Shown one piece after another: positions 1 to 64,000 of a DNA stretch of 64,000 nucleotides (the first letter of the stretch is position 1; the number at the start of each line of letters is the position of its first letter). The DNA is from a virus, in the IMG/VR virus record IMGVR_UViG_3300046332_000238, positions 1 to 64,000 of that record. One strand, given 5' to 3'. The notes beneath the pieces were generated by a model that was not told where the DNA came from, made no database searches, and was given only the letters and a program-made list of their open reading frames with translations. The position numbers and the translations under genes are program-made.

Positions 1-2
1 GC

Positions 3-269
3 ATTAATCATGTAGATACAAATAGTTATTGCCTTAAAACATCGGTTGCGATACAATTAGCATCTGCATGGCATGGAGGTTGGGGACAAGATCGTGTTTT
101 CTTAGCAACCGTTTCTAAGTATTTTCCTAACTATGATTGCACAAAAAAATATAGCGTCAACTATCGAGTTGATGGAAATGCCGGATCAGTTACTGGTGAT
201 TTCTTCCTAAATGGCAATGAAGTGATGAACAAAAAATATAATGGAGTTTTCCCATGGAATACAATTTAA
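3..269 (+). CDS. C-terminal part of a putative glycosyltransferase-like protein (5' truncated by window edge)
   Basis: An open frame enters from the left edge and stops at TAA, overlapping the next gene by 16 nt. About 88 residues are visible. They include an aromatic, Gly-rich stretch WHGGWGQDRVF and a short C-terminal tail ending PWNTI. A small polar loop followed by D-R is reminiscent of the C-terminal part of GT-A fold transferases, and the neighbours are sugar-related, so a glycosyltransferase is plausible. That is inference from context; no catalytic motif is visible in this fragment. The overlap with the next gene indicates co-transcription with the following seven genes. Confidence 0.5.
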   Translation: MNHVDTNSYCLKTSVAIQLASAWHGGWGQDRVFLATVSKYFPNYDCTKKYSVNYRVDGNAGSVTGDFFLNGNEVMNKKYNGVFPWNTI

Positions 270-1123
270 TTATCGGTGCAGCAACCGGTTACAACTACAA
301 TCAACTCAAGCCTTGGGCAGAATCTATTGGTAAAGTTTGCGATGAATACACCGATAAGGTGTTGTTTGTCGGTAATATGTCAGAAGAAACTAGATCGAAA
401 CTTATCGAACAGAATTTTCTTCTAATTGAAATGCCTAATCTTCCAGGTGTGCCAGTTCATGTTGCACGTTTTCTTGCAATCTATGACTACCTAAGAGATT
501 CACACAGACAATACAAATATGTTGTTACCACTGATGTAAAGGATGTTTATTTTCAAACCAATCCATTTAATTGGATGGATAAGATAATGACACCAGGTTC
601 AATGTGTCGTTTGGTTGTTGGTTCTGAAAGTATGTTGTATAAAGATGAACCTTGGGGCAATGAGAATCTTTTGCAAACTTATGGTCCATATGTACATAAC
701 ATATTCAAAGAAAATAAGATTTATAACGTTGGAGTGATCGGTGGTCATTCTGAATATGTAAAAGACTTAGTGTTCAACATATTCAGCAATGCGACCAACA
801 GGCCTATTCCTATCGTTGACCAAGCGGTCTTTAATGTATTGATACAGACCAGACCATACAAAGATGTAATTTACTTTGCAGAACAATCAGATGGTTGGGC
901 TTGTCAGGCAGGTACGACAGTTGATCCATCAAAAATTGAACAATTCCGACCATTCTTAACTGAAGCAGAACCAAGTTTCAAAGAAGGTATTGTATGGACA
1001 AGTAAAGAAACACCATTCTGTATCGTACACCAATATGATCGTGTACCAGAATGGAAGAAATTCATACAAGAGAAATACGAACAAGACGATCCAAATAACT
1101 TTTTTACATATAGGACAGCATAA
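254..1123 (+). CDS. Putative glycosyltransferase (GT-A-like)
   Basis: This 289-residue soluble protein has no signal peptide. The N-terminal strand (YNLIIGAATGYNY) and a central acidic motif in VVTTDVKDVYFQ (about residues 95-106) look like the nucleotide-sugar-binding core and DxD-like metal site of a GT-A glycosyltransferase. A conserved-looking motif IYNVGVIGGH (about 155-165) and a later D-Q-A-V-F also fit that fold. The substrate is unknown. It sits in a tightly overlapping cluster with a methyltransferase and other sugar genes, suggesting modification of a glycan (virion, DNA base or host surface). The fold call is moderately safe; the exact function is not. Confidence 0.6.
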   Translation: MEYNLIIGAATGYNYNQLKPWAESIGKVCDEYTDKVLFVGNMSEETRSKLIEQNFLLIEMPNLPGVPVHVARFLAIYDYLRDSHRQYKYVVTTDVKDVYFQTNPFNWMDKIMTPGSMCRLVVGSESMLYKDEPWGNENLLQTYGPYVHNIFKENKIYNVGVIGGHSEYVKDLVFNIFSNATNRPIPIVDQAVFNVLIQTRPYKDVIYFAEQSDGWACQAGTTVDPSKIEQFRPFLTEAEPSFKEGIVWTSKETPFCIVHQYDRVPEWKKFIQEKYEQDDPNNFFTYRTA

Positions 1124-1692
1124 TGAGTGATGTGATTAAATTTAACACCGAAACACAGGCATTTGGTATCATACCAGGACAATTCAAATGTTCAGGTTAT
1201 GGTCTTGCAGAACTAATCAAAGACATTCCTAATTCAAGAGGAATTGAAATTGGATGTGATGTTGGTGACACCACAGAATTTCTATTGAAAACACATCAGA
1301 CTTTAATGCTTGATGGTGTTGATCCATACGAAAATTATGTCGATTGGAACGGTAACAACCTAAACGAACGACAAGTTGTTTATGATAATTTCATGCAACG
1401 AGTAAAACCATTCGGTACACGATTCAATTTGTTCCGTGAATATTCAGATGATGCTGCAAAAGAAATTGCAGATGAACATTACGACTTTATCTTTATTGAT
1501 GGTTTACATACTTACGAACAGTTGACCAAAGATTGTGCAAACTATTACTCTAAAGTGAAACCTGGTGGTATCTTTGCAGGACACGATTACAATGCCATTG
1601 AAGGTGTTCGTCGGGCTGCTGATGAATTTGCTGCAAGTGTCGGTAAAGAGATTCTTAAAACTGAATGTGACGTTTGGTACTGGGTAAAATGA
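1123..1692 (+). CDS. Class I SAM-dependent methyltransferase (Methyltransf_24-like)
   Basis: A 189-residue Rossmann methyltransferase. Motif I is visible as GIEIGCDVGDTTEFLL (about residues 39-54), the acidic residue of motif II follows in DGVDPYENY, and motif IV/V is DFIFIDGLHTYEQ (about 122-134), followed by KPGGIFAGHDY. This arrangement is typical of small-molecule or sugar O-methyltransferases of the Methyltransf_24/FkbM-like group. The start overlaps the previous stop (ATGA-type coupling), and the end overlaps the next gene. It probably methylates the glycan made by its neighbours, but the acceptor is unknown. Confidence 0.8.
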   Translation: MSDVIKFNTETQAFGIIPGQFKCSGYGLAELIKDIPNSRGIEIGCDVGDTTEFLLKTHQTLMLDGVDPYENYVDWNGNNLNERQVVYDNFMQRVKPFGTRFNLFREYSDDAAKEIADEHYDFIFIDGLHTYEQLTKDCANYYSKVKPGGIFAGHDYNAIEGVRRAADEFAASVGKEILKTECDVWYWVK

Positions 1693-2390
1693 AAAAGTGC
1701 ATAGTGTTGTCGGGTGAATATAGAACTTTCGATAAGACATGGCAAAACATCCAAAAATTCATTGAGTTGAATGATTTGGATGTTTATTGCCATGTGTGGG
1801 CAGATAAAAATTCAACCGAAAATAAAAGACAATTCCATGCGATTCGTGATAGGTTAAAACCGAAACAAATGTTGCAAGAACCAATGGAACCATATTGTGA
1901 CATCTTTGATGGCATCGACCAACACATTAGATTCAATAATCCAAAAGGTCCTAATCAAGACCGTCTTGCAGGTAATGCTTCGATGCATTATAGTAGAAAA
2001 AAGGCATTTGATTTAATCAAAGAAGAATATGATGTGTTGGTATATTGCAGATATGATATAGCAATTACCCCATTTGAGTTTCATGCAAATATTCCTGTAT
2101 TGTTGTCACCAACGGAACAGGCATATAATATCATCTCTGATATTTTTGCAATCATGCCGTTTGAATTTGCACCAGATTACTTTTTGTATGATAATTATGA
2201 ACAACTACATTCCACACCGTTTGAACCAGAGTTTGAGAACTGGTTGCGCGATGTGAAAAACTATGGTGAAGAAAATATCAGAATACATAAAGAAGATCGA
2301 TATTGTCCTCATATGATGTTATTAAATAACTTAGTCATGAATGATGTTCCTTACACACTATTAGATTTGCCTGTACAAATACAACGATGA
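1689..2390 (+). CDS. Putative glycosyltransferase-like protein (SGEYRTF family), paralogue of the next gene
   Basis: I start the gene at the ATG that overlaps the upstream TGA, giving MKKCIVLSGEYRTF and 233 residues; a longer reading would only add five residues inside the previous gene. The N-terminal hydrophobic strand followed by S-G-x-x-R-x-F is shared with the next gene (CFSGQARSF), as is a later basic-acidic motif (VYCRYDIAI here, WIIRSRPDYAL there). These features suggest a GT-A-like fold with a divergent D-x-D. The two genes look like an old tandem duplication. Function beyond sugar-transferase-like is not established. Confidence 0.55.
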   Translation: MKKCIVLSGEYRTFDKTWQNIQKFIELNDLDVYCHVWADKNSTENKRQFHAIRDRLKPKQMLQEPMEPYCDIFDGIDQHIRFNNPKGPNQDRLAGNASMHYSRKKAFDLIKEEYDVLVYCRYDIAITPFEFHANIPVLLSPTEQAYNIISDIFAIMPFEFAPDYFLYDNYEQLHSTPFEPEFENWLRDVKNYGEENIRIHKEDRYCPHMMLLNNLVMNDVPYTLLDLPVQIQR

Positions 2391-3061
2391 AAATTGCATT
2401 ATGTTTTTCTGGCCAAGCCAGATCATTTGAAAAAGGTTACGAATACTATAAACGTAACCTGTTGGATCATTATGATGTGGATGTGTATATTCATTCTTGG
2501 AAATTCCCAGAGAGTGAGAAGATGATTGAATTGTACAGACCTAGAGCCTGTCAATTTGAAACACCACTTGTCAATGATGCTAATGAGAAATACACCAATA
2601 CTCCAAACGCATCCAAATACCCTCCACAGTCTACATTCAATATGTTCTATTCGATGTTTGAATGTAGTCAGATGATTGGCAAGGAGTATGATTGGATCAT
2701 TCGTTCACGACCTGATTATGCACTGAATGTAAAGATTCCGTTTGAAGAACTAGATAACACCAAGTTATACATTCCTAATTGCAGAATGGTACCAGAAAGA
2801 GATTTTGGTAATGACCAATTTGCATTTAGTAGTTGGGAGAATATGTTATCGTATATGTCAACATATATTTTCTTAGATGATTATTATAATGAAGGAGCTC
2901 AGTTCATTGGTGAAGATTTAATGCAGGCAAATCTACGTCATAGAAATCTTTGTGGAGAAAATCTTGTTTATGTCAATATGAACAATCCATTCCCACCAGG
3001 TAAACATAATGGAACTTGGCATTCTCTGATTAGAGATGATTACGAACAATGGACAAAGTAG
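2387..3061 (+). CDS. Putative glycosyltransferase-like protein (SGQARSF family)
   Basis: This 224-residue protein begins MKIALCFSGQARSF and carries WIIRSRPDYAL near its middle (about residues 102-112), a pattern also seen in the preceding gene. R-x-D/R-S-R-P-D motifs of this kind occur in uncharacterised phage and cell-surface glycan proteins. The start overlaps the preceding stop by 4 nt. The gene ends in TAG immediately followed by TAA. No membrane segment is seen, so it is probably cytoplasmic. The sugar-transfer role is inferred mainly from fold-like features and neighbours. Confidence 0.5.
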   Translation: MKIALCFSGQARSFEKGYEYYKRNLLDHYDVDVYIHSWKFPESEKMIELYRPRACQFETPLVNDANEKYTNTPNASKYPPQSTFNMFYSMFECSQMIGKEYDWIIRSRPDYALNVKIPFEELDNTKLYIPNCRMVPERDFGNDQFAFSSWENMLSYMSTYIFLDDYYNEGAQFIGEDLMQANLRHRNLCGENLVYVNMNNPFPPGKHNGTWHSLIRDDYEQWTK

Positions 3062-3792
3062 TAAAGGAATTTAAAGGACATTCTGGAAGTAAAGTGTATC
3101 TCATGGAAGATATGGACACACTTTACGTTAAGAAGATTGGTAATATAGAACGGAACATAGAGAGGTTAAAAGACCTTCATGATAAAGGTTATCCTGTTCC
3201 TAAATTGTATTACTATGATGAAGATTATGTTTCTATGGAATACATCCATGGAATGGATATGAAGAACTACTTGATCCATAATAATATAAACCAATTAAGC
3301 CGGTTTATAATTAACACCTTAAGCAGTTTTGGTGTTTCTTCAACATCAAAATACTACACCGATATATATGACAGCAAGATTTCATGGATTGATGGAACAG
3401 AAGGTTTTCCATTCAAAAAAGAAGAATTAATAGCAAGATTACCAGAATATCTACCTCAATCCACATATCATGGTGATATGACACTAGAAAACATCATGTC
3501 TGGTAACAAACAATTCTACATGATTGATGCTGTATCGATTGAATATGATTCATACATATTTGATATAGCCAAGATGAGACAAGATTTGGAGTGTAAATGG
3601 TTTATCAGAAATGATGATGTCAAACTGGATGTCAAGTTAAAGAATCTTCAGGATAGAATACTAGAAAAGTTCCCATTAGCAAACAATGATTACCTTCTAA
3701 TACTGATGTTGTTGCGTGTCTATAAGCATACAGTAAAAGGTGATCCAGAACATGAATTTATAATGAAAGAGATTAAAAGATTATGGAAATAA
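3049..3792 (+). CDS. Aminoglycoside/choline-kinase-like phosphotransferase
   Basis: A 247-residue kinase-like protein of the APH/choline kinase superfamily. The Brenner motif is visible as HGDMTLENIM (about residues 145-154), with catalytic Asp and Asn. A second acidic segment YMIDAVSIEYDSYIFD supplies the metal-binding Asp. The N-terminal lobe has the expected Lys in LYVKKIG, and the hinge follows SMEYIHG. The family phosphorylates small alcohols or sugars with ATP. Directly upstream of a nucleotidyltransferase, it could make a sugar- or alditol-phosphate that the next enzyme activates. It overlaps both neighbours, so it is translationally coupled. Confidence 0.75.
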   Translation: MDKVVKEFKGHSGSKVYLMEDMDTLYVKKIGNIERNIERLKDLHDKGYPVPKLYYYDEDYVSMEYIHGMDMKNYLIHNNINQLSRFIINTLSSFGVSSTSKYYTDIYDSKISWIDGTEGFPFKKEELIARLPEYLPQSTYHGDMTLENIMSGNKQFYMIDAVSIEYDSYIFDIAKMRQDLECKWFIRNDDVKLDVKLKNLQDRILEKFPLANNDYLLILMLLRVYKHTVKGDPEHEFIMKEIKRLWK

Positions 3793-4811
3793 TTGTACCT
3801 GCAGCCGGATTGTCGACCAGATTTCCGGATATGAAACCAAAATATCTGCTGTATGATTACAAACATGAATTGATGTTAGCGAATGCCATTAAACCATATT
3901 TGTATCTGGGCATTAAAGTCAACATTGGTATTCTGAAAGAACATGATGAGAAATACAATGCGTCAGAATTCCTGAAACATGAATTTGGTCATGATATTAA
4001 TATTGTTGTCTTAGATCAACCAACCAAAGGTCCTGCTGATACTGTGTACCAGATTCTGATGAAAACTGGTTTACATACATCACCAATTCTCATTAAAGAT
4101 TGTGATAGTTTCTTCAATCATGATATTGATACAGGAAATTATGTTTGTGTTTCGAAAATATATCAACACGAAGTCTTGAAGAAATTATCTTCTAAAAGTT
4201 TTGTGGTTTCGAACGAACAAGATATCATTACCGATATTGTTGAGAAACGAGTTGTTTCGGATACATTCTGTGTTGGTGGTTACAAATTCTCCAGTGCAGC
4301 ACTATACAAAGAGACATATCAACAAATTTCACAACAGAATGAAATCTTTGTTTCGGATGTTATTGGTCGATGCATCAATTCAGGTTCAATCTTTACTGAA
4401 AAAGTTGTGACTGATTATACCGATGTTGGTACCGCACAAGATTGGTTTGAGTATAATGATAAGCCAGTAATCTTCTGTGATATTGATGGTACAATCATTG
4501 AGGCACAATCTCGTGTTGGTAAAAATGATTATTCGTCACCACCAGTTGTGTTAACCAAGAATGTTGAACGTCTTTTGGAATTATATAATAAAGGTGCTCA
4601 GATCATCTTTACAACTGCACGACAATCATACCATATAAAAGTCACCAGGAAGATACTGGACGATTTAGGATTCATTAATTGTAGTCTGATAATGGATTTG
4701 AAGAACGCTCGTAGGATCGTAATTAATGACTTTAATAATGCAAACCCATTCCCAAGAGCAGAAGCAATCAACATAGTTAGAAATTCGGATACATTATGCA
4801 ATTACCTATAA
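3783..4811 (+). CDS. Fusion: sugar-phosphate nucleotidyltransferase + HAD-type phosphatase
   Basis: Two domains are visible in 342 residues. The N-terminal part begins IIVPAAGLSTRFPDMKPKYL, matching the G-x-G-T/S-R-F...P-K signature of NTP-sugar nucleotidyltransferases, with the metal-binding D-x-D-like IKDCDSFF near residue 100. The C-terminal part starts VIFCDIDGTIIEAQSR (about 228-243), a HAD motif I (DxDGT), and continues with IIFTTARQ (motif II) and VINDF (motif IV-like). Such fusions couple activation of a sugar phosphate with a dephosphorylation step. It overlaps the kinase-like gene upstream by 10 nt, so kinase and activation steps are probably linked. Confidence 0.8.
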   Translation: MEIIVPAAGLSTRFPDMKPKYLLYDYKHELMLANAIKPYLYLGIKVNIGILKEHDEKYNASEFLKHEFGHDINIVVLDQPTKGPADTVYQILMKTGLHTSPILIKDCDSFFNHDIDTGNYVCVSKIYQHEVLKKLSSKSFVVSNEQDIITDIVEKRVVSDTFCVGGYKFSSAALYKETYQQISQQNEIFVSDVIGRCINSGSIFTEKVVTDYTDVGTAQDWFEYNDKPVIFCDIDGTIIEAQSRVGKNDYSSPPVVLTKNVERLLELYNKGAQIIFTTARQSYHIKVTRKILDDLGFINCSLIMDLKNARRIVINDFNNANPFPRAEAINIVRNSDTLCNYL

Positions 4812-5503
4812 TTCCAGATAAAAACCTGTTCATAGTAACTTCTGCTGTCAAACCAGTAATTGGTGTTTTTGACCATGATGAAAGGTTTGAACAAACAATC
4901 ACATCACTGAAATCTATACGAAATAAAGTTCCTGATGCGATCATATTGTTGGTTGATTGTTCGGTATCAACACTAACCCATGATGAGAAGAAGTTGCTGA
5001 CTGAAAACTCCAATATTTTTCTGAATTTGTCATCAGAACCAAATTGTGCCCATTTTTCAAAGACGGGCATGAAAAGTCATGCAGAAAATGCCATGTTGTT
5101 TTTCACATTACAGACATTGAAGAATAACAAAGATATCAGTAACCTATTAAACACAGTCAAAAGAATTTTCAAGTTTTCTGCAAGGTCTGAGTTGGATGAT
5201 ACCTTTGATATTACTGAATATGACAACCTTTTTGGTAAATTTGTATTCAAAGATCGCCTTCCAACATGGATGTCAAATGTTCAACATGGCGCAGACCACC
5301 TGTTTATTACCAGGATGTTTTCATTTTGTCCGTCTTTGATCGACACATATTTGCAGGTTATACAGAAAAATATGCAGGTTTTGGATACCTTGGATACCGA
5401 ACATGCACACTTTGTAAACATTCCCAAAGACAACCTGGTTGAATTTGTAATGATACATTGTCATGGATGGCTTGCGGGAAATGGCGAAATCGAATATTAT
5501 TGA
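4796..5503 (+). CDS. Conserved protein of unknown function, end of the sugar cluster
   Basis: A 235-residue protein with an N-terminal alternation of hydrophobic strands (AIILLVDCSVSTLT, residues about 48-61) that resembles a Rossmann or GT-A-like nucleotide-binding half. There is a later RSELDDTFDI segment with acidic residues and a conserved-looking HCHGWLAGN near the C-terminus. I do not recognise a named family. It overlaps the upstream fusion gene by 16 nt and is the last gene before a 120-nt gap that carries a late promoter, so it belongs to the upstream cluster. A glycosyltransferase is possible but unproven. Confidence 0.5.
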   Translation: MQLPIIPDKNLFIVTSAVKPVIGVFDHDERFEQTITSLKSIRNKVPDAIILLVDCSVSTLTHDEKKLLTENSNIFLNLSSEPNCAHFSKTGMKSHAENAMLFFTLQTLKNNKDISNLLNTVKRIFKFSARSELDDTFDITEYDNLFGKFVFKDRLPTWMSNVQHGADHLFITRMFSFCPSLIDTYLQVIQKNMQVLDTLDTEHAHFVNIPKDNLVEFVMIHCHGWLAGNGEIEYY

Positions 5504-5569
5504 CAACTATATATCGATCCCAACAATTCTATTTTCTTGCCATTTTTGGCCAGATGAGTTATAATATTG

Positions 5570-5577
5570 TATAAATA
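5570..5577 (+). promoter_or_regulatory. T4-type late promoter, TATAAATA
   Basis: An exact copy of the T4 late -10 box TATAAATA, 48 nt upstream of the first gene of the internal-protein block and in the only sizeable gap nearby. T4 late promoters need only this box (recognised by a gp55-type sigma factor) and no -35. The downstream leader has AAAGGT as ribosome binding site. The gap also contains TTGCCA and TATAAT-like pieces, but not at promoter spacing. Confidence 0.7.
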
Positions 5578-5624
5578 ACCTAACAAGGCAACCATAGTGT
5601 GTTGCATTTCTTAAAGGTATTCCA

Positions 5625-6842
5625 ATGAAATCATTTATCTCCTTCTTAAAAGAAGAAACTGAAGAATCTAGTCAGCTGAAACATATTCATCACGCTGAAG
5701 ATCGTCCACTAATGCATGGCCATGCGGGTTTCGAACACGCATTTGGTGCTCTACATCAGGCTCATGCACATATTAAGGCTGGTCACCAGAGCAGCAATCT
5801 AACGATGAAATATGATGGTTCTCCATCAATTGTCTTTGGTCACCACCCCAAAACTGGTAAATTCTTTGTTGCAACGAAGTCAGCATTCAACAAGAATCCA
5901 AAGATCAATCACACCGAAGCGGATATTGACAAGAACCACGGTCATGCACCAGGTCTTGCACATACACTAAAACATGCTCTGAAACATCTACCTAAAGTAA
6001 CACCAAAAACTGGTGTTTACCAAGGTGACCTGATGCACCATGCAGATACCAAGACCTTACATGAAGGTTATATGGTTGAAGCGAAATCAAGTAAGGTTTC
6101 GTTTACTCCAAACACCATCACTTATACTGCTCACGGTCCAGAAGCAGAAAAGATCAAGAAATCTAAAGTTGGTGTGGTTGTTCATCAACAATATCACGGT
6201 TCGGATATTGACAAGATGCACGCTTCTGCTCATCCTGATATGAGCAAGTTCAAAGAACATCCAGACGTTCACTTACATGGTGCAGAACATGATACCAGTA
6301 AAGTTAAACACAGTGAACAAAATGAAAAGACCTTCCAGAAGCACATGACTGCTGCCAAAGAGATTCATGACACACATGGTCATAAAATGTATGATGCGGT
6401 TCATCCAAAACACTCAGGTGAGACTGGCCATCTATCGACATACATTAACCATACTGTAAGACACGATGAAGTTCCTAGTGTTGAAGGATTTAAGAAACAT
6501 CTGAAATCTCAACATGATAAGATGGCATCTAAAGTCAAAACAGAAAAATCAAAAGCAGAAAAGACTAAACAAGGCGAATCTGAACTTGCACACGTTGAGA
6601 AACATAAAGCACACTATGGTAATCTTTTTGCAATGCATCATCACCTACATCAGGCAAAAAATGCATTGGTCAATTCTTTAGAGACACATGAAGGTAGATA
6701 TCAACACCACATTGAAGGTAAGAAATCAAAGCCAGAAGGTTTTGTAGTTAATCACAAACCAGAAGGTGGAAAAGAAGAACCTACTAAGTTGGTCAATCGT
6801 GCTGAATTTGCAAAACAGAATCTATTAAAAGTTAGAAAATGA
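5625..6842 (+). CDS. DUF6267-like protein with nucleotidyltransferase/ligase motifs and capsid-targeting-like N-terminus
   Basis: A 405-residue, very His- and Lys-rich protein. The sequence shows KYDG at residues 62-65, the K-x-D-G signature where ATP/RNA/DNA ligases and capping enzymes are adenylated. A GVYQGDLM strand follows at about 130, then EGFVV at 371-375 (like motif IV, E-G-x-V/F-V) and TKLVN at 387-391, where motif V lysine would lie. This order matches the covalent nucleotidyltransferase superfamily. It starts MKSFISFLKEE, a peptide shared with four other proteins in this block. The downstream gene overlaps it (ATGA). Substrate (RNA, DNA or protein) is unknown; the ligase-like call is inference from motif order. 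Confidence 0.65.
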   Translation: MKSFISFLKEETEESSQLKHIHHAEDRPLMHGHAGFEHAFGALHQAHAHIKAGHQSSNLTMKYDGSPSIVFGHHPKTGKFFVATKSAFNKNPKINHTEADIDKNHGHAPGLAHTLKHALKHLPKVTPKTGVYQGDLMHHADTKTLHEGYMVEAKSSKVSFTPNTITYTAHGPEAEKIKKSKVGVVVHQQYHGSDIDKMHASAHPDMSKFKEHPDVHLHGAEHDTSKVKHSEQNEKTFQKHMTAAKEIHDTHGHKMYDAVHPKHSGETGHLSTYINHTVRHDEVPSVEGFKKHLKSQHDKMASKVKTEKSKAEKTKQGESELAHVEKHKAHYGNLFAMHHHLHQAKNALVNSLETHEGRYQHHIEGKKSKPEGFVVNHKPEGGKEEPTKLVNRAEFAKQNLLKVRK

Positions 6843-7465
6843 TATCCTTTAAGGACTTTTTAGTTGAAGAACAGAAACCAAAAACACTTCATGCATTTGA
6901 CATGGATGAGGTGTTGTTTCACCACGACAATTCAAAAGTAAAGGTTCATGTAAAAGACAAAGAAGGTAAGCACGTTAAATCATTGACGAATCAAGAATTC
7001 AATTCACACAAATTAGAGCCAGGTCATAAGTATGACTTTAGTGAGTTTCGTTCTTCTAAGGTGTTCAAGAAATCTGCACATCCTATTCACAAAATGATTA
7101 ACAAATTAAAGGCGATACATAAGAATAAACAAGATGTTAATATCGTAACTGCTCGTGCAGATATGGATAATAAACATCATTTTAAAGATACACTACATAA
7201 ACATGGTATTGATGCTGATAAAGTTCATGTTCGCCGTGCTGGTAACTTGAATGCTCCTAGTCCAGGAGAAGCAAAACATAAAGTAATTAGTGATTTGATT
7301 AAAAAACATGGTTACAAAAAGGTTCACTTGTATGATGATTCTAAGGATAACTTGCATCACTTCTTAAAATTAAAGCATGAACATCCGAATGTTGAATTAC
7401 ATGCTCATCACATTGAACACAATCCAGATACTGGCCACGTTAAAACTACAACTACCGTCAAATGA
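6839..7465 (+). CDS. HAD-superfamily phosphatase with capsid-targeting-like N-terminus
   Basis: A 208-residue HAD hydrolase. Motif I is FDMDEV with nucleophile D21 and D23, motif II is NIVTAR with T104, a Lys for motif III lies around 147, and motif IV is LYDDSKDN with D166 and D167. The compact layout resembles polynucleotide 3'-phosphatase or nucleotidase domains (the T4 Pnkp C-terminal domain belongs to the same superfamily). Its first 11 residues, MISFKDFLVEE, copy the leader of the neighbouring genes. It is coupled by 4-nt overlaps to a ligase-like gene upstream and a kinase-containing gene downstream, suggesting joint action on nucleic-acid ends or nucleotides. The substrate is inferred, not shown. 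Confidence 0.75.
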   Translation: MISFKDFLVEEQKPKTLHAFDMDEVLFHHDNSKVKVHVKDKEGKHVKSLTNQEFNSHKLEPGHKYDFSEFRSSKVFKKSAHPIHKMINKLKAIHKNKQDVNIVTARADMDNKHHFKDTLHKHGIDADKVHVRRAGNLNAPSPGEAKHKVISDLIKKHGYKKVHLYDDSKDNLHHFLKLKHEHPNVELHAHHIEHNPDTGHVKTTTTVK

Positions 7466-9270
7466 AATCGTTTTTAGAATTAGTAGAAGAAACAAAAGCA
7501 CCAGAGCATCACCATGTGATGACTTTTGGTCGAATGAATCCGCCTACAACCGGTCATCTTAAATTAATTGACAAAGTAAAAGAGATTGCAAAGAAGCACA
7601 ATGCAACTCATACTGTTGTCACATCACATTCACAAGATGCTAAAAAGAATCCATTATCTGCTGAACAGAAGGTTAAACACCTGAAACGTTATTCGCCAGG
7701 TACAAACTTCCAAGCGTCTACCAAAGAACATCCAACATTCTTGCATCATGCCGCAGAACTACACAAGAAAGGTGTAACTCACCTTCATATGGTAGTTGGT
7801 TCTGATCGTGTAAAAGAAATGAAGGAGAAGTTACACAAGTATAATGGTACACACGAAGGTGCATTGTATAATTTCAAGAAAGTTACTGTACATTCTGCTG
7901 GCGAACGTGATCCTGATGCAGAAGGTACTGAAGGTATGTCCGGCACTAAGATGCGTGAACATGCTAAGAACAAAGATGTGAAATCTTTTAAACAAGGTGT
8001 TCCATCTCATGTTTCAGACACACACGCAAAAGAATTGATGCATGATACCCGTACAGGTATGGGACTGCACGAATCTGCATATCACGGTATCTTCAAAGCA
8101 ATTTTTGTTACTGGTGGACCTGGTTCAGGTAAAGATGTTGTTATCCGTGAAGCGATTGCAGAACAACGTGCTGTTGAATTGAATTCAGTACAAGCATTTG
8201 AATACTTGGCAGATAAACAGAAGTTATCAGAAAAGACTAGTGATTATCGTAGAGAAGCAATTCGTAACCGTACACCATTAATCATCAATGGTCCTGCAAA
8301 CGATAATGAACGCATCTTGTACATCAAAGAAGAATTAGAAGAACTTGGTTACTCCACACTGATGGTTTTTGTGGACACCAATGAACAAGCAAGTAAAGAG
8401 AGAAATGAAAAACTGACTAAAATGGTTTCTGAGTCGGTTCGCCATGATAAATGGTTGCAATCACAAAGAAACAAAACAACTTTCTCCAAGAAGTTTGAAG
8501 ATTTCATCTATTTTGACAACAGTGCGTCATTCGTCGATGACGAGATAATGACGGAAACATACCAACAAGTTAATGCGTTCATTGATGGAAAATCATACAA
8601 TGATGTAGCATTCTCATGGTTGGAGAACCAAGGTAAACTGAATATCAACGGTTCAATTAAATCTCTCTATAAGGAAAACAAAAATGTTAACAAAACTAGT
8701 AACCAAGATTCTAAGTCTATTCAAAAAACCAGAGGTGTTACCATCACCGCCGGTAGAAGTCCAAAAGCAGACGGTCCAGACGATTTCACCCCAGACAATC
8801 AAGCAACCGACCCCAACGCAGACAACATCAAGTGGGACGCCAACAAAAAAAGAGGCGGTTACACCTTCAAAACCTACACCGAAGCCAAAGGGTCAGCCAA
8901 AGAACCCACCATCAAAGTCTATCCCGAACCCAAAGAAACCAAGTTCAGCAAAGACAAAGAAAAAATAAAGAATTCGAAATGGTTAAATAGTCCATCAGGT
9001 GCCATTAAAGCTCCAGGAATTGGACCAGAATATGACACCCGCACCCAAGGAACAGTATATCCTATGTCAGGTATGGGTGATGTGACGTACCGAGAAGAAA
9101 CAAACTTCAAGTCTTTCAGAAACAGAATTAAAGAAGCCATCGATGATCCAGGTGCAAACGACATGGGTGTTGGTGGTGTCTTAAATGGTGCTTCGAATAA
9201 AGAACCTTTAGTTACACCACAAGATGTTAAAAATGGTGGATTACTAATAAAGAAAAAAAAGAATCGTTAA
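7462..9270 (+). CDS. Bifunctional protein: cytidylyltransferase-like domain + P-loop kinase, capsid-targeting-like N-terminus
   Basis: The 602-residue protein starts MKSFLELVEE. Domain 1 (about residues 15-200) has GRMNPPTTGH at 23-32, the HxGH/T-x-G-H nucleotide-binding signature of the cytidylyl/NMN-adenylyltransferase superfamily, and GMSGTKMRE at 158-166, equivalent to the I-S-S-T-x-x-R motif. Domain 2 begins at the Walker A GGPGSGKD (218-225) and continues with segments typical of small P-loop kinases. The last 200 residues are low-complexity and polar (many K, P, T), ending in a Lys-rich tail. This pairing recalls NadR (NMN adenylyltransferase plus ribosyl-nicotinamide kinase), but a nucleic-acid kinase is equally possible given the neighbours. 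Confidence 0.75.
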   Translation: MKSFLELVEETKAPEHHHVMTFGRMNPPTTGHLKLIDKVKEIAKKHNATHTVVTSHSQDAKKNPLSAEQKVKHLKRYSPGTNFQASTKEHPTFLHHAAELHKKGVTHLHMVVGSDRVKEMKEKLHKYNGTHEGALYNFKKVTVHSAGERDPDAEGTEGMSGTKMREHAKNKDVKSFKQGVPSHVSDTHAKELMHDTRTGMGLHESAYHGIFKAIFVTGGPGSGKDVVIREAIAEQRAVELNSVQAFEYLADKQKLSEKTSDYRREAIRNRTPLIINGPANDNERILYIKEELEELGYSTLMVFVDTNEQASKERNEKLTKMVSESVRHDKWLQSQRNKTTFSKKFEDFIYFDNSASFVDDEIMTETYQQVNAFIDGKSYNDVAFSWLENQGKLNINGSIKSLYKENKNVNKTSNQDSKSIQKTRGVTITAGRSPKADGPDDFTPDNQATDPNADNIKWDANKKRGGYTFKTYTEAKGSAKEPTIKVYPEPKETKFSKDKEKIKNSKWLNSPSGAIKAPGIGPEYDTRTQGTVYPMSGMGDVTYREETNFKSFRNRIKEAIDDPGANDMGVGGVLNGASNKEPLVTPQDVKNGGLLIKKKKNR

Positions 9271-9283
9271 TACGGAGAAAACT

Positions 9284-11191
9284 ATGATTAATAAAAAGGT
9301 TGCAGCAGTCGCTGATGCTGTTAGAGATATTTTACAACAAGAAGCAAAAGAATTATCAGCAAAGCAGAAGAAAATTGCTGCTCTTGCTGGTGATAAAGAT
9401 AAGATCGATGCAGAAGATTTTAAAAAACTTCGTGGTGAAGAACTTGAAATTACCATGACTGCTGAAGAATTTGAACAATTGGATGAATTGTCTAAAAAAA
9501 CTTTAGGTGCTTATATAAAGAAAGCTTCTGTTAATAATATGGCTCAAGGTATTAAATTTGGTTCACACGCAGAAAAAGGTGAAACAGATGATGCCATTAA
9601 GGTTGGTAATAAGTTTAGTAAACGTAGTGGTAACATCGGTAAAGCTACTGATAGATTAACCAAAGAAGAAGATAGTACACAATCAGCAATGTCTATGTTT
9701 TCTAGAATCATGGAAAAAGTTGCTGAACGTGAACTAGATGAAGCATTCCCTACTGTTGCTGATGCTCGAAAAAAAGCAAATGCGCCACAACCAAGTGGTG
9801 GTGCAGGTATCAAACAAGGTACACGTTACGGTGGTGGTCGTCAAGCACCTGATGTAGAACCAGAAGATGATGACGAAAAGAAACCATTTACTCGTATGAG
9901 TGGTGCTCACAAGAATCGCAGAACAGATACCAAACTGTATAAAGAAGAAGAAGTTGACGAAGCTGCTGGTAAGCTAGCCGAGGAAGGTGTAGTAAAAGAT
10001 ATCAAGCGTTTGGTTACTGGTAAAGATGCAAAAAGTCGTGCTGGCCAAGAAATTGCTAAATCACAAGATGCTAATATGAAAGGCGACTACAAAACCTCTA
10101 AGAAGCATTTTGACCGTTTTGATAAATTAGATAAATTAACACAAAAAGAAGAATTTGAATCTGTCGATGAAGCTAAAGATGAATATGACAAAATGTTTGA
10201 TAAACTTATGAAAAAATCTGGTGACAGATTGACGAAAAAGTATTCAAATGATGTTAAAAAAACAAAAGATAACAATAGCGGTAAATCATTGGATAAACAC
10301 ATCAAGAAAAATCCAAATGTAATCAAAACCTATTCAAATGATGTTCAAAGAACAAAAAAAATGTATGGTGAAGAAGTTGATGAATCTGCATTCGATCCAT
10401 TAAAACACGTTAAGAATCCTACTCCAGGTGAAAAGACTGCTGCGAAAGATGTTAAACGTGGAAGTTATGCTGATCGTGCTGCAATGTTAAAATCAGCAGA
10501 AGCTGGTGGACGTTTGAAGGAAGATGGAAATCCACCATGGGACGGTCCTTCTACCAAAACCAAAGGTGATGTGAAAGACAAGTCTGGTGCTGTTCATACT
10601 GCTGCTTCTCGTGCAAAAGATTCTGCACAAAAAGGTATGAAAACTTTTGCTCAAAAGAGAAAAGAATTGGAAGAATCTTTATCAAAAAAAGCACCGCCAG
10701 CAGACTGGATTCATGATTTTGTCCATAGTGACAATCCAAAGTTTGCTGGCAAATCAACAAAAGAACGTCAGAAAATGGCTTTAGCAGCATACTATGCAAA
10801 GCAACGCAATGAAGAAGTTGATATGGATGAAGCATTTGATACTACCAATCCACAATCTTATAGTGTAACTGTACACCATAAAACAAAAGATGGTGAAACT
10901 GGTAAAGCAGAATACAAAATCAACAAAGCAAATTCTGGTACACATGCTAAACATATTGCAATGCAACGTCATGAAAAGGCTTTATCTGCATCTGGAATTA
11001 AAGTTAGTTCAATGCACACAGATTCACAAAATGTTAAACCATTGGGTGAAGGTCGCGGACCAACAAGTCAAGTTGATGAACCATTTGTGACTGATGATTC
11101 TAAACCATTGCAAAATGCAAAAGATTTGGCCAAATCAACAATGAAACGCATCAAGACTGAAATGATGGGTAAAACCGGAACTTCTGAATAA
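9284..11191 (+). CDS. Large polar internal/head polyprotein-like protein with repeated EEVDEA linkers
   Basis: A 635-residue, Lys/Asp/Glu-rich protein with no membrane segment. It is built from short modules separated by acidic linkers: ERELDEAF, EEEVDEAAG, FESVDEAKDE, EEVDESAF, LEESL and EEVDMDEAF. One module (SKKAPPADWIHDFVHS) and another (LDELSKKTLGAYIKKAS) resemble stand-alone segments I recall from cyanophage-type T4-like proteins. The linkers contain L/V-x-E, the type of site cut by T4 gp21-like prohead proteases. I infer a scaffold or internal head precursor that is cleaved into peptides. Two near-copies of a Y-S-N-D-V-x-x-T-K segment occur at about 320 and 350. RBS ACGGAGAAAACT precedes the ATG. 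Confidence 0.55.
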   Translation: MINKKVAAVADAVRDILQQEAKELSAKQKKIAALAGDKDKIDAEDFKKLRGEELEITMTAEEFEQLDELSKKTLGAYIKKASVNNMAQGIKFGSHAEKGETDDAIKVGNKFSKRSGNIGKATDRLTKEEDSTQSAMSMFSRIMEKVAERELDEAFPTVADARKKANAPQPSGGAGIKQGTRYGGGRQAPDVEPEDDDEKKPFTRMSGAHKNRRTDTKLYKEEEVDEAAGKLAEEGVVKDIKRLVTGKDAKSRAGQEIAKSQDANMKGDYKTSKKHFDRFDKLDKLTQKEEFESVDEAKDEYDKMFDKLMKKSGDRLTKKYSNDVKKTKDNNSGKSLDKHIKKNPNVIKTYSNDVQRTKKMYGEEVDESAFDPLKHVKNPTPGEKTAAKDVKRGSYADRAAMLKSAEAGGRLKEDGNPPWDGPSTKTKGDVKDKSGAVHTAASRAKDSAQKGMKTFAQKRKELEESLSKKAPPADWIHDFVHSDNPKFAGKSTKERQKMALAAYYAKQRNEEVDMDEAFDTTNPQSYSVTVHHKTKDGETGKAEYKINKANSGTHAKHIAMQRHEKALSASGIKVSSMHTDSQNVKPLGEGRGPTSQVDEPFVTDDSKPLQNAKDLAKSTMKRIKTEMMGKTGTSE

Positions 11192-11199
11192 GGCACAAA

Positions 11200-12519
11200 A
11201 TGAGCAATAAAGCAAAAATATTAAAAGATATTGTCAAAGGTGTGCCTGCAAAGGTCACTTTTGGCACCGACCCGAAAGATCCTTGGTCGACTAAAGCAAA
11301 TATTGCTGAAGATGCTGCTTTGAACAAGTTTCTTATGTCAAGAGGTATTAATCCTGAGTTTGTTAGCAAAGATACTAAGGTGTCACATTCTAAATCGGGT
11401 GAATTCCTAAAGTGGAAACAAGACCATATGTTGGAATCAATGCATGTGTTGGATAAGAAGGATACAATTACCTTTGATATTCCATTGTTGATTCGCGTGT
11501 TGGAATTGACAAGAGAACATATCAAGACTGATATCAATCTACATAAGATGGTGGAGAAGTTAATTAATCTGCGTAAACGCGGTGTATTGACTATGGATGA
11601 TTACAAATATATTACTCAAATTCGTGAATCATTTGAAATTGAGGAAGATTGTTCATGCAATATCAAAACCCAAAAAGACTGGGAGAAGTTTGCTCAGATG
11701 GCAGCAGAGAAGTGGAGACTGAAACAACTGAAAAAGATTGATGAAGTATCTACACCCAGAGAAAAGTTCAATGCTGGGTTAAAGAAGTCTGGTTACGATC
11801 CTCATGCTGGTGCAAAACGACTTACTGATTTATTGGCAAAACAGAAAGCAGAACGTGAAGCACACGAAAAGAAGTATGCTCATTTGTATGCTAATGAAGA
11901 TGTTTATCAGGACCCAAAAGCTGCAACTCAAACAGTTTTTGACGGTGCAAATAATACTGATGACACTTCAATGAAATCAGAAAGATCAAAGTCTGCTCGT
12001 ATCATTAAATCAATATACAAGAACAAAGGTGTAACTGAAAATATTGATGTTGTTTTGGATGAATCGATTACCACAAAGAAAATTGCCAATGGCCAGCACG
12101 CTGTATATTGGAAAGATGCACCAACGCAGTATGAAATTTATAATGCAGATTCTGGTTCCAGTGGACATGGTGGAAATATGTATGGTATTCACAACAAAGA
12201 TACTCAAAAACATCAGCTTGTTGGAAGTTTGCAAAAAGCAAAAAAGATGTTACATCTAACAATGTCACAAAAAGAAAAAACCAAAGTTACTGAAGAAATC
12301 TACGATCATGAGAAAGAAGATAAATCGGTTGCAACTTATGGTAAGAAACCTAATGTGAAAGTGAATGACTCAAAAGGCCAAGGTGATAATCCAGATAAAG
12401 CTGCGATTATTGTTAAAGGCGGTAAAACATTAACAGGACAAGGTAGAGATACTTTAGAGATTGACCCTGAAATGAAGCGTCCTAGTAAACCAGGCGCACC
12501 AAAAGACGAAAATAAGTAA
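11200..12519 (+). CDS. Putative virion-associated/internal protein of unknown function
   Basis: A 439-residue soluble, charged protein starting MSNKAKILKDIVKG. A helical central part (about residues 85-150) contains a Cys pair in EEDCSCNIKT. The C-terminal third is polar with a compact segment HAVYWKDAPTQYEIYNADSG (about 302-321) that might be a small beta domain. The end is a disordered P/K-rich tail. It follows the polyprotein-like gene after 9 nt and precedes a late-promoter-like element, so it is probably expressed late and may sit in the head. I do not recognise a named family. Confidence 0.5.
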   Translation: MSNKAKILKDIVKGVPAKVTFGTDPKDPWSTKANIAEDAALNKFLMSRGINPEFVSKDTKVSHSKSGEFLKWKQDHMLESMHVLDKKDTITFDIPLLIRVLELTREHIKTDINLHKMVEKLINLRKRGVLTMDDYKYITQIRESFEIEEDCSCNIKTQKDWEKFAQMAAEKWRLKQLKKIDEVSTPREKFNAGLKKSGYDPHAGAKRLTDLLAKQKAEREAHEKKYAHLYANEDVYQDPKAATQTVFDGANNTDDTSMKSERSKSARIIKSIYKNKGVTENIDVVLDESITTKKIANGQHAVYWKDAPTQYEIYNADSGSSGHGGNMYGIHNKDTQKHQLVGSLQKAKKMLHLTMSQKEKTKVTEEIYDHEKEDKSVATYGKKPNVKVNDSKGQGDNPDKAAIIVKGGKTLTGQGRDTLEIDPEMKRPSKPGAPKDENK

Positions 12520-12521
12520 CA

Positions 12522-12529
12522 GATAAATA
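12522..12529 (+). promoter_or_regulatory. Near-consensus late promoter, GATAAATA
   Basis: One mismatch to TATAAATA, lying 35 nt upstream of the Ig-domain structural gene, with a strong AAAGGAGA ribosome binding site downstream. The gene is closed by a clear terminator, so an own promoter here makes sense. Confidence 0.45.
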
Positions 12530-12563
12530 GAACTATAACCCTCGGTTAAAAGGAGAAATAAAA

Positions 12564-13214
12564 ATGTCATCTTGGGGCAATAACGATAATGCAGCGAACA
12601 CACCATTGTGGGCTGCGATGCAAGTAAAAAGAAAACCAGATAGTACAAATACCACTTTATTATTCGCTAATACCACTGCTGATGCTTTCATCACTGGTGA
12701 AACAATTGGCGTATTTGGTGTTGATGCACAAGAATCCGCAGTAAATCATGGTGCTCACACTGGTTGGGTATTAAGAACTGTTGGTTCTGGTGGTCGTGCT
12801 GGTCGCGTACAAGAAGAAGTTCTTGTTGCAATGAACACAATGAATACTGATGGTGATGGTCAAACATACGCAAACGTGTCTATCACATTTGGTGGACCAT
12901 CAAATCAAACAGTTCGCGCTAATACTGCAAATGCTAATACTGCCGTATTCAACTCATCAGTTACATTAAAAGGTAACACTGCTGCAACATTGACATATCA
13001 ATGGCAAGTAGATACTGCAACAGGTTCATTAGGTTGGACTAACGTCGCAAATGCTACACCGTCGAATACAACATACACTGGCGGTACTTCTGCTGCATTG
13101 ACTGTATATCCATATGCTGTTGATGCAAATACCTATGTGTATCGTGTAGTTGTTACTGCTGCTGATGAAGGTGTAACTGCAACTTCTGCAAACGCAACAT
13201 TAACTGTACTTTAA
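12564..13214 (+). CDS. Ig-like-domain virion structural protein
   Basis: The 216-residue protein has two parts. The N-terminal half (about 1-110) starts MSSWGNNDNAANTPLWA and is small and Ala/Thr/Asn-rich, like surface proteins seen in T4-like phages of marine and fresh waters. The C-terminal half (about 115-216) is an Ig/Big-like beta domain: LTYQWQVD, WTNVANATPSNTTYTGG and YVYRVVVTAADEGVTAT match the strand pattern Y-x-W-Q... and Y-R-V-V-V. Ig-like modules decorate many phage capsids and tails and may bind host-surface sugars. The gene has a very good RBS, its own late-type promoter and an intrinsic terminator, suggesting a high copy number. Confidence 0.65.
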   Translation: MSSWGNNDNAANTPLWAAMQVKRKPDSTNTTLLFANTTADAFITGETIGVFGVDAQESAVNHGAHTGWVLRTVGSGGRAGRVQEEVLVAMNTMNTDGDGQTYANVSITFGGPSNQTVRANTANANTAVFNSSVTLKGNTAATLTYQWQVDTATGSLGWTNVANATPSNTTYTGGTSAALTVYPYAVDANTYVYRVVVTAADEGVTATSANATLTVL

Positions 13215-13227
13215 AGTAACCAATTAG

Positions 13228-13258
13228 TGGGAGTGGACGCAAGTCCCTCCCATTTTTT
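13228..13258 (+). terminator. Rho-independent terminator
   Basis: Stem TGGGAG-T-GGAC, loop GCAA, stem GTCC-CTCCCA, then six T. Ten base pairs with one bulged T and a GNRA-type tetraloop. It closes the structural gene unit just upstream. Confidence 0.9.
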
Positions 13259-13271
13259 ATAAGCATAAACT

Positions 13272-13658
13272 ATGTTTGATGATTTGAATGAAGAAAACTT
13301 TACAATGTATGCAGTTAAATGCTATACTTCACCTCACTGTATTATGTCAGAATTTGAAGGTGATATAAAGAGAACAAAGTATTTAAAAAGATTGTTTCGT
13401 AGATACAAGACTTCAAAATCTTTAAAAGAACGACTAATCATCAACCATATCATCTTATTGAATAATGTTTTTGGTACAGAAGTTACTGCAAGAATACTAT
13501 TCTATAAGATAGATGAACGTGACTATGATATACTAAAAACCTTTTTGGGTTATTTGAATATCATGCCAGATTTTGTTTATGGCATCCGTGGTAAGAATAT
13601 AATTTCATCTGAAATTCCCATCGATTTACATATCGCAGAGATATTGAGCAAAATATGA
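13272..13658 (+). CDS. Conserved T4-like phage protein of unknown function
   Basis: A 128-residue, largely helical protein. The N-terminal pattern YAVKCYTSPHCIMSEFEGD followed by KYLKRLFRRYK is one I associate with small conserved proteins of T4-like marine phages. Basic helices around residues 35-60 could contact nucleic acid. The next gene overlaps its stop by 4 nt. No enzyme motif is visible. Confidence 0.55.
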   Translation: MFDDLNEENFTMYAVKCYTSPHCIMSEFEGDIKRTKYLKRLFRRYKTSKSLKERLIINHIILLNNVFGTEVTARILFYKIDERDYDILKTFLGYLNIMPDFVYGIRGKNIISSEIPIDLHIAEILSKI

Positions 13659-14491
13659 AAACATTCAAAGAGTTTTTCGCCGAAAATAAATCAGGAGATT
13701 CTTCTCTACATGATTGGTTCACCAAAAGCAAATCTTCCGATGGAAAACCTGGATGGGTACAATTAGGTGGCAAATATGCAGGCAAGTCTTGTGCAAAACA
13801 ACCAGGTCAAACAACAAAGCCAAAGTGTGGAAGTTCCAAAATGGCATCATCTATGAGTGACAAAGAAGAAAATGCTGCAGCAAGAAGAAAACGAGAACAA
13901 GATCCAAATGCAGACAGAAAAGGTAAAGCAATAAATGTTGCTACTGAGGAAACTGTATTTGAAGATGCTTGTACAACAAAAGTGAAGTCTCGATACTCTG
14001 TCTGGCCAAGTGCATATGCATCTGGAGCTTTGGTTCGTTGCCGTAAAGTTGGTGCAAAAAATTGGGGTAATAAAACAAAAAAAGAGGAAATGCAATTGCT
14101 TACTTTTAAATCATTTGTGGCCGAACATTGCTGGCCTGGTTATAAATCTGTTGGTATGAAAGAAAAGAACGGCAAACAAGTTCCAAATTGCGTACCCGAA
14201 GAAACTCAAATAGAAGAAGTTGCTGCATGGCAACGTAAAGAAGGCAAACGAGAATCTGGTGGATTGAATCAGAAAGGTGTTGATTCTTATCGTAGAGAAC
14301 ATCCAGGTTCAGAATTGAAAACTGCGGTCACAACAAAACCTTCAAAATTAAATCCAGATTCAAAATCAGCAAAACGACGTAAGAGTTTCTGTGCAAGAAT
14401 GTCTGGCATGAAAAAGCGATTAACCTCTGCAAAAACTGCAAATGATCCAGATTCAAGAATCAACAAGTCATTGAGAAAGTGGAATTGTTAA
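13655..14491 (+). CDS. Modular internal-protein-like fusion with two capsid-targeting-like peptides (DUF5872-like C-terminus)
   Basis: The 278-residue protein begins MKTFKEFFAEN, very close to the T4 internal-protein leader. A second copy, TFKSFVAE, appears inside at residues 150-157, right after an internal Met (MQLLTFKSF). Modules in order: a Trp/Lys/Cys module (SLHDWFTKSKSSDGKPGW), a Cys-containing basic module (about 105-140), a CWPGYKSVGMKEKNGKQVPN module (159-178), and a C-terminal module with GGLNQKGVDSYRREHPGSE and ARMSGMKKR, similar to DUF5872. I have seen such modules as stand-alone small phage proteins, so this looks like a chain of former independent genes, perhaps cut after ...AE by a prohead protease. 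It may bind DNA (very basic). Confidence 0.6.
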   Translation: MKTFKEFFAENKSGDSSLHDWFTKSKSSDGKPGWVQLGGKYAGKSCAKQPGQTTKPKCGSSKMASSMSDKEENAAARRKREQDPNADRKGKAINVATEETVFEDACTTKVKSRYSVWPSAYASGALVRCRKVGAKNWGNKTKKEEMQLLTFKSFVAEHCWPGYKSVGMKEKNGKQVPNCVPEETQIEEVAAWQRKEGKRESGGLNQKGVDSYRREHPGSELKTAVTTKPSKLNPDSKSAKRRKSFCARMSGMKKRLTSAKTANDPDSRINKSLRKWNC

Positions 14492-14685
14492 TGAAAACAT
14501 TTAAGCAATATGTAAAAGAAGATGGCATGGGTGGAGGTGCTGTTGCAGCTGCACCTACTAATGTCGTAGGTGGTGGTTCTATTGCGGGCAGTGGTGGTAA
14601 AGGTGGTGAACCTGGTGTCAATTTAAAGAAGAAAAAGACACCAGTAATGATGCCTGTCGTGTCACGCAAATCACCAAAGATGTAA
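14491..14685 (+). CDS. Small Gly/Ala-rich protein with capsid-targeting-like N-terminus
   Basis: A 64-residue protein starting MKTFKQYVKED, then a Gly/Ala-rich segment (PTNVVGGGSIAGSGG) and a basic tail (NLKKKKTPVMM...). I start at the ATG overlapping the upstream TAA. If the leader is removed after Y-V-K-E, a 55-residue flexible basic peptide remains, as in T4 internal peptides. No fold can be assigned. Confidence 0.6.
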   Translation: MKTFKQYVKEDGMGGGAVAAAPTNVVGGGSIAGSGGKGGEPGVNLKKKKTPVMMPVVSRKSPKM

Positions 14686-14687
14686 TC

Positions 14688-15116
14688 ATGTGGATACTTA
14701 CATTTCTTCCTGATTGGGTTTTCTATGCAATATTCTTTGCTGGCGTAATTGGTTTACTATCAGCATTTGCATTAAAGTTTATTCCATTCGTGTCGAGTTA
14801 TACTTTACCAATTCAAATTGTTTCAATCATATTAGTATTGATTGGTTCATTTATGTCAGGTGCAATATCCGACAATAATGAATGGAAATTAAAAGTAGAA
14901 GAAATAAAAGTTAAGAATGCTGAAGATGCTGCAAAGTCAGCACAAGAAAATGTACAGATTGTAACTAAGATTGTTAATAGAACTAAGATTGTTAAAGAAC
15001 ATGGTGAAGATGTAATCAAATACATCGACAAAGAAGTGGTTAAGTATGACGATAAATGTGTAATACCCGTTGAATTCGTCAAAGCACTAAATGATGCAGC
15101 GGAGGCACCAAAATGA
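14688..15116 (+). CDS. Putative i-spanin (Rz-like inner-membrane protein)
   Basis: A 142-residue protein with two N-terminal membrane segments (about residues 9-31 and 38-60) and a long periplasmic-type helical domain rich in K/E (KLKVEEIKVKNAEDAAKSAQ...), ending with a Cys in DDKCVIPVEF. The next gene overlaps its stop (ATGA) and encodes a small lipoprotein, the classical Rz/Rz1 order. Together they would fuse inner and outer membranes at lysis. Two membrane segments rather than one is a variation. Confidence 0.65.
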   Translation: MWILTFLPDWVFYAIFFAGVIGLLSAFALKFIPFVSSYTLPIQIVSIILVLIGSFMSGAISDNNEWKLKVEEIKVKNAEDAAKSAQENVQIVTKIVNRTKIVKEHGEDVIKYIDKEVVKYDDKCVIPVEFVKALNDAAEAPK

Positions 15117-15367
15117 GATATCTACTAATTTGTTTAATTCTTTCTGGTTGCTCATCAATCTTTCCATCAAGTCTTAAATTCCCAGAAGCACCAGAACTAT
15201 TGACACAAAAATGCCCTGCGCTAGGTAAGTTGGAAGAAGGCGCAAAATTGAGTGAAGTCGCCAAATCCGTTTCTAATAATTATACTCTATATCATGACTG
15301 CTCAGATAAGAATGATGCCTGGAATGACTGGTATCAAAGACAGAAGAAGATATATGAGGATAATTAA
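15113..15367 (+). CDS. Putative o-spanin (Rz1-like outer-membrane lipoprotein)
   Basis: The 84-residue product has a lipoprotein signal MRYLLICLILSGC with lipobox L-S-G-C17-like cysteine, then a Pro-containing segment and a polar helix ending DWYQRQKKIYEDN. Size, lipobox and overlap with the i-spanin-like gene support the o-spanin role. It is followed directly (1-nt overlap) by the endolysin. Confidence 0.65.
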   Translation: MRYLLICLILSGCSSIFPSSLKFPEAPELLTQKCPALGKLEEGAKLSEVAKSVSNNYTLYHDCSDKNDAWNDWYQRQKKIYEDN

Positions 15368-15981
15368 TGCAATTGACATTACAACAATTAAAACAACTAT
15401 TACCTAAAAATCAACACGTTGACCATTGGCATCATGTTCTGGAACAATTATTCCAGGATTATGAGATCAATACACCACAACGTATCGCTGCTTTTATAGC
15501 ACAATGTGCTCATGAGTCGGCTGAGTTTGCTATCATCAAAGAAAATTTAAACTATAAATGGGAAAGTCTGCGTAAGATTTTTTCAAAGTATTTTCCAACC
15601 GATGAACTAGCACAACAATACGCACACCAACAAGAAAAGATTGCAAATCGCATTTATGCTAATCGTATGGGCAACGGATCAGAAGAATCTGGTGACGGTT
15701 ACCGATATTGTGGTCGTGGACTGATTCAATTAACCGGCAAAAGTAATTATCAGGCATTTGCTGATAGTTTAGAAATGGATGTCAATGATGTTCCAGAATA
15801 TCTTGCAACATTTGAAGGTGCGGCACAATCTGCATGTTGGTTCTGGGAAAACAATAACTTAAACAAATTTGCAGACACTGGTGATATCTTAAAGATGACC
15901 AAAGTAATCAATGGTGGTACATTAGGCCTAGAAGAACGCAAAGCAAACTATCAACATGCACTAAATGTGTTAGGAGTATAA
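15367..15981 (+). CDS. Endolysin, glycoside hydrolase family 19-like
   Basis: The 204-residue enzyme matches the GH19 chitinase/lysozyme fold. The catalytic region AAFIAQCAHESAEF (about residues 40-53) provides the first Glu, and GDGYRYCGRGLIQLTGKSNY (about 109-128) is the highly conserved substrate-cleft motif. SACWFWENNNLN and VINGG complete the family signature. No signal peptide is present, so export needs the holin-like proteins downstream. It would hydrolyse the peptidoglycan glycan strands at lysis. Confidence 0.88.
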   Translation: MQLTLQQLKQLLPKNQHVDHWHHVLEQLFQDYEINTPQRIAAFIAQCAHESAEFAIIKENLNYKWESLRKIFSKYFPTDELAQQYAHQQEKIANRIYANRMGNGSEESGDGYRYCGRGLIQLTGKSNYQAFADSLEMDVNDVPEYLATFEGAAQSACWFWENNNLNKFADTGDILKMTKVINGGTLGLEERKANYQHALNVLGV

Positions 15982-15982
15982 T

Positions 15983-16303
15983 ATGGCTGAAGAATCCGCA
16001 AAAGGTGCCCTAGTAGAGAAGATAACATTTGCGATATTACCGCTTTTGTTTAGTTGTGTAGTATATTTGATGAACGCACTTAGTAATCTTTCACATGAAG
16101 TAACTATTCTGAATAGTAAAATCTCTTTAGTTGTTACAAGTGATAATAAACAAGCATCAAATACAGGTGCCGAACTTGCTCGCGAAAAACTCAGACAAGA
16201 TTTGGAAAAAGAAATTCAAACGAATCGTGACATGATTAATGAAAACAAACAACATATTGCAGTATTAAATGAACAAGTTCAGCAAGCAATAAAGGGCAAG
16301 TAA
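15983..16303 (+). CDS. Small membrane protein with coiled coil, lysis cassette
   Basis: A 106-residue protein with one membrane segment (about 15-36, ITFAILPLLFSCVVYLMNAL) and a C-terminal coiled coil (about 40-100). Its position between endolysin and a holin-like gene suggests a lysis accessory role such as an antiholin or a second holin. The family is not recognised. Confidence 0.55.
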   Translation: MAEESAKGALVEKITFAILPLLFSCVVYLMNALSNLSHEVTILNSKISLVVTSDNKQASNTGAELAREKLRQDLEKEIQTNRDMINENKQHIAVLNEQVQQAIKGK

Positions 16304-16304
16304 T

Positions 16305-16769
16305 ATGGCAGAAGAACAAAAAGTCATGAGTGAAAGTGAATTAAAAAAAGAAGATTGGATGAACTCCAAGTGGCGACCAATGATGGGTTGGATGTACATG
16401 TTGGTCTGTACTTGTGACTTTGTGATCTTTCCTGTATTATGGAGTGTAATACAATCAATTGGCCACGGACAAGTAAATATACAGTGGCAACCAATTACAC
16501 TGCAAGGTGCTGGTCTATTCCACATTGCAATGGGCGCCGTTCTTGGTATTGCTGCATTTGGTAGAACACAAGAGAAACTTGGTGGTGCAAATAATGGCAA
16601 TGTAGGTTCGGTATATGTTCCACCTGCACCAATAAATAATAATTCTACTGTGCAACAAAATACACAATCCTCGTATTATGCTCCGCCAGTACAACAACCA
16701 ACAACAACAATTTCGATAGGATATGGTGGCAAACCTGCACCACCTCCTGCGTATCAACCAGTTATCTAA
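16305..16769 (+). CDS. Putative holin (GTA_holin_3TM-like)
   Basis: A 154-residue protein. KWRPMMGWMYMLVCTCDFVI (about residues 22-41) opens a membrane region with a second hydrophobic helix at about 43-52 and a third in GAGLFHIAMGAVLGIAAFGR. The R-P/W...W-M-Y/D-F pattern is that of 3-TM phage holins. The C-terminus is Pro/Asn/Gln-rich and probably unstructured. It would form the inner-membrane hole that releases the endolysin. Confidence 0.7.
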   Translation: MAEEQKVMSESELKKEDWMNSKWRPMMGWMYMLVCTCDFVIFPVLWSVIQSIGHGQVNIQWQPITLQGAGLFHIAMGAVLGIAAFGRTQEKLGGANNGNVGSVYVPPAPINNNSTVQQNTQSSYYAPPVQQPTTTISIGYGGKPAPPPAYQPVI

Positions 16770-16780
16770 AAGGAAGCATA

Positions 16781-16945
16781 ATGAAAAGATCATTATTAAT
16801 TGCTCATCTATTATTAATTGCTTCTATTGGGATTGTACAGGCAGCAGAAATTAAAGAAGTGTGCCATAAAGAGACCAAAAACGGTAAACAAGTGAATGTT
16901 TGCAAAAAGATCAAAGTACACAAGAAATTGAGTACGGAGAAGTGA
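16781..16945 (+). CDS. Tiny exported two-cysteine protein
   Basis: A 54-residue protein with AAAGGAAG ribosome binding site, a clear signal peptide (MKRSLLIAHLLLIASIGIVQ, cut near A-A-E) and a mature part of about 32 residues with two cysteines (EVCHKET, NVCKK) that could form a disulfide. The mature part is basic. It lies in the lysis cassette, so it could assist lysis or superinfection exclusion in the periplasm. Confidence 0.55.
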   Translation: MKRSLLIAHLLLIASIGIVQAAEIKEVCHKETKNGKQVNVCKKIKVHKKLSTEK

Positions 16946-16946
16946 T

Positions 16947-17393
16947 ATGGCAAACATTCAACCGGATCAAGATTGTATTGCAATAAAAGTAGATGTTGGT
17001 GTTTTAAAACAACAAGTGTTGACACTGACACAATTGTGTGATAAAATGGACAAAGTAATTGAAAAACTAGTCGATAACCACGACCGTATGGTCGAACAGA
17101 TTTATACCGACATGGAAACAAGAAAAAAAGATACGGTTAATGACATTAAGGAACTTCATTCTAGGATTACTACGGTCGACAGAAACCTAGGTGATAAGAT
17201 TGAACTTACCGAACGTCGTATTATGGAAGAAATTAAAAGCTTACGCAATCAAATTTCAGAACATAATAAAAAAGAAGATGGTGAACTACAAAAGATCCTG
17301 CAATGGAAATGGACTGCTGCAGGTGGAATAGTTGTAATCTTATGGTTACTTTCCAACATCAAACTTGACATACTGACAAAACTACTGAATTAA
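16947..17393 (+). CDS. Coiled-coil protein with C-terminal membrane anchor
   Basis: A 148-residue, mostly helical protein. Heptad-like repeats run from about residue 15 to 115 and a single hydrophobic segment (AAGGIVVILWLLSNI, about 122-137) lies near the C-terminus, as in tail-anchored proteins. It starts 1 nt after the small exported gene. Possible lysis regulator or membrane tether; no family recognised. Confidence 0.5.
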   Translation: MANIQPDQDCIAIKVDVGVLKQQVLTLTQLCDKMDKVIEKLVDNHDRMVEQIYTDMETRKKDTVNDIKELHSRITTVDRNLGDKIELTERRIMEEIKSLRNQISEHNKKEDGELQKILQWKWTAAGGIVVILWLLSNIKLDILTKLLN

Positions 17394-17414
17394 CCTTTTT
17401 TATTATATTATATT

Positions 17415-18461
17415 ATGAGCATTTTTATTGATCGAACTTTCTTACTGAGAGTTTCCCCTAAGCTTCCAAAATTCGCGCAGAAAAAAGAGGACCTGTATAA
17501 CTTCAGGTGTCCTCTTTGCGGCGATTCTGAAAAACACAAAAACAAAGCACGCGGTTACATCTATAAAAAGAGTAACAATTATTTCTATCGGTGCCACAAT
17601 TGTGGTGCATCAACCTCTTTCTATAATTTCTTAGAACAGGTTGATCCATCTTTGTTGAAAGAATATGCACTTGAACGATATAAGAACGGAGAAGTAGGTC
17701 CAAAAGATAATTATATCAAACCAACATTTGATGAATTTAAGGCACCTGCACCAAAGTTTAAAAAAGGTTTTAACATTCCGACTATTGAATCTTTACCAGA
17801 AGATCATTATGCAAAAGTCTATGTGAAATCTCGTAAGATTCCAGAGAATCATTATAACGATTTATATTTCGCACAAGACTTTAAAAAGTTTGTTGAAGAT
17901 TTGCAGATTGAAAAAGAAGGTTTGAAGGAAGATGATCCTCGATTGGTATTACCTTTCTATGATGTAGATAAGAACCTTATCGCATTTCAAGGTAGATCAC
18001 TTGGTGAATCCAAATTGCGTTACGTCACAGTTAAACTTGATGATGATAACAATAAAGTGTTTGGTGTCAACAGGATCGATCCAGAACGCATGATCTATGT
18101 GGTTGAAGGTCCAATTGACTCACTATTTCTAGACAATGCGGTGGCCACTGCCGATTCAAATCTGCAAGCTGTCACCAAACTCTATGATAAATCCAATGTG
18201 ACATTGGTGTTCGATAATGAACCACGAAATAAAGATATTTGTAGGCAGATGGAAAAAGCAATAGAAGATCATTTCAATGTGGTTATTTGGCCAGAAATGA
18301 TTGAGAGTAAAGATATTAATGATATGATTCTGGAAGGTTTTGCACCAGATGAAATTCAAGATATAATAAGTAAGAATTCCTTTGTGAATTTGAGAGCAAA
18401 GATGGAATTTGTTAATTGGAAAAAAACTGATAATTTAATGGAGAAAAAGAAATGGACGTGA
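17415..18461 (+). CDS. DNA primase (T4 gp61-like)
   Basis: 348 residues, the same length class as T4 gp61 (342). The N-terminal zinc-binding domain has C32-x2-C35 (CPLCGDSE) and C60-x2-C63 (CHNCGAS). The catalytic TOPRIM domain begins with YVVEGPIDSLF (about 228-238), where the Glu is the metal ligand, followed by LVFDNE with the D-x-D-like pair. It synthesises RNA primers for lagging-strand replication, normally together with the gp41 helicase, which is not in this window. It precedes thyX with a 10-nt overlap. Confidence 0.9.
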   Translation: MSIFIDRTFLLRVSPKLPKFAQKKEDLYNFRCPLCGDSEKHKNKARGYIYKKSNNYFYRCHNCGASTSFYNFLEQVDPSLLKEYALERYKNGEVGPKDNYIKPTFDEFKAPAPKFKKGFNIPTIESLPEDHYAKVYVKSRKIPENHYNDLYFAQDFKKFVEDLQIEKEGLKEDDPRLVLPFYDVDKNLIAFQGRSLGESKLRYVTVKLDDDNNKVFGVNRIDPERMIYVVEGPIDSLFLDNAVATADSNLQAVTKLYDKSNVTLVFDNEPRNKDICRQMEKAIEDHFNVVIWPEMIESKDINDMILEGFAPDEIQDIISKNSFVNLRAKMEFVNWKKTDNLMEKKKWT

Positions 18462-19096
18462 AACTTATATCATACACACAAGGAGCAGACGGCAAGAACC
18501 TTTTAGAACAGGTTGCATTTGCTGCACGAGTGTCTAATCCTGCCAACCAGGACAACGCAGAGACTGCGGAAAAATTAGTTAGGTATCTTATCAAGAATCA
18601 ACACTGGTCGCCTCTGGAGATGGTTAACATCTGTCTGGAGATCACCACAACGCGAGATATTGCTCGTCAGATTCTAAGACATCGCTCGTTCTCTTTCCAA
18701 GAGTTTAGTCAGCGTTATGCAGTTGCTGACCTTGGTTGGGAATACAAAGAAGCAAGACTACAAGATTTGAAGAATCGTCAAAATAGTGTAACTACTGAAG
18801 ATGATGATTTACAAAAGTGGTGGAGAAAAGCACAATTTGACTTGTCTATGCAAGTTGAAGAAATCTATGCTGGTGCGCTTAGTCTTGGTATTGCAAAAGA
18901 ACAAGCTCGAGCAGTATTACCAGAAGGTATGACTGTATCTCGATTGTATATGAATGGAACCTTGCGTTCTTGGGTTCACTATATACAACTCAGGTCGGCA
19001 AATGGTACACAGAAAGAACATCAAGATGTTGCCATTGCTTGTGCCAGAGAAATTGAAACTGTTTTCCCTATGATTAAGGAGTTTGTGAATGTATAA
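18452..19096 (+). CDS. thyX: Flavin-dependent thymidylate synthase
   Basis: The 214-residue enzyme carries the ThyX signature RHRSFSFQEFSQRY (residues 76-89), the R-H-R-x7-S motif that binds dUMP and FAD. It makes dTMP from dUMP using methylene-tetrahydrofolate and reduced flavin. Phages use it to supply thymidine for genome synthesis. It overlaps the primase upstream and the MazG-like gene downstream (8 nt), so it is part of the replication operon. Confidence 0.93.
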   Translation: MDVKLISYTQGADGKNLLEQVAFAARVSNPANQDNAETAEKLVRYLIKNQHWSPLEMVNICLEITTTRDIARQILRHRSFSFQEFSQRYAVADLGWEYKEARLQDLKNRQNSVTTEDDDLQKWWRKAQFDLSMQVEEIYAGALSLGIAKEQARAVLPEGMTVSRLYMNGTLRSWVHYIQLRSANGTQKEHQDVAIACAREIETVFPMIKEFVNV

Positions 19097-19436
19097 TGAT
19101 GTAAAGACTTTTATTGAAGCATGTGACCAAGAACGTAATGATGACAATGCTTATTTGTATCAGAAATTAATTAAAGAAGAATATACTGAATTTTGGGAAG
19201 CAGAAGCAGTAAGTGATGAAGTAGAAGAATTGGATGCTTGCATGGACATGATCTGGGTGATTCTAGGTTATTGTTACATGAAAGGTTGGGATGTGAATGG
19301 TGCATGGAATGAAGTTGCTCGTTCAAATCTAGCAAAAATTAATCCAGAAACAGGTAAAGTAAACAAAAGAGCAGATGGCAAAGTCCTTAAACCAGAAGGT
19401 TGGACTCCGCCACAATTAGAACAATTTACAAAATAA
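19089..19436 (+). CDS. MazG/HisE-like nucleotide pyrophosphohydrolase
   Basis: A 115-residue all-helical protein. KLIKEEYTEFWEAE (E-E-x2-E) and DEVEELDACMDMIWV (E-x2-D) are the metal-binding helices of the MazG/phosphoribosyl-ATP pyrophosphatase superfamily. The C-terminal GKVLKPEGWTPPQLEQF is typical of the phage subgroup. It likely hydrolyses a nucleoside triphosphate to the monophosphate, either sanitising the pool or feeding ThyX (dUTP or dCTP to dUMP). The substrate is not certain. Confidence 0.75.
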   Translation: MYNDVKTFIEACDQERNDDNAYLYQKLIKEEYTEFWEAEAVSDEVEELDACMDMIWVILGYCYMKGWDVNGAWNEVARSNLAKINPETGKVNKRADGKVLKPEGWTPPQLEQFTK

Positions 19437-19458
19437 AAATAATAAGGCAATTTTAACT

Positions 19459-21243
19459 ATGGAACATTTAGGTATCAAAATAGATTTAGATAGGGATAAA
19501 CTATTTGATGAATTGGGAATCAAACGATTAAAAGAATCATACATGAAAGATGATGAAACATCACCGCAAGAACGTTTTGCTTATGTTTCTCATGCTTTTG
19601 GTAGTAACCCGCAACATGCACAAAGACTTTATGAGTATTCAAGTAAACATTGGCTTAGTTACAGCACTCCTATTCTTAGTTTCGGTCGTGCTAAGCGTGG
19701 TTTACCTATTTCATGCTTTCTCAACTATATTGAAGATACCGCCGAGGGATTAGTTGATAATTTATCCGAAACTAATTGGCTTAGTATGTTTGGCGGTGGG
19801 GTTGGTATTGGATTTGGCATTCGTTCTGCTGATGATAAGTCTACTGGTGTTTTACCCCACCTCAAAATGTATGATGCTTCGTCGTTGGCTTATCGACAAG
19901 GGAGAACTCGTCGTGGTAGTTATGCTGCTTATCTCGACATTAGCCATCCTGATATTATTCCTTTCTTAGAGATGCGTAAGCCAACCGGAGACCCTAATGT
20001 TCGGTGTTTGAATTTACACCACGGCATTAACATCACCGATGACTTCATGCAGATCATTGAAAACTGTATGGTAAATCCTGATGCAAGTGATGATTGGCAA
20101 TTAATTGATCCAAAATCACAAGAGGTGCGTGAAGTTGTTTCTGCAAAACATTTGTGGCAAATGATTCTCGAATTGCGTATGATGACGGGTGAACCGTATG
20201 TACACTTTATTGATACAAGCAATCGTTTCTTACCACAACACTTAAAAGACCATGGATTAAAAGTTCATCAATCAAATCTGTGTTCTGAAATTATATTACC
20301 GACTAATGAACAAAGAACAGCAGTTTGTTGTTTATCTAGTTTGAATTTGGAGACTTATGATGAATGGAAAAATGAACCTTTATTCCTCAAAGATGTGGCA
20401 GAAATGTTGGATAATGTTCTCCAGTATTTTATTGATAATGCACCTGACAGTATTTCGAGAGCTAGATACTCCGCTAGTCGTGAGCGAAGCATTGGTATTG
20501 GCGCTCTCGGCTTTCATGCTTACTTACAACGTAATGGGATTGCTTTCGAAGGAGTCATGGCTAAAGTCACCAACAATCGTATATTCAAATCGATTCGTGA
20601 AGGACTAGATCGTGCAAACATCGAACTTGGCACAGAACGTGGTGAAGCTCCTGATGCAGTTGGTACTGGCCATCGTTTTAGCCACGTTATGGCTATTGCT
20701 CCCAATGCTTCATCATCAATTATTATGGGTAACACTTCTCCTTCCATTGAGCCTTACCGTGCTAATGCATACCGTCAAGATACTTTATCGGGAGCATTTC
20801 TCAATAAGAATAAATGGTTGGAAAAGTTACTGAAATCCAAAGTTCTACTTGAAGATGAATTGCCTGATATTTGGTCAAGTATTATTGCGAACGATGGTTC
20901 GGTACAACATCTAGCAATATTGACTGATGATGAAAAAGCAATCTTTAAAACATCAATGGAAATTGACCAACGATGGGTTATTGAACTTGCTGCTGATAGA
21001 CAAGTGTTCATCGATCAAGCACAATCATTGAATCTGTTCTTTAGACCAGATGCACACATTAAGTATGTACATGCTATGCACTTCATGGCATGGAAAAAAG
21101 GTTTGAAAACTTTATACTACTGCCGTTCAGAAAAGATTGGTAAAGCAGATAAAGTATCTAAAAAAATCGAGCGTCAAGTAATTAAAGAACTTGATATGTC
21201 ACAATTAGCACAGGGTAATGACTGTATTGCTTGCGAGGGGTAA
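19459..21243 (+). CDS. nrdA: Ribonucleotide reductase class I, large (alpha) subunit
   Basis: The 594-residue catalytic subunit is shorter than E. coli NrdA (761), mainly because no N-terminal ATP-cone is visible. SYSTPILSFGRAKRGLPISC contains the first active-site Cys region, NLCSEIILP carries the radical Cys/Asn-Glu block, and RTAVCCLSSLNLE the paired Cys. The C-terminus ends DCIACEG, a C-x-x-C redox tail that would be reduced by the thioredoxin encoded next. It reduces NDPs to dNDPs. Lack of the ATP-cone implies loss of dATP feedback inhibition, common in phages. Confidence 0.93.
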   Translation: MEHLGIKIDLDRDKLFDELGIKRLKESYMKDDETSPQERFAYVSHAFGSNPQHAQRLYEYSSKHWLSYSTPILSFGRAKRGLPISCFLNYIEDTAEGLVDNLSETNWLSMFGGGVGIGFGIRSADDKSTGVLPHLKMYDASSLAYRQGRTRRGSYAAYLDISHPDIIPFLEMRKPTGDPNVRCLNLHHGINITDDFMQIIENCMVNPDASDDWQLIDPKSQEVREVVSAKHLWQMILELRMMTGEPYVHFIDTSNRFLPQHLKDHGLKVHQSNLCSEIILPTNEQRTAVCCLSSLNLETYDEWKNEPLFLKDVAEMLDNVLQYFIDNAPDSISRARYSASRERSIGIGALGFHAYLQRNGIAFEGVMAKVTNNRIFKSIREGLDRANIELGTERGEAPDAVGTGHRFSHVMAIAPNASSSIIMGNTSPSIEPYRANAYRQDTLSGAFLNKNKWLEKLLKSKVLLEDELPDIWSSIIANDGSVQHLAILTDDEKAIFKTSMEIDQRWVIELAADRQVFIDQAQSLNLFFRPDAHIKYVHAMHFMAWKKGLKTLYYCRSEKIGKADKVSKKIERQVIKELDMSQLAQGNDCIACEG

Positions 21244-21244
21244 A

Positions 21245-21490
21245 ATGAAAAGAGTATTAAGATTTACAGCTTCTTGGTGTTCACCGTGCAAAATGTTAGC
21301 ACTTCAATTAGAGGATATCGAAAACAAACCTCTAATTGAAGTTATTGATATTGATAGTGAATCAGAAGTTGCCATCGAATATGGTATCAGGGGTGTTCCC
21401 ACTTTGATTATGTTGGATGAAAATGGTGAAATTAAAAGAAAAACGGGAATGATGCAAAAAACAGAATTAGAGAGTTGGTTAAATGATTAA
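21245..21490 (+). CDS. Thioredoxin-like protein (NrdA reductant)
   Basis: 81 residues from the ATG preceded by GAGGGG. The active site is WCSPC (about residues 11-15) in FTASWCSPCKML, with the cis-Pro in RGVPTLIM, so the compact thioredoxin fold is complete. It lies between nrdA and nrdB and overlaps nrdB by 8 nt, so it almost certainly re-reduces the C-terminal cysteines of NrdA. Confidence 0.88.
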   Translation: MKRVLRFTASWCSPCKMLALQLEDIENKPLIEVIDIDSESEVAIEYGIRGVPTLIMLDENGEIKRKTGMMQKTELESWLND

Positions 21491-22469
21491 AAAAACAAAT
21501 TTAAATTTAACAGAAGAAAGAAATTCGTTTAAACCGTTCAACTATCCATGGGCATATAATGCATGGTTGAAACATGAACAGTCACATTGGTTACATACTG
21601 AAGTTCCAATGTCAGAAGATGTTCAGGATTGGAAGAAGAAATTAACAACTGAAGAAAAACAATTCTTAACCAACATCTTTAGATTTTTTACACAAGGAGA
21701 CATTGATGTTGCTGGTGGTTACGTTAACAATTATCTTCCTCATTTTCCTCAACCCGAAGTGAGAATGATGCTTCTCGGTTTTGCTGCTAGAGAAGCATTA
21801 CACATTGCTGCATATTCACATCTGATTGAAACCTTAGGTTTACCTGAGACTACATATAATCAGTTCTTAGAGTATGCAGAGATGAAAGAGAAACATGAAT
21901 ATGTATTAGGCATTTCAAACAATTCTGATAGTAAAGAGAACACCGCAGCAAACATTGCAGTATTCTCAGCATTTACTGAAGGTATGCAACTGTTTAGTTC
22001 ATTCATCATGTTACTTAACTTCCCCCGCCACGGTAAAATGAAGGGTATGGGTCAAATCGTTACATGGTCAATCGTTGATGAAACACAACACTGTGAATCG
22101 ATGATTAAATTGTTCAGAACATATATAGAAGAAAATAAAGAAATTTGGAATGATGAATTGAAGGGTAAGATTTATTCCATTGCAGAAAAGATGGTAGAGT
22201 TAGAAGATAAGTTTATTGATCTATCATTCAGTATGGGTGGGATGCAAGAACTATCATCAGAAGATGTGAAGTCATACATTCGTTATATTGCTGATAGACG
22301 TTTAATATCATTGGGTCTAAAAGGCATCTTTAAAGTGAAAAAGAATCCTCTGCCTTGGGTAGAAGAAATGATTAATGCACCAACACATACAAACTTTTTC
22401 GAAAATAGAGCAACCGATTATGCAAAGGGTGCTTTGTCTGGAGATTGGGGTGATGTTTGGGCTAACTAA
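21483..22469 (+). CDS. nrdB: Ribonucleotide reductase class I, small (beta) subunit
   Basis: 328 residues. Iron ligands and radical site can be placed: an acidic ligand in QGDIDVAGGY (D73/D75), E104 and H107 with Y111 in REALHIAAY (spacing E-x2-H-x3-Y as in E. coli E115/H118/Y122), E166 in AFTEGMQLF, and E200 plus H203 in DETQHCESM. The radical tyrosine is thus retained, indicating an Fe-Tyr class Ia-type enzyme. The C-terminus GDWGDVWAN would dock to NrdA. Confidence 0.93.
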   Translation: MIKKTNLNLTEERNSFKPFNYPWAYNAWLKHEQSHWLHTEVPMSEDVQDWKKKLTTEEKQFLTNIFRFFTQGDIDVAGGYVNNYLPHFPQPEVRMMLLGFAAREALHIAAYSHLIETLGLPETTYNQFLEYAEMKEKHEYVLGISNNSDSKENTAANIAVFSAFTEGMQLFSSFIMLLNFPRHGKMKGMGQIVTWSIVDETQHCESMIKLFRTYIEENKEIWNDELKGKIYSIAEKMVELEDKFIDLSFSMGGMQELSSEDVKSYIRYIADRRLISLGLKGIFKVKKNPLPWVEEMINAPTHTNFFENRATDYAKGALSGDWGDVWAN

Positions 22470-22477
22470 GGAAATAT

Positions 22478-22678
22478 ATGACCGAAAAAATAATAACAGC
22501 AGAATGTAATAGCTGCGAATCTAGTTATGTTGTACAATATGTGGAGGAACTAGTGTCTGAACATTACCCTGAGCATTGCCCGTTTTGTGGTGAAGTCATT
22601 GAAGAATTAACTGAAGAATCAATGGATGAAGATGATGAAGAATTTGACGATGATGAACAAACTAAATGGGACAACTAA
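22478..22678 (+). CDS. Small acidic zinc-finger protein
   Basis: 66 residues: C-x2-C at ECNSCES and CPFCGE around 34-38 make a four-Cys zinc site, followed by a strongly acidic tail (DEDDEEFDDDEQ). Such rubredoxin-like knuckles with acidic tails occur in phage transcription- or replication-associated proteins. It overlaps the next gene by 13 nt. Function unknown. Confidence 0.6.
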   Translation: MTEKIITAECNSCESSYVVQYVEELVSEHYPEHCPFCGEVIEELTEESMDEDDEEFDDDEQTKWDN

Positions 22679-23082
22679 ACTGGTTACACAACGGTATAGA
22701 GTTTGTCGATGAGTTGATTGGTGATAACTACGGTTTTGTATATGTTATCACCAATCTAACTAACAATAGAAAATACATCGGCAAGAAATTCTTTTACTCG
22801 TCAAAGACAAAACAAGTCAAGGGCAAGAAGAAACGTTATAAGGCATCATCTGATTGGAAAACATATTACGGTAGTAGTGATAGTTTAAAACAAGATGTTG
22901 CATTACACGGACAAGATAACTTTAAAAGAGAAATCATTCACCTATGCAAAACAAAAGGCATATGTGGTTATCTTGAAGCCAAAGAGCAATTTATTAATAA
23001 CGTTTTAGAGAGTGATGATTATTACAATACATGGATCATGTGTAGAGTAAGGAATTCACACATTAGGGATTTGAATGCTTAG
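22666..23082 (+). CDS. GIY-YIG nuclease (homing-endonuclease-like)
   Basis: 138 residues with the GIY-YIG fold signature: GFVYVITN (GIY strand, about 22-29) and KYIGKKFF (YIG strand, about 36-43), then basic residues (KGKKKRYK), a Tyr/Arg helix and an E in CGYLEAKEQ (catalytic Glu). It is a stand-alone nuclease next to nrdB, a favourite site for free-standing homing endonucleases in T4-like phages. It may also be a repair or resolution nuclease. Confidence 0.72.
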   Translation: MGQLNWLHNGIEFVDELIGDNYGFVYVITNLTNNRKYIGKKFFYSSKTKQVKGKKKRYKASSDWKTYYGSSDSLKQDVALHGQDNFKREIIHLCKTKGICGYLEAKEQFINNVLESDDYYNTWIMCRVRNSHIRDLNA

Positions 23083-23416
23083 TTTTCTGAATAGTGTGAA
23101 AGAGTTTGATGCACTAATGTTTTTACCTGATGACGAAGAAGATACAGTCAGGTTTGAAGTATGTACATATAAAGATGCAGGAGAACCTGTTGGTGGTAGT
23201 GAGATGGGTTTAGAATACCATATTGTGTTATTTAAAGTTAAAGATGGTAATGCATATGGGTTTGATTCCTATGATGCAATCCTGGTAGAACCTAGGACTT
23301 ATATTGCCATGTTGATTCCTCAGGACTTTTATGGTCTGGTTGCTCGAAAAACAACAACCTCCATCAATTTAGTGAATACCATGAAAGAAACAATTGACAA
23401 CACAGATTTTTCATGA
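23075..23416 (+). CDS. Conserved phage protein of unknown function
   Basis: 113 residues, acidic, rich in beta-type strands (YHIVLFKVKDGNAYGFDSYD). The start ATG overlaps the stop of the nuclease gene. No motif recognised. An early-type promoter lies over its last codons. Confidence 0.45.
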   Translation: MLSFLNSVKEFDALMFLPDDEEDTVRFEVCTYKDAGEPVGGSEMGLEYHIVLFKVKDGNAYGFDSYDAILVEPRTYIAMLIPQDFYGLVARKTTTSINLVNTMKETIDNTDFS

Positions 23417-23422
23417 TACTAT
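23394..23422 (+). promoter_or_regulatory. Sigma70-type promoter: TTGACA-17-TACTAT
   Basis: Consensus -35 with 17-nt spacer and a TACTAT -10, ending 30 nt upstream of the RNase H gene. It overlaps the end of the preceding gene. Confidence 0.65.
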
Positions 23423-23452
23423 GGTGTTTTTGAAACTAAATGAAAGTTTGTT

Positions 23453-24313
23453 ATGATTCTCGTTGACCTAAATCAAGTATTGCTTTCTGGACTGATGGCA
23501 CAAATCTCAGGTCAAAAAGGTGTTAAGTTGGAAGAAGGATTGATTCGCCATATGATCCTAAACATCATCAGGACTCACCTGAAGAACTTCCGTAAAGACT
23601 ATGGCGAAGTCGTGTTGTGTTCTGACAACCGTAAATACTGGCGTAAGGAGTTCTTTCCTTTCTATAAAGCTGGTCGCAAAAAATCTCGTGAAAAATCTGA
23701 CCTGGATTGGCATCTTATCTTTGATATGTTGGCCAAGTTTAAGGTTGAACTGAAAGAAAACTTCCCATACAAGGTAATTGATGTAGAAGGCGCAGAGGCA
23801 GATGATATCATCGGTACTTTGGTTCCTCGTCACATCATGCATGAAGATGTACTAATCATTTCCAGTGATGGTGACTTTTTACAACTACAACAATACAATG
23901 GTCGTAGTCAGTACAAAGTTAAACAATATAATCCAGCACAAAAGAAATTTCTTGTGTCTGAAAATCCATTGATTGAACTGAAAGAGAAAATTATCAAAGG
24001 TGATAAGGGTGATGGTATTCCAAACATCATGTCTCCTAGTGATTGTTTCGTTCGTGATCTGCGCCAAACACCTGTTACTAAAGGTAAGTTGGAGAAGTTC
24101 ATGAAAGAAGATAACAATGAATATGACGATACTGCAAAAACTGGTTATTCACGCAATAGTGTATTGATCGACTTGCGGAACATTCCAGCTGATATTCAAA
24201 CTGGAATTATAAATAGTTATGAAGAAACTAAACCAGTATCAAAACAAAAGATTCTGGACTATTTCATTGCACATAAAATGAAAAATTTAATTGATGTTAT
24301 TGAGGAATTTTAA
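23453..24313 (+). CDS. rnh: RNase H / 5'-3' exonuclease (T4 Rnh-like, FEN-1 family)
   Basis: 286 residues, close to T4 RNase H (305). The acidic active site is visible: D5 in ILVDLNQ, D58 in CSDNRKYWR, the pair in VEGAEADDIIGTL (about 118-130) and ISSDGDFLQL (about 143-152), then GDKGDGIPNI, the helix-hairpin motif of this family. It removes RNA primers and flaps from Okazaki fragments. The 3' end contains a TATAAATA that may serve the next gene. Confidence 0.9.
   Translation: MILVDLNQVLLSGLMAQISGQKGVKLEEGLIRHMILNIIRTHLKNFRKDYGEVVLCSDNRKYWRKEFFPFYKAGRKKSREKSDLDWHLIFDMLAKFKVELKENFPYKVIDVEGAEADDIIGTLVPRHIMHEDVLIISSDGDFLQLQQYNGRSQYKVKQYNPAQKKFLVSENPLIELKEKIIKGDKGDGIPNIMSPSDCFVRDLRQTPVTKGKLEKFMKEDNNEYDDTAKTGYSRNSVLIDLRNIPADIQTGIINSYEETKPVSKQKILDYFIAHKMKNLIDVIEEF
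24208..24215 (+). promoter_or_regulatory. TATAAATA inside the RNase H gene, possible late promoter
   Basis: Exact late box in the coding strand, about 98 nt upstream of the next ATG. It could give late expression of the downstream gene, but in an AT-rich coding region it may be chance. Confidence 0.3.
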
Positions 24314-24738
24314 TGAAAAACGTATATGAAATTTTTGATGATTTTGAAGAAGCCAAAAACAAAAAAGAACGAATGGCAGTGATTGAAAAAAATCTATCTG
24401 CAACATTGGTTAAAGTTTTGGAACTCACCTTTCATCCGAAATATCAATGGAAAGTAAAAGAACTACCTGAGAACTATAAGTTACCCACTGATATGTTGCC
24501 AGGTATCACACATGACAATCTGAATTCACAATTGCGTAGATTGTATATGTTTGTAGAAGGCGATGCAACAGCAGAAAGTCTATCACCTCGTCGCCAAGAA
24601 GAAATTCTATTGCAGATTTTGGAATCTATTGAACCTCGTGAAGCAGAAGTTATTCTAGGCATCTTCCAAAAAGATTTGGGAGTAAAAGGTCTAGATTATA
24701 AGTTCGTCAAAGAGGCATTCCCTAATCTTATCCCATGA
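24313..24738 (+). CDS. Conserved T4-like phage protein (DUF6433-like)
   Basis: 141 residues, predominantly helical and acidic. The pattern QLRRLYMFVEGDATAESLS then RRQEEILLQILESIEPREAE is one I associate with a family conserved next to rnh in T4-like cyanophages, where its role is unknown. Coupled to both neighbours (ATGA overlaps). Possibly replication or late-transcription related by position only. Confidence 0.6.
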   Translation: MKNVYEIFDDFEEAKNKKERMAVIEKNLSATLVKVLELTFHPKYQWKVKELPENYKLPTDMLPGITHDNLNSQLRRLYMFVEGDATAESLSPRRQEEILLQILESIEPREAEVILGIFQKDLGVKGLDYKFVKEAFPNLIP

Positions 24739-25106
24739 TTAAAAAAGAACGGATCATTATCACTTCTGGTGAGTTTGATCCCTTTACACCTAACGACTTA
24801 AAGTTCCTCAAATATTGCAAATCTAAAGGCGATTGGCTAATCGTTGGCCTTCACACAGATATGTTTTTGGAACTTTGTCGTGGTGGTCACACTTACGATT
24901 ATGAAGATAGAAAAGAGATTGTAAAAAGATTAGGAATTGCAGATGAGATATTTGCGTTCAGTGATGGTGATGGCACCGTCTGTAACTTATTGAAGTTAGT
25001 AAAGTATTGCTACCCAATGTCGGAATTAACTTATATTACTGATATTGATATGCATAATATGCCAGAGATGAAAATCCGAGGTATCACATTTGAGACATTA
25101 AAATAG
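24735..25106 (+). CDS. Cytidylyltransferase-like protein with altered HxGH motif
   Basis: 123 residues of the nucleotidylyltransferase fold (RfaE/TagD-like): GEFDPFTPNDLKFL at about 12-25 is the nucleotide-binding turn, WLIVGLHTD follows, and AFSDGDGTVCNLL lies in the second half. The canonical H-x-G-H is replaced by T-P-N-D, so catalysis may be lost or changed. No C-terminal I-S-S-T-x-x-R motif is present. It may be a degenerate or binding-only enzyme. Confidence 0.65.
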   Translation: MIKKERIIITSGEFDPFTPNDLKFLKYCKSKGDWLIVGLHTDMFLELCRGGHTYDYEDRKEIVKRLGIADEIFAFSDGDGTVCNLLKLVKYCYPMSELTYITDIDMHNMPEMKIRGITFETLK

Positions 25107-25116
25107 GAGCTATAAA

Positions 25117-25308
25117 GTGTCGAAATACGGAAGTCAGTCTCACAAAATTAGAGACTACAACGAAGATGATTATGATTACGAGTACGTTACTAAGAAGAAA
25201 CGTAAGTTAGAGAATGAAGAAGTGAAAAAGTCCAAAAAATATAGTAGGGAAGAAGTAGATTATTACGATCCTGCATATGTCAAAGAAAGTCGCCGTAAAA
25301 TGCGCTAA
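25117..25308 (+). CDS. Small charged protein (GTG start)
   Basis: 63 residues from a GTG with TAGGAG upstream. It is extremely rich in Lys, Glu, Asp and Tyr (DYNEDDYDYEYV, KKKRKLE). Probably unstructured or a nucleic-acid-associated peptide. No family recognised. Confidence 0.5.
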   Translation: MSKYGSQSHKIRDYNEDDYDYEYVTKKKRKLENEEVKKSKKYSREEVDYYDPAYVKESRRKMR

Positions 25309-25316
25309 ATCCATAC

Positions 25317-25368
25317 TGTTGTAAAAAAACAACACTGGAGTTGACAATTATCCTGACTATGTTATAAT
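25317..25368 (+). promoter_or_regulatory. Hairpin-promoter cassette: TGTTGT/ACAACA stem-loop + TTGACA-16-TATAAT
   Basis: The stem-loop (6 bp, A-rich loop) ends 6 nt before a perfect -35 TTGACA, followed after 16 nt by a perfect TATAAT. The next ATG lies only 10 nt after the -10 box, so the transcript would be (nearly) leaderless. One of about ten such cassettes in the window. Confidence 0.8.
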
Positions 25369-25377
25369 GGTCACACT

Positions 25378-25713
25378 ATGATAATATATACAAACTCCAG
25401 AAGTTCCAAGAAAAAGAAGAAACCCAATGCAAAACAGAGGGAATTAGACGATTCTTGGAATAAACTAATGAAGAAATATCCCGAAAAGACCTTGAAAGTT
25501 AAGGCTCCCAAGGTATATTCCATTGCAATCCCTCCAGGTCGAGAAACCGTTAAATATCCTAGTCTAAACAGCAATTATCACGATTGTTCTAAAAAACCTA
25601 CGCCTGTATATACAGGAACTAAGGTCAAGGGCATTGGTACTATGCATAAATCAAACGCTGTTCCTATCTTTTCTGATGAGGAAGCAGTGGATATCGCAAC
25701 AATGAGGAGATAA
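25378..25713 (+). CDS. Conserved phage protein, probably translated from a leaderless mRNA
   Basis: 111 residues: a basic N-terminus (RSSKKKKKPNAKQRE) then a conserved-looking segment with PPGRETVKYPSL and GIGTMHKSNAVPIFSDEEAV that I know from many T4-like and siphovirus genomes without a function. No ribosome binding site exists because the promoter abuts the ATG. Confidence 0.6.
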   Translation: MIIYTNSRSSKKKKKPNAKQRELDDSWNKLMKKYPEKTLKVKAPKVYSIAIPPGRETVKYPSLNSNYHDCSKKPTPVYTGTKVKGIGTMHKSNAVPIFSDEEAVDIATMRR

Positions 25714-25715
25714 CA

Positions 25716-25853
25716 ATGAAGAAATCAAAATTTGTAGTAGAACTAAAGCGTCCGGTGTGTCGAACACCGATCAAACCAGTGACAAAACACAAAAATGTCG
25801 CCGGATATCTAAGGAAAAGCAAGCATCCACTGAAAGTGTCGGAAAATGACTAA
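25716..25853 (+). CDS. Small basic protein
   Basis: 45 residues, AATGAGGAGATAACA upstream gives a good Shine-Dalgarno (GAGGAG). Lys/Arg/Pro-rich (ELKRPVCRTPIKPVTKHK). The next gene overlaps its end (ATG inside the last codons). Unknown function. Confidence 0.5.
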   Translation: MKKSKFVVELKRPVCRTPIKPVTKHKNVAGYLRKSKHPLKVSEND

Positions 25854-26013
25854 CGAAACAATGAAAATGTCGCAAAATAACTTACCTGACCTGTTTAAAG
25901 ACAGTTCCGATTCACTTAAAGAGTTGGAACTGATTAACCGAAAGTGGGTTACTATGTCTTTACATGAAAAAGATCAAGATTGGTATAAAAAACTCAAAGA
26001 AAGTTATGAATAA
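25846..26013 (+). CDS. Small helical protein, unknown
   Basis: 55 residues. LINRKWVTMSLHEKDQDWYK resembles short helical adapters. By size and position near rnh it might be a small late-transcription cofactor, but nothing in the sequence proves it. It overlaps the preceding and following genes. Confidence 0.45.
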   Translation: MTNETMKMSQNNLPDLFKDSSDSLKELELINRKWVTMSLHEKDQDWYKKLKESYE

Positions 26014-26179
26014 ACACTTTTACAGCGAAGTTAAAGAAGTTGGTGATGGAACCGGCGACGTTTCCATTGAATTACCCGAAGAACTGCTGAATGAATTAGG
26101 TTGGGAAGAAGGAACTGTACTAAATTACAAGATTGAAGATGGTTTTGTTACTCTAACCGCAAAAAAAGACAATATATAA
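26006..26179 (+). CDS. AbrB/SpoVT-like DNA-binding domain protein
   Basis: 57 residues starting at the ATG that overlaps the previous stop. GDVSIELPEELLNELGWEEG then VLNYKIEDGFVTLTAK is the swapped-hairpin AbrB fold used by antitoxins (MazE) and transition regulators. Phages of the T4 group often encode such a single-domain protein. Probably a dimeric DNA-binding regulator of phage or host genes. Confidence 0.7.
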   Translation: MNKHFYSEVKEVGDGTGDVSIELPEELLNELGWEEGTVLNYKIEDGFVTLTAKKDNI

Positions 26180-28332
26180 TGCAATTAATTGATTCTAAGT
26201 CCATTCTCGCCAAACTCATGGCGACAGAAAATCTTACCGTCGAACAACGACCAGTAACGACTGCATGTTTTGATGTTAAAAATCGTGTGCTTACTGTTCC
26301 TGTTCTAGATAAAAACATTTCAAGTCAACTTTATGACCTATTCATGGGACATGAGGTTGGCCATGCTTTGTACACACCTCTGGAAAGTATGATGAAGGCA
26401 AGAGCTGACAAAGTAAATATGTCGGTGCTGAATGTCGTGGAAGATTCCCGTATCGAACGTAAAATTAAAAATCGATATCCTGGACTTAGGAATTCATTCG
26501 TTCGTGCATATACCGAACTGATTGAAAAAGATTTCTTTGAAACTGAAGGTAAAGATTGTAATGCAATGAATTTCATTGACCGTATTAATCTCCACTGTAA
26601 AGGTGGTGCAGGCCTGCGTATTCAATTTAATGAAGAAGAACGTGAACTACTTGATGAAGTCGAAACTACTGAAACTTATGATGAGGTAATTGACCTTACT
26701 AATCGCATTTGTGAGTACATGAAGAAACAACAAGAGGAAGAACAGGAAAAAAAGAAGGAACAGAAACAAAAACAGAAGCAAGAACAGGAAGAAGAACAAG
26801 AACAGGAAGAGGACGAAGAAGAAAAAGATGAACCTCAACCGAGTCCAAGTGGTGATGTTGGTGAAGATGAAGAACCAGAAGAAAATGATTCTGAAGATGA
26901 ACCTGAACCACAATCTGATGATGATGATGATGAAGAACCAGAACCTGTTCCCGAAGAAATTCGTTCATACACCGATGATGCATTCCACAAGAATGAAAGT
27001 CAGTTGTATGAAGAACGTCCTGGTGAATATGGTTATGCAAATGTACCAAAAGTGGATATCACCAAAGTAATCTATGACCACAAAGATTTGTGGAAACGGT
27101 ATAAAACAGAAGGACATAATACATCACATGATGAATATCTCCGTCTGAAAAAAGAAAGTAACAAAGTCGTTTCTTACCTTGTCAAAGAATTTGAACTCCG
27201 CAAAAATGCAGATCAAATGAAACGATCCACTGTTGCCAAAACTGGTGACCTGAATATGTCTAAGATTTTCTCTTATCAATTCAGTGAAGATATCTTTAAA
27301 AAGGTTTCTGTCGTTCCTGGTGGTAAGTCACATGGTCTTGTTATGTTTCTTGATTGGTCTGGTTCGATGTGTGACCATTTGAGTAACACTGTGAAACAAC
27401 TAATCAATTTGGTTATGTTTTGCAAGAAGGTTAACATTCCATATGAAGTATATTCGATTGTAGATGCAGCTGACATGTCGCTCGATTATACGCCAGTACC
27501 AAAAACTGGTGATCTGAAAATGCTGGGTTTCTCTTTGATGAATATTCTATCCAGTAGAATGTCTGTCGCTGAATACACTTATGCGGCATCAGCATTAGTA
27601 CAAATGGCAGGTATCGGTTCAAACCGTCGTAATGGTTATGTTCCTCAATGGATGCAACTGAAAGGTACTCCATTAAACGAAGCAATCATTGCTGCAATGG
27701 AAATCGTTCCACACTTCCAGAAGATTAACAAACTGCAAGTAGTCAACACTGTATTCCTTACCGATGGTGAAGGTCGTACATTGGTGCATGTTTATGATGA
27801 CCGTAAAATGTATCCATATGAAACCGGCAAATATGCAGGTATTCTTTGTGCGCCAGATATTACTGCTGGTGGTAAAACACATGTTGTGATTCGTGACACG
27901 GTCAGTAAACACCAAGAGGTTGTGGATGTTACTCGTGCCGCAGGTGGTAGAGGTAACTTTGTCAAAGAACAAACATCAGCATTGATTAAGTTACTGAAGG
28001 CAAGAACCAAATGTAATATCATTGGGTTTTATATTATCTCCGGCAGAGACTTCAACAAAAAGGTATATGATTTCTTTCCAAATACACCAGTTGAAAAAAT
28101 GGAAGTTATTAAAGATAAGTTCAAAAAGGAACGATACACTATTCAAACCAATGCAGGTTTTGATGAGTATTATATCCTAAGATCAAATGCACTAGATACA
28201 GATGAAGAAGCAACACTTAATGTGAGAGACAATCCAACTACTCGTGGTCTTGTAAATGCTTTTTCGAAATATACAAGTAATCGTATAACAAACCGAGTAG
28301 TCTTGAATCGTTTTATTGGATTAATTGCTTAA
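26179..28332 (+). CDS. CobT-like protein: HExxH metallopeptidase-like N-terminus + VWA domain
   Basis: 717 residues. The N-terminal part has MGHEVGHALYTP with HEVGH at 58-62, a zinc-metallopeptidase-like motif. A long E/K/Q- and D/P-rich acidic linker (about 180-270) is followed by a VWA domain whose MIDAS is DWSGSM (about 391-396) and a second acidic motif TDGEGR. This architecture matches CobT-like partners of MoxR/CobS AAA ATPases. The likely AAA partner is the CobS-like gene at 50.9 kb. Such pairs act as chaperone or insertion machines. The cobalt-chelation role of true CobT is not implied. Confidence 0.8.
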   Translation: MQLIDSKSILAKLMATENLTVEQRPVTTACFDVKNRVLTVPVLDKNISSQLYDLFMGHEVGHALYTPLESMMKARADKVNMSVLNVVEDSRIERKIKNRYPGLRNSFVRAYTELIEKDFFETEGKDCNAMNFIDRINLHCKGGAGLRIQFNEEERELLDEVETTETYDEVIDLTNRICEYMKKQQEEEQEKKKEQKQKQKQEQEEEQEQEEDEEEKDEPQPSPSGDVGEDEEPEENDSEDEPEPQSDDDDDEEPEPVPEEIRSYTDDAFHKNESQLYEERPGEYGYANVPKVDITKVIYDHKDLWKRYKTEGHNTSHDEYLRLKKESNKVVSYLVKEFELRKNADQMKRSTVAKTGDLNMSKIFSYQFSEDIFKKVSVVPGGKSHGLVMFLDWSGSMCDHLSNTVKQLINLVMFCKKVNIPYEVYSIVDAADMSLDYTPVPKTGDLKMLGFSLMNILSSRMSVAEYTYAASALVQMAGIGSNRRNGYVPQWMQLKGTPLNEAIIAAMEIVPHFQKINKLQVVNTVFLTDGEGRTLVHVYDDRKMYPYETGKYAGILCAPDITAGGKTHVVIRDTVSKHQEVVDVTRAAGGRGNFVKEQTSALIKLLKARTKCNIIGFYIISGRDFNKKVYDFFPNTPVEKMEVIKDKFKKERYTIQTNAGFDEYYILRSNALDTDEEATLNVRDNPTTRGLVNAFSKYTSNRITNRVVLNRFIGLIA

Positions 28333-28341
28333 GGAGTCTTT

Positions 28342-28545
28342 ATGTTAATTTCAGAATATTATAATGATGGTCGTAGTGCCACAGTAACAAGAGTTGAAAC
28401 TGGTGGTGGTACATATTGGGCTGTGGAACTATTTCTTGATGATAAGTTTTTTAATAAAAGTGTGGCACACAATGTGGAACACGCCGAAGATATTGCAGAA
28501 GATTTTGTCAACCAAACCGGTAGTCCGAGTTTTCTGAGCGAATGA
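28342..28545 (+). CDS. Conserved small phage protein
   Basis: 67 residues with beta-type N-terminus (ATVTRVETGGGTYWAVELF) and acidic helix (AEDIAEDFVNQTG). Good AAGGAG ribosome binding site. Seen in my memory as an unnamed phage family; function unknown. Confidence 0.5.
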   Translation: MLISEYYNDGRSATVTRVETGGGTYWAVELFLDDKFFNKSVAHNVEHAEDIAEDFVNQTGSPSFLSE

Positions 28546-28829
28546 TGATGAACGACCAGATAGAGGAAATTCTTCATATTACACAAGAGGAATGTGCTGA
28601 AGTGGTACAGGCCATTTCCAAGGTTTTTCGATTTGATTTTGATAATAGAAATCCTGTAAATACTCAAAAGACAAATAGAGAACACCTGGAGGAAGAAATA
28701 GGAGACCTCCTCTGTATGGTTGACATTCTCATGGAGAAGTGTATAATATCTGATAGTAACGTGAATAAAGCAAGACATGCAAAACGAGACAAGTTGAAAC
28801 GCTGGTCCAATATCAAGGATTTAAAATGA
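28542..28829 (+). CDS. MazG-like nucleotide pyrophosphohydrolase
   Basis: 95 residues of the all-alpha NTP-PPase fold: QEECAEVVQAISK (E-E-x-x-E) and EEEIGDLLCMVDIL (E-x2-D) are the metal-binding helices. It is the second MazG-like protein here and is more MazG-typical than that at 19 kb. T4-like phages may use MazG to reduce ppGpp or remove non-canonical nucleotides. Confidence 0.78.
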   Translation: MMMNDQIEEILHITQEECAEVVQAISKVFRFDFDNRNPVNTQKTNREHLEEEIGDLLCMVDILMEKCIISDSNVNKARHAKRDKLKRWSNIKDLK

Positions 28830-29083
28830 CACCTAGAGAATTTTGTTTTTGGTTGCAAGGACACCTTTCAACAGGAAATATTGCTACGCCGGTTGTAAGA
28901 GAAAAACTATCCAAAGTTGACATGGATCTTCCTCCGGTTTTCCCCAGTTTTCCTACACCATTCATACCAACACAAGATGTATTTAAGAACTGTTCTAAGT
29001 GTGGGTTATCATTGAGTGGTATCATGAGTTATTCATGTTCACAACCAAATTGTCCAACCGGACTTGGTTCACCAATGTGTTGA
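28826..29083 (+). CDS. Small zinc-binding protein
   Basis: 85 residues. Helical N-terminus (REFCFWLQGHLST), then Cys pairs in FKNCSKCGLSL and YSCSQPNCPTG forming a likely zinc site. Overlaps the MazG-like gene (ATGA). N-terminal F-C-x-W-L-Q-G-x-L is common in small phage proteins of unknown role. Confidence 0.55.
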   Translation: MTPREFCFWLQGHLSTGNIATPVVREKLSKVDMDLPPVFPSFPTPFIPTQDVFKNCSKCGLSLSGIMSYSCSQPNCPTGLGSPMC

Positions 29084-29084
29084 T

Positions 29085-29252
29085 ATGACAAAACGATACT
29101 CCGCAGTATATGACGCTTACTATGATGACGAATCTCTCTTATGGTTGGAAGAAGTCTGTGGAGATAATCGATGTAGTTATTGTTCCGAACGACCAGAGCG
29201 CCCCGAAAAATCCGATCTTGATGATGTAGTTACTTGTGAAGTACCAAAATAA
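29085..29252 (+). CDS. Small acidic C-x2-C protein
   Basis: 55 residues from the ATG two nt after the upstream stop. Acidic with CSYCSERPERPE. Could bind a metal with a partner; unknown function. Confidence 0.45.
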   Translation: MTKRYSAVYDAYYDDESLLWLEEVCGDNRCSYCSERPERPEKSDLDDVVTCEVPK

Positions 29253-29437
29253 TGTCCAGCTTTCATCTATTTGATATCTCGTTATACCAACTGAACCTTT
29301 TCTCGTTCATGTTGGGAATGACTTACACCGTCTGTGGTAGTTTATATCAACGATCTTCAACCAGAACTGTTATCGGTTATTGGATGCTCTTGGGTGCCTA
29401 TTACGCCTTCTTATATTATTCTACACAACCAAAATGA
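29252..29437 (+). CDS. Small membrane protein
   Basis: 61 residues with two hydrophobic segments (about 10-28 and 40-57). The start overlaps the preceding TAA and the end overlaps the next ATG, consistent with a packed early operon. Other frames here are also open, so confidence is limited. Confidence 0.4.
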   Translation: MSSFHLFDISLYQLNLFSFMLGMTYTVCGSLYQRSSTRTVIGYWMLLGAYYAFLYYSTQPK

Positions 29438-29595
29438 ACTTTATACCACTATCTCCTCAATCAATGACAAAAGAAGAATTTATGATTGCATGGGTTTTGG
29501 CTCGTGCTGCCTTTAAAGAAAATTTGGAGGGTATTAACGCTGTTAGAACTGCCGCTGATGTTTATGATGCAATCCAACAACTTAAAGTGAAATGA
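29434..29595 (+). CDS. Small helical phage protein
   Basis: 53 residues: MTKEEFMIAWVLARAAF with the rest helical and acidic. I start at the ATG overlapping the upstream stop. Resembles short N-terminal helices found in other small genes here. Confidence 0.45.
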   Translation: MNFIPLSPQSMTKEEFMIAWVLARAAFKENLEGINAVRTAADVYDAIQQLKVK

Positions 29596-29864
29596 TACCC
29601 GTTTTTATTATTGCTGGTAACCTGCGTGAGTTTGAAGAATTCACTAATAGAAAATACAAAGAACATCCTCCTACAGAACCGTTCCCAAAGTATGTCTATG
29701 TGACCACTGTTGATACACTAAGGGGTTTCCACAATCCACACGGTTTGTTTATTGGTTCATATAAGAGTAGGGGAGATATCCGCGATATTGTTTATCAGAT
29801 TGCAACTAGTTCAATGAATCCAATACCGGATATTATTGTACAATTATGGAATGAAGTGAGATGA
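29592..29864 (+). CDS. Conserved phage protein, unknown
   Basis: 90 residues with strand-turn patterns (IPVFIIAGNLREFEEF; KYVYVTTVDTLRG). Fold may be Rossmann-like (first strand then helix). It overlaps the following SLOG gene, so a joint role is possible. Confidence 0.5.
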   Translation: MIPVFIIAGNLREFEEFTNRKYKEHPPTEPFPKYVYVTTVDTLRGFHNPHGLFIGSYKSRGDIRDIVYQIATSSMNPIPDIIVQLWNEVR

Positions 29865-30289
29865 AAACTATCATTGCCGGTTCCCGAGACTTTACCAATT
29901 GGTCTTATGTCAGTGCTCATCTAAACATCATCATACCACCATGGGAAGAAATCACTGAGGTTGTATCTGGTGGTGCCACTGGGGTTGATGCGCTTGGTGA
30001 ACGATATGCAAAGAAATATAATATTCCTGTGCGGGTTTTCCCCGCTGATTGGGATACTCACAAGGCCGCTGCGGGTCCAATACGGAACAGAGAGATGGCA
30101 GAGTACGCAGATGGATTGATCGCTTTCTGGGATGGTCAATCAAAAGGTACTAAGAATATGATAGAAACTATGGAGAAGAAATCAAAGTGGATCGTAGTAA
30201 TCCGCACTGATATTAAATGGGAGAAAGAGATGGTGAATGGTGTGCCAAAGTTGAATAATGCATTTGGACGATTCGGGGTGTTGGTATGA
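29861..30289 (+). CDS. SLOG-family protein (DUF2493-like)
   Basis: 142 residues. KTIIAGSRDFTNW at the N-terminus, VVSGGATGVDALGERYA (about 34-50) and VRVFPADWDTHKAAAGPIRN are the hallmark nucleotide-ligand motifs of SLOG/YspA-like proteins. SLOG domains bind nucleotide-derived ligands and occur in toxin and signalling systems; in phages they may sense or process such signals. Confidence 0.78.
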   Translation: MKTIIAGSRDFTNWSYVSAHLNIIIPPWEEITEVVSGGATGVDALGERYAKKYNIPVRVFPADWDTHKAAAGPIRNREMAEYADGLIAFWDGQSKGTKNMIETMEKKSKWIVVIRTDIKWEKEMVNGVPKLNNAFGRFGVLV

Positions 30290-30438
30290 GCGACGATATT
30301 AAAGAACTCATTCTGATGCGAATGGATCGTCTGTATCAAGAACTACCCATTGAGTGGTGTGGGTATGCTTTGAGTGCTATTGAAGATATTGAGAAATTAT
30401 TGTATTCCGTTGAGGACGCTCCTGAGAAAAAAATTTAG
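30286..30438 (+). CDS. Small protein, unknown
   Basis: 50 residues: MSDDIKELILMRMDRLYQE..., helical and acidic. Starts with ATGA overlap. Last clear plus-strand gene before the convergent minus-strand block. Confidence 0.45.
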   Translation: MSDDIKELILMRMDRLYQELPIEWCGYALSAIEDIEKLLYSVEDAPEKKI

Positions 30439-30619
30439 GAGAGAAAAGATAGAAAATTTAGTGGATGCTTGGGAGCTCCAGAAAATAAATTTTGGAGAAA
30501 AAGAGTTTGACCAGGTGGTGCTTTTTATTAACTTCATACACACTATACCATGCACCCCCTATAACCCCATAACACTGCTCATCCGCTAGTGCCCGCTAGT
30601 GCTCACCACCAACCACTGC
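30439..30619. other. Intergenic convergence zone
   Basis: Between convergent units. A further plus-strand reading (VDAWELQKINFGEKEFDQVV) is open but lacks a convincing start; only an in-frame GTG about 19 nt after AGGAG exists, so I do not call it. The right part is C-rich and has a repeat CCGCTAGTGC/CCCGCTAGTGCTC. No clear hairpin with T-tract was found. Confidence 0.4.
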
Positions 30620-30790
30620 TCAACCCCAGCCCAAGTCCTCCTCCGAACGAGCATCCGAATAAGCCTGTGCCGCAATTCGAGTTTCCACCAAGTCCATATA
30701 ATATTCGAAGTCCTCTAGCGATACAGTGCCCGCCTGTATTGCTGCAAATATATCAGAGCGACTGGAGTATTGTATATCGGTTTTAGTCAT
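30620..30790 (-). CDS. Small protein, unknown (minus strand)
   Basis: 56 residues from an ATG with GAGGAG just upstream: MTKTDIQYSSRSDIFAAIQA..., helical, acidic. The 5-nt gap to the upstream gene's stop shows it is co-transcribed with it. Confidence 0.55.
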   Translation of the reverse strand: MTKTDIQYSSRSDIFAAIQAGTVSLEDFEYYMDLVETRIAAQAYSDARSEEDLGWG

Positions 30791-30794
30791 TTTG

Positions 30795-30950
30795 TTACTC
30801 CTCTTCCATTTCTTCTGTATCAATACCGACCACACTGTCCACGCCATCCAGACCATACAGGCGAGTGATGATATTGTTTTCCATTTGAGTGGCATCCTCA
30901 TATGAGTCCGCTTCTACTTGTACTGCCACGTTAATAGTGTATGTTGCCAT
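30795..30950 (-). CDS. Small beta-strand protein, unknown (minus strand)
   Basis: 51 residues: ATYTINVAVQVEADSYEDAT, a single-strand-rich domain ending in an acidic tail EEMEEE. AAAGGA precedes the ATG. Transcribed from the TTGCCA/TATAAT promoter immediately upstream. Confidence 0.55.
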   Translation of the reverse strand: MATYTINVAVQVEADSYEDATQMENNIITRLYGLDGVDSVVGIDTEEMEEE

Positions 30951-30993
30951 TTTATTGTGTCCTTTTGTTATCACTTTGTTAGTCAATGAAACC

Positions 30994-31021
30994 ATTATAC
31001 GCTGTGGCAGGATAATGGCAA
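30994..31021 (-). promoter_or_regulatory. Early-type promoter (minus): TTGCCA-16-TATAAT
   Basis: Read on the minus strand, the same architecture as the plus-strand early promoters, 43 nt upstream of the two small minus-strand genes. Confidence 0.75.
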
Positions 31022-31029
31022 CCACTATT

Positions 31030-31263
31030 TTACAGATATTCTACCACTTCCAGCACGTCCACTGGTTGACCTAATTCGGACTCAGCATAACCTAACTGGT
31101 CAAAACCTAACAGCAGAGCGCGCTCTTTGGAGAAATCATATTCCTTGGCCAGCCGTACGGACTCAGCATCCACATAAGCCAGCACGTCTTTTACCGAACC
31201 GAAAACACCCAACAGGTCCGAACCCTCATAATCATTGAAACCTACCAGCGAGAATACTTTCAT
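31030..31263 (-). CDS. Small protein, unknown (minus strand)
   Basis: 77 residues: MKVFSLVGFNDYEGSDLLGV followed by a helix and a second strand (ALLLGFDQLGYAESELG). AAAAGGAC precedes the ATG. I chose the internal Met because the upstream in-frame extension falls in the promoter. Confidence 0.55.
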   Translation of the reverse strand: MKVFSLVGFNDYEGSDLLGVFGSVKDVLAYVDAESVRLAKEYDFSKERALLLGFDQLGYAESELGQPVDVLEVVEYL

Positions 31264-31294
31264 TTTTTTGTCCTTTTCTTTAGTTGATGAAACC

Positions 31295-31322
31295 ATTATA
31301 CTGGTCTGGAGGATATTGTCAA
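31295..31322 (-). promoter_or_regulatory. Early-type promoter (minus): TTGACA-16-TATAAT
   Basis: Perfect -35 and -10 on the minus strand, 32 nt before the small gene. The -35 overlaps the 3' end of the next upstream gene. Confidence 0.8.
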
Positions 31323-31972
31323 GCGGCTTTCAGCATAATAACCTTTTTCATTTTGTGGCCGTGGGACGGATATGCAATGGTCTCCACGGTCTTGTCATAG
31401 CAAGCACGGCAACCATTACACTTGCCATCGGTTTCATAGGCACCGCATGGCTTAGTGCCTGCTGGTGGAGTGGTACCCATTGGGTATATCACTGAACCGT
31501 GGACGCCTTTGGTGAATTCACCTACAACCGAATCAGCAGAGAAGCGAACCATTACATTGTCAAGCGCTTGCATTTTCGCTATGATGGCATTGAATTTTGG
31601 AAACTTAGCCATGCGAGTGGGCAACCAGTGTTTTACCTGTGGAGTAGCTTCCATAACAGCAAGCATTTTCTCTGCCAAGTCCACCGAATACATATCACCA
31701 GAATCGAACCAGCGGAAGAATTTCTGCTTTTTCAGTGATGATACCATATCAGCAACAAAACCTTCACGCTTCCAGTCCTCCTTGTTGAATTCACGGGGAG
31801 CCTTGACGGTCTTGAAAGCATACATGCCAGTGGTTGCATAGCAGCCAGAGCAAGCGTCAACCAGTTTGCCATTGGCACCGATTGAACCAGGACAGGTGTC
31901 CAGTGCTTGCAGGGACCAGGACAGGATGCCATCCAGCTTGGAAGTTTTGGAGAGTTTCAAAGTGGTTTTCAT
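31319..31972 (-). CDS. GP88-domain protein (minus strand)
   Basis: 217 residues. DACSGCYATTGMYAF (about 39-53) and KFFRWFDSGDMYS (about 85-97), together with late Cys in GKCNGCRACYDK, match the gene product 88 family known from mycobacteriophages and many others. The three Cys clusters suggest a metal or Fe-S site. Function is not known. A private promoter lies upstream. Confidence 0.7.
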   Translation of the reverse strand: MKTTLKLSKTSKLDGILSWSLQALDTCPGSIGANGKLVDACSGCYATTGMYAFKTVKAPREFNKEDWKREGFVADMVSSLKKQKFFRWFDSGDMYSVDLAEKMLAVMEATPQVKHWLPTRMAKFPKFNAIIAKMQALDNVMVRFSADSVVGEFTKGVHGSVIYPMGTTPPAGTKPCGAYETDGKCNGCRACYDKTVETIAYPSHGHKMKKVIMLKAA

Positions 31973-32005
31973 AATTTTGCTTTCGTTTCTTTAGTGTATG
32001 GTGTT

Positions 32006-32033
32006 ATTTTACAGGAGACCAGGTTATTGGCAA
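32006..32033 (-). promoter_or_regulatory. Early-type promoter (minus): TTGCCA-16-TAAAAT
   Basis: Matches the family, with TAAAAT at -10; 34 nt before the GP88-like gene. Confidence 0.65.
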
Positions 32034-32037
32034 CAGC

Positions 32038-32238
32038 TTATTTGCCAGTCATAAAATCAACCTGGTCTTGCATTTCCTGCAACACCTTTGGATTTTGCGC
32101 CATCAACCGCTGCAGCAGACCCATAGCGTAACCAAAACCGAAGGCGGCCTGTCCTTCATCGGACATATCATTCACGCGGTTACGGATGGCTGCTTCTAAC
32201 TGAATTGATACTGCTCTTGCTTTTTCTACGTTTTTCAT
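32038..32238 (-). CDS. Small helical protein (minus strand)
   Basis: 66 residues: KARAVSIQLEAAIRNRVNDM then GFGYAMGLLQRLMAQ; all helical. AAAGGT precedes the ATG. It heads the minus-strand block and has its own promoter. Unknown function. Confidence 0.55.
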   Translation of the reverse strand: MKNVEKARAVSIQLEAAIRNRVNDMSDEGQAAFGFGYAMGLLQRLMAQNPKVLQEMQDQVDFMTGK

Positions 32239-32272
32239 TTTTTACCTTTCGCTTTATCTAATCAATACAGCC

Positions 32273-32300
32273 ATTCTACAGGAGACCATCCTATTGGCAA
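32273..32300 (-). promoter_or_regulatory. Early-type promoter (minus): TTGCCA-16-TAGAAT
   Basis: Divergent from the next plus-strand promoter; the 70-nt gap between them has the 18-nt TGTTG/CAACA hairpin and a CCTGG/CCAGG stem. Leader CTGTATTGATTAG resembles that of the plus-strand copies. Confidence 0.65.
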
Positions 32301-32322
32301 TGGTTTGTGGCAAACTTTTTTG

Positions 32323-32402
32323 TGTTGTTTTTTGGCAACATCCTGGGTTCCAGGAGATTTTCGCGCCCAGGAGCTTGCCAATATCCTGGACACCTGTAGA
32401 AT
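32323..32402 (+). promoter_or_regulatory. Hairpin-promoter cassette: TGTTG-N8-CAACA, TTGCCA-16-TAGAAT
   Basis: Hairpin at 32323-32340, then a CCTGG-GTT-CCAGG mini-stem, then the promoter at 32375-32402 driving the next small membrane gene. Confidence 0.6.
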
Positions 32403-32434
32403 CCTTATCATACAATCAAATAAGAAAGCAAATT

Positions 32435-32581
32435 ATGAAAACAGCAATTATTGTCCTGGTCTCCCTTATCACTGGTGCCTATTTTAACCAATTGGTTTTG
32501 AATGCCACCGCGTTTACCTGTAAAGCAGGCGTGGACTGTATCGTAGGGATGGCTAGAATGATTTTGCAAATATTTGCCTAA
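32435..32581 (+). CDS. Small membrane or exported protein
   Basis: 48 residues. MKTAIIVLVSLITGAYFN is a signal or anchor helix, and two Cys occur in TCKAGVDCIVG. AAGAAAGCAAATT is the only upstream purine stretch. Function unknown. Confidence 0.5.
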   Translation: MKTAIIVLVSLITGAYFNQLVLNATAFTCKAGVDCIVGMARMILQIFA

Positions 32582-32586
32582 TCTGG

Positions 32587-32614
32587 TTGCCAATAGTGGC
32601 ACCACCTGTAAAAT
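32587..32614 (+). promoter_or_regulatory. Early-type promoter: TTGCCA-16-TAAAAT
   Basis: Followed by the conserved leader GGTTGTATTGAAT and AAAAGGAAATAAA; drives three tiny membrane genes. Confidence 0.7.
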
Positions 32615-32644
32615 GGTTGTATTGAATAAAGAAAAGGAAATAAA

Positions 32645-32737
32645 ATGATAGAATTATTGGTCGTGATAGCATTATCGGTCGTTATTCTAATAGTAAAAGC
32701 ATCCTTTCTGGATTATCTTGATAGTATAAGGAAGTAA
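32645..32737 (+). CDS. 30-residue single-membrane-span peptide
   Basis: ATG after AAAGGAAATAAA: MIELLVVIALSVVILIVKAS then a short polar tail. A typical small transmembrane peptide, in a tandem of three. Confidence 0.5.
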   Translation: MIELLVVIALSVVILIVKASFLDYLDSIRK

Positions 32738-32738
32738 T

Positions 32739-32822
32739 ATGGAAAAGGCATTGGTATTAATGGTGGGTATTCTGGCAGTGGTGGCATTAATGGTTGATAT
32801 TATTATAATGGTCAAATTATGA
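32739..32822 (+). CDS. 27-residue single-membrane-span peptide
   Basis: Starts 1 nt after the previous stop, with AAGGAAG in front: MEKALVLMVGILAVVALMVD..., almost entirely a hydrophobic helix. Confidence 0.45.
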   Translation: MEKALVLMVGILAVVALMVDIIIMVKL

Positions 32823-32896
32823 AACTGGTTGTTTATAGTGGTCTAGTATGCCTGCTTAATCTGGCGCTGTTATTATACGTTGGAATGCAGCATTAA
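32819..32896 (+). CDS. 25-residue single-membrane-span peptide
   Basis: ATGA overlap with the previous gene: MKLVVYSGLVCLLNLALLLY.... Third of the row. No family can be assigned to peptides this short. Confidence 0.4.
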   Translation: MKLVVYSGLVCLLNLALLLYVGMQH

Positions 32897-32942
32897 TGAT
32901 TCCTGGATGGAGAGCAAAGCGATCAAAACCGTCACGGAGTGC

Positions 32943-32970
32943 TTGCCAATTGCAGCGGTGCCTGTAAAAT
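32943..32970 (+). promoter_or_regulatory. Early-type promoter: TTGCCA-16-TAAAAT
   Basis: Same family with GGTTGTATTGATTCG leader, but no convincing gene starts in the next 220 nt, so it may drive an RNA. Confidence 0.65.
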
Positions 32971-32976
32971 GGTTGT

Positions 32977-33075
32977 ATTGATTCGAAAGGCAAGACCTGG
33001 GGTGGACGTAGGGAGCGACCATATGGGAGACTCCGACTATCGCCCGCAGTAAATTGATAGTCACAATGTGCTTGC
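32977..33075 (+). ncRNA. Candidate small RNA downstream of an orphan promoter
   Basis: After the promoter comes a GC-richer segment with no ORF of more than nine codons. It contains a perfect 7-bp stem GACTATC/GATAGTC (33035-33041 and 33056-33062, 14-nt loop) and GGAG/CTCC pairs. A short structured RNA is possible; ends are unknown. This gene-free stretch runs to the next promoter. Confidence 0.25.
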
Positions 33076-33137
33076 CAAGTATTCCTGGACGGAGAGCAAA
33101 CCGTATAAACTCAGCGAAAAACAATGGTTACCGGCGC

Positions 33138-33165
33138 TTGCCAATATCCTGTAGACCTGTAAAAT
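33138..33165 (+). promoter_or_regulatory. Early-type promoter: TTGCCA-16-TAAAAT
   Basis: Followed by GGTTGTATTGAATCGATAA and an ACAGGAGA ribosome binding site for the next small gene. Confidence 0.75.
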
Positions 33166-33196
33166 GGTTGTATTGAATCGATAAACAGGAGACACC

Positions 33197-33364
33197 ATGA
33201 GCATTGACAATATGAAAACCTTCTCAAAAGAGCAAGTGGCTCAGTCCATGATTGAATTTTTGACAACCACTGCCTATACTGTAACCACCACCCGCACTGT
33301 AAAACGTAGAAAACCTGCAAAAAATAGTGCGGTTGTTGCGTATAAACAACAGCAGACTGCTTGA
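33197..33364 (+). CDS. Small Thr-rich basic protein
   Basis: 55 residues: helical N-terminus (KTFSKEQVAQSMIEFLTTT) and a basic C-terminus (TVKRRKPAKN). AGGAGA precedes the ATG. The next promoter's -35 overlaps its TGA. Possibly nucleic-acid binding; no family recognised. Confidence 0.55.
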   Translation: MSIDNMKTFSKEQVAQSMIEFLTTTAYTVTTTRTVKRRKPAKNSAVVAYKQQQTA

Positions 33365-33388
33365 CAATAGTATCAGACACTGTATAAT
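33361..33388 (+). promoter_or_regulatory. Early-type promoter: TTGACA-16-TATAAT
   Basis: Perfect -35 and -10. It starts inside the stop codon of the upstream gene, showing how tightly cassettes are packed. Confidence 0.8.
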
Positions 33389-33425
33389 CTTATCATACAC
33401 TGAAAAAACGAAAGAGAAAAACATT

Positions 33426-33587
33426 ATGAAAAAAACAATAACACTAGAATTTACACAATCTCAATTAGATATTATCTATGATGCTTTGTCAGAATATGAT
33501 AATATGATTGATGATGGCGAAGAAAAAGACATTATTGATGAAATAAACGATATAATGTCGATTCAATTTTTAAAATCATTATATTAA
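33426..33587 (+). CDS. Small acidic helical protein
   Basis: 53 residues: LEFTQSQLDIIYDALSEYDN..., acidic. The start follows GAAAGAGAAAAAC. Unknown. Confidence 0.5.
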   Translation: MKKTITLEFTQSQLDIIYDALSEYDNMIDDGEEKDIIDEINDIMSIQFLKSLY

Positions 33588-33712
33588 TAACAGTTTAAAC
33601 TGATAATACTCAGTGTATTATTAAAATCATTATAATGCTCACAGTTTATACTGGAATATAATGTTTTTAATAATAAATTAATAATCGCAACACATTATAA
33701 GGAAATAATACT
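33588..33712. other. Very AT-rich spacer with palindromes
   Basis: Contains the perfect palindrome CAGTTTAAACTG and a near-palindrome AATACTCAGTGTATT, plus TATAAT-like boxes without good -35. Could be a regulatory or melting region; nothing coding. Confidence 0.4.
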
Positions 33713-33925
33713 ATGATTAAAGATAAAATCTCGATGGATGATGCTGAGAATATGTTCCGTGATTGTTTGGATTCGGATGCTGACTCACCAGTAATGGTTG
33801 CAGGTTGTTTATTCAATGCTTCTGAGATACTGGAAACATTGGATCCAATTGCATATAAAGAGTCCTTTATGTGTTATTTGAATTCTCTGGCTGATGATCT
33901 GGTCATTGAAGGTTATAACGATTAA
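33713..33925 (+). CDS. Small acidic protein
   Basis: 70 residues: MIKDKISMDDAENMFRDC then helices (LFNASEILETLD). RBS TAAGGA. Its 3' side is followed by tandem repeats. Unknown. Confidence 0.5.
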   Translation: MIKDKISMDDAENMFRDCLDSDADSPVMVAGCLFNASEILETLDPIAYKESFMCYLNSLADDLVIEGYND

Positions 33926-33933
33926 TAATAGTC

Positions 33934-34002
33934 AGGTAAACTTTCAGGTAACATTTTAGGTAAACTTTCAGGTAACATTTTAGGTAAACTTTCAAGTAAA
34001 GG
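33934..34002 (+). repeat. Tandem 24-nt repeat, 2.5 copies, built on AGGTAA
   Basis: Unit AGGTAAACTTTC plus AGGTAACATTTT; two full copies (33934-33957 and 33958-33981), a half copy and a degenerate AAGTAAAGG that serves as ribosome binding site for the next gene. Similar AGGTAA pieces occur near 34370 and 42000, always upstream of genes. Confidence 0.85.
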
Positions 34003-34011
34003 TATTATATT

Positions 34012-34197
34012 ATGAGTAAAATGGCAGAGATAGCAATGCGGCTGGATGATCTTGAGGTACTATTATATGATAAAGGTCTAGGTGACGCTGAGGTGCAAGC
34101 AGAGGCCAGTTTATTGTGTGAGATTGGTTTCACTGATGAAGTCCGAGCGTTATTCTATGAGTTTGAGAATATGCTTTATGAGGGCTCAGAGTATTAA
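34012..34197 (+). CDS. Small acidic helical protein
   Basis: 61 residues: MSKMAEIAMRLDDLEVLLYD..., leucine-rich helices. RBS from the last repeat copy. Unknown. Confidence 0.5.
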   Translation: MSKMAEIAMRLDDLEVLLYDKGLGDAEVQAEASLLCEIGFTDEVRALFYEFENMLYEGSEY

Positions 34198-34421
34198 TTT
34201 CGTGGCGTCCTGGTTAATCCTGTGCGGTTTCGGCAAGGTTACCGGATCGCACACAGAAACTAAGACCTCATGGGTAACGATATACCGCGACACCTCCGCG
34301 CAATATTTCGCGTGCTGTGGATAACTCTGTGGACAACTGTTATTCTCTGTGGATAACTTAGTAGTCAGGTAAGCATTTAGGTAACTTTTTTTTATTAATC
34401 AATAGGTTAACTATAAGGGAT
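34198..34421. promoter_or_regulatory. Candidate origin or DnaA-binding region: three DnaA-box-like sites, hairpins, AT-rich flank
   Basis: The segment is GC-richer than its surroundings. TGTGGATAA (the complement of TTATCCACA) occurs at 34316-34324 and 34348-34356, and TGTGGACAA at 34328-34336. Upstream are a TGTGCG/CGCACA stem and a CGCG palindrome. Downstream is an AT-rich stretch with CTTTTTTTTATTAATC. A short reading frame (ATG at 34178 to TAA at 34324) crosses part of it without a ribosome binding site, so I do not call it. Confidence 0.45.
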
Positions 34422-34529
34422 ATGATTATTACCCTTCTAATTACTCTATTATATTACTATGTTGTATCTACGCAACACTGGATTATTGCCATTTGCCTTG
34501 GTATCTGTATAATGGTGTCTAACGGTTAG
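34422..34529 (+). CDS. 35-residue membrane peptide
   Basis: MIITLLITLLYYYVV then a polar turn and a second hydrophobic stretch; AAGGG in front. A cassette hairpin and promoter lie within it, so it may be incidental. Confidence 0.35.
   Translation: MIITLLITLLYYYVVSTQHWIIAICLGICIMVSNG
34460..34513 (+). promoter_or_regulatory. Hairpin-promoter cassette: TGTTG-N8-CAACA, TTGCCA-16-TATAAT
   Basis: Hairpin 34460-34477, 8 nt, then the promoter at 34486-34513. Drives the gene at 34567. Confidence 0.75.
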
Positions 34530-34566
34530 TGATTTGAATGAATTACTCTTTTTAAAGGATATTATT

Positions 34567-34773
34567 ATGTTTAATCGTACACTGGTTATTAATGAATTGA
34601 TTGATAATGATTTTGATACTATTATGAATTCTGATTATGGTCCTGAACTATTGAGAGAATATCTGGCATCTGGTTTTATTGGTTATAATAATATGACAGA
34701 TGAGCAATTGGTTGCGGAGATGAATGAGCGGGATATTTCTTATCTCTATTCTGAATTGACGACGGAGGAATGA
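34567..34773 (+). CDS. Small acidic protein
   Basis: 68 residues: MFNRTLVINELIDNDFDTIM... with LLREYLASGFIGYNNMTDEQ. AAAGGA upstream. The C-terminal half (L-x-x-Y-x-x-S-G-F-x-G-Y-x-x-M) is common in short phage genes of unknown function. Confidence 0.5.
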   Translation: MFNRTLVINELIDNDFDTIMNSDYGPELLREYLASGFIGYNNMTDEQLVAEMNERDISYLYSELTTEE

Positions 34774-34775
34774 TT

Positions 34776-34901
34776 ATGTCATTTAATACAGTAGGTGGAC
34801 GTGGTGATGTATGTGTAATGCGTATGTATCGTGGTGTTCCTACGGCATTTCAGGTACTGAACTATAAAGAGTATTCAGGTTGTTTTTCTCTATTATATTG
34901 A
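34776..34901 (+). CDS. 41-residue protein, unknown
   Basis: GGAGGAATGATT before the ATG is a strong ribosome binding site. Glycine/Val-rich N-terminus (NTVGGRGDVCVMRMY). No family. Confidence 0.45.
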   Translation: MSFNTVGGRGDVCVMRMYRGVPTAFQVLNYKEYSGCFSLLY

Positions 34902-34905
34902 GGTA

Positions 34906-35103
34906 ATGATTATGTAGGTTGTATCTGAACGGATTTATTATAAAGTATCCTATAACAGTCCTGCTGATGGTATGAAAGTGGTGTCCTTTGATAATACCCT
35001 TCATGCTTATGAGTATTATAGTGAAAAGAAACAATCGGACTATAAAATGGTTACATTACATCGGGTTATAGAATCGGTGCATATGGAAGAACTAATGAGT
35101 TAA
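34906..35103 (+). pseudogene. Small gene with TAG directly after its start
   Basis: In frame: ATG ATT ATG TAG GTT GTA TCT..., followed by an open 62-codon reading frame ending at TAA: VVSERIYYKVSYNSPADGMK. The peptide after TAG looks real and a single change of TAG to AAG would give a normal start MKVVSERIYYKV. GAGGTAATG gives a ribosome binding site. Either a nonsense mutation or readthrough. Confidence 0.5.
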
Positions 35104-35114
35104 TGGAGTGGATA

Positions 35115-35318
35115 ATGAACGAACGAATTAAAGAACTTGCTAAACGGGCAGGTGGACAAGGACTTGTGGTCAAAGATTTTATTGATACTGAAAAGTTCGC
35201 CATGTTGATTATACAGGAATGTGCTGACATTGCCAAGCACCATGTGATGAATATATCAACTTATGGTGATGCTGAATTTGTTGATGAACAGATTAAAGAT
35301 CATTTTGGAGTCAAATAA
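35115..35318 (+). CDS. MNERIKE-family paralogue 1
   Basis: 67 residues: MNERIKELAKRAGGQG..., then EKFAMLIIQECADIAK, ending KDHFGVK. The N-terminal MNE-x-IKE, the central K-F-A-x-L-I-I-Q/K-E-C and the C-terminal H-F-G-V/I-K recur in several genes here. Known to me as an unnamed family in T4-like phages. GGAGTGGATA is the ribosome binding site. Confidence 0.65.
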   Translation: MNERIKELAKRAGGQGLVVKDFIDTEKFAMLIIQECADIAKHHVMNISTYGDAEFVDEQIKDHFGVK

Positions 35319-35334
35319 TTAGTGAGGTATCATT

Positions 35335-35508
35335 ATGAACGAACGAATTAAAGAACTACAAGAAGAAATAAACCAAATAGAAAAACAATTAGAAAAAGAA
35401 AAACTATTAGAAGAAATTTGGTTGGAATTGGGTCCTTATACTCCGCATCTAAGCAATGAATTGCGGCATAGGTTACAGGACTATTTTAATTTTGATGATT
35501 CGGAGTGA
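35335..35508 (+). CDS. MNERIKE-family paralogue 2 (divergent C-terminus)
   Basis: 57 residues: identical first eight residues MNERIKEL, then a coiled-coil (QEEINQIEKQLEKEKLLEE) replacing the EKFA...QEC core. Shows reuse of the same N-terminus on another body. Confidence 0.6.
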   Translation: MNERIKELQEEINQIEKQLEKEKLLEEIWLELGPYTPHLSNELRHRLQDYFNFDDSE

Positions 35509-35510
35509 TT

Positions 35511-35741
35511 ATGAATGAATTGATTAAAGAATTTTTTCTCAAGTCGGGTGGACGTTTTTCATTTGATGAGAATGGTAGCCCATATCAATTTGAACAAGAT
35601 GAACTAGAAAAGTTTGCCATGTTGATTATACAGGAATGTGCCGACTTTATTGATTCTAAACTTGAAATGACCAAGTATAGTGGTGAAGTTGTTTCATGGG
35701 CTGATGGCGAGGATATTAAAGATCATTTTGGAGTGAAATAA
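35511..35741 (+). CDS. MNERIKE-family paralogue 3
   Basis: 76 residues: MNELIKEFFLKSGGRFS, then LEKFAMLIIQECADFIDS and an identical end KDHFGVK as in paralogue 1. At DNA level the AAAGATCATTTTGGAGT ending is shared, pointing to duplication. Confidence 0.65.
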   Translation: MNELIKEFFLKSGGRFSFDENGSPYQFEQDELEKFAMLIIQECADFIDSKLEMTKYSGEVVSWADGEDIKDHFGVK

Positions 35742-35743
35742 TT

Positions 35744-35887
35744 ATGTTTACAATTAATCTGGTGTGTTTTGGACTGGCATCGGCAGTATTAGTAGAACAA
35801 ATGATGGAAGGTGCAAACTTTAGGACTATATTATTCACCTTTACAGTGGTGGTATTAAACCTTGCCGCAGTGGTTACTAACCTATGA
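35744..35887 (+). CDS. Small membrane protein, two helices
   Basis: 47 residues, hydrophobic segments at about 2-18 and 28-46. ATTTTGGAGTGAAATAATT before the ATG offers GGAG. Unknown. Confidence 0.45.
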   Translation: MFTINLVCFGLASAVLVEQMMEGANFRTILFTFTVVVLNLAAVVTNL

Positions 35888-36051
35888 ATTTTTATTATAA
35901 GATAGTAAAAGACTGGGACATTAATGCCTTTGAGAATAAGGTTATAAAGTTAATGGTTGACGGTTGGACGTGTCAAGGAGGCGTATCCATGACGATTAGT
36001 ACCAATGGTGAGCGCAACTATGCACAAGCAATGACATATAAGGGATTATAA
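35884..36051 (+). CDS. DUF1737-like small protein
   Basis: 55 residues. NFYYKIVKDWDINAFENKV, then VDGWTCQGGVSMT. The Y-K-V-V...W...G-W-x-x-x-G-G-V pattern is that of DUF1737, a small beta domain of unknown role found in bacteria and phages. Starts with ATGA overlap. Confidence 0.65.
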   Translation: MNFYYKIVKDWDINAFENKVIKLMVDGWTCQGGVSMTISTNGERNYAQAMTYKGL

Positions 36052-36329
36052 TGCGGTACAAATACACAGCACCAAAACCAAAACGGCATCAATTACATGG
36101 ATTATCTCCTAGTGAATTCAAGAGCATATTAAAACGGCGTGGTTATACATTTAAACGTGATTTTATGAAATATGGTTGCGTGGCAAAGTATAAGAACAGA
36201 TTATATCGTTTCCGTTGGTATTCTGATGGAGAGTTTTTTGTTGATAAGTCCTGTATTATGTCCGAGTTTGACCGATGGGCAAATTCAGTGGATGAAGTGA
36301 AAACATTTTATAACTGGTTGGAATCGTAA
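36051..36329 (+). CDS. Small basic protein, unknown
   Basis: 92 residues: basic N-terminus (YKYTAPKPKRHQLHG), then LSPSEFKSILKRRGYTFKRD and an aromatic strand (YRFRWYSDGEFFVD). Might bind nucleic acid. 1-nt overlap with the preceding TAA. Confidence 0.5.
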   Translation: MRYKYTAPKPKRHQLHGLSPSEFKSILKRRGYTFKRDFMKYGCVAKYKNRLYRFRWYSDGEFFVDKSCIMSEFDRWANSVDEVKTFYNWLES

Positions 36330-36338
36330 AATTGATGC

Positions 36339-36366
36339 TTGCCAATAGGATTCTATACTGTACAAT
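36339..36366 (+). promoter_or_regulatory. Early-type promoter: TTGCCA-16-TACAAT
   Basis: Drives the HD-domain alarmone-hydrolase-like gene; leader ends with AAAGGACACCAAA. Confidence 0.65.
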
Positions 36367-36396
36367 GGAGTCCTAAGTCGATGAAAGGACACCAAA

Positions 36397-36852
36397 ATGA
36401 AAAAAGGCGAAATGCTTGACAAAATGTTAATGATGGCAACTAATGCACACCATGGTCAATTTGATAAAGGCGGTGCACCATATATTCTCCATCCATTAAA
36501 AGTAATGCACTATTTAAAATCGGATGATGAAGAACTAATGTGTATTGCATTAGGCCATGATATAATCGAAGATACAGCAACCACATGGGCAGATTTGCGT
36601 GCTGCTGGTATGACCGAACGTGTTATTACTGGTATTGCTGCATTAACTAAAATGCCTGGTCAAACCTATGATGAATATAAAGAACGTGTATTTGCCAGTG
36701 CCGATGCAATGCGAGTTAAAATGGCAGATTTACGTCATAATACTGATATTCGCCGTTTAAAAGGTGTTACCAGTAAGGATGCAGCACGGATTGCCAAATA
36801 CCATGTGTTTTATATGGACATTAAAGCTAAACTGAAAGAATTGGAGGAATAA
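36397..36852 (+). CDS. Small alarmone hydrolase-like HD protein (SpoT/Mesh1-like)
   Basis: 151 residues, single HD domain, no synthetase. AHHGQFDKGGAPYILHPLKV (about 17-36), ALGHDIIEDT (51-60; H54, D55, E58, D59) and KMADLRHNTD (108-117; D111, N115) match the metal and nucleotide motifs of the SpoT hydrolase domain and of Mesh1. It would degrade (p)ppGpp, or a related nucleotide, and could prevent the host stringent response. Own early promoter and good ribosome binding site. Confidence 0.82.
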   Translation: MKKGEMLDKMLMMATNAHHGQFDKGGAPYILHPLKVMHYLKSDDEELMCIALGHDIIEDTATTWADLRAAGMTERVITGIAALTKMPGQTYDEYKERVFASADAMRVKMADLRHNTDIRRLKGVTSKDAARIAKYHVFYMDIKAKLKELEE

Positions 36853-37256
36853 TGAAAGTTGTTATTAATAAGTCTTATGGTGGTTTTGGTTTATCTCATG
36901 ATGCGGTTATGTTATATGCCAAGAATAAAGGCATAACATTATATTGTGACGATTCGGAGAGTTGGTTAACTTATTATCTGTGTCCGGTTGAGGAGTATAA
37001 GAAAATTGAGCGTGAAGAACAATTAAAACCAGTTGGACCTAATCGGTATGAGAAAACAAATGCTATGAGTTTCTCTTATCGTGATATACCACGAAATGAT
37101 CCAGTATTGGTTGAAGTGGTTGAACAACTAGGAGTTAACGCCAATGGTAAGTATGCCAGTTTAAAGGTGGTTAATATTCCAGACAGTGTGGCATATGAAA
37201 TTAGCGAGTATGATGGCATGGAGCATATTGCTGAAGTCCACCGCACATGGGACTGA
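36852..37256 (+). CDS. Conserved protein (MKVVINKSYGGFGLS family)
   Basis: 134 residues. The N-terminal MKVVINKSYGGFGLSHDAV is a familiar hallmark of an uncharacterised family found in many phages and bacteria. Later RNDPVLVEVVEQLG is also typical. Coupled to the HD gene by a 1-nt overlap. Function unknown. Confidence 0.65.
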   Translation: MKVVINKSYGGFGLSHDAVMLYAKNKGITLYCDDSESWLTYYLCPVEEYKKIEREEQLKPVGPNRYEKTNAMSFSYRDIPRNDPVLVEVVEQLGVNANGKYASLKVVNIPDSVAYEISEYDGMEHIAEVHRTWD

Positions 37257-37257
37257 G

Positions 37258-37333
37258 TGTTGTAAAAATACAACAGCGAAGCGTGCAAATAGTTGCCACT
37301 AACCGTTGCCAATAGGAACCGACACTGTATAAT
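37258..37333 (+). promoter_or_regulatory. Hairpin-promoter cassette: TGTTGT/ACAACA, TTGCCA-16-TATAAT
   Basis: Hairpin 37258-37275 (6 bp), promoter 37306-37333 with GGTTGTATTGAAT leader and AAGGAG. Confidence 0.75.
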
Positions 37334-37365
37334 GGTTGTATTGAATGAGAGAACAAGGAGACAAC

Positions 37366-37581
37366 ATGAGTGCAGTCGGTTTCGAGATTAAAGTACTGGA
37401 TATCGCGTCCAAGTATCTGGACGGTGGTGAACGCGCAGAATTCTATAATGGCACATTGGTTCTGGAGTGTATAGAATCCAATTCCCGTAAGATATTTTCC
37501 CAGTTAATGAGAGAATTTGATAATAAAGTTAATGTGTCTAAAGTAGAATTCGACACTTATTTGATTGATTTTATTGAATAA
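37366..37581 (+). CDS. Small protein, unknown
   Basis: 71 residues: strands and a short helix (IKVLDIASKYLDGGERAEFY). AAGGAGACAAC before the ATG. No family. Confidence 0.5.
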   Translation: MSAVGFEIKVLDIASKYLDGGERAEFYNGTLVLECIESNSRKIFSQLMREFDNKVNVSKVEFDTYLIDFIE

Positions 37582-37590
37582 GGCAGTATA

Positions 37591-37740
37591 ATGAACAGTT
37601 TAAACCGAAAACGGCGAATTGCCACAGCATTATACAATGATATGATTATAATGCAATTGGAAATGATTGACCAAGCGGTAGAATGGTCTGATTTGCGAGA
37701 TGCAATTGAACTTATTAATTATATTAAAGGCCTAAAATGA
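37591..37740 (+). CDS. Small helical protein
   Basis: 49 residues: basic start (NSLNRKRRIATALYND), then helices. AAGGCAGTATA in front. Unknown. Confidence 0.45.
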   Translation: MNSLNRKRRIATALYNDMIIMQLEMIDQAVEWSDLRDAIELINYIKGLK

Positions 37741-37871
37741 TATTGAATTCGGTGGTGCGTGAGGAAATGGTACAATCTATTCTGGCTAATGATATATTCG
37801 GTGCTCTTTGCATTGATTATATGGATATGATGTCTGACGGTGAAGTTGTTTCACTTTATACTGGAGAATAA
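37737..37871 (+). CDS. Small acidic helical protein
   Basis: 44 residues, overlapping the preceding gene by ATGA. Helical, acidic. Unknown. Confidence 0.4.
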   Translation: MILNSVVREEMVQSILANDIFGALCIDYMDMMSDGEVVSLYTGE

Positions 37872-37873
37872 TA

Positions 37874-38182
37874 ATGGAAAATAAAATCAATGATTATTTG
37901 GATTATCTGAAGTCAGATTATAAAAAATGGGGTGATAATGTACATATTAGTTCGTCAATGTATATTGAATACTGTGATGGAGTATCGGTCAAATATGGCA
38001 GCAAATATGCCAAGGTGAGTAATAAGGGTTCGACCCATTCTTTTGTTGTATTAAAAGATAATGGCAAGTTTAAAAAAGGTGATATATTGAAGGCAGCAAG
38101 TTTCTCTGCTCCCGCAACCAATAAGTCGCGTGGTAATGTATTAACCGATGAATATGGTGTTATTTCGTGGGCAGGTGCATAA
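37874..38182 (+). CDS. Conserved phage protein
   Basis: 102 residues: YAKVSNKGSTHSFVVLKDNG and KKGDILKAASFSAPATNKSR are recurrent motifs in phage proteins (unnamed). All beta. Unknown. Confidence 0.6.
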   Translation: MENKINDYLDYLKSDYKKWGDNVHISSSMYIEYCDGVSVKYGSKYAKVSNKGSTHSFVVLKDNGKFKKGDILKAASFSAPATNKSRGNVLTDEYGVISWAGA

Positions 38183-38183
38183 T

Positions 38184-38477
38184 ATGAAATTATATATTTG
38201 GACGCAAGACCAAGAGAATTATGGGGATGAAACCAACCCACACTGGAAAATGAAGGGTGGCACTGATTATTTTATTCCCAATTTTAAGGGTAATGATACA
38301 GAAGTCACTATAGCCATTATGGGTGTTCGTAATCAAATTGAGGAAGATAATCCATTTTTCAGAAGCAATATTATGGGATGGAAAATCGTCAAAGATGATT
38401 ATTTGACCGAACTTGAAAAGTACCAATTGGAATATGAGGGCGGTATTACATTTAAAACAAGAGAAATTATCTGGTAA
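38184..38477 (+). CDS. Conserved phage protein
   Basis: 97 residues starting MKLYIWTQDQENYG, followed by WKMKGGTDYF. Pattern common in T4-like phages of aquatic bacteria; Trp-rich beta domain. Unknown. Confidence 0.55.
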   Translation: MKLYIWTQDQENYGDETNPHWKMKGGTDYFIPNFKGNDTEVTIAIMGVRNQIEEDNPFFRSNIMGWKIVKDDYLTELEKYQLEYEGGITFKTREIIW

Positions 38478-38483
38478 TTAATG

Positions 38484-38535
38484 TGTTGTTTTTTGGCAAC
38501 AACATGGTTGACAATAGGAACCTGTTCTGTATAAT
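38484..38535 (+). promoter_or_regulatory. Hairpin-promoter cassette: TGTTG-TTTTTTGG-CAACA, TTGACA-16-TATAAT
   Basis: Hairpin 38484-38501, 6-nt gap, promoter 38508-38535. Drives the next gene with TTAGGAGACAAT. Confidence 0.85.
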
Positions 38536-38563
38536 GGTCTGTATTGATTGATTAGGAGACAAT

Positions 38564-38776
38564 ATGAAAATTCGAGTGATTGTGAACGGTATTTCTTTTT
38601 ATACAACTAAAAAGGCATTGAAGTCTGGAATGGTCGGAGATGACACCAACGTGAATTGTGCGGTCGGTATCGCATACAATGATATGGTGGCGGGTGGATA
38701 CGCTGGAATAGCGACCACAACCCGCCATTATGATTCCAAGATGAAGCAGCACGTTTATCAGGTTCAGATATCATAA
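38564..38776 (+). CDS. Small beta-strand protein
   Basis: 70 residues: MKIRVIVNGISFYTT..., then VGIAYNDMVAGGYAG. Single-gene cassette. Unknown. Confidence 0.5.
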   Translation: MKIRVIVNGISFYTTKKALKSGMVGDDTNVNCAVGIAYNDMVAGGYAGIATTTRHYDSKMKQHVYQVQIS

Positions 38777-38784
38777 TTGCAATG

Positions 38785-38843
38785 TGTTGTTTTTGTGCAA
38801 CATCGAAAAAGATTGTTGCCATTAGGAACCCAGACTGTATAAT
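38785..38843 (+). promoter_or_regulatory. Hairpin-promoter cassette: TGTTG-N8-CAACA, TTGCCA-16-TATAAT
   Basis: Hairpin 38785-38802, promoter 38816-38843, leader GGTTGTATTGAATCGATAA. Confidence 0.82.
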
Positions 38844-38874
38844 GGTTGTATTGAATCGATAAAGAAAGCAAATT

Positions 38875-39063
38875 ATGAAATTAACCAATGCCAAGCGTGA
38901 CGAATTGCAAGAATTGTATGCTACCCGTGTTATTGATGATATGTCAATTGAGGAGATATTAAAATTTGCATATGAGACCGTTTTAAGTAACATGGATAAT
39001 CTGCCGCAGGATGAGTTTATCGAAAAAGTAAAGTTGTTTCACCCTGACCTATTGGAGGAATAA
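38875..39063 (+). CDS. Small helical protein
   Basis: 62 residues: AKRDELQELYATRVIDDMSI..., acidic C-terminus. Coupled to the next gene by overlap. Confidence 0.5.
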   Translation: MKLTNAKRDELQELYATRVIDDMSIEEILKFAYETVLSNMDNLPQDEFIEKVKLFHPDLLEE

Positions 39064-39215
39064 TGTATCGTTGCATATGTGATAATGGTGATAAGTCTAT
39101 TCTATTGGATTGCATTGATGATGCCATTGAATGGGGTTATGAATCAAATATGGATTTTATTATCGTGGATGCAAAAGGCGATGAAGTCTGTATTTCAAAT
39201 GATTATGCAGTATAA
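39063..39215 (+). CDS. 50-residue protein, unknown
   Basis: MYRCICDNGDKSILLDCIDD..., acidic with three Cys in the first 17 residues. 1-nt overlap with the previous stop. Unknown. Confidence 0.45.
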   Translation: MYRCICDNGDKSILLDCIDDAIEWGYESNMDFIIVDAKGDEVCISNDYAV

Positions 39216-39231
39216 CATAAAGGAATAAAAA

Positions 39232-39408
39232 ATGCAAGTACAAATTACAATTAATGTAAAAGGCAATAAACTGGACGTGGAACAGATTGTTTATGAATTG
39301 TCTGAATATGTAATCGAAAAAGATTATGAAGCGTTTGAAGAAACTAATGCTGTGGATTATATTGATATTGAAGTGATCCGCACCAAACCTTACAACCAAT
39401 CTGTTTAA
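39232..39408 (+). CDS. Small acidic protein
   Basis: 58 residues: MQVQITINVKGNKLDVEQIV..., strand-rich. AAAGGAATAAAA upstream. Unknown. Confidence 0.5.
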   Translation: MQVQITINVKGNKLDVEQIVYELSEYVIEKDYEAFEETNAVDYIDIEVIRTKPYNQSV

Positions 39409-39424
39409 TAATAAAGGACATAAT

Positions 39425-39610
39425 ATGCGTGGAGATTTTGCTTGGGCTTACATGATTGCTATTCTGCAAGGCAACAAATATGAACCTATTACCGCCCTCC
39501 GTATCGCGGATGAGTTGGTTTCGGGCATCGGTACGGTTACTGGTCGCCGTCAATACCTTAAACTGTCCGAACGCCTTAGCAAGACCAATGAGGCAGCAGA
39601 ATTCGCATAA
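39425..39610 (+). CDS. Small helical protein
   Basis: 61 residues, compact: AWAYMIAILQGNKYEPITAL then RIADELVSGIG. AAAGGACATAAT upstream. May be a small winged-helix-like or adapter domain; not sure. Confidence 0.5.
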   Translation: MRGDFAWAYMIAILQGNKYEPITALRIADELVSGIGTVTGRRQYLKLSERLSKTNEAAEFA

Positions 39611-39627
39611 TTAACCAGCGATAGTGC

Positions 39628-39655
39628 TTGCCAACTACACCAGGACCTGTACAAT
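39628..39655 (+). promoter_or_regulatory. Early-type promoter: TTGCCA-16-TACAAT
   Basis: 55 nt upstream of the next gene; leader lacks the full conserved block (has GGTCGGTGTAG). Confidence 0.6.
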
Positions 39656-39710
39656 GGTCGGTGTAGTGTTTTGATGATGATTATATTATAAATTGATTAG
39701 GAGCTATATT

Positions 39711-40214
39711 ATGGAATTCAATACTGATAAACCTGAAGTAACCTCAATGTACCTGGTTAATCGTGGCAAACAAGGCAACTATTATCGCCACTATAATGCC
39801 GAAACTGACACATGGTCGCTGACTGGTGCATCCTTTCAAGAAGCCGTGGATAATATCGGTGTGCCCTCACCAATTGGTTTCTTCCCATGGGCAGGTCCTC
39901 TCACTGGTCCACTATTCAAAGAAAATGTGGAAATTGTTAATGAGACTGAAGTAAAAGAAAAATCTAAAAAGGTCAAAGTGGCCAAGGTTAAAACGGCTAA
40001 AGTAAAGGTGGCATTGTCCACTGGTACTAAAGTTAAAGCAACTAAAACCCCTAAAACTAAACTTGCTGATGGCACTATTTTCTTCCGTGAAGATCGCCAG
40101 AAGTTCGTGGTTATTGTTGATGGTAAGCAACCATGTGCCCGTCCTACTGCTGAGGGTTGCATTAAATGGCTTGCAAAGGCATTCCCTTCAATTGCACCTA
40201 TCGTTACGGAGTAA
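39711..40214 (+). CDS. Conserved protein with Lys/Val-rich linker
   Basis: 167 residues. N-terminal domain (YRHYNAETDTWSLTG) contains FFPWAGPLTGP; a repetitive linker follows (KKVKVAKVKTAKVKVA) and then a C-terminal domain with FREDRQKFVVIVDGKQP that may be AP2-like or another small DNA-binding fold (R...F-V-V...G). Basic linker suggests nucleic-acid binding. Unknown. Confidence 0.5.
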   Translation: MEFNTDKPEVTSMYLVNRGKQGNYYRHYNAETDTWSLTGASFQEAVDNIGVPSPIGFFPWAGPLTGPLFKENVEIVNETEVKEKSKKVKVAKVKTAKVKVALSTGTKVKATKTPKTKLADGTIFFREDRQKFVVIVDGKQPCARPTAEGCIKWLAKAFPSIAPIVTE

Positions 40215-40220
40215 TTTATA

Positions 40221-40412
40221 ATGAATTATATTGACGATGCAGGCACATTTATTATGGGTATGATTGTTGCGCTTTTTTTTGTATTAATCTTTACAATCAT
40301 TTTTCCCCGTGAACAGATTAAACTGTATGATAATGCCATTGTTGAATGTGAAAAGACATTACCACGGAATCAGCATTGCGTAGTCATTGCTGTACCTGTT
40401 GATAAAAACTAA
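40221..40412 (+). CDS. Small single-span membrane protein
   Basis: 63 residues: membrane helix at about 10-28 then polar part with two Cys (VECEKTLPRNQHCVVIAV). Topology N-out or N-in unclear. Unknown. Confidence 0.5.
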   Translation: MNYIDDAGTFIMGMIVALFFVLIFTIIFPREQIKLYDNAIVECEKTLPRNQHCVVIAVPVDKN

Positions 40413-40425
40413 TAAGGATTATATA

Positions 40426-40620
40426 ATGCGTAAACAAATTAAATTATCTCTGTTACCTTATCTGTTACTGCTTACAGTAGTATTCGGTGCCATTATAGGA
40501 TGGGTATTGAATATCGTTGCCATTTTTCATGCTGATTTTAGTCATATTACTGGTGCATTAGCATTGCGTATTATTGGTGTATTCGTTGCACCGCTTGGTG
40601 CTGTTATGGGTTGGTTGTAA
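40426..40620 (+). CDS. Small membrane protein, two spans
   Basis: 64 residues with two hydrophobic segments (about 8-28 and 40-63). ATAAGGATTATATA in front of ATG. Unknown. Confidence 0.5.
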   Translation: MRKQIKLSLLPYLLLLTVVFGAIIGWVLNIVAIFHADFSHITGALALRIIGVFVAPLGAVMGWL

Positions 40621-40793
40621 TGCCAATATATGCTTTGATTATATGGACCGTGATTTCTGCTTCACCTAATGGTGCATTTTATGATTGGCGACCTATTGCA
40701 TCATTTAAAGGTGAATCTTTATGTAAAGAAGGTGCTAGTAAACTGGGTATTAATGTTAGTCGTTATCGCTGTATTAGATTGGAAACTCAATGA
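40620..40793 (+). CDS. Small possibly exported protein
   Basis: 57 residues: MPIYALIIWTVISASPNGAF, a signal-like start, then polar with two Cys (SLCKEGA, YRCIRL). 1-nt overlap with the previous stop. Confidence 0.45.
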   Translation: MPIYALIIWTVISASPNGAFYDWRPIASFKGESLCKEGASKLGINVSRYRCIRLETQ

Positions 40794-41032
40794 AAACAAA
40801 TGATATTAAAAAAGGTATGCGTATTCAAATGGCAAACGGTTGGAAAGGCACCATGATGGATAATGGTCGTGGTAATACCCGTATGGCAGAGATTGAAGGG
40901 TTTGAAACGGAGATTGGTTCCGTATATGCTCATGACATTATGTGGGTTGTGGTAGATAATAAGGCAGTAAAGGTCGAGCATACTGATAAACAGTTGCAAT
41001 TAAAAGAACAAATTAATACCATGTTTGCATAA
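40790..41032 (+). CDS. Small beta-type protein
   Basis: 80 residues: KKGMRIQMANGWKGTMMDNG..., a KOW/SH3-like short beta pattern (W-x-G-T-M...), then IGSVYAHDIMWVV. Similar short proteins are common in phages. Unknown. Confidence 0.5.
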   Translation: MKTNDIKKGMRIQMANGWKGTMMDNGRGNTRMAEIEGFETEIGSVYAHDIMWVVVDNKAVKVEHTDKQLQLKEQINTMFA

Positions 41033-41070
41033 AATTAAGAATAAAAAGATAAGAAATAAGAATAATAATC

Positions 41071-41122
41071 TGTTGTTTTTTGGCAACACCACGGTTGACA
41101 ATAGGAATCCAGACTGTATAAT
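41071..41122 (+). promoter_or_regulatory. Hairpin-promoter cassette: TGTTG-N8-CAACA, TTGACA-16-TATAAT
   Basis: Hairpin 41071-41088, 6-nt gap, promoter 41095-41122, leader GGTTGTATTGAATCGATAA and AAGGAG. The best-conserved copy. Confidence 0.88.
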
Positions 41123-41155
41123 GGTTGTATTGAATCGATAAACAAGGAGAAATAT

Positions 41156-41995
41156 ATGCCCCGTGGCGTCCCTAAAGCAGGTTTCCGTATGACCAAGAAC
41201 CAAAAGAATGGTCCTGTTACTGTTATTAAGAACAAAGAACCAGTGCCTATGGTTGAGTCCCGATTCTCTATTAATGAGCGTTTCGGGTTCGTATCTGATA
41301 TGGTTCAGATGCTCGCAAAAGGCGACCAAGCGTCTGTGGTCGTTACAGGACCTGGTGGTCTGGGTAAGTCCCATACTGTCACCAAGGCATTAATTGCTTC
41401 TGGTCTGACCGATGTTTCATTGGTCGAGGATATGGAAGTTGGTGATGCTGTTAATACCAAGAAAACCTTCCGTTCTATTAAGGGTTATTCTACTCCAAAA
41501 GGTCTGTACAGGACTTTATATGAGAACCGCAATTCAGTTATTGTGTTTGATGATTGCGATTCTGTATTAAAGGATGCGGTATCTCTTAATCTGTTAAAAG
41601 GTGCTCTTGATTCTTATTCACGCCGTATTATCTCATGGCGTGCAGATTTTAAAGATGATGAATTGCCACAGTCATTTGAATTTAAAGGTCGAGTTGTTTT
41701 TATCTCGAATATGTCCTCTAATCAATTAGATCAAGCAATTCTGACCCGTTCAATGGCTGTTGACCTGTCAATGACCACTAAACAGAAAATCGAGCGTATG
41801 TGGTTTCTGTTAGACCAGAAAGAATTTATGCCTGAATTTACTGAAGCACAGAAGGTAGATGCTATGGTCTTGATTGAGAACCTGCAAGATGAAGTTAAGG
41901 AATTGTCCTTGAGAACATTAATTCAGGTAACAAAGATTCGCAAGAGTGCAGGTAAAAACTGGAAGAATCTTGCTGAATACACGATTGTTGGTTAA
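41156..41995 (+). CDS. AAA-family ATPase
   Basis: 279 residues. Walker A GPGGLGKS (about 66-73), Walker B VIVFDDCDS (about 128-136), sensor 1 VVFISNMSSN (about 182-191) and an Arg in ILTRSMAVD. A phage AAA protein often found in T4-like phages; could be a loader, chaperone or regulator. Directly downstream of the best promoter cassette, so expressed early. Confidence 0.78.
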   Translation: MPRGVPKAGFRMTKNQKNGPVTVIKNKEPVPMVESRFSINERFGFVSDMVQMLAKGDQASVVVTGPGGLGKSHTVTKALIASGLTDVSLVEDMEVGDAVNTKKTFRSIKGYSTPKGLYRTLYENRNSVIVFDDCDSVLKDAVSLNLLKGALDSYSRRIISWRADFKDDELPQSFEFKGRVVFISNMSSNQLDQAILTRSMAVDLSMTTKQKIERMWFLLDQKEFMPEFTEAQKVDAMVLIENLQDEVKELSLRTLIQVTKIRKSAGKNWKNLAEYTIVG

Positions 41996-42036
41996 TCAGG
42001 TAAACATTAATTTTAAACTTTAAGGTAAAATATATT

Positions 42037-42408
42037 ATGAGCTTCGCACTTGAGATTGCATCCTTAGCCTTGAAACAAGGCACACCAATTACTATTAATG
42101 CTGATGGTTCTATGACCATTGGTCAATCAGAGGTTAAAACAGTTAAAACGATTAAGACAACCAAGACCAAAAAAGAACCTGAATATTTGTCTGATAGTGT
42201 TAATGATTTATATCATGGTTCAGTTGCAGAACAGGTGCGTAGCAATTTTAAAACCTTAGGCACTGAAGCTGTTGTTGCTGCACATAATCCAAGTTCAATT
42301 CGTAAAGCATTTAATGTAATGGGATTTGGTTGCAAATTAAGCGAAACAGATAAACCTTTTTTATTCTTGTGTAAACGTACTCGCCGAAATAAACGCAAAG
42401 GTGTTTAA
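42037..42408 (+). CDS. Small basic protein with Lys-rich linker
   Basis: 123 residues: helical start (FALEIASLALKQG), a Lys/Thr linker (VKTVKTIKTTKTKK), and a basic end (CKRTRRNKRKG). The linker resembles that of the protein at 39.7 kb. Possibly nucleic-acid binding. AAGGTAAAATATATT gives the ribosome binding site. Confidence 0.5.
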   Translation: MSFALEIASLALKQGTPITINADGSMTIGQSEVKTVKTIKTTKTKKEPEYLSDSVNDLYHGSVAEQVRSNFKTLGTEAVVAAHNPSSIRKAFNVMGFGCKLSETDKPFLFLCKRTRRNKRKGV

Positions 42409-42417
42409 AGGATTAAT

Positions 42418-42903
42418 ATGACAAGATGGATTGAAAATGTAAGCAGAGATGATGTGCGCCATGGCTGGCATACTGAGATGGGTATAAACTCCATGTTGAT
42501 CCAGATTGGTGACCCTGCAAGCATTTTCCCTAAACCAGAAAAACATTTTAAAGAGGTGCATCAATTCGAATTTCTGGATGCGGAAGATGGTGATAATTTT
42601 GATGATGGTGCCAAAATCTCCGATGAACAAGCACAGCAATTGGTTACACTGCTGCAGCACGCTCGGGATAATTCAATGAATGTTTTGGTACATTGCCATG
42701 CAGGTATTTGCCGGTCTGGTGCTGTGGTTGAAGTCGGTACAATCCTTGGGTTTACACCCACGGAAAGATTTCGCTTGCCTAATCTGCGAGTAAAGCATAA
42801 AATGATGAAGGCATTGGGATTAACCTATGATGCCAATGAAAAATCAGAACCAGTTAATATATCAACGACTGGTTCTGTTTTTATTTTACCTAATTGGAGT
42901 TGA
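42418..42903 (+). CDS. Dual-specificity/tyrosine phosphatase-like protein
   Basis: 161 residues with VHCHAGICRSGA (about 92-103), the C-x5-R active site of cysteine-based phosphatases, preceded by helix and a possible general acid. Length fits small DSPs. It could dephosphorylate a host protein or RNA 5' end. AAGGATTAAT upstream. Confidence 0.75.
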   Translation: MTRWIENVSRDDVRHGWHTEMGINSMLIQIGDPASIFPKPEKHFKEVHQFEFLDAEDGDNFDDGAKISDEQAQQLVTLLQHARDNSMNVLVHCHAGICRSGAVVEVGTILGFTPTERFRLPNLRVKHKMMKALGLTYDANEKSEPVNISTTGSVFILPNWS

Positions 42904-42904
42904 T

Positions 42905-43033
42905 GTGTTATTTTATCTTATTGGTCTAATACAAGGACTCACGATTGGTTACCTGTGGTTTGCACCAGAAGATGAATTTAAACGTGGCTTCATTGATGGA
43001 CTGACCATGAAATTTATATGGGGTAAAAAATGA
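42905..43033 (+). CDS. Small membrane protein (GTG start)
   Basis: 42 residues from GTG with GGAG five nt upstream: LFYLIGLIQGLTIGYLWFAP, then a short polar tail. Overlaps the next ATG. Confidence 0.45.
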   Translation: MLFYLIGLIQGLTIGYLWFAPEDEFKRGFIDGLTMKFIWGKK

Positions 43034-43611
43034 CTAAAAACGAAGCAATGCAAATGGCGTTTGAAACGCTTTGGAAGTCTTTTAACGTCGAGGCTACTAG
43101 GGGTGACTTGCTAAAAGCAATCAAAATACTTGAATCATCATTAGTGCAGCCTGAGCCAAAGCCGTTTGGTTATTTTTGTGAATGGTCAAATGGTACTCAA
43201 CATTTATATACTGACGGTATCGGTAGTGCAATTGAAGATGATTGGAATCAATATCCGGAAGTTCATGAGAATTTACCACTTTACAACGCACCACCAAAGA
43301 AAGAATGTGTAGGATTGACTGAACCTGAACCGTTTGGTATTTGGCATCAGGGTGACACAGATGAAGAAAGCGATTTCTTTCTTTACAAAGATGCTGGCGA
43401 CGTAGCATGTGAAACTTGCGTGAAACTTTACACCGCACCACCCAAGCGAGACTGGCAAGAACTGACCGATAAAGAAATATATAAACTGCGTGATGTGTGG
43501 ATAGGTCGTTCGGCAAAAGAAAAAGAAATGTTGCGCGATTATTACGAACTGAATTTTAAAAAAATGATTAAGTTTATTCAAATAATTTTAAAAGAAAGAA
43601 ACAATGGATGA
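43030..43611 (+). CDS. MTKNEA-family protein with duplicated YxAPPK domain
   Basis: 193 residues: MTKNEAMQMAFETLWK..., VQPEPKP, then PLYNAPPK and KLYTAPPK, i.e. two copies of a 50-60 residue domain (FGYFCEWSNG / FGIWHQGDTD). This family is one I know from phages of Betaproteobacteria; function unknown. Confidence 0.6.
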   Translation: MTKNEAMQMAFETLWKSFNVEATRGDLLKAIKILESSLVQPEPKPFGYFCEWSNGTQHLYTDGIGSAIEDDWNQYPEVHENLPLYNAPPKKECVGLTEPEPFGIWHQGDTDEESDFFLYKDAGDVACETCVKLYTAPPKRDWQELTDKEIYKLRDVWIGRSAKEKEMLRDYYELNFKKMIKFIQIILKERNNG

Positions 43612-43783
43612 CGTACTAGGTGGATTGTTTATATCAGTTGCAACCGGATTTGCAGTGGTTGGTATATTTTTTACTTTCGGAGATGTGCGAACATTTGATG
43701 ATATTATTAAAGATTGCAAAGAACAAGGTTACGTTCAAAATAACAAAGCACGAGTTCTGTGCAGTATAGAGGTGAAGAAATGA
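43604..43783 (+). CDS. Small membrane protein
   Basis: 59 residues: one hydrophobic helix (about 6-26), then a polar helix ending VKK. Coupled to both neighbours. Unknown. Confidence 0.45.
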   Translation: MDDVLGGLFISVATGFAVVGIFFTFGDVRTFDDIIKDCKEQGYVQNNKARVLCSIEVKK

Positions 43784-44040
43784 CTAAAAATGAAACAATC
43801 CAGTTGGCATTAGAAGCATTGGAAATGTTGAAAGCGGAATTTCGTGCATTGGATTTACCTTATGGTAGTAAAGCGTACACAAAAGCTTTTGATGTTAGTC
43901 ATGTATTACGCGAAGCATTAACACAGCCTGAACGATACCTAACACTTACTAAAGATGCTAATGGAGAATTGGTGATGGTGTCTTGGCAAGATGAAGATCA
44001 TCAATTGCTTGAGGTTTTATGGGAGAAAAAACATGGTTGA
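43780..44040 (+). CDS. MTKNEA-family small protein
   Basis: 86 residues: MTKNETIQLALEALEMLKAE..., REALTQPERY. N-terminal half is paralogous to the gene at 43.0 kb. Function unknown. Confidence 0.58.
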   Translation: MTKNETIQLALEALEMLKAEFRALDLPYGSKAYTKAFDVSHVLREALTQPERYLTLTKDANGELVMVSWQDEDHQLLEVLWEKKHG

Positions 44041-44251
44041 AGGTTTAATTGAAGTATGTATCGGATTTTCTTTTCTCTGTGGGTTGATAGTTGGATTCAA
44101 CATGTACAGAAATAATGTAAGAAAAGTAGAACTCACGGATGAAGAAATTTGGGTTATTAAAATGAGTGGTAGAGATTTAGAATCCGTCTCGCGTATAGCT
44201 TTGTTACGGTTTGCGCGTAGGGTTGAAGCCAAGCTAAAGGAAAAGCGATGA
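44033..44251 (+). CDS. Membrane-anchored small protein
   Basis: 72 residues from the ATG overlapping the upstream gene: helix (EVCIGFSFLCGLIVGFNMY) then LTDEEIWVIKMSGRDL...RFARRVEAKLKEKR. The soluble part occurs as a stand-alone motif in many phages (L-T-D-E-E-I...F-A-R-x-V-E-A-K). Unknown. Confidence 0.5.
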   Translation: MVEGLIEVCIGFSFLCGLIVGFNMYRNNVRKVELTDEEIWVIKMSGRDLESVSRIALLRFARRVEAKLKEKR

Positions 44252-44430
44252 CTAACAAATTTGCATTGAATAAAATGTTGATGGCATTGTTAGGTTCACA
44301 GGAGTTTGTTGATCGTTGGTGGCAGAGTCCAAACTATGCGTTTGAAATGAAAACACCTGATGATGTGTATCTATCTGGGTTGCAAGGACGCCGCGAAGTT
44401 ACCGGTTATGTTCTTTCACATTTGGAATAA
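44248..44430 (+). CDS. Small protein resembling MbcA/ParS (DUF2384) C-terminus
   Basis: 60 residues with VDRWWQSPNYAFEMKTPDDV, similar to the W-x-x-x-P-N-x-A-F/L...T-P pattern of MbcA/ParS-Xre antitoxins, and a terminal V-T-G-Y-V-L. It has no N-terminal Xre domain. It might block a RES-type toxin as an anti-defence protein, but this is only a resemblance. Confidence 0.4.
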   Translation: MTNKFALNKMLMALLGSQEFVDRWWQSPNYAFEMKTPDDVYLSGLQGRREVTGYVLSHLE

Positions 44431-44432
44431 GA

Positions 44433-44621
44433 ATGGCAACAGAGCCAAAAAAGAAAAGAGTTAAAAAAGTAGAAGAACCAGAAATGAAGTTCTTTACTTG
44501 CATTGGTTGTAATCAAAAGAAATTTGATTGGAATGAACAATGCACTGGCATACCAACAACAAAATGCCTATGGTGTTCCAAGTATCCAAAAGAAAAGAAA
44601 CGGGTGATTAAAGATGAGTGA
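44433..44621 (+). CDS. Small zinc-ribbon protein
   Basis: 62 residues: basic N-terminus, then CIGCNQKKFDWNEQC and KCLWCSKYP, i.e. C-x2-C...C-x2-C. Likely binds zinc. Unknown. Confidence 0.55.
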   Translation: MATEPKKKRVKKVEEPEMKFFTCIGCNQKKFDWNEQCTGIPTTKCLWCSKYPKEKKRVIKDE

Positions 44622-44946
44622 ATATAATCCACATAGATGGTTAGTTATAAAGTTGACCACTAGTGGTGTGACACACTATCGGGTGTTCGCTTCTTGGTAT
44701 GGTGGTTACACTGGTTCAGATTCATGGAAAATGAATTCCGGTATTGTTTCTGTTACAGAAGATGATGATTTTTATTTCTTTACAGGTAGTTCTGGTTCAG
44801 TGTATAACTGCAATAAACAATCACAAGGCATTAGTGGTTACGGTTCAGGCGTGTTGAATGATTTTATTAAACATGCTGTTGACCAAGGCACAGTGATTGA
44901 AATACTTCCTGAAGATGTGAATTTGATGGAGTTGGTGTATGAATGA
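44614..44946 (+). CDS. Conserved phage protein
   Basis: 110 residues. RVFASWYGGYTGSDSWKMNSG is a strongly conserved-looking block I recall from T4-like phages. All-beta appearance. Function unknown. Overlaps neighbours. Confidence 0.6.
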   Translation: MSEYNPHRWLVIKLTTSGVTHYRVFASWYGGYTGSDSWKMNSGIVSVTEDDDFYFFTGSSGSVYNCNKQSQGISGYGSGVLNDFIKHAVDQGTVIEILPEDVNLMELVYE

Positions 44947-45316
44947 ACAAATTAAATCAGGTGCAGATCACCATGCAGGTACTGGTTACTCTGAGAGCAC
45001 CAAAGAAAAGTATCGGGCTGCTGTAGAAGAACGTATTAAGACCATAGAGAATAATATTAAGATACAAACAAAATCCAGAATTGATAAACTTGCCATAGAA
45101 GCAGGTTTCGAGTATAATCCAAGTGATTGTAATTTTTATGTGAACGATTCAGTACAATACATCAACAAAGAAATCAATAGACTAATAGAATTGGTTGTGT
45201 TAGAATGTTGTTACCTTATCGAAAAAGAAGGCATGAATATGATGCCAGGTTATCTTATGCGTTTGACTGTACCCACTGAAATTGATTTAATTAAAAAACA
45301 TTTTGGAATAAAATGA
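44939..45316 (+). CDS. MNERIKE-family mosaic protein
   Basis: 125 residues: MNEQIKSGADHHAG..., GYSESTKEKYRAAVEER, then a helical core and the end LIKKHFGIK. The S-T-K-E-K-Y block also occurs at the C-terminus of the gene at 45.85 kb, and the H-F-G-I-K end in paralogues 1 and 3, showing module swapping. Confidence 0.6.
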   Translation: MNEQIKSGADHHAGTGYSESTKEKYRAAVEERIKTIENNIKIQTKSRIDKLAIEAGFEYNPSDCNFYVNDSVQYINKEINRLIELVVLECCYLIEKEGMNMMPGYLMRLTVPTEIDLIKKHFGIK

Positions 45317-45642
45317 GTATCTTAATGAATTTGTTGACTGAAGAACCTGTTGATTTTAAATCAAAGATTCGCCAACGTAGATCACAAATGCTTATCCATT
45401 CTTGCCTCTACTATGAAATGGATGAATCCATTGTTTCTGACCACGAATGGCAGGCATGGGCAGATGAACTAGAACAATTACAAACAAATAATCCAGAGCA
45501 ATGCAAGATTGACTTTTTTGATTTTGAATTCAGAGATTGGACTGGTGCAACCGGCAACCATTTACCTTTGCGTGACCCATGGGTTTCTGCAAAGGCAAAA
45601 CAAATATTAAGAATACACAATGAGAAAATGGCAAGAGTTTGA
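45313..45642 (+). CDS. Protein with similarity to NAD-dependent DNA ligase domain Ia
   Basis: 109 residues: RRSQMLIHSCLYYEMDESIV then SDHEWQAWADELEQLQ. The Y-Y-x-x-D...V/I-S-D-x-E-Y/W pattern resembles the N-terminal NAD+-binding subdomain of LigA. No adenylation K-x-D-G is present, so it is not a ligase alone. A conserved segment follows (FRDWTGATGNHLPL). Role unknown. Confidence 0.5.
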   Translation: MSILMNLLTEEPVDFKSKIRQRRSQMLIHSCLYYEMDESIVSDHEWQAWADELEQLQTNNPEQCKIDFFDFEFRDWTGATGNHLPLRDPWVSAKAKQILRIHNEKMARV

Positions 45643-45847
45643 AAACAAAACACATTATTATTACAATGATGAAGATGGTCTGATAATAGGACAAATTCAT
45701 AAATTTGGTAATTCGATGATGGTGTACACTGCATCAGTAAAACCAGATAATGTCGATCAAATTCTAGGACAATTTATCAGTGGTGATTTTGCAAAAAAGT
45801 CTGTTGAAAAATATTGGGATATTCAAGATCGAACATTGTTGGAGTGA
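45620..45847 (+). CDS. Small protein, unknown
   Basis: 75 residues: WQEFENKTHYYYNDEDGLII, strand-rich. Overlaps the preceding gene by 23 nt. Confidence 0.45.
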   Translation: MRKWQEFENKTHYYYNDEDGLIIGQIHKFGNSMMVYTASVKPDNVDQILGQFISGDFAKKSVEKYWDIQDRTLLE

Positions 45848-45849
45848 AT

Positions 45850-46236
45850 ATGAACGAACAAATTAAAGAACTTGCTGAAGAAGCTGGATGGGATAATCAC
45901 CACTCACAATTTGATACTAGGATTGAAAAGTTTGCTGAGTTGATTATCAAAGAATGTTATGAACAATGTAAAGGTCAAATGCTTTCTAACGAAATAACAG
46001 AAACATGTGATTTAACTTACAATGATGGTGTAATGGACTGTGCTATTGGTTTACTGCAACATTTCGGTATTGGTAAATTATCGGGCAATAATCTAAACAA
46101 AGTTATCACTGATGGTGCAGAACAAATGTCAGATAAAGGCTACAGTGAAAGCACCAAAGAAAAGTATAATGAGGCAGTTAAACAACGGGAAGAATCACTG
46201 AGAAACCGTAGTACATATTTTGGTAATGATGTATGA
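45850..46236 (+). CDS. MNERIKE-family paralogue 4
   Basis: 128 residues: MNEQIKELAEEAGWDNHHSQ, then EKFAELIIKECYEQCKGQ, LLQHFGIGKL and the GYSESTKEKYNEAVKQR block. The longest complete member here; it carries all modules seen in the shorter ones. Confidence 0.65.
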   Translation: MNEQIKELAEEAGWDNHHSQFDTRIEKFAELIIKECYEQCKGQMLSNEITETCDLTYNDGVMDCAIGLLQHFGIGKLSGNNLNKVITDGAEQMSDKGYSESTKEKYNEAVKQREESLRNRSTYFGNDV

Positions 46237-46457
46237 AATATCGCATAAAAGAACACCGAAACGGTAGTGTTAGTAAATATTATACTGTAGAATTCTTAAA
46301 GAAAAACTTATTGTGGGGTGAGTCTTGGCGGGTTGAGAGCAAATATGTTGTACCAAAAATATATCTTCCGATTAGATTTGTTTCATTATCAGAAGCACAA
46401 GAATATATTAATGCACAAACAATTATTTGTTGTATTGTTGAAGAAGGTGATGTATAA
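46233..46457 (+). CDS. Small beta-type phage protein
   Basis: 74 residues: KYRIKEHRNGSVSKYYTVEF, WRVESKYV, then SEAQEYINAQ. Pattern common in small phage proteins; unknown. Confidence 0.5.
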   Translation: MKYRIKEHRNGSVSKYYTVEFLKKNLLWGESWRVESKYVVPKIYLPIRFVSLSEAQEYINAQTIICCIVEEGDV

Positions 46458-46498
46458 TGAACGAACGAATTAAAAAATTTGGGGAGAATAAAGAATGA
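46457..46498 (+). pseudogene. 13-codon remnant of the MNERIKE family
   Basis: ATG AAC GAA CGA ATT AAA ... gives MNERIKKFGENKE and stops, overlapping the next ATG. The first 18 nt match paralogues 1 and 2 exactly. Probably a decayed copy, or a leader peptide. Confidence 0.4.
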
Positions 46499-46926
46499 CT
46501 AAAAAGTTTGTTCGACCAACCAAAGAAGAATCAGCAGCAAGATTGGCTGCTGATATTGCTGCCAGCAAGAAAATATATGATGCCTTCATTGGTCATGATA
46601 TGTTGGACGATGATGGTTATCCTACTGATGAAGCCATGCACATCATTGAATCATGGCACTGGACTGATCCAAAAGGTTGGTTTGATTTCATCAACAGCAT
46701 CTGGCATCTGAAATCCTGGGGCTGGGGTGAAGGTGAAACTAATCATGAATACCGAAAAGATAAAAAGGTGTATCGCTATGACGTTTCAACTGCTGGTTGG
46801 AGTGGCAATGAGACCATCATCCAGTATATGAAAAGAAATGACATGATGTGGCACCTCAATTGGGTACAATCGCGCCGTGGCGGACATTACATTTTTGAAC
46901 TATATGAATTTAAGGATGATGAATAA
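46495..46926 (+). CDS. Conserved Trp-rich protein, unknown
   Basis: 143 residues: WHWTDPKGWFDFINSIWHLK, WGWGEGETNHEY, then TAGWSGNETIIQYM and SRRGGHYIFELYEF. The family appears in several phages and plasmids in my memory, unnamed. Soluble, acidic. GGGGAGAATAAAGA gives the ribosome binding site. Confidence 0.55.
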   Translation: MTKKFVRPTKEESAARLAADIAASKKIYDAFIGHDMLDDDGYPTDEAMHIIESWHWTDPKGWFDFINSIWHLKSWGWGEGETNHEYRKDKKVYRYDVSTAGWSGNETIIQYMKRNDMMWHLNWVQSRRGGHYIFELYEFKDDE

Positions 46927-47042
46927 TGAGTGATATTCTAGTTATAGTGATGTTAGTATTCTTATTTTATGGTGAACCTGATGTATGGGATAAGTTGCAT
47001 GATCGTGCGATGGCTGCGGCCAGTGTCGAATGTAGTAAATAA
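46926..47042 (+). CDS. 38-residue membrane peptide
   Basis: MSDILVIVMLVFLFYGEPDV, then a short polar helix. 1-nt overlap with the upstream stop. Unknown. Confidence 0.45.
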   Translation: MSDILVIVMLVFLFYGEPDVWDKLHDRAMAAASVECSK

Positions 47043-47057
47043 TTTAAAAGGAAAAAA

Positions 47058-47303
47058 ATGACTGAAATGACTGTTGATACACCTGAACTGAGTATGCAAA
47101 AATTGCTTGATGCTTTTTGTTATGTAACATATTGTAAAGCAAATGGTAAACCATATAAAGATTCGATTGCATATTGCCAAATTCTTGACCGTGGATGTGA
47201 ACTACATAATTTTGAAGAAGTGCAAGTTAAACACCGCAAAGCACAAATGCAAGTTGTTGTTTGTGAGACACTATATCCGGAGTTGAAAAACAAAAATATT
47301 TAA
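47058..47303 (+). CDS. Small helical protein
   Basis: 81 residues with several Cys (FCYVTYCK, ICQIL-like YCQILDRGC, VVCETLYP). AAAAGGAAAAAA upstream. Unknown. Confidence 0.45.
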   Translation: MTEMTVDTPELSMQKLLDAFCYVTYCKANGKPYKDSIAYCQILDRGCELHNFEEVQVKHRKAQMQVVVCETLYPELKNKNI

Positions 47304-47314
47304 CAGGAGATTTT

Positions 47315-47584
47315 ATGAGCACAGAAGAAGATAAAGAACGGCATTCTAAACGGTTACTCCAAAAAGAAAACCATATTAATCGTCAAATGAAAATAAGAAA
47401 GGCTCATAAGTTTACACAAGACATTAACAATGAAATTCCACACAAGTATCATAAAGTAAGTGGTACAACCTGTGGGGTTTCGAATTGTGTAATGTGCGGT
47501 AATCCAAGAAAAACTTGGAATGAAAGTACAATTCAAGAAAAAAGTTTCGACCAAACCAAACAATGGGTGGAAGAAGAAATTTAA
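47315..47584 (+). CDS. Conserved zinc-motif protein
   Basis: 89 residues: basic helical start, then HKYHKVSGTTCGVSNCVMCG and NPRKTWNE. The C-G-x-S-x-C-V-M-C-G-N-P-R-K block is frequent in bacteria and phages (function unknown). Confidence 0.6.
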   Translation: MSTEEDKERHSKRLLQKENHINRQMKIRKAHKFTQDINNEIPHKYHKVSGTTCGVSNCVMCGNPRKTWNESTIQEKSFDQTKQWVEEEI

Positions 47585-47585
47585 C

Positions 47586-47637
47586 TGTTGTTTTCTGGCA
47601 ACACCATAGTTGCCAATTGCCACGACACCTGTATAAT
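47586..47637 (+). promoter_or_regulatory. Hairpin-promoter cassette: TGTTG-N8-CAACA, TTGCCA-16-TATAAT
   Basis: Hairpin 47586-47603, 6-nt gap, promoter 47610-47637, leader GGTCTCTATTGAATTGATAA and AAGGAG. Confidence 0.82.
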
Positions 47638-47669
47638 GGTCTCTATTGAATTGATAAGGAGACAACAGG

Positions 47670-47867
47670 ATGTCGTGGAATCTCGAAGGTAAAAAAGTTT
47701 CTGGTAAGTATCTGGGTGAATTCCCGTTCACTGGAACAGTCACCTCCACCCGCATTAAGTATGGCGGTAAAGTCACCAATACAATACAGCTGGACACTCC
47801 CCTGGTGGTTTATGGTGCAGACCGTGATGTTATCCTCATGGATTCTGATGAACTGGTTGTGTTGTAG
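47670..47867 (+). CDS. Small beta-strand protein
   Basis: 65 residues: MSWNLEGKKVSGKYLGEFPF then TGTVTSTRIKYGGK..., an SH3/KOW-like small barrel pattern. Its TAG stop lies inside the next cassette hairpin. Unknown. Confidence 0.5.
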   Translation: MSWNLEGKKVSGKYLGEFPFTGTVTSTRIKYGGKVTNTIQLDTPLVVYGADRDVILMDSDELVVL

Positions 47868-47910
47868 GAAAACAACACACTGTTGCCATTTGCCACAATG
47901 CCTGTATAAT
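47858..47910 (+). promoter_or_regulatory. Hairpin-promoter cassette: TGTGTTGT/ACAACACA, TTGCCA-16-TATAAT
   Basis: Strongest hairpin (8 bp, 6-nt loop, 47858-47879) covering the upstream stop codon; promoter 47883-47910; drives rIIA with GAGGAG. Confidence 0.85.
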
Positions 47911-47941
47911 GGTTTGTATTGATTGATGAGGAGACTATATT

Positions 47942-50140
47942 ATGATTCTGAATAACACCCCGCAAAACGAAGCAGTCCTGTCCAATGTAGGTCAAATTGG
48001 CGAATTCAAAATCCGCAATTCTGCGAAGGCTTTTAACATTCTATCCAGTGGTCTTTATGCAAATAAGATTCGCGCTGTGATTCGAGAATTGTCCTGTAAT
48101 GCTGTTGACAGCCATGCTGCTGCAGGTAACATGGACACACCTTTTACGGTTCACCTGCCAACCACACTAGAACCATGGTTCTCAGTGCGGGACTTTGGTA
48201 CGGGTCTGAACCACGATCAGGTAACAAATATTTACACCACTTATTTTGAATCTACTAAAACCAATTCCAATGATTTCATTGGTGCATTGGGTCTTGGTTC
48301 AAAATCTCCATTCTCTTATACTGATAACTTTACTGTTACTGCCATTCAAGATGGCGTAGAGCGTATTTACTCCGCATTTATTAATGATGAGGGTGTTCCT
48401 TCTATTGTTAAGATGGGTGAAGAATCTACTGTAAACGAAAATGGTGTGGAGATTAAATTCTCTGTGAATGAACGATATGATTTTAGTAAATTCATTTCAG
48501 AAGCACAGGTTGTTTACCAGTATTTTGCATTGAAGCCTACTGTTATTGGTGTAACCCATTTTGAATTTTCTGAAGTGCAGTATGAATTCAAGGATATTAT
48601 TCCTGGTGTTCATTCTCGTGCTACCGATTTTAGCAGAACCTCATCTGTTGCTGTCATGGGTAACATTGCATATCCAATTAATATTCCTGCATCTAATACT
48701 GAATTGGGTAATCTTCGTTCATTGTTGGATTGCAACCTTGTAATGTACTTTGGTATTGGTGAGTTGGACTTTCAGGCATCACGCGAAGGTCTATCATATA
48801 TTCCACAAACAATTGAATCAATTAAACGCAAACTGGAAACAGTGAATGGTCAATTGACTGTTCGCTTGGCTGAAGAAGCAAATAAGATTGCCAATAAGTG
48901 GGAACGATCCATTTTTCTGTATAGTAAAGCACGTACCGATCTGTGGAAAAATTCGGTGCTTCAGTATGTAAAAGATACGGCATTTGAATTGGTTGAATTG
49001 TCCAATACAGGTTATTCAACCAGTCGATATCGTTTTGAATTGATTTGTTCTGACCTTGCAAGTAAATTTAATGTCAAGTTGCGTGGTTTTAATATTCACC
49101 GTGGATCAACTACCTGTTCCATGATTAAGACTGACCATAAGAATTTTGGTTTGCTTGATAATGATGGTTATAGTGTTCGTCAGGAATATATTGATCTGCC
49201 TGTTGATGTGTCTGTTAGTTTGGTTATTAATGATACCAAGCTTGGTGTAACAGAACGTGCCAAATACCATTGGAGAAATAAAACCAGTAATAACAAATAT
49301 TCTGAGAATGTTTTTGTTGTTGAGGTTGCAGACAAAACAAAACCAATTAAGGTTAAAGAATTCTTGGAATCGATTGGTAATCCACCAGAATCAAATATTA
49401 TTCTTGCTAGTACATTGGATACAAAGGATCGTGTATCATCAGGTAAAGCTTTAGGTAAAAATATTTCATTGCTTCGAATGGAAGAGCGAGGAGGACCTAG
49501 GCATCATTCTAGTTCCAATCAATTGGTGTGGCGTGAAGCACCCAATCTAGGTGAACTGGATGATACACAAACCTATTACTATATTCCGTTGTCCGGTTTT
49601 GTTCCTGAGTTTACAACACGAAGCAGTCTTTCAGCACAGGAAGTTGTCCGATTACTCAATGCATCTGATGTGCCTGAACTGAATATACATGTTTATGGTG
49701 TTCGTAAAACAAATATTGAAACGGTTAAGGGACTGCCAAACTGGAAGAACCTTGAGGAATATCTGTTGTCTCTGATGGATAAACTTCAGGATGTTGAACG
49801 GGTTGCTTCTTCTCTTAATTCTATTGATAAGAATGCCGTTTCCATGTTTGATTTTTCGGTAATCTCTAAACAGATTGATGCGAAAAGTCCTATGGCAATC
49901 CTGATGGAGAAATTCAATAACTTGCCAAGATGCGGTAATTGGCGTACAATACACCAATTGGTAGAAATGTTTGTGAAAGAACGTAAGGTATATACTACCG
50001 ACCTCGCAAAAGAGTTTAATGATGAGTTTACAAAAATGAATGAACGATACCCATTGATTGCTGTGATGGATACATATCGTGCATCAAGTGATGATGTTTC
50101 AAATTATATTAATTTAGTTGACCAAGTGAAAGGCATTTAA
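47942..50140 (+). CDS. rIIA: rIIA-like protein (GHKL ATPase)
   Basis: 732 residues, matching T4 rIIA (725). GHKL ATPase motifs are visible: N-box RELSCNAVDSH (48-58; N53), G1 VRDFGTGL (82-89) and G2 GALGLGSKSPF. T4 rIIA/rIIB protect against RexAB exclusion and influence lysis inhibition; their biochemistry remains unclear. It is followed after 1 nt by the rIIB homologue. Confidence 0.85.
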   Translation: MILNNTPQNEAVLSNVGQIGEFKIRNSAKAFNILSSGLYANKIRAVIRELSCNAVDSHAAAGNMDTPFTVHLPTTLEPWFSVRDFGTGLNHDQVTNIYTTYFESTKTNSNDFIGALGLGSKSPFSYTDNFTVTAIQDGVERIYSAFINDEGVPSIVKMGEESTVNENGVEIKFSVNERYDFSKFISEAQVVYQYFALKPTVIGVTHFEFSEVQYEFKDIIPGVHSRATDFSRTSSVAVMGNIAYPINIPASNTELGNLRSLLDCNLVMYFGIGELDFQASREGLSYIPQTIESIKRKLETVNGQLTVRLAEEANKIANKWERSIFLYSKARTDLWKNSVLQYVKDTAFELVELSNTGYSTSRYRFELICSDLASKFNVKLRGFNIHRGSTTCSMIKTDHKNFGLLDNDGYSVRQEYIDLPVDVSVSLVINDTKLGVTERAKYHWRNKTSNNKYSENVFVVEVADKTKPIKVKEFLESIGNPPESNIILASTLDTKDRVSSGKALGKNISLLRMEERGGPRHHSSSNQLVWREAPNLGELDDTQTYYYIPLSGFVPEFTTRSSLSAQEVVRLLNASDVPELNIHVYGVRKTNIETVKGLPNWKNLEEYLLSLMDKLQDVERVASSLNSIDKNAVSMFDFSVISKQIDAKSPMAILMEKFNNLPRCGNWRTIHQLVEMFVKERKVYTTDLAKEFNDEFTKMNERYPLIAVMDTYRASSDDVSNYINLVDQVKGI

Positions 50141-50141
50141 A

Positions 50142-50909
50142 ATGTTCCCATATCTTATACAAGGTAATAATATTGTAGTGGTTATCAATAACAAACCACA
50201 TACTATTAGCAAGACTCATATTACCTATGAGAAAGTAAAAGAAGCAATCAAAGCAAATGATTGGCAGACTGTTCAAGACATTATCGAACCAAAGAAAATG
50301 GTTCTGAATTATGGCAAAGGCAATGTGTCTATTCAAGGTGAAAAACTGTTCTGGAAAGGTGAGGAATTGCATAACGCAATTGCTACCCGTATGATCCAGA
50401 TGTTGCAAGATGATTTCCCCATTGAACCACTGGTTCTGTTTATGGAAAATCTGATGAACAACCCGTCTTATCGTGCAGTAAAAGAATTGTATGGTTTCTT
50501 GGAAAAGAATAACCTGCCAATTACTCCTGATGGTTGTTTCCTTGCGTACAAAAAAGTGCGTGATGATTACCTTGATTGTTACAGTGGTAAAATGGACAAT
50601 TCTGTTGGTAAGATTGTTTCAATGGAACGTAACCAAGTTAATGATGATAAGAACCAAACCTGTTCTTCTGGTTTGCACTTCTGCTCAGAAGGTTATCTGC
50701 GCCACTTTGGTGGTGACCGTATTATGATCCTGAAGATTAATCCTCGTGATGTGGTTAGTATTCCTACCGATTACGATGACTCAAAAGGTCGTGCGTGTAT
50801 GTATGAGGTTGTTGGTGAAGTTGGTGTTAGTTCCGAATCATTGGAAGAAACCTTTACTGCACCGGTTCAAGAATACATCATTGACTTTCGTGCTGCTGAC
50901 GAAATCTAA
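50142..50909 (+). CDS. rIIB: rIIB-like protein
   Basis: 255 residues (T4 rIIB 312). The C-terminal two thirds carry NLPITPDGCFLAYKKVRDDY, CSSGLHFCSEGYLRHFGG and INPRDVVSIPTDY, the conserved blocks of rIIB-like proteins. It forms the classical pair with rIIA. Confidence 0.85.
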   Translation: MFPYLIQGNNIVVVINNKPHTISKTHITYEKVKEAIKANDWQTVQDIIEPKKMVLNYGKGNVSIQGEKLFWKGEELHNAIATRMIQMLQDDFPIEPLVLFMENLMNNPSYRAVKELYGFLEKNNLPITPDGCFLAYKKVRDDYLDCYSGKMDNSVGKIVSMERNQVNDDKNQTCSSGLHFCSEGYLRHFGGDRIMILKINPRDVVSIPTDYDDSKGRACMYEVVGEVGVSSESLEETFTAPVQEYIIDFRAADEI

Positions 50910-50920
50910 TAGGAAATAGA

Positions 50921-52069
50921 ATGAGTTATAATAAAAACCAAAAGGCCTTTATCGAGGCTGCCGAATCTATTTTTGGTATTGGTTCTGTTCTCACTCGTGA
51001 TGGGATTCAGCACGTTGTTGAAACTAACGGCGTGCCGTTTCCTTACTGGTTTGTTACCAAGTCCGAATATCGTGATGGTCGTGGGCAATACAAGTTGCCT
51101 GACATTGGTACAATCCAAAAGGGTGTAATACAAGAAAAGGAACCTGAAATGGAAGTGGCATTGTCTGCTCAAGTGTTAACCTTCAAGCAACCAAAACTTG
51201 AGGATGAATCTGATATATCTATACCTGAAAAGTATCCTGATTATGTGCCATTTGGTTTTTATAAAGACCTAATAGATGTTATTAAATCAAATGCTTTTTA
51301 CCCTGTGTTCATTACTGGACTATCTGGTAATGGTAAGACACTTATGGTTGAGCAATCATGTGCAGCATTAGGTCGTGAATGTATCCGTGTTAATATCTCC
51401 ATTGAGACTGATGAAAGTGATCTGCTTGGTGGACCTACTCTAGTTAATGGTAATGTGGTCAACCGTGATGGTCCTGTTATTACTGCAATGAAACGTGGTG
51501 CAGTATTGCTGATTGATGAAGTTGACCGTGGTTCTAATAAGTTGATGTGTCTGCAAGGCATTCTTGAAGGCAAACCTTATTATAACAAAAAGAATGGTGA
51601 ACTAGTACATCCAAAAAATGGTTTCACTATCATTGCAACAGCAAACACTAAAGGTCGTGGTTCAGAAGAAGGTCGTTATCTGTCACAGATTCTTGATGAT
51701 GCCTTCCTTGAACGTTTTCCAATTACTGTTGAACAAGAATATCCTGATGTTAAGACAGAGAAGAAGATTCTTTCGCCTCTGATTGACGATAAAGAATTTG
51801 TGGATAACCTCGTACAATGGGCAGATGTGGTTCGTCAGTCATTTGACCAAGGTGCCACTGATGAAATTATTTCTACACGCCGTCTGGTGCATATTGCCAA
51901 GGCATTTAAAATCTTTGGTGATCGCATGAAGGCAATTGAATTGTGCGTAAACCGATTTGATACAGAAACCAAATTAGCATTCTTGGACCTGTACTCAAAA
52001 GTGGATGCCAAAGTAGAAGCACCACAAGCAAAAACAGTAGCACCAAATTACGAAGAAGTCCCATTTTAA
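50921..52069 (+). CDS. cobS: CobS/MoxR-like AAA ATPase
   Basis: 382 residues. Walker A GLSGNGKT (about 131-138), DESDLLGG (beta-hairpin insert), Walker B AVLLIDEVDRG (about 191-201), sensor 1 IIATANTKGRG and Arg finger DDAFLERFP. These are MoxR-like (CobS type) features. It is the likely partner of the CobT-like VWA protein at 26.2 kb. The N-terminus (about 1-80) is a separate domain. ATP-driven remodelling of an unknown target. Confidence 0.85.
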   Translation: MSYNKNQKAFIEAAESIFGIGSVLTRDGIQHVVETNGVPFPYWFVTKSEYRDGRGQYKLPDIGTIQKGVIQEKEPEMEVALSAQVLTFKQPKLEDESDISIPEKYPDYVPFGFYKDLIDVIKSNAFYPVFITGLSGNGKTLMVEQSCAALGRECIRVNISIETDESDLLGGPTLVNGNVVNRDGPVITAMKRGAVLLIDEVDRGSNKLMCLQGILEGKPYYNKKNGELVHPKNGFTIIATANTKGRGSEEGRYLSQILDDAFLERFPITVEQEYPDVKTEKKILSPLIDDKEFVDNLVQWADVVRQSFDQGATDEIISTRRLVHIAKAFKIFGDRMKAIELCVNRFDTETKLAFLDLYSKVDAKVEAPQAKTVAPNYEEVPF

Positions 52070-52087
52070 TTGATAAGGAAATATATT

Positions 52088-52420
52088 ATGAGCAATGCAG
52101 TACGCAAAGGCAAACAAAACCGTCACGAGAAAATCACCGTAACCCTGTTGTCAGGCAAACCGGTTTCACCTGATGAAATCAAATCATGTTTTACTGGCAC
52201 AGACCAAGAATCGGTTCTGTATCGATTGTCCACTAATATCTATAACATTCGTCTTGATGGTGGTATCATCAAAGTAATTAAAGAAGGTCGTAAGGTTACT
52301 GGATATCAATTGGTGAACCATACAGAGTTTGATAAGAATGGTCGTTATGTTGGTCCAGTTGTTACACAAGCACCAGCACCTGTTGCAGATGTTACACCAG
52401 AGGTGGAATCAGTTGAATAA
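52088..52420 (+). CDS. Small DNA-binding-like protein, unknown
   Basis: 110 residues: KNRH-type basic start (RKGKQNRHEKITVTLLSGKP), then helix with SVLYRLSTNIYNIRLDGG and GYQLVN, reminiscent of a winged helix. Ala/Pro tail. Not recognised. Confidence 0.5.
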   Translation: MSNAVRKGKQNRHEKITVTLLSGKPVSPDEIKSCFTGTDQESVLYRLSTNIYNIRLDGGIIKVIKEGRKVTGYQLVNHTEFDKNGRYVGPVVTQAPAPVADVTPEVESVE

Positions 52421-52634
52421 ACGAGAGAGAGATAATACAAGATTTCTAATAACATCCGATTTAACTGCTCTTGCTGCATGGATTGACCAAGCAACTAATG
52501 ACGATATTAAATATGCCCTCGAATTGGCAAACACAGTACGATCAGAAATAGAAATCTATGAAATGGATCTTCAAGATGAAGTTGAAGATTTTACTGAAGC
52601 AAAATCGATTATTGATAGGATTAAAAATGTTTAG
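52413..52634 (+). CDS. Small helical protein (TTG start)
   Basis: 73 residues. No ATG is suitable; a TTG preceded by AGAGGTGG gives LNKRERDNTRFLITSDLTAL... Acidic helices follow. It overlaps the preceding gene by 8 nt. Start choice is an inference. Confidence 0.45.
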   Translation: MNKRERDNTRFLITSDLTALAAWIDQATNDDIKYALELANTVRSEIEIYEMDLQDEVEDFTEAKSIIDRIKNV

Positions 52635-52812
52635 AAAATTTGCTAGTTGGATGAATGAAAATAATTCACAAGTTTCCTGGTTCTTCATTGGTTACTTCAT
52701 CAGTGAAGTATTTTCCTCTCTGTTAAAAGGTGACTATGTATGGGCTGCATGGTCGTTTGCCATAGTGATTATGAATTACATTGGTCGTAAACCTTGGGTT
52801 AGTTTGAATTGA
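52627..52812 (+). CDS. Small membrane protein
   Basis: 61 residues: MFRKFASWMNENNSQVSWFF, then two hydrophobic stretches. Overlaps the previous stop. Unknown. Confidence 0.5.
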   Translation: MFRKFASWMNENNSQVSWFFIGYFISEVFSSLLKGDYVWAAWSFAIVIMNYIGRKPWVSLN

Positions 52813-52862
52813 TGTTGCAGTAAAACAACAATGGTTGCCATTAACGGTGGCCATGATATAAT
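52813..52862 (+). promoter_or_regulatory. Hairpin-promoter cassette: TGTTG-N8-CAACA, TTGCCA-16-TATAAT
   Basis: Hairpin 52813-52830, 4-nt gap, promoter 52835-52862; starts right after the previous stop. Confidence 0.8.
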
Positions 52863-52891
52863 GGTCACATAAACTGTTAAAAGGAGATAGT

Positions 52892-53353
52892 ATGGCAACC
52901 CGTTCCGCAATTGGTATCGTTCGTGATGGTAAGATCGAAGGTGTATATTGTCACTGGGATGGTTATCCTGAACACCATGGTCACATCCTGTTGAATTATT
53001 ATGATGAGAATAAGACCAATGAACTAATGAATCACGGTTCACTTTCAGTGCTAGGACCAAATATTGGTGTCAAGCGTCACTTTAGTAATCCATATCCTTG
53101 GGGTACTCCTGCATATATTGCCGAAGAAGCATTGCATGAAGATACCTGTACATTTTATGGACGAGATCGTGGTGATGAAAATACGGCCTCGAAAACTTTT
53201 GATAGTGTTTCAGAATTTATGGATTATTACAGTGCCAGTGGTTCGGAATATTATTATCTTTTTAAAGAAGGCACTTGGTATTTGTTGCGTAATCCAGAAG
53301 AACTGGTTCCGTTGAATAAGATTGTTCCTAATGTTCGTGATGATTTAAAATAA
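52892..53353 (+). CDS. Conserved phage protein (ATRSAIGI...CHWDGY family)
   Basis: 153 residues: MATRSAIGIVRDGKIEGVY, then CHWDGYPEHHGHILL, a well-known uncharacterised family in phages and bacteria. The beta-rich fold binds something near the His/Asp residues. Strong AAGGAGATAGT ribosome binding site. Function unknown. Confidence 0.65.
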   Translation: MATRSAIGIVRDGKIEGVYCHWDGYPEHHGHILLNYYDENKTNELMNHGSLSVLGPNIGVKRHFSNPYPWGTPAYIAEEALHEDTCTFYGRDRGDENTASKTFDSVSEFMDYYSASGSEYYYLFKEGTWYLLRNPEELVPLNKIVPNVRDDLK

Positions 53354-53362
53354 GGATATATT

Positions 53363-53701
53363 ATGTTAGAATTGTATCGTGGTTTGGTTGATATTATCGT
53401 TTCAAATTGCCGTGTACTAGAAGCAGATTTGATTCAACATATCCGCCGTGATGTAACAGCCAAAACTATTGCACCTAATACATTTGGTGTTTGTGGTTTT
53501 TGGAATTTGATGCTTGAAATAATTTTTGTAATGTTTGCAAAGATCACATTTGTTCTTGGTATTACTTTGACTAGTGTTTTGGCCATTCTATTCTTTCCAT
53601 TGAATGCTTTTATTCGTGCTTGTGCTACTGTATTCCGTACCAGTTCAGGTGAAATATATACATTGCCCGTTGAAAAAGAAACGAAACCTAAGGTGAAGTA
53701 A
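53363..53701 (+). CDS. Membrane protein, unknown
   Basis: 112 residues with a long hydrophobic region (about 47-88; LMLEIIFVMFAKITFVLGIT). N- and C-termini polar. Overlaps the next gene by 1 nt. Confidence 0.5.
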   Translation: MLELYRGLVDIIVSNCRVLEADLIQHIRRDVTAKTIAPNTFGVCGFWNLMLEIIFVMFAKITFVLGITLTSVLAILFFPLNAFIRACATVFRTSSGEIYTLPVEKETKPKVK

Positions 53702-54078
53702 TGGCCATAACTAATCCATGGAGTGTTAATGGTGTAATACAAGACGATTATTCCTCAGCTTCTAGAGGTAGAATTGCTGACTTACCATATCCTGTTGAAC
53801 ATATTATTAATGGTAAAATGTTGATTGCTTCATATTCAATCATGGAATATAAATTTAGTGATCGCATACACATTGCTGGCCAGAAACAGACTGAAGATGA
53901 GATTAAAGATGAATTGTTGATGTTGTTGGTGAATGAAATGAAGAAATCAAACTTTATTGAATACACACGACAAATAGATATATTATCAGGTGCTGTTAAT
54001 TTCAAAGCAAGAATATTTGTGACACCTAACGATCAGGTAAGACTTATAAGAGAAATAGAACAGAGGAAAACAAAATGA
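53701..54078 (+). CDS. Conserved phage protein, unknown
   Basis: 125 residues: NPWSVNGVIQDDYSSASRGR, later IDILSGAVNFKARIFVTP. Soluble. It is convergent with the minus-strand homing endonuclease that follows. Confidence 0.45.
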   Translation: MAITNPWSVNGVIQDDYSSASRGRIADLPYPVEHIINGKMLIASYSIMEYKFSDRIHIAGQKQTEDEIKDELLMLLVNEMKKSNFIEYTRQIDILSGAVNFKARIFVTPNDQVRLIREIEQRKTK

Positions 54079-54081
54079 AAA

Positions 54082-54741
54082 TTAATATAAAATACACCAA
54101 TTTTTATATGTCCTTCCTTTGTTAATAATTTCAGAAACACCACTTTTGTTTATATTGTAACATTTATAAAATACCCATCGAGTGCATTTTATTAATTCAC
54201 CAGTTTGTATATTGAAAAAACTATAAACTAAATTATCGAAACGTGAATTATTTTTAAAACTGTTATTTTTTAATTTGGCTTTTTCTGAACGAATTAATTT
54301 TAATTTATCCGACTTTTCTTTACCATATAATTCTTCGTATGATTTATTTTTGAATTTTTTTATTGCATTTTCTGATAATTTTTTCTTAACTTCGTTCGTG
54401 TGTGTTTTCCCGAACATACCATTTAATTCACCACACAATGTTGGACCCCTTTTTCCACCTGGAACTGTATTATAACCACCAACAATTGAATCATATTCAC
54501 TGATGAAATAAGATTCCATAACATTTAGTGTATGGTCTTTTTCTTTAGATTGATATAATACTTCCCATATAAAATTATTCCATCCATATTTTTTTATGGC
54601 ATTATAGAATTTTATATTGTTTTCTTTTTCTGATTCTCGTTTGTGGTCGGTTTTTCTTTTTGGCCAATGCGAATCAAAACCTATGTATCGTTGTTTTGTT
54701 ACAACATTGTAAGCGGAATAGATTGAATATATAGTTGACAC
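54082..54741 (-). CDS. GIY-YIG homing endonuclease (minus strand, GTG start)
   Basis: 219 residues on the opposite strand. SIYSAYN (GIY-like) and RYIGF (YIG) near residues 7-21, an Arg in KRKTDHKRESEK, catalytic-type Glu in NVMESYFIS, then GELNGMFGKTHT (NUMOD3-like repeat) and a C-terminal basic helix region, as in Seg/Mob nucleases. GTG start with AAGGAC upstream. Very AT-rich. It sits next to a gene with an abnormal coding sequence. Confidence 0.82.
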   Translation of the reverse strand: MSTIYSIYSAYNVVTKQRYIGFDSHWPKRKTDHKRESEKENNIKFYNAIKKYGWNNFIWEVLYQSKEKDHTLNVMESYFISEYDSIVGGYNTVPGGKRGPTLCGELNGMFGKTHTNEVKKKLSENAIKKFKNKSYEELYGKEKSDKLKLIRSEKAKLKNNSFKNNSRFDNLVYSFFNIQTGELIKCTRWVFYKCYNINKSGVSEIINKGRTYKNWCILY

Positions 54742-54763
54742 AGCTGTGTCCTTGTGATATAAT
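54735..54763 (+). promoter_or_regulatory. Sigma70-type promoter: TTGACA-17-TATAAT with palindromic spacer
   Basis: Perfect boxes. A 12-nt palindrome ACACAGCTGTGT (54738-54749) overlaps the -35 and spacer and could be an operator. It overlaps the GTG of the divergent endonuclease gene. Confidence 0.8.
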
Positions 54764-54832
54764 TTGACATAGAGTGAGTAGATGTTGACGCATCGTGACT
54801 CACATCCCTATTTATATATTATGGAGAGTATT

Positions 54833-55804
54833 ATGTCTCAGAAAGGTAAAAAGGTCGGAAGCTTGCGTATTGCAATTGCTTCCGACCTGTAGCTGCATTT
54901 GGAGTTTGGTGACCTTGATTTGCATAATACAGATAATGCTGATGTGCTGATTCTTGGTGGTGATATTTTTGTCGCTAACGACCTTGTGAGTCTTGAAGAT
55001 TCCATTGAAATTGCAAAACTGGTACCAACACGAGCTCGTTTTCGTGCAGAGAAATTTTTTGATTTTGTAAAACGTTGCAGTGATCGGTTCCCTAAAGTAA
55101 TTTTGATTGCTGGTAATCATGAACATTATCATGGTGAGTTTCAGGATACATACAAAACAATCAAGAAAACCTTTAAAGAATTTACCAATGTGTATGTCTT
55201 GGATAAAGAATCGGTAGAACTTGATGGCACCATTTTTGTTGGTGGTACATTGTGGACTGATATGAACAAAGAAGATCCAATGACCATTCATGCAATTTCT
55301 GGTATGATGAATGACTTTAATTGTGTAACAAATGGCATAACACACCGTAAAGTGCCACTGTATAAAAAAGATGCATCGGGTGAATACATCATTGATGATA
55401 AACGTATTGGTTACATCGTAGATGGTTTTAAAATGAAAGAAGAACCTGCTAGATTTACTCCTAACCATGCGGTGGAAGACCACAAACAATTTCTTCAATA
55501 TTTGAAACTAGTAATGGAAAATAACACAGATAAAAAACCTGTTGTTGTTTGTTCTCACCATGCACCAAGTCGTCGCAGCACACATCCAAGGTATGCAGGA
55601 CAAACCCTGATGAATGGTGGATATAGTTCTGAATTGGACGAGTTCATTATGGATAGGCCAGATATCAAACTCTGGACTCATGGACATACACATGAACCTT
55701 TTGATTATATGGTTGGTGATACTCGTATCGTTTGCAATCCTCGCGGGTATAAAAATCATGAAAAGAGTGCAGATTATTTTGAGTTAAAATTTGTTGAAAT
55801 TTAA
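54833..55804 (+). CDS. Metallophosphoesterase, interrupted by in-frame UAG (possible 6-nt ribosomal hop)
   Basis: From the ATG after GGAGAGTATT the frame reads MSQKGKKVGSLRIAIASDL, then TAG, then CTG CAT TTG GAG (LHLEFG). The phosphoesterase motif I should be D-x-H (ASDLHLEFG). It is restored exactly if the ribosome moves from CTG (54887-54889) to the next CTG (54893-54895), skipping UAG. Downstream the enzyme is complete: GGDIFVAND, GNHEHYHG, HHAPS and HGHTHE. A strong hairpin (10 bp plus inner TTGC/GCAA) lies just before the stop. If not recoded, it is a pseudogene. Confidence 0.6.
54853..54887 (+). other. Strong stem-loop next to in-frame UAG
   Basis: GGTCGGAAGC, loop TTGCGTATTGCAATT, GCTTCCGACC; the loop itself can pair TTGC with GCAA. 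It ends two nt before UAG. Candidate recoding element or mRNA regulator; no U-tract, so not a classical terminator. Confidence 0.7.
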
Positions 55805-55813
55805 GGAGATAAA

Positions 55814-56266
55814 ATGAGTGTTACAATTAAGAATTTAGAAGCAGCATTTGCTGGTGAGAGTCAAGCACATACCAAGTACCGATATTTTGCTAAGATGGCA
55901 AGAGCACAAGGATTTGAAGATGTTGCAAAACATTTTGAACATACAGCAGAACAAGAACTACTTCATGCGTGGGGTCATTTGGAATTACTGATTGGTAAAC
56001 CAGATGTTAAACAGTGTCTTGAAATGGCCATTGAAGGTGAGACACACGAGTTCACTACAATGTATCCTACAATGCAATCAGAAGCAATTGCAGAAGGTGA
56101 TGAATTTGCTGCGAAAGAAGCAGCAGATCAAATTTTAGAAAGTAAAGAACACGCAGAACAATTTGCAACAGTTCTTGCTAAGGCAGAAAAACGTTTTAAT
56201 GCTTTGAAGAAAGTAGAACAACGTCACGCAGAAGCTTACACAAAAGTATTGGAGAATGTAAAATGA
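55814..56266 (+). CDS. Rubrerythrin-like ferritin domain
   Basis: 150 residues. AFAGESQAHTKYRYFAKMAR (about 11-30) gives the first E; E-x2-H in TAEQELLHAWGHL (about 45-57), later E-x6-E-x2-H in DQILESKEHAEQF (about 105-117). These are di-iron ligands of rubrerythrin. Its usual C-terminal rubredoxin is absent here but encoded separately in the overlapping next gene. It probably reduces peroxides. Confidence 0.82.
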   Translation: MSVTIKNLEAAFAGESQAHTKYRYFAKMARAQGFEDVAKHFEHTAEQELLHAWGHLELLIGKPDVKQCLEMAIEGETHEFTTMYPTMQSEAIAEGDEFAAKEAADQILESKEHAEQFATVLAKAEKRFNALKKVEQRHAEAYTKVLENVK

Positions 56267-56397
56267 GCGAAACACATGTATGTGTAGTATGTGGTCATGA
56301 ACATGATGATCTAGTAGAGGGTGCATGGGGTACATTACCTGACGACTTTACTTGTCCTGAATGTGGTTGTGGTAAGGAAGAATACGAGTCAATTTAA
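56263..56397 (+). CDS. Rubredoxin-like small protein
   Basis: 44 residues: CVVCGHEH (C7-x2-C10) and FTCPECGCGKEEYE (C31-x2-C34) form a rubredoxin iron site. It overlaps the rubrerythrin gene by 4 nt, so both are made together; it would pass electrons to the di-iron domain. Confidence 0.8.
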   Translation: MSETHVCVVCGHEHDDLVEGAWGTLPDDFTCPECGCGKEEYESI

Positions 56398-56747
56398 TGT
56401 CCAAAAAATTATATCTTGTTGAAACTATTTCCACATTCCGTATTCGTTATGTGGTTGAAGCAAAAGAAGAAGGTCATGCTGAAGATGAAGTCACTATGTC
56501 TGATGCTGACTTTTATGAATTCTCACAGAAACATATTGATGAATCGATTACATCAACCCGTGAATTAAGTAGGATTGAATATCTTGATCTTTTTGATAAA
56601 GACAATGAGTATCTTTCTAAATGGGACGATGAATCTAAAATGAAGTTCATCAATAAGATTAATTATGATGAAGATGATGGTAACGTAAATCTTCCTCCTA
56701 CTGAATGTGAGTTTGATGAAATTGAAGAAGCAATGAAGAACGTATGA
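56397..56747 (+). CDS. Conserved acidic phage protein
   Basis: 116 residues: YLVETISTFRIRYVVEAKEE, then HAEDEV. The V-E-T-I-S-x-F-R-x-R-Y-V-V block is typical of an unnamed phage family. Acidic C-terminal half. Overlaps neighbours. Confidence 0.5.
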   Translation: MSKKLYLVETISTFRIRYVVEAKEEGHAEDEVTMSDADFYEFSQKHIDESITSTRELSRIEYLDLFDKDNEYLSKWDDESKMKFINKINYDEDDGNVNLPPTECEFDEIEEAMKNV

Positions 56748-57592
56748 AGAAAATATTTATAACTGGTATCAATGGTTATATTGGTCAACACCTCTACCAT
56801 CTGTTAAAGGATGAGTATGAGGTGTTTGGCTTGGATATTACACCTGTTGATGATGTTAATCTTTTTCAGTCGGATATTCGACATTGGATACCAGATTATA
56901 TATTTTCTTTGGCTGATATGCCAAATGAATTCGATGCAGTCATTCATTTGGCTGCATTGATTCGTGTAAGTGAATCAGTAGTAAAACCTATTGAGTATTA
57001 TGAAACTAATATCATGGGCACCATCAATGCACTGAGTTGCATTAAGACAAAAAACTTTATTCTTGCATCTACTGGTGCAGCAGAAAACCCAATTAATCCA
57101 TATAGTATCTCGAAGTTGGCCGCAGAAAGTATTGTTAAACAGTATTGTGCCAGTAAAGATATTGACTATACTATTTTTAGATTCTATAATGTAATTGGAT
57201 CAAACGGATTCTTACCAACAAATGTTGATGGTCTGATGTATAACCTAATCAAGGCAAAAGAGACAGGTATATTTAATCTTTTTGGTCATCAATATGATAC
57301 AGAAGATGGTACAGCAATTCGGGACTATATTCATGTAATGGAAATCTGTCACGCAATTAAATTGGCAATTGAAACTCCTGCGAACACTGAGGTAGAAAAC
57401 CTGGGTACAGGCCTAGGACATTCCGTATTTGATATTGTTAATCGTTTTATGATTGTAAACAATTGTGATATTCAGGTAAACTTTAAACCTGCTCGGGCAG
57501 GTGACTTACCTGCAACAGTATTAAAAAATGTCTCGCCATACATGAAAAAATATTATACAATAGACGAAATGTTACGATTGGAGAATACATGA
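56744..57592 (+). CDS. NAD-dependent epimerase/dehydratase (GalE-like)
   Basis: 282 residues, extended SDR. Rossmann motif ITGINGYIGQHL (GxxGxxG, about 6-17), active site S-T in ILASTG with Y-x3-K as NPYSISKLAAE (about 124-134), and RDYIHVMEI. It would epimerise a nucleotide sugar (e.g. UDP-Glc/Gal type). It may serve the sugar cluster at the left edge. Confidence 0.82.
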   Translation: MKKIFITGINGYIGQHLYHLLKDEYEVFGLDITPVDDVNLFQSDIRHWIPDYIFSLADMPNEFDAVIHLAALIRVSESVVKPIEYYETNIMGTINALSCIKTKNFILASTGAAENPINPYSISKLAAESIVKQYCASKDIDYTIFRFYNVIGSNGFLPTNVDGLMYNLIKAKETGIFNLFGHQYDTEDGTAIRDYIHVMEICHAIKLAIETPANTEVENLGTGLGHSVFDIVNRFMIVNNCDIQVNFKPARAGDLPATVLKNVSPYMKKYYTIDEMLRLENT

Positions 57593-57789
57593 AATATCTT
57601 ATTGGTTTTATTGGTGGTGTTTTGCTTTCAATTGGATTGGTAGCTAACGCTGGTTTCTTTGGTTCAGCAGTTGGTGGTGCTGTGGGTGGTGCAATTGGAA
57701 CATCTGGTGTTGAATCAAAAATTGATACAATTAATGCTCGTATTGAAGCATTGACAAGAGCATTGGATAGTGTTAAGGTGTGCAAATGA
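57589..57789 (+). CDS. Small exported glycine-zipper-like protein
   Basis: 66 residues: signal-like helix (GFIGGVLLSIGLVANA), then Gly-rich segment (FFGSAVGGAVGGAIG) and a helix ending SVKVCK. Could insert into or span a membrane. Overlaps neighbours. Confidence 0.5.
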   Translation: MKYLIGFIGGVLLSIGLVANAGFFGSAVGGAVGGAIGTSGVESKIDTINARIEALTRALDSVKVCK

Positions 57790-58472
57790 AAGTAAATATC
57801 GGACCTTATACAACTTGGATAGGACCGTATCAGATTGCGGAAAAGATACTATTCTGGATGGACAAAGACAATGATGACCGAGTTCATAACTTTGGTCGTT
57901 GGTTGTCGGGTGGTAAAGAGAAAGATTCTCTGTTACAAAAATTATGTGTTTGGATTGAATCCAAGAAAAAACGTAAAATTAAAGTAGATATTCATGGTTA
58001 TGATGTGTGGAGTATGGATTCCACATTATCTCTTATCGTTCTTCCTATGTTACAAGAACTTCAAAAGGTGAAACATGGTTCACCAATGGTTGATGCAGAA
58101 GATGTTCCTGAGTTTCTTAGAATGACTGGTCATGAAGATTGGTCACACCAAATGGAATTCAAATTTGAAGATCATGAACAGTATGAAAAAGATTCATGGG
58201 AAATCAATATGCATCGTTGGGATTGGGTTCTTGAAGAATTGATTTGGACATTCAAACAATTACAACCTGATTATGATTGGGACGATATGTATCGTTCAGG
58301 TGAAATGGACATTCAATGGTTAGATGATCCAAGTAACTCCAACTACAAAATCATGTCTCACGGACCTAATCATACATATAAAGTTGATGATGAAGGTATG
58401 AAAAAACATCAAGACCGTATCAACAATGGTTTGAGATTGTTCGGTAAATATTATCAAAATCTTTGGGACTAA
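57786..58472 (+). CDS. Conserved T4-like phage protein
   Basis: 228 residues: VNIGPYTTWIGPYQIAEKI, WMDKDNDDRVHNFGRWLSGG, then IHGYDVWSMDSTLSLIVLP. Highly typical of an uncharacterised family in T4-like phages of aquatic bacteria. Trp/Asp-rich, soluble. Function unknown. Confidence 0.65.
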   Translation: MKVNIGPYTTWIGPYQIAEKILFWMDKDNDDRVHNFGRWLSGGKEKDSLLQKLCVWIESKKKRKIKVDIHGYDVWSMDSTLSLIVLPMLQELQKVKHGSPMVDAEDVPEFLRMTGHEDWSHQMEFKFEDHEQYEKDSWEINMHRWDWVLEELIWTFKQLQPDYDWDDMYRSGEMDIQWLDDPSNSNYKIMSHGPNHTYKVDDEGMKKHQDRINNGLRLFGKYYQNLWD

Positions 58473-58474
58473 TC

Positions 58475-58642
58475 ATGGCAAAATTTAAACAAGTAAAACT
58501 TATATTCACCGCAGAAATTATGATGAATAGTAATGACACATTGGATGTTGAAGCATTGCAGACTGAATTGATTGATGCCCTAGATACAGTGAACAATAAT
58601 CAATTTCTTGTAGCAGAAGAACAACTTATTATTAAAGGTTAA
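58475..58642 (+). CDS. Small protein, unknown
   Basis: 55 residues: KQVKLIFTAEIMMNSNDTLD, strand-helix. Starts 2 nt after the previous stop. Unknown. Confidence 0.5.
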   Translation: MAKFKQVKLIFTAEIMMNSNDTLDVEALQTELIDALDTVNNNQFLVAEEQLIIKG

Positions 58643-58644
58643 TT

Positions 58645-59118
58645 ATGACATTGAAACATCATGCAGAACGTGAATTGGATATTATTGGAATGACAGAAGA
58701 TTCTGTGGAAATGGATGCTGCGATGCGTAATCACATCCTTCATATGATTGATGAATTTTCTAAAGAAGGACATTCTGGATTCTCCGCATCATATGCTATT
58801 AGTATATTATCTAAACTTATGAGATATGAACCATTGACACCACTAACAGGTGAAGATTCCGAATGGATGGAAATTGCTAAAGAACAGACTGGTTCTAATC
58901 AAGGCACACTATACCAAAATAAACGAGCAAGTCATGTATTCAAAGATGATACTGGTGCATATGATATCAATGGCAAAGTATTTGTCGAATGGCGGCAAGA
59001 CAAAGAAACAGGTGAAGATTATTCCTCATCATATACAAGCAAAGATTCTCGTGTACCTGTAACTTTCCCATACACACCACATACAGATTATGTTAATAAA
59101 GGTTTTGTAGAAGAATGA
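58645..59118 (+). CDS. Conserved phage protein (HAERELDIIGM family)
   Basis: 157 residues: HHAERELDIIGMTEDS, then GHSGFSASYAISILSKLMRY and PLTPLTGEDSEW. Well known as an uncharacterised family in phages and some bacteria. Last third all beta. Function unknown. Confidence 0.65.
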   Translation: MTLKHHAERELDIIGMTEDSVEMDAAMRNHILHMIDEFSKEGHSGFSASYAISILSKLMRYEPLTPLTGEDSEWMEIAKEQTGSNQGTLYQNKRASHVFKDDTGAYDINGKVFVEWRQDKETGEDYSSSYTSKDSRVPVTFPYTPHTDYVNKGFVEE

Positions 59119-59360
59119 TTTCTCTCATACACTTTATAAGTTCTTCCAAACTACTCAAAGAGTCCGAAAAGACGGTAGTGATGTTGGGTGGTGAAGATGA
59201 AGCACCGGAGATGGTGCGAGCACAGCGTGACTTCTATCGTTTAGAAGTTGATTATTATAGGGTAGAAGCAATCAAATTTGGTTTCTTTTGTGCCGGTGTT
59301 GTATTGAGTGCATACCCAATTTATTTGTTATGGAGATTATTTAATGGCATACTTGCTTAA
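59115..59360 (+). CDS. Small membrane protein
   Basis: 81 residues: soluble part (ESEKTVVMLGGEDEAPEM), coiled segment, C-terminal membrane span (about 57-78). Overlaps neighbours. Unknown. Confidence 0.5.
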   Translation: MISLIHFISSSKLLKESEKTVVMLGGEDEAPEMVRAQRDFYRLEVDYYRVEAIKFGFFCAGVVLSAYPIYLLWRLFNGILA

Positions 59361-59607
59361 AAATATTTTTGGATGGTCAAAAACTAATGGCCTAAGTATT
59401 ATGGCTAATGGTGCAATGTTTGCATTGGTTATATTGTTAATAGTACCTATGTTTGCAGTGAAAAAACCAGAAGTTGAAATGAAAGACTTCAAAGATGGCA
59501 TACAAAATCATTTGACATGGTCAATTAAGAATGAATGCTTTTTTGTTAAACCACACACAGATACCACAGTGTATCTGATCCGTGTACCTGATTGTGATAG
59601 AAAATAA
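59344..59607 (+). CDS. Membrane-anchored protein
   Basis: 87 residues: membrane span (GAMFALVILLIVPMFAV, about 23-39), then a periplasmic-type domain with two Cys (KNECFFVKP, PDCDRK). Unknown. Confidence 0.5.
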   Translation: MAYLLKNIFGWSKTNGLSIMANGAMFALVILLIVPMFAVKKPEVEMKDFKDGIQNHLTWSIKNECFFVKPHTDTTVYLIRVPDCDRK

Positions 59608-59616
59608 GGAGAAGTT

Positions 59617-59910
59617 ATGAGTTTATTTGTTGAAGTTACCTCGATTGAAAAACAATGTAAAGTTATTGTTAATATGGAACACATTGTAGAAATTGCACCA
59701 CTTGCTTCTGGTGGTTGTGCATTGTTTACTATTGATAGTGCAGGTGTTGGTGCAAAAGCATCGATGCGGGTATCTGATGATTACAGTCAATTTATCCAGT
59801 TTGCTGTACAACCAGTATCTGCTGAAGATATTGCAAAACGTTTTCCTAAAGTATCTACCGAAGCAGAACCTAAAGCAAAATCACCAAAGGTAGAAATTCC
59901 TAAACTATGA
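59617..59910 (+). CDS. Small beta protein, unknown
   Basis: 97 residues: LFVEVTSIEKQCKVIVNMEH, then GGCALFTID, an Ala/Lys-rich tail. AAGGAGAAGTT upstream. Unknown. Confidence 0.5.
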   Translation: MSLFVEVTSIEKQCKVIVNMEHIVEIAPLASGGCALFTIDSAGVGAKASMRVSDDYSQFIQFAVQPVSAEDIAKRFPKVSTEAEPKAKSPKVEIPKL

Positions 59911-60194
59911 ACGATCTCCTAACAGGGATATTTTCTTGGATTAAAGATGATTATCGGACCTACCCTTTACGTTTTCTTATTGAGCTTCTTGCTTGGGCTA
60001 TCAGCATTGGTTGTAGTCTCACTATGGCGCTCACGGTACCTAATCCTCCCCTTCTTAGTATGTACCCTGTTTGGATCATTGGTTGTTGCCTTTATGGCTG
60101 GGCTGCTTACTCTAGGAAGTCTTTTGGTATGCTTGCTAACTACCTTTTGTTGGTTACCATAGATTCCATAGGACTCCTACGAATGATTAGTTGA
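59907..60194 (+). CDS. Membrane protein, three spans
   Basis: 95 residues with hydrophobic segments at about 22-42, 49-66 and 72-92. Its end overlaps the next promoter. A second overlapping frame is also open and hydrophobic, so this call is modest. Confidence 0.45.
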   Translation: MNDLLTGIFSWIKDDYRTYPLRFLIELLAWAISIGCSLTMALTVPNPPLLSMYPVWIIGCCLYGWAAYSRKSFGMLANYLLLVTIDSIGLLRMIS

Positions 60195-60219
60195 CAATTA
60201 ACTGTGGCCATGTTATAAT
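60191..60219 (+). promoter_or_regulatory. Sigma70-type promoter: TTGACA-17-TATAAT
   Basis: Perfect boxes, overlapping the stop of the upstream gene. Leader about 20 nt before a GTG start. Confidence 0.82.
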
Positions 60220-60247
60220 TGTATCTCTTATATTATGAAAGTTTCTC

Positions 60248-60847
60248 GTGAATATCTTTTATCTTGACAATGACCCAGTTAAATGTGCAGAAATGCATAA
60301 CGATAAACATTGTATCAAAATGATTCTGGAATATGCTCAACTCCTTTCCACTGCTCATCGCGTTCTTGATGGCGTTTCCACTATCGGCCTTACTAGCACC
60401 GGTCGGAAAAAAACTTCCTTCGTCCTCTCCGATGCTCGGGATGCCATTCTTTATTCTGCTACTCACATTAATCATCCGTCTGCAATTTGGGTAAGACAAT
60501 CAGATAAAAATTATGACTGGTTGTTTTCTCTGTTTCAGGCATTGATGGATGAGTACACATATCGTTATGGTAAAACCCATGCCTGTTCTAAACTTGAAAT
60601 GTCTCTTGCTAGAATACCACAAAATATTCCACAAAAACCTTTCACTGAACCAACACCTGCAATGCCGCCAGAAATAAAAGTACCAAAAGCAGGACCTCGT
60701 GGTCAATTGCATTATGATTCTATTGCTTCGTATAAGAATTACTATATACAAAGTAAAGTACACCTTGCCTCATGGAAAGGTAAAACAAATTCTCGTCCAG
60801 TTCCGCAATGGTTTCAAACTGGATTAGAAAAACTAGCAGTAATTTAA
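60248..60847 (+). CDS. Conserved phage protein (NIFYLDNDPVK family, GTG start)
   Basis: 199 residues: NIFYLDNDPVKCAEMHNDKH, then MILEYAQLLSTAHRVLDG, followed by GRKKTSFVLS and HPSAIWVRQS. I know this as a common uncharacterised family in T4-like phages. His and Asp near the N-terminus could form a metal or catalytic site. GTG with weak GAAAG; a short ATG frame lies 11 nt upstream. Confidence 0.62.
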   Translation: MNIFYLDNDPVKCAEMHNDKHCIKMILEYAQLLSTAHRVLDGVSTIGLTSTGRKKTSFVLSDARDAILYSATHINHPSAIWVRQSDKNYDWLFSLFQALMDEYTYRYGKTHACSKLEMSLARIPQNIPQKPFTEPTPAMPPEIKVPKAGPRGQLHYDSIASYKNYYIQSKVHLASWKGKTNSRPVPQWFQTGLEKLAVI

Positions 60848-60873
60848 CTTGAACTTTATTAATAAGGAAACAC

Positions 60874-61452
60874 ATGAAATTTGTAAAAATCTTGGCAGTA
60901 GCAGCAGTAATGATGGCAAGTTCCGCGTTCGCACAGAACACTGGATATACTACGTTTGAATTCTCACAAGAAACTAAACGTGCTGATGATTCAGACAAAC
61001 TCAAGGGTGGTCTAGTCGTTGGTGTGAAAACACCACAAGGTCAAGACTACAGCGTTAAATTGGAATCGAGTCAAACTCGTGTTGGTGAAGGTTCGATTTC
61101 AACTGGTTTAGAAGTTCGTGCAAAACAAAACTTTGCAGATGTTGGTTATGGTATTAAACCATACCTTGGTGTTCGTCTAGGCGAGAAAATGACTAGTGAT
61201 GAACACTTTAGTCACTATGCAGTTGATGCTGGTGTAAAGTTTCCGATTGTCGGAAAACTTAGTGGAGATGTTGGTGTACGTTATCGTAATGCTTTCAATA
61301 CTGTAAATGCATTTGAAAGCACACGTTACCATGTTATCGCAGCATATGCATTGACTAAGACAGATTCAGTTGCAGTTCGTTACAGCCAAGCATATGGTGA
61401 TGTTGCAGAAGAAAAAGATGCATGGCGTTTGAGTTACACACATAGTTTCTAA
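60874..61452 (+). CDS. Phage-encoded outer-membrane beta-barrel protein
   Basis: 192 residues. A typical signal peptide (KILAVAAVMMASSAFA, cut before QN), then alternating strands (YSVKLESSQTRVG, SISTGLEVRAKQNF, YGIKPYLGVRLGE...) and a C-terminal SYTHSF ending in Phe, the BAM recognition signal. About eight strands, OmpA/OmpW-like size. It may block phage receptors (superinfection exclusion) or alter the envelope. ATAAGGAAACAC gives the ribosome binding site; a terminator follows. Confidence 0.78.
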   Translation: MKFVKILAVAAVMMASSAFAQNTGYTTFEFSQETKRADDSDKLKGGLVVGVKTPQGQDYSVKLESSQTRVGEGSISTGLEVRAKQNFADVGYGIKPYLGVRLGEKMTSDEHFSHYAVDAGVKFPIVGKLSGDVGVRYRNAFNTVNAFESTRYHVIAAYALTKTDSVAVRYSQAYGDVAEEKDAWRLSYTHSF

Positions 61453-61470
61453 TATTAAAGTATAAAGAAG

Positions 61471-61495
61471 AACTCTCCTTCATGGAGAGTTTTTC
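61471..61495 (+). terminator. Rho-independent terminator
   Basis: ACTCTCC, loop TTCAT, GGAGAGT, then TTTT. Seven perfect base pairs and a T run closing the barrel gene. Confidence 0.88.
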
Positions 61496-61521
61496 ACTTC
61501 TTGATTACATAAAGAAATATA

Positions 61522-61800
61522 ATGCCAACATATCAATTCAAAAATTCAAAAACGGATGAAATTGAAGAACATCGTATGAGTTATACTGTACTCGATGAAT
61601 TCAAGACAGAAAATCCACACCTAACTATACATATTAGTGCTGAAAATATACCTATTCTTGGTGATGCCACGAGAATGAGTATTCCGGGTCACGGACAGCC
61701 ACATGCAGCATTCGAGACTGGAGTAATCCAACGAATGAAGGAAACCATTCCTGGCAACACCATGTCTGGTCATAAAACGAAAGCACCGAGAGAGTGGTAA
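61522..61800 (+). CDS. Conserved phage protein (MPTYQFKN family)
   Basis: 92 residues: MPTYQFKNSKTDEIEEHRMS, FKTENPHLTIHIS..., GHGQPHAAFETGVIQRMKE. Related in look to FmdB zinc-ribbon proteins but without Cys. Very common in T4-like phages; function unknown. Confidence 0.6.
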   Translation: MPTYQFKNSKTDEIEEHRMSYTVLDEFKTENPHLTIHISAENIPILGDATRMSIPGHGQPHAAFETGVIQRMKETIPGNTMSGHKTKAPREW

Positions 61801-61839
61801 AAACAAAAAAACTTCCTGCTTTACTAACTAGGAGTATCA

Positions 61840-62541
61840 ATGGCAACCGCAAAAAAGAAAACAGCTGCAGCTCAGGCACAAAGTCAGCACTTTTCAGTAA
61901 AAAGAATCAAACCCCTAACAGAGAACCAAGGGAAAACGTTTGATGCATATGAGGAAGGTAATCACCTAGTATTATCTGGCTCAGCAGGTTCAGGAAAATC
62001 ATTCTTAGCAATGTATCTTGGACTAAAAGATGTATTGACCGAAAATTCACATTATAACAAGATCATCATTATTCGGTCTGCGGTACCGTCAAGAGATTTA
62101 GGTTTTGTTCCAGGTTCATTGGAAGAAAAGGCCAAGATTTACCAAGAACCATACATGAACATTGTGAATGAAATCATTGGTCGTGGAGATGCATGGCATT
62201 TCTTAATGCACAAAGAGATTGTGCAGTTTCAAACAACCAGTTTTCTTCGTGGTTTAACATTCAGTGATTGTATCATTGTGTTTGATGAATTCCAATCTGC
62301 AACCTTCCATGAAATTGATACAGTATTAACCCGTGTGGGTGATAATTGTAGGTTCATGTTGTGTGGCGACTTCAACCAAAACGATCTGAATATCAAGAAA
62401 GAGAAATCTGGTTTCACTGATATCATTCGTATTCTGGATAAATTAGAAAATATCTCACACATTAAATTTGGTATTGAAGATGTGGTGCGTAGTGGTTTCG
62501 TTAAAGATTACCTACAAGCAAAGGAAAGTTTGAGTCTATAA
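61840..62541 (+). CDS. phoH: PhoH-like ATPase
   Basis: 233 residues. Walker A GSAGSGKSF (about 46-54), Walker B CIIVFDEFQSAT (about 146-157) and FMLCGDFNQND (sensor, about 170-180). IIIIRSAVPSRDLGFVPGS is the PhoH hallmark. PhoH is frequent in marine and freshwater phages; its molecular role (RNA/ATPase, often linked with phosphate stress) is unsettled. Confidence 0.88.
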   Translation: MATAKKKTAAAQAQSQHFSVKRIKPLTENQGKTFDAYEEGNHLVLSGSAGSGKSFLAMYLGLKDVLTENSHYNKIIIIRSAVPSRDLGFVPGSLEEKAKIYQEPYMNIVNEIIGRGDAWHFLMHKEIVQFQTTSFLRGLTFSDCIIVFDEFQSATFHEIDTVLTRVGDNCRFMLCGDFNQNDLNIKKEKSGFTDIIRILDKLENISHIKFGIEDVVRSGFVKDYLQAKESLSL

Positions 62542-62544
62542 ATA
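62537..62544 (+). promoter_or_regulatory. T4-type late promoter, TATAAATA
   Basis: Exact box at the end of phoH (overlapping its stop), 29 nt upstream of the tail-type gene. Confidence 0.7.
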
Positions 62545-62573
62545 GTAGTATCTCCAACACAAACAAATTAAAA

Positions 62574-64000
62574 ATGACAATAACATCATCAAATGTTTCA
62601 TTAGATTCTATTCAAACTGAATTTGGAGGAACCAATCCAATTGACATAACCGAATATTATGCCGGTGGATTATATGTACTGCCCGGAACTACAGGAACAA
62701 ATGGTCCAATACCAAGTTCTGGGCAAATTGGTTTGTCACAGTTTATAGGAACAGCTCAACCTGGTGTGACATGGACATACCAAGATGATTTGTCGAAAAT
62801 AGGAACCATATGGGGACAAACTGAACAAGTACTTGATATTGATTACGGTACTGTATTTTGTGCTGTTGGTGATTCAGGTAAAGTTGCTACTAGTACTGAT
62901 GGTGTTACATGGACATATCAAGATGGATTAAGATCAACATCATGGGGTTCATCGGATGCCGTTAATGCCATTGCGTGGAACGGTACTGTATTTTGTGCTG
63001 TTGGTGATTCAGGTAAAGTTGCTACTAGTACTGATGGTGTTACATGGACATATCAAGATGGATTAAGATCAACATCATGGGGCAGTACCGTCACAGTAAA
63101 TGATATTGTATGGAATGGAAACATATTCTGTGTTGTTGGATCATCCACACATGTTGCTACCAGTCCTGATGGTGTTACATGGACGTATCAATCAGGTTTA
63201 ACTTCCGTAGCCAGTGGATGGACAACACAACCAGTGCATGCCATTGCATGGAACGGTACTGTATTTTGTGTTGGTGCAGAACTTGGACATATTGCTACTA
63301 GTACTGATGGTGTTACATGGACAAATCAAAATGGACTATTGTCCACAGGATGGGGTTCAGGTACTGCGGTTTTTGCTATCACATGGAATGGAACCATATT
63401 TTGTGTTGGTGGTGCTTCCGGTAAAATAGCAACCAGCACTGATGGAGTTACATGGACAAATAGAACCAGTTTGTCTGGAACAGGATGGGGATCAGTAGAT
63501 TCTGTAAGATCAATTACCTGGAATGGAACCATATTTTGTGTTGGTGGTGATAATGGCAAAATAGCAACAGGAAATTCAACAGGATCGACTTGGACATATC
63601 GTTCTGGTCTAAAATCAACCTTCTGGTATGATAATGTTGTAAATTCTGTTTTATGGAATGGCACCAAATTCTGTGCTGTTGGTGGTGTGGCTAGAGTTGC
63701 TACCAGTACAGACGGTATTACATGGACATATCAAGACGGATTAGCTAAATTCACAACAGTATTTGCTAATACCATAAAAGATTGTGTATGGAACGGATCC
63801 AAATTTTGTATTGTTGGAGAAACCAATCATGTTGCAACAAGTGATGATGGTGTTACATGGACCTTCCAATCTGGACTCATCACAACAATGGGTGGAATAG
63901 CAAATATCTTTAATGCCATTGCGTGGAACGGTACTGTATTTTGTGCTGTTGGTGATTCAGGTAAAGTTGCTACTAGTCCTGATGGTGTTACATGGACAAA
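62574..64000 (+). CDS. Repeat-rich tail/adhesin protein (3' truncated by window edge)
   Basis: At least 475 residues. The N-terminus (SNVSLDSIQTEFGGTNPIDI ... QIGLSQFIGT) is of a type I associate with virion or tail-fibre proteins. From about residue 70, repeats of about 45 residues follow: WNGTVFCAVGDSGKVATSTD, GVTWTYQDGL. At least eight repeats with W-N-G and D-G-V-T-W are seen, a beta-propeller-like (BNR/sialidase or YCF48-type) architecture. Such propellers bind sugars. Late promoter upstream; no ribosome binding site stronger than AAATTAAAA. Confidence 0.72.
   Translation, partial: MTITSSNVSLDSIQTEFGGTNPIDITEYYAGGLYVLPGTTGTNGPIPSSGQIGLSQFIGTAQPGVTWTYQDDLSKIGTIWGQTEQVLDIDYGTVFCAVGDSGKVATSTDGVTWTYQDGLRSTSWGSSDAVNAIAWNGTVFCAVGDSGKVATSTDGVTWTYQDGLRSTSWGSTVTVNDIVWNGNIFCVVGSSTHVATSPDGVTWTYQSGLTSVASGWTTQPVHAIAWNGTVFCVGAELGHIATSTDGVTWTNQNGLLSTGWGSGTAVFAITWNGTIFCVGGASGKIATSTDGVTWTNRTSLSGTGWGSVDSVRSITWNGTIFCVGGDNGKIATGNSTGSTWTYRSGLKSTFWYDNVVNSVLWNGTKFCAVGGVARVATSTDGITWTYQDGLAKFTTVFANTIKDCVWNGSKFCIVGETNHVATSDDGVTWTFQSGLITTMGGIANIFNAIAWNGTVFCAVGDSGKVATSPDGVTWT
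62847..63082 (+). repeat. Two identical 101-nt copies in the propeller gene
   Basis: 62847-62947 and 62982-63082 are identical (start GGTACTGTATTTTGTGCTG, end ATCATGGGG). A third copy with a single difference starts at 63930 and runs off the edge. Recent duplication or gene conversion is implied. Confidence 0.9.

Follow-up and report, generated by a model that had tools for sequence, protein, structure and literature searches.

Five proteins encoded in one cassette of an uncultured T4-like aquatic phage share an N-terminal leader that is likely a capsid-targeting sequence of the T4 internal protein (IP) type, here placed on a multi-enzyme cargo in which at least three of the proteins are probable enzymes. 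Support for this reading comes from a residue rule based on T4 genetics, from the recovery of T4 internal proteins by a matrix built on the leaders, from the separability of the leader and from published virion proteomes of homologues.

A shared leader in a five-gene cassette

The analysed window is the first 64,000 nucleotides of the IMG/VR record IMGVR_UViG_3300046332_000238, a virus fragment of 104,719 bases in full. No match to the record was found in the phage records searched at the DNA level. At the protein level it is related to T4-like phages infecting Synechococcus, Prochlorococcus, Pelagibacter and Methylophilales, and close relatives are also present among other IMG/VR contigs. The cassette (5625-14685) contains five tightly spaced leader genes, all on one strand (Table 1). 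The block upstream of it (254-5503) includes what looks like a sugar-nucleotidyltransferase gene (Pfam NTP_transferase at 3783) and, judged by eye only, glycosyltransferase and methyltransferase genes; none of its genes has a leader. Elsewhere, about 3.4 kb (window 32600-36050) lack any ORF of at least 90 aa, and three ORFs resemble GIY-YIG homing endonucleases by eye (window 54082-54741; record 67229-67837 and 90698-91447).

Table 1. Features of the leader cassette, in window coordinates.
Feature	Position	Strand	Protein start or motif	Description
T4-type late promoter	5570..5577	+	TATAAATA	47 nt before the first ATG of the cassette
Gene 1	5625..6842	+	MKSFISFLKEE	Leader and DUF6267; 405 aa; probable ligase-type nucleotidyltransferase
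Gene 1 leader	5625-5654		MKSFISFLKE	
Gene 1 motif	5808-5825		KYDG	
Gene 1 motif	6732-6749		EGFV	
Gene 1 motif	6786-6800		KLV	
Gene 2	6839..7465	+	MISFKDFLVEE	Leader MISFKDFLVE and HAD-type phosphatase; 208 aa; motifs FDMDEVLF, TAR, DDS
Gene 3	7462..9270	+	MKSFLELVEE	Leader, cytidylyl/adenylyltransferase, P-loop kinase and disordered tail; 602 aa
Leader-like segment	9103-9138		NFKSFRNRIKEA	Inside gene 3
Head protein	12564..13214	+		phrog_613; no leader; within the cassette
Gene 4	13655..14491	+	MKTFKEFFAEN	Leader MKTFKEFFAE and DUF6321 protein; 278 aa
Internal leader copy	14102-14125		TFKSFVAE	Residues 150-157 of the DUF6321 protein
Gene 5	14491..14685	+	MKTFKQYVKED	Leader MKTFKQYVKE and small basic-tailed protein; 64 aa; phrog_3286

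In T4 IPIII the first 10 residues are enough for packaging; residues 4 and 7 mainly direct targeting, while residues 8 and 10 govern processing (PMC9026906). The T4 gp21 protease cuts after L/I-x-E. A rule, M..[FY]..[FYLMW][ILVMFA].E (aromatic 4, bulky 7, hydrophobic 8, Glu 10), was written from the IPIII genetics summarised in that review and not from the window sequences; the looseness at positions 7 and 8 was the analyst's choice. Across the 659 ORFs of the whole record it matched the starts of four long ORFs and the ATG at 14491, which was counted apart since its ORF was listed from an upstream GTG. All five matches lie in the cassette and are thus confined to 8.7% of the record. The match rate in internal windows was 5.2e-4, which corresponds to about 0.3 chance matches over all ORFs. 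Both the targeting residues and the processing residues are present at the extreme N-terminus of all five proteins, with V or F rather than L/I at position 8 in leaders 3-5.

The earlier note, made without database searches, had reported the five leaders and the internal copy in the fourth protein, and all of these held. The third leader aligns without a gap, with F4, L7, V8 and E10; a gapped alignment was dropped in light of the T4 genetics. The note had also placed T4 Alt among the proteins with an IP-type leader, and this part failed. Alt begins with MELITELFDE, and none of the five window leaders resembles this MELITEL-type, 7-residue propeptide. Because its propeptide is different and shorter, Alt falls outside the IP leader class, although, like the enzymes inferred to be packaged here, it is carried in the head.

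A weight matrix built from the window's five leaders alone ranked T4 IPIII, IPII and IPI 3rd, 4th and 5th of 409 ORFs. The rule matched 3/409 T4 ORFs, namely IPII, IPIII and gp61.1. The last of these (L176:18966-19130), a neighbour of primase gene 61, carries a perfect leader, MKTFKEFIKEDMVAGDSGGN, and may therefore be an unrecognised packaged T4 protein. The small protein of gene 5 was considered as a gp61.1 homologue, but PHROG profiles give no support for this.

The claim of a late promoter ahead of the cassette held, though occurrences of TATAAATA in the window are at chance level (5 seen vs 5.4 expected). The evidence for it is positional: TATAAAT[ACG] is kept 51-56 nt upstream of the DUF6267 gene in 71/85 relatives, compared with 2% of random windows. 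The gp21-type protease (PF03420) is absent from the 104.7-kb record, itself a fragment, and was found in all 11 related records tested, T4 included, among them contigs whose DUF6267 is 80-81% identical. The missing part of the genome is inferred to hold the head module.

The five proteins share with T4 IPI, IPII and IPIII a ten-residue N-terminal leader with key residues 4, 7, 8 and 10, unrelated mature bodies, a T4-type late promoter and, in relatives of the window phage, a gp21 protease. They differ in that the window cargo is larger and enzymatic, with several enzymes per cassette, and hosts and phage family are not the same.

The leader as a separable module

In gene 1 the Pfam DUF6267 match (E 1e-97) begins at residue 19, and in the AlphaFold model (pLDDT 85) residues 1-19 score below 50, placing the leader outside the fold. 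Relatives yielded 89 DUF6267 homologues, 71 of them distinct in sequence. In these the leader positions are conserved at 0.99 (F4), 0.97 (F7), 0.97 (L8) and 1.00 (E10), and a variable linker separates them from the conserved domain.

The same body also occurs without a leader. Cyanophage-type DUF6267 proteins begin directly with the domain (MAKNTHLEHLED) in 80/80 cases and none carries the leader, while the adjoining cytidylyltransferase has it in 71/71 (loose pattern). Melnitz-type DUF6267 proteins mostly possess it, just ahead of the first conserved residues. Since one and the same DUF6267 body is found with and without it, the leader is separable from the enzyme fold.

A scan of 4,866 ORFs from 160 related loci and the window found 233 N-termini scoring at least 12 bits, compared with no internal window and one reversed N-terminus. 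These leaders are spread over 13 families with unrelated bodies. The leader-bearing family of the DUF6321 protein has 114 members in relatives, and the HAD homologue in locus L102 has a leader too. Given how short the motif is and that the genes are adjacent, the shared starts could be put down to chance or to the recent duplication of a single gene start. This explanation is all but excluded by the near-empty nulls, by the unrelated bodies and by the variation among leaders that nevertheless keep positions 4, 7, 8 and 10.

An unbiased scan of IMG/VR loci used a DNA pattern fixing residues 1-8 only (MKTFK[EQ]F[hydrophobic]). It returned 84 open frames no shorter than 30 aa; the unfixed position 10 was Glu in 66 of them, with positions 9 and 11 mixed. 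Pfam names among these frames include SAM lyase (17), DUF6321 (3), cytidylyltransferase (2), one ART-PolyVal and one ADP-ribosyltransferase exoenzyme. In the related locus L085 (2819-3520), the leader MKTFKTFIVES is found on an ADP-ribosyltransferase (E 4e-12), the activity class of Alt, about 7 kb upstream of DUF6267. A row of four leader genes (MKTFKQFI..) with differing bodies lies on one strand at L371:6505-9422.

Leader-bearing proteins in cyanophage virions

Published proteomes place leader-bearing homologues in virions. The 52 virion proteins listed for S-CREM2 (PMC10665884) include a SAM lyase (gp6, MKDFDSFLEE), a kinase (gp14, MKRFDAFLTE) and a cytidylyltransferase (gp154, MKNFSSFLTE), all with the leader, as well as the leader-bearing unknowns gp13 and gp136 and two endolysins without it. 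With the window matrix, the five top-scoring of 219 N-termini were all virion-detected (background 52/219), and so were the rule matches (4/4, hypergeometric p=0.003). The virion list was known before these calculations; the rule and matrix were derived elsewhere, the matrix used for S-CREM2 and S-SZBM1 being the one built with the gapped third leader.

Similar detections are available for other cyanophages: the T4-GC190 cytidylyltransferase of S-SM1 (MKKFSAFLNE; PMC3037559), the NMNAT of S-SCSM1 (MKSFLQFLKE; PMC9602691), the cytidylyltransferase of S-SZBM1 (MRFRQFIIEA, one residue shorter; PMC9146016) and the kinase of S-CRM01 (MISFDQFLSE; detection as cited in PMC10665884). The checked non-lytic virion enzymes of T4-like cyanophages, which are a SAM lyase, kinases and four homologues of window gene 3 (in S-SM1, S-SCSM1, S-CREM2 and S-SZBM1), carry the leader also found in the window. 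In S-SM1, S-SCSM1 and S-SZBM1 the cytidylyltransferase is of the same family as in the window and occupies the same genomic place, between helicase and primase. These studies report detection; no link to a targeting leader is made in the texts searched.

The matrix test failed on S-SZBM1. Its top leader proteins, gp191 and gp192 (105 and 165 aa, strong leaders), are not among the 30 virion proteins detected (PMC9146016), and the cytidylyltransferase that was detected has the shorter leader. The leaderless DUF6267 of this phage (gp141) is also missing from the 30. For the window's DUF6267 and HAD proteins there is no direct proteomic support, and their packaging is inferred.

In the matching cassette of S-SCSM1, between helicase/mazG and primase, genes 89-93, 95 and 97 are annotated as virion proteins. 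Several share families with window genes and most have no N-terminal leader. S-SCSM1_95 is the counterpart of the phrog_613 head protein, and S-SCSM1_97 matches the head protein family phrog_696 (E 5e-12), with only a weak match to phrog_3286 (E 0.009). As many packaged cyanophage proteins are leaderless, the leader is not the sole way into the virion.

Two virion-annotated proteins contain leader-like segments away from the start. S-SCSM1_93 (L471:36626-36835, 69 aa) has RTFKEFLEYIE at its C-terminus. S-CREM2 gp12 (L009:7704-10313), annotated as a CRISPR Cas9, has no Pfam match at E 0.01 and contains RFASFMAE at residues 18-25. A mis-called start was rejected for gp12, as the codon before this segment is CTG, not a usual start.

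Alternatively, the leader may serve as a docking helix for a different partner, such as tail, membrane or replisome, with virion detection reflecting the carry-over of proteins that are abundant in the cytoplasm. The S-CREM2 authors concede possible contamination by abundant proteins, and the two undetected S-SZBM1 proteins also fit this view. Against it, T4 capsid targeting depends on the same four residues, scoring derived from the window recovers the T4 internal proteins, detected enzymes bear the leader much more often than the background rate, and the S-CREM2 list contains none of the usual replication enzymes (polymerase, helicase, clamp). The docking-helix explanation is thus very unlikely.

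Cargo and its possible roles

Under the preferred capsid-targeting reading, the cassette (5.6-14.7 kb) would be expressed late in infection and the leader, through aromatic residue 4 and bulky residue 7, would dock each protein onto the prohead core. A gp21-type protease would then cut after Glu10 (hydrophobic-x-Glu), for which there are no mature N-terminus data, and the mature proteins would remain in the head and enter the cell with the DNA. The predicted cargo comprises the DUF6267 nucleotidyltransferase, the HAD phosphatase, the cytidylyl/adenylyltransferase-P-loop kinase, the DUF6321 protein and the small basic protein. The earlier note had inferred packaging and co-injection of the five proteins; capsid targeting is supported, while packaging in this uncultured phage, cleavage, injection and early function remain inferred. 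It had allowed that conservation of the leader as an integral part of unpackaged enzyme folds would refute the idea, and the leaderless cyanophage DUF6267 shows that this is not so.

DUF6267 is likely a divergent ligase-type nucleotidyltransferase. Residues K62, D64, G65, E371, G372, K388, L389 and V390 are invariant, and the motifs KxDG, EGxV and KLV are invariant or nearly so. A fold search placed DNA ligases at the top and RNA repair ligases further down, none of them significant (best E 0.1). No relative of DUF6267, the HAD protein or the nucleotidyltransferase-kinase fusion turned up in PDB sequence searches. The gene 2 product matches phrog_415, polynucleotide kinase (E 5e-10). The gene 3 product matches Pfam CTP_transf_like (E 1.5e-7) and phrog_3041, with ATP sulfurylase, adenylate kinase and polynucleotide kinase among its fold matches and a long low-confidence tail (residues 395-548, pLDDT below 50). 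One profile, PHROG 455, unites DUF6267-like and cytidylyltransferase-like segments. A leaderless 635-aa cassette protein (window 9284-11191) contains eight hydrophobic-x-Glu sites, and at most of these the next residue is Ala, Ser or Glu (LDEA, VDEA, VDES, MDEA); judging from sequence alone, it could be a scaffold-type protein that a gp21-like protease cleaves at many sites.

The leader could also target the prohead core while the cargo serves head assembly or DNA condensation and is not delivered as working enzymes. T4 IPIII does have a role in head morphogenesis (PMC9026906), a phrog_613 head protein lies within the cassette, and the DUF6321 and small proteins appear non-enzymatic. This explanation is nevertheless unlikely: DUF6267 and the nucleotidyltransferase/kinase both have invariant catalytic motifs, and among the cargo of relatives are SAM lyase and ADP-ribosyltransferases, enzymes directed at host defence or host proteins.

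A bolder reading of the delivered-enzyme model, which can only be put forward as a possibility, is that the phage carries a nucleic-acid end-repair kit in its virion (a ligase-type nucleotidyltransferase, a HAD 3'-phosphatase and a P-loop 5'-kinase with nucleotidyltransferase) and that the leader is a general plug-in of T4-like aquatic phages. Such a kit is possible but unproven, given the ligase-like motifs, the polynucleotide kinase PHROG match and the kinase and nucleotidyltransferase folds. The set resembles the ligase, 3'-phosphatase and 5'-kinase of T4 Pnkp (pseT)/RNA ligases and of the Pnkp/Rnl/Hen1 complex; in contrast to these, the window domains are carried by separate proteins and have no known substrate, and sequence and fold tie them only weakly to the known enzymes. 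For the nucleotidyltransferase, a role in NAD or nucleotide metabolism is just as good a candidate.

The note's description of such an arsenal as unusual held only partly and needs qualifying, because the combination of leader and enzyme is common among T4-like phages of marine and fresh waters. The idea that T4-like phages may use the capsid-targeting sequence to load a variety of proteins has been put forward before (PMC9026906). In the literature searched, apparently no capsid-targeting-sequence paper concerns cyanophages or marine phages, judging by titles and abstracts, and DUF6267 is not mentioned. Within that literature, the link between the leader and the virion-borne enzymes of these phages appears new, as does its on/off behaviour on one enzyme; the signal itself is that of T4.

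The leader offers one mechanism for the presence of metabolic-looking enzymes (NMNAT/cytidylyltransferase, SAM lyase, kinases) in purified cyanophage particles. For abundant aquatic viruses, the sequence rule could predict injected proteins straight from metagenomic genomes, and a quick scan with a strict form of it already yields a SAM lyase-rich cargo plus some ADP-ribosyltransferases. If the bolder reading is true, the kit would act before any phage gene expression, for example by undoing host tRNA or DNA cleavage. On this reading, the leader would let phages shift enzymes between those made after infection and those carried in.
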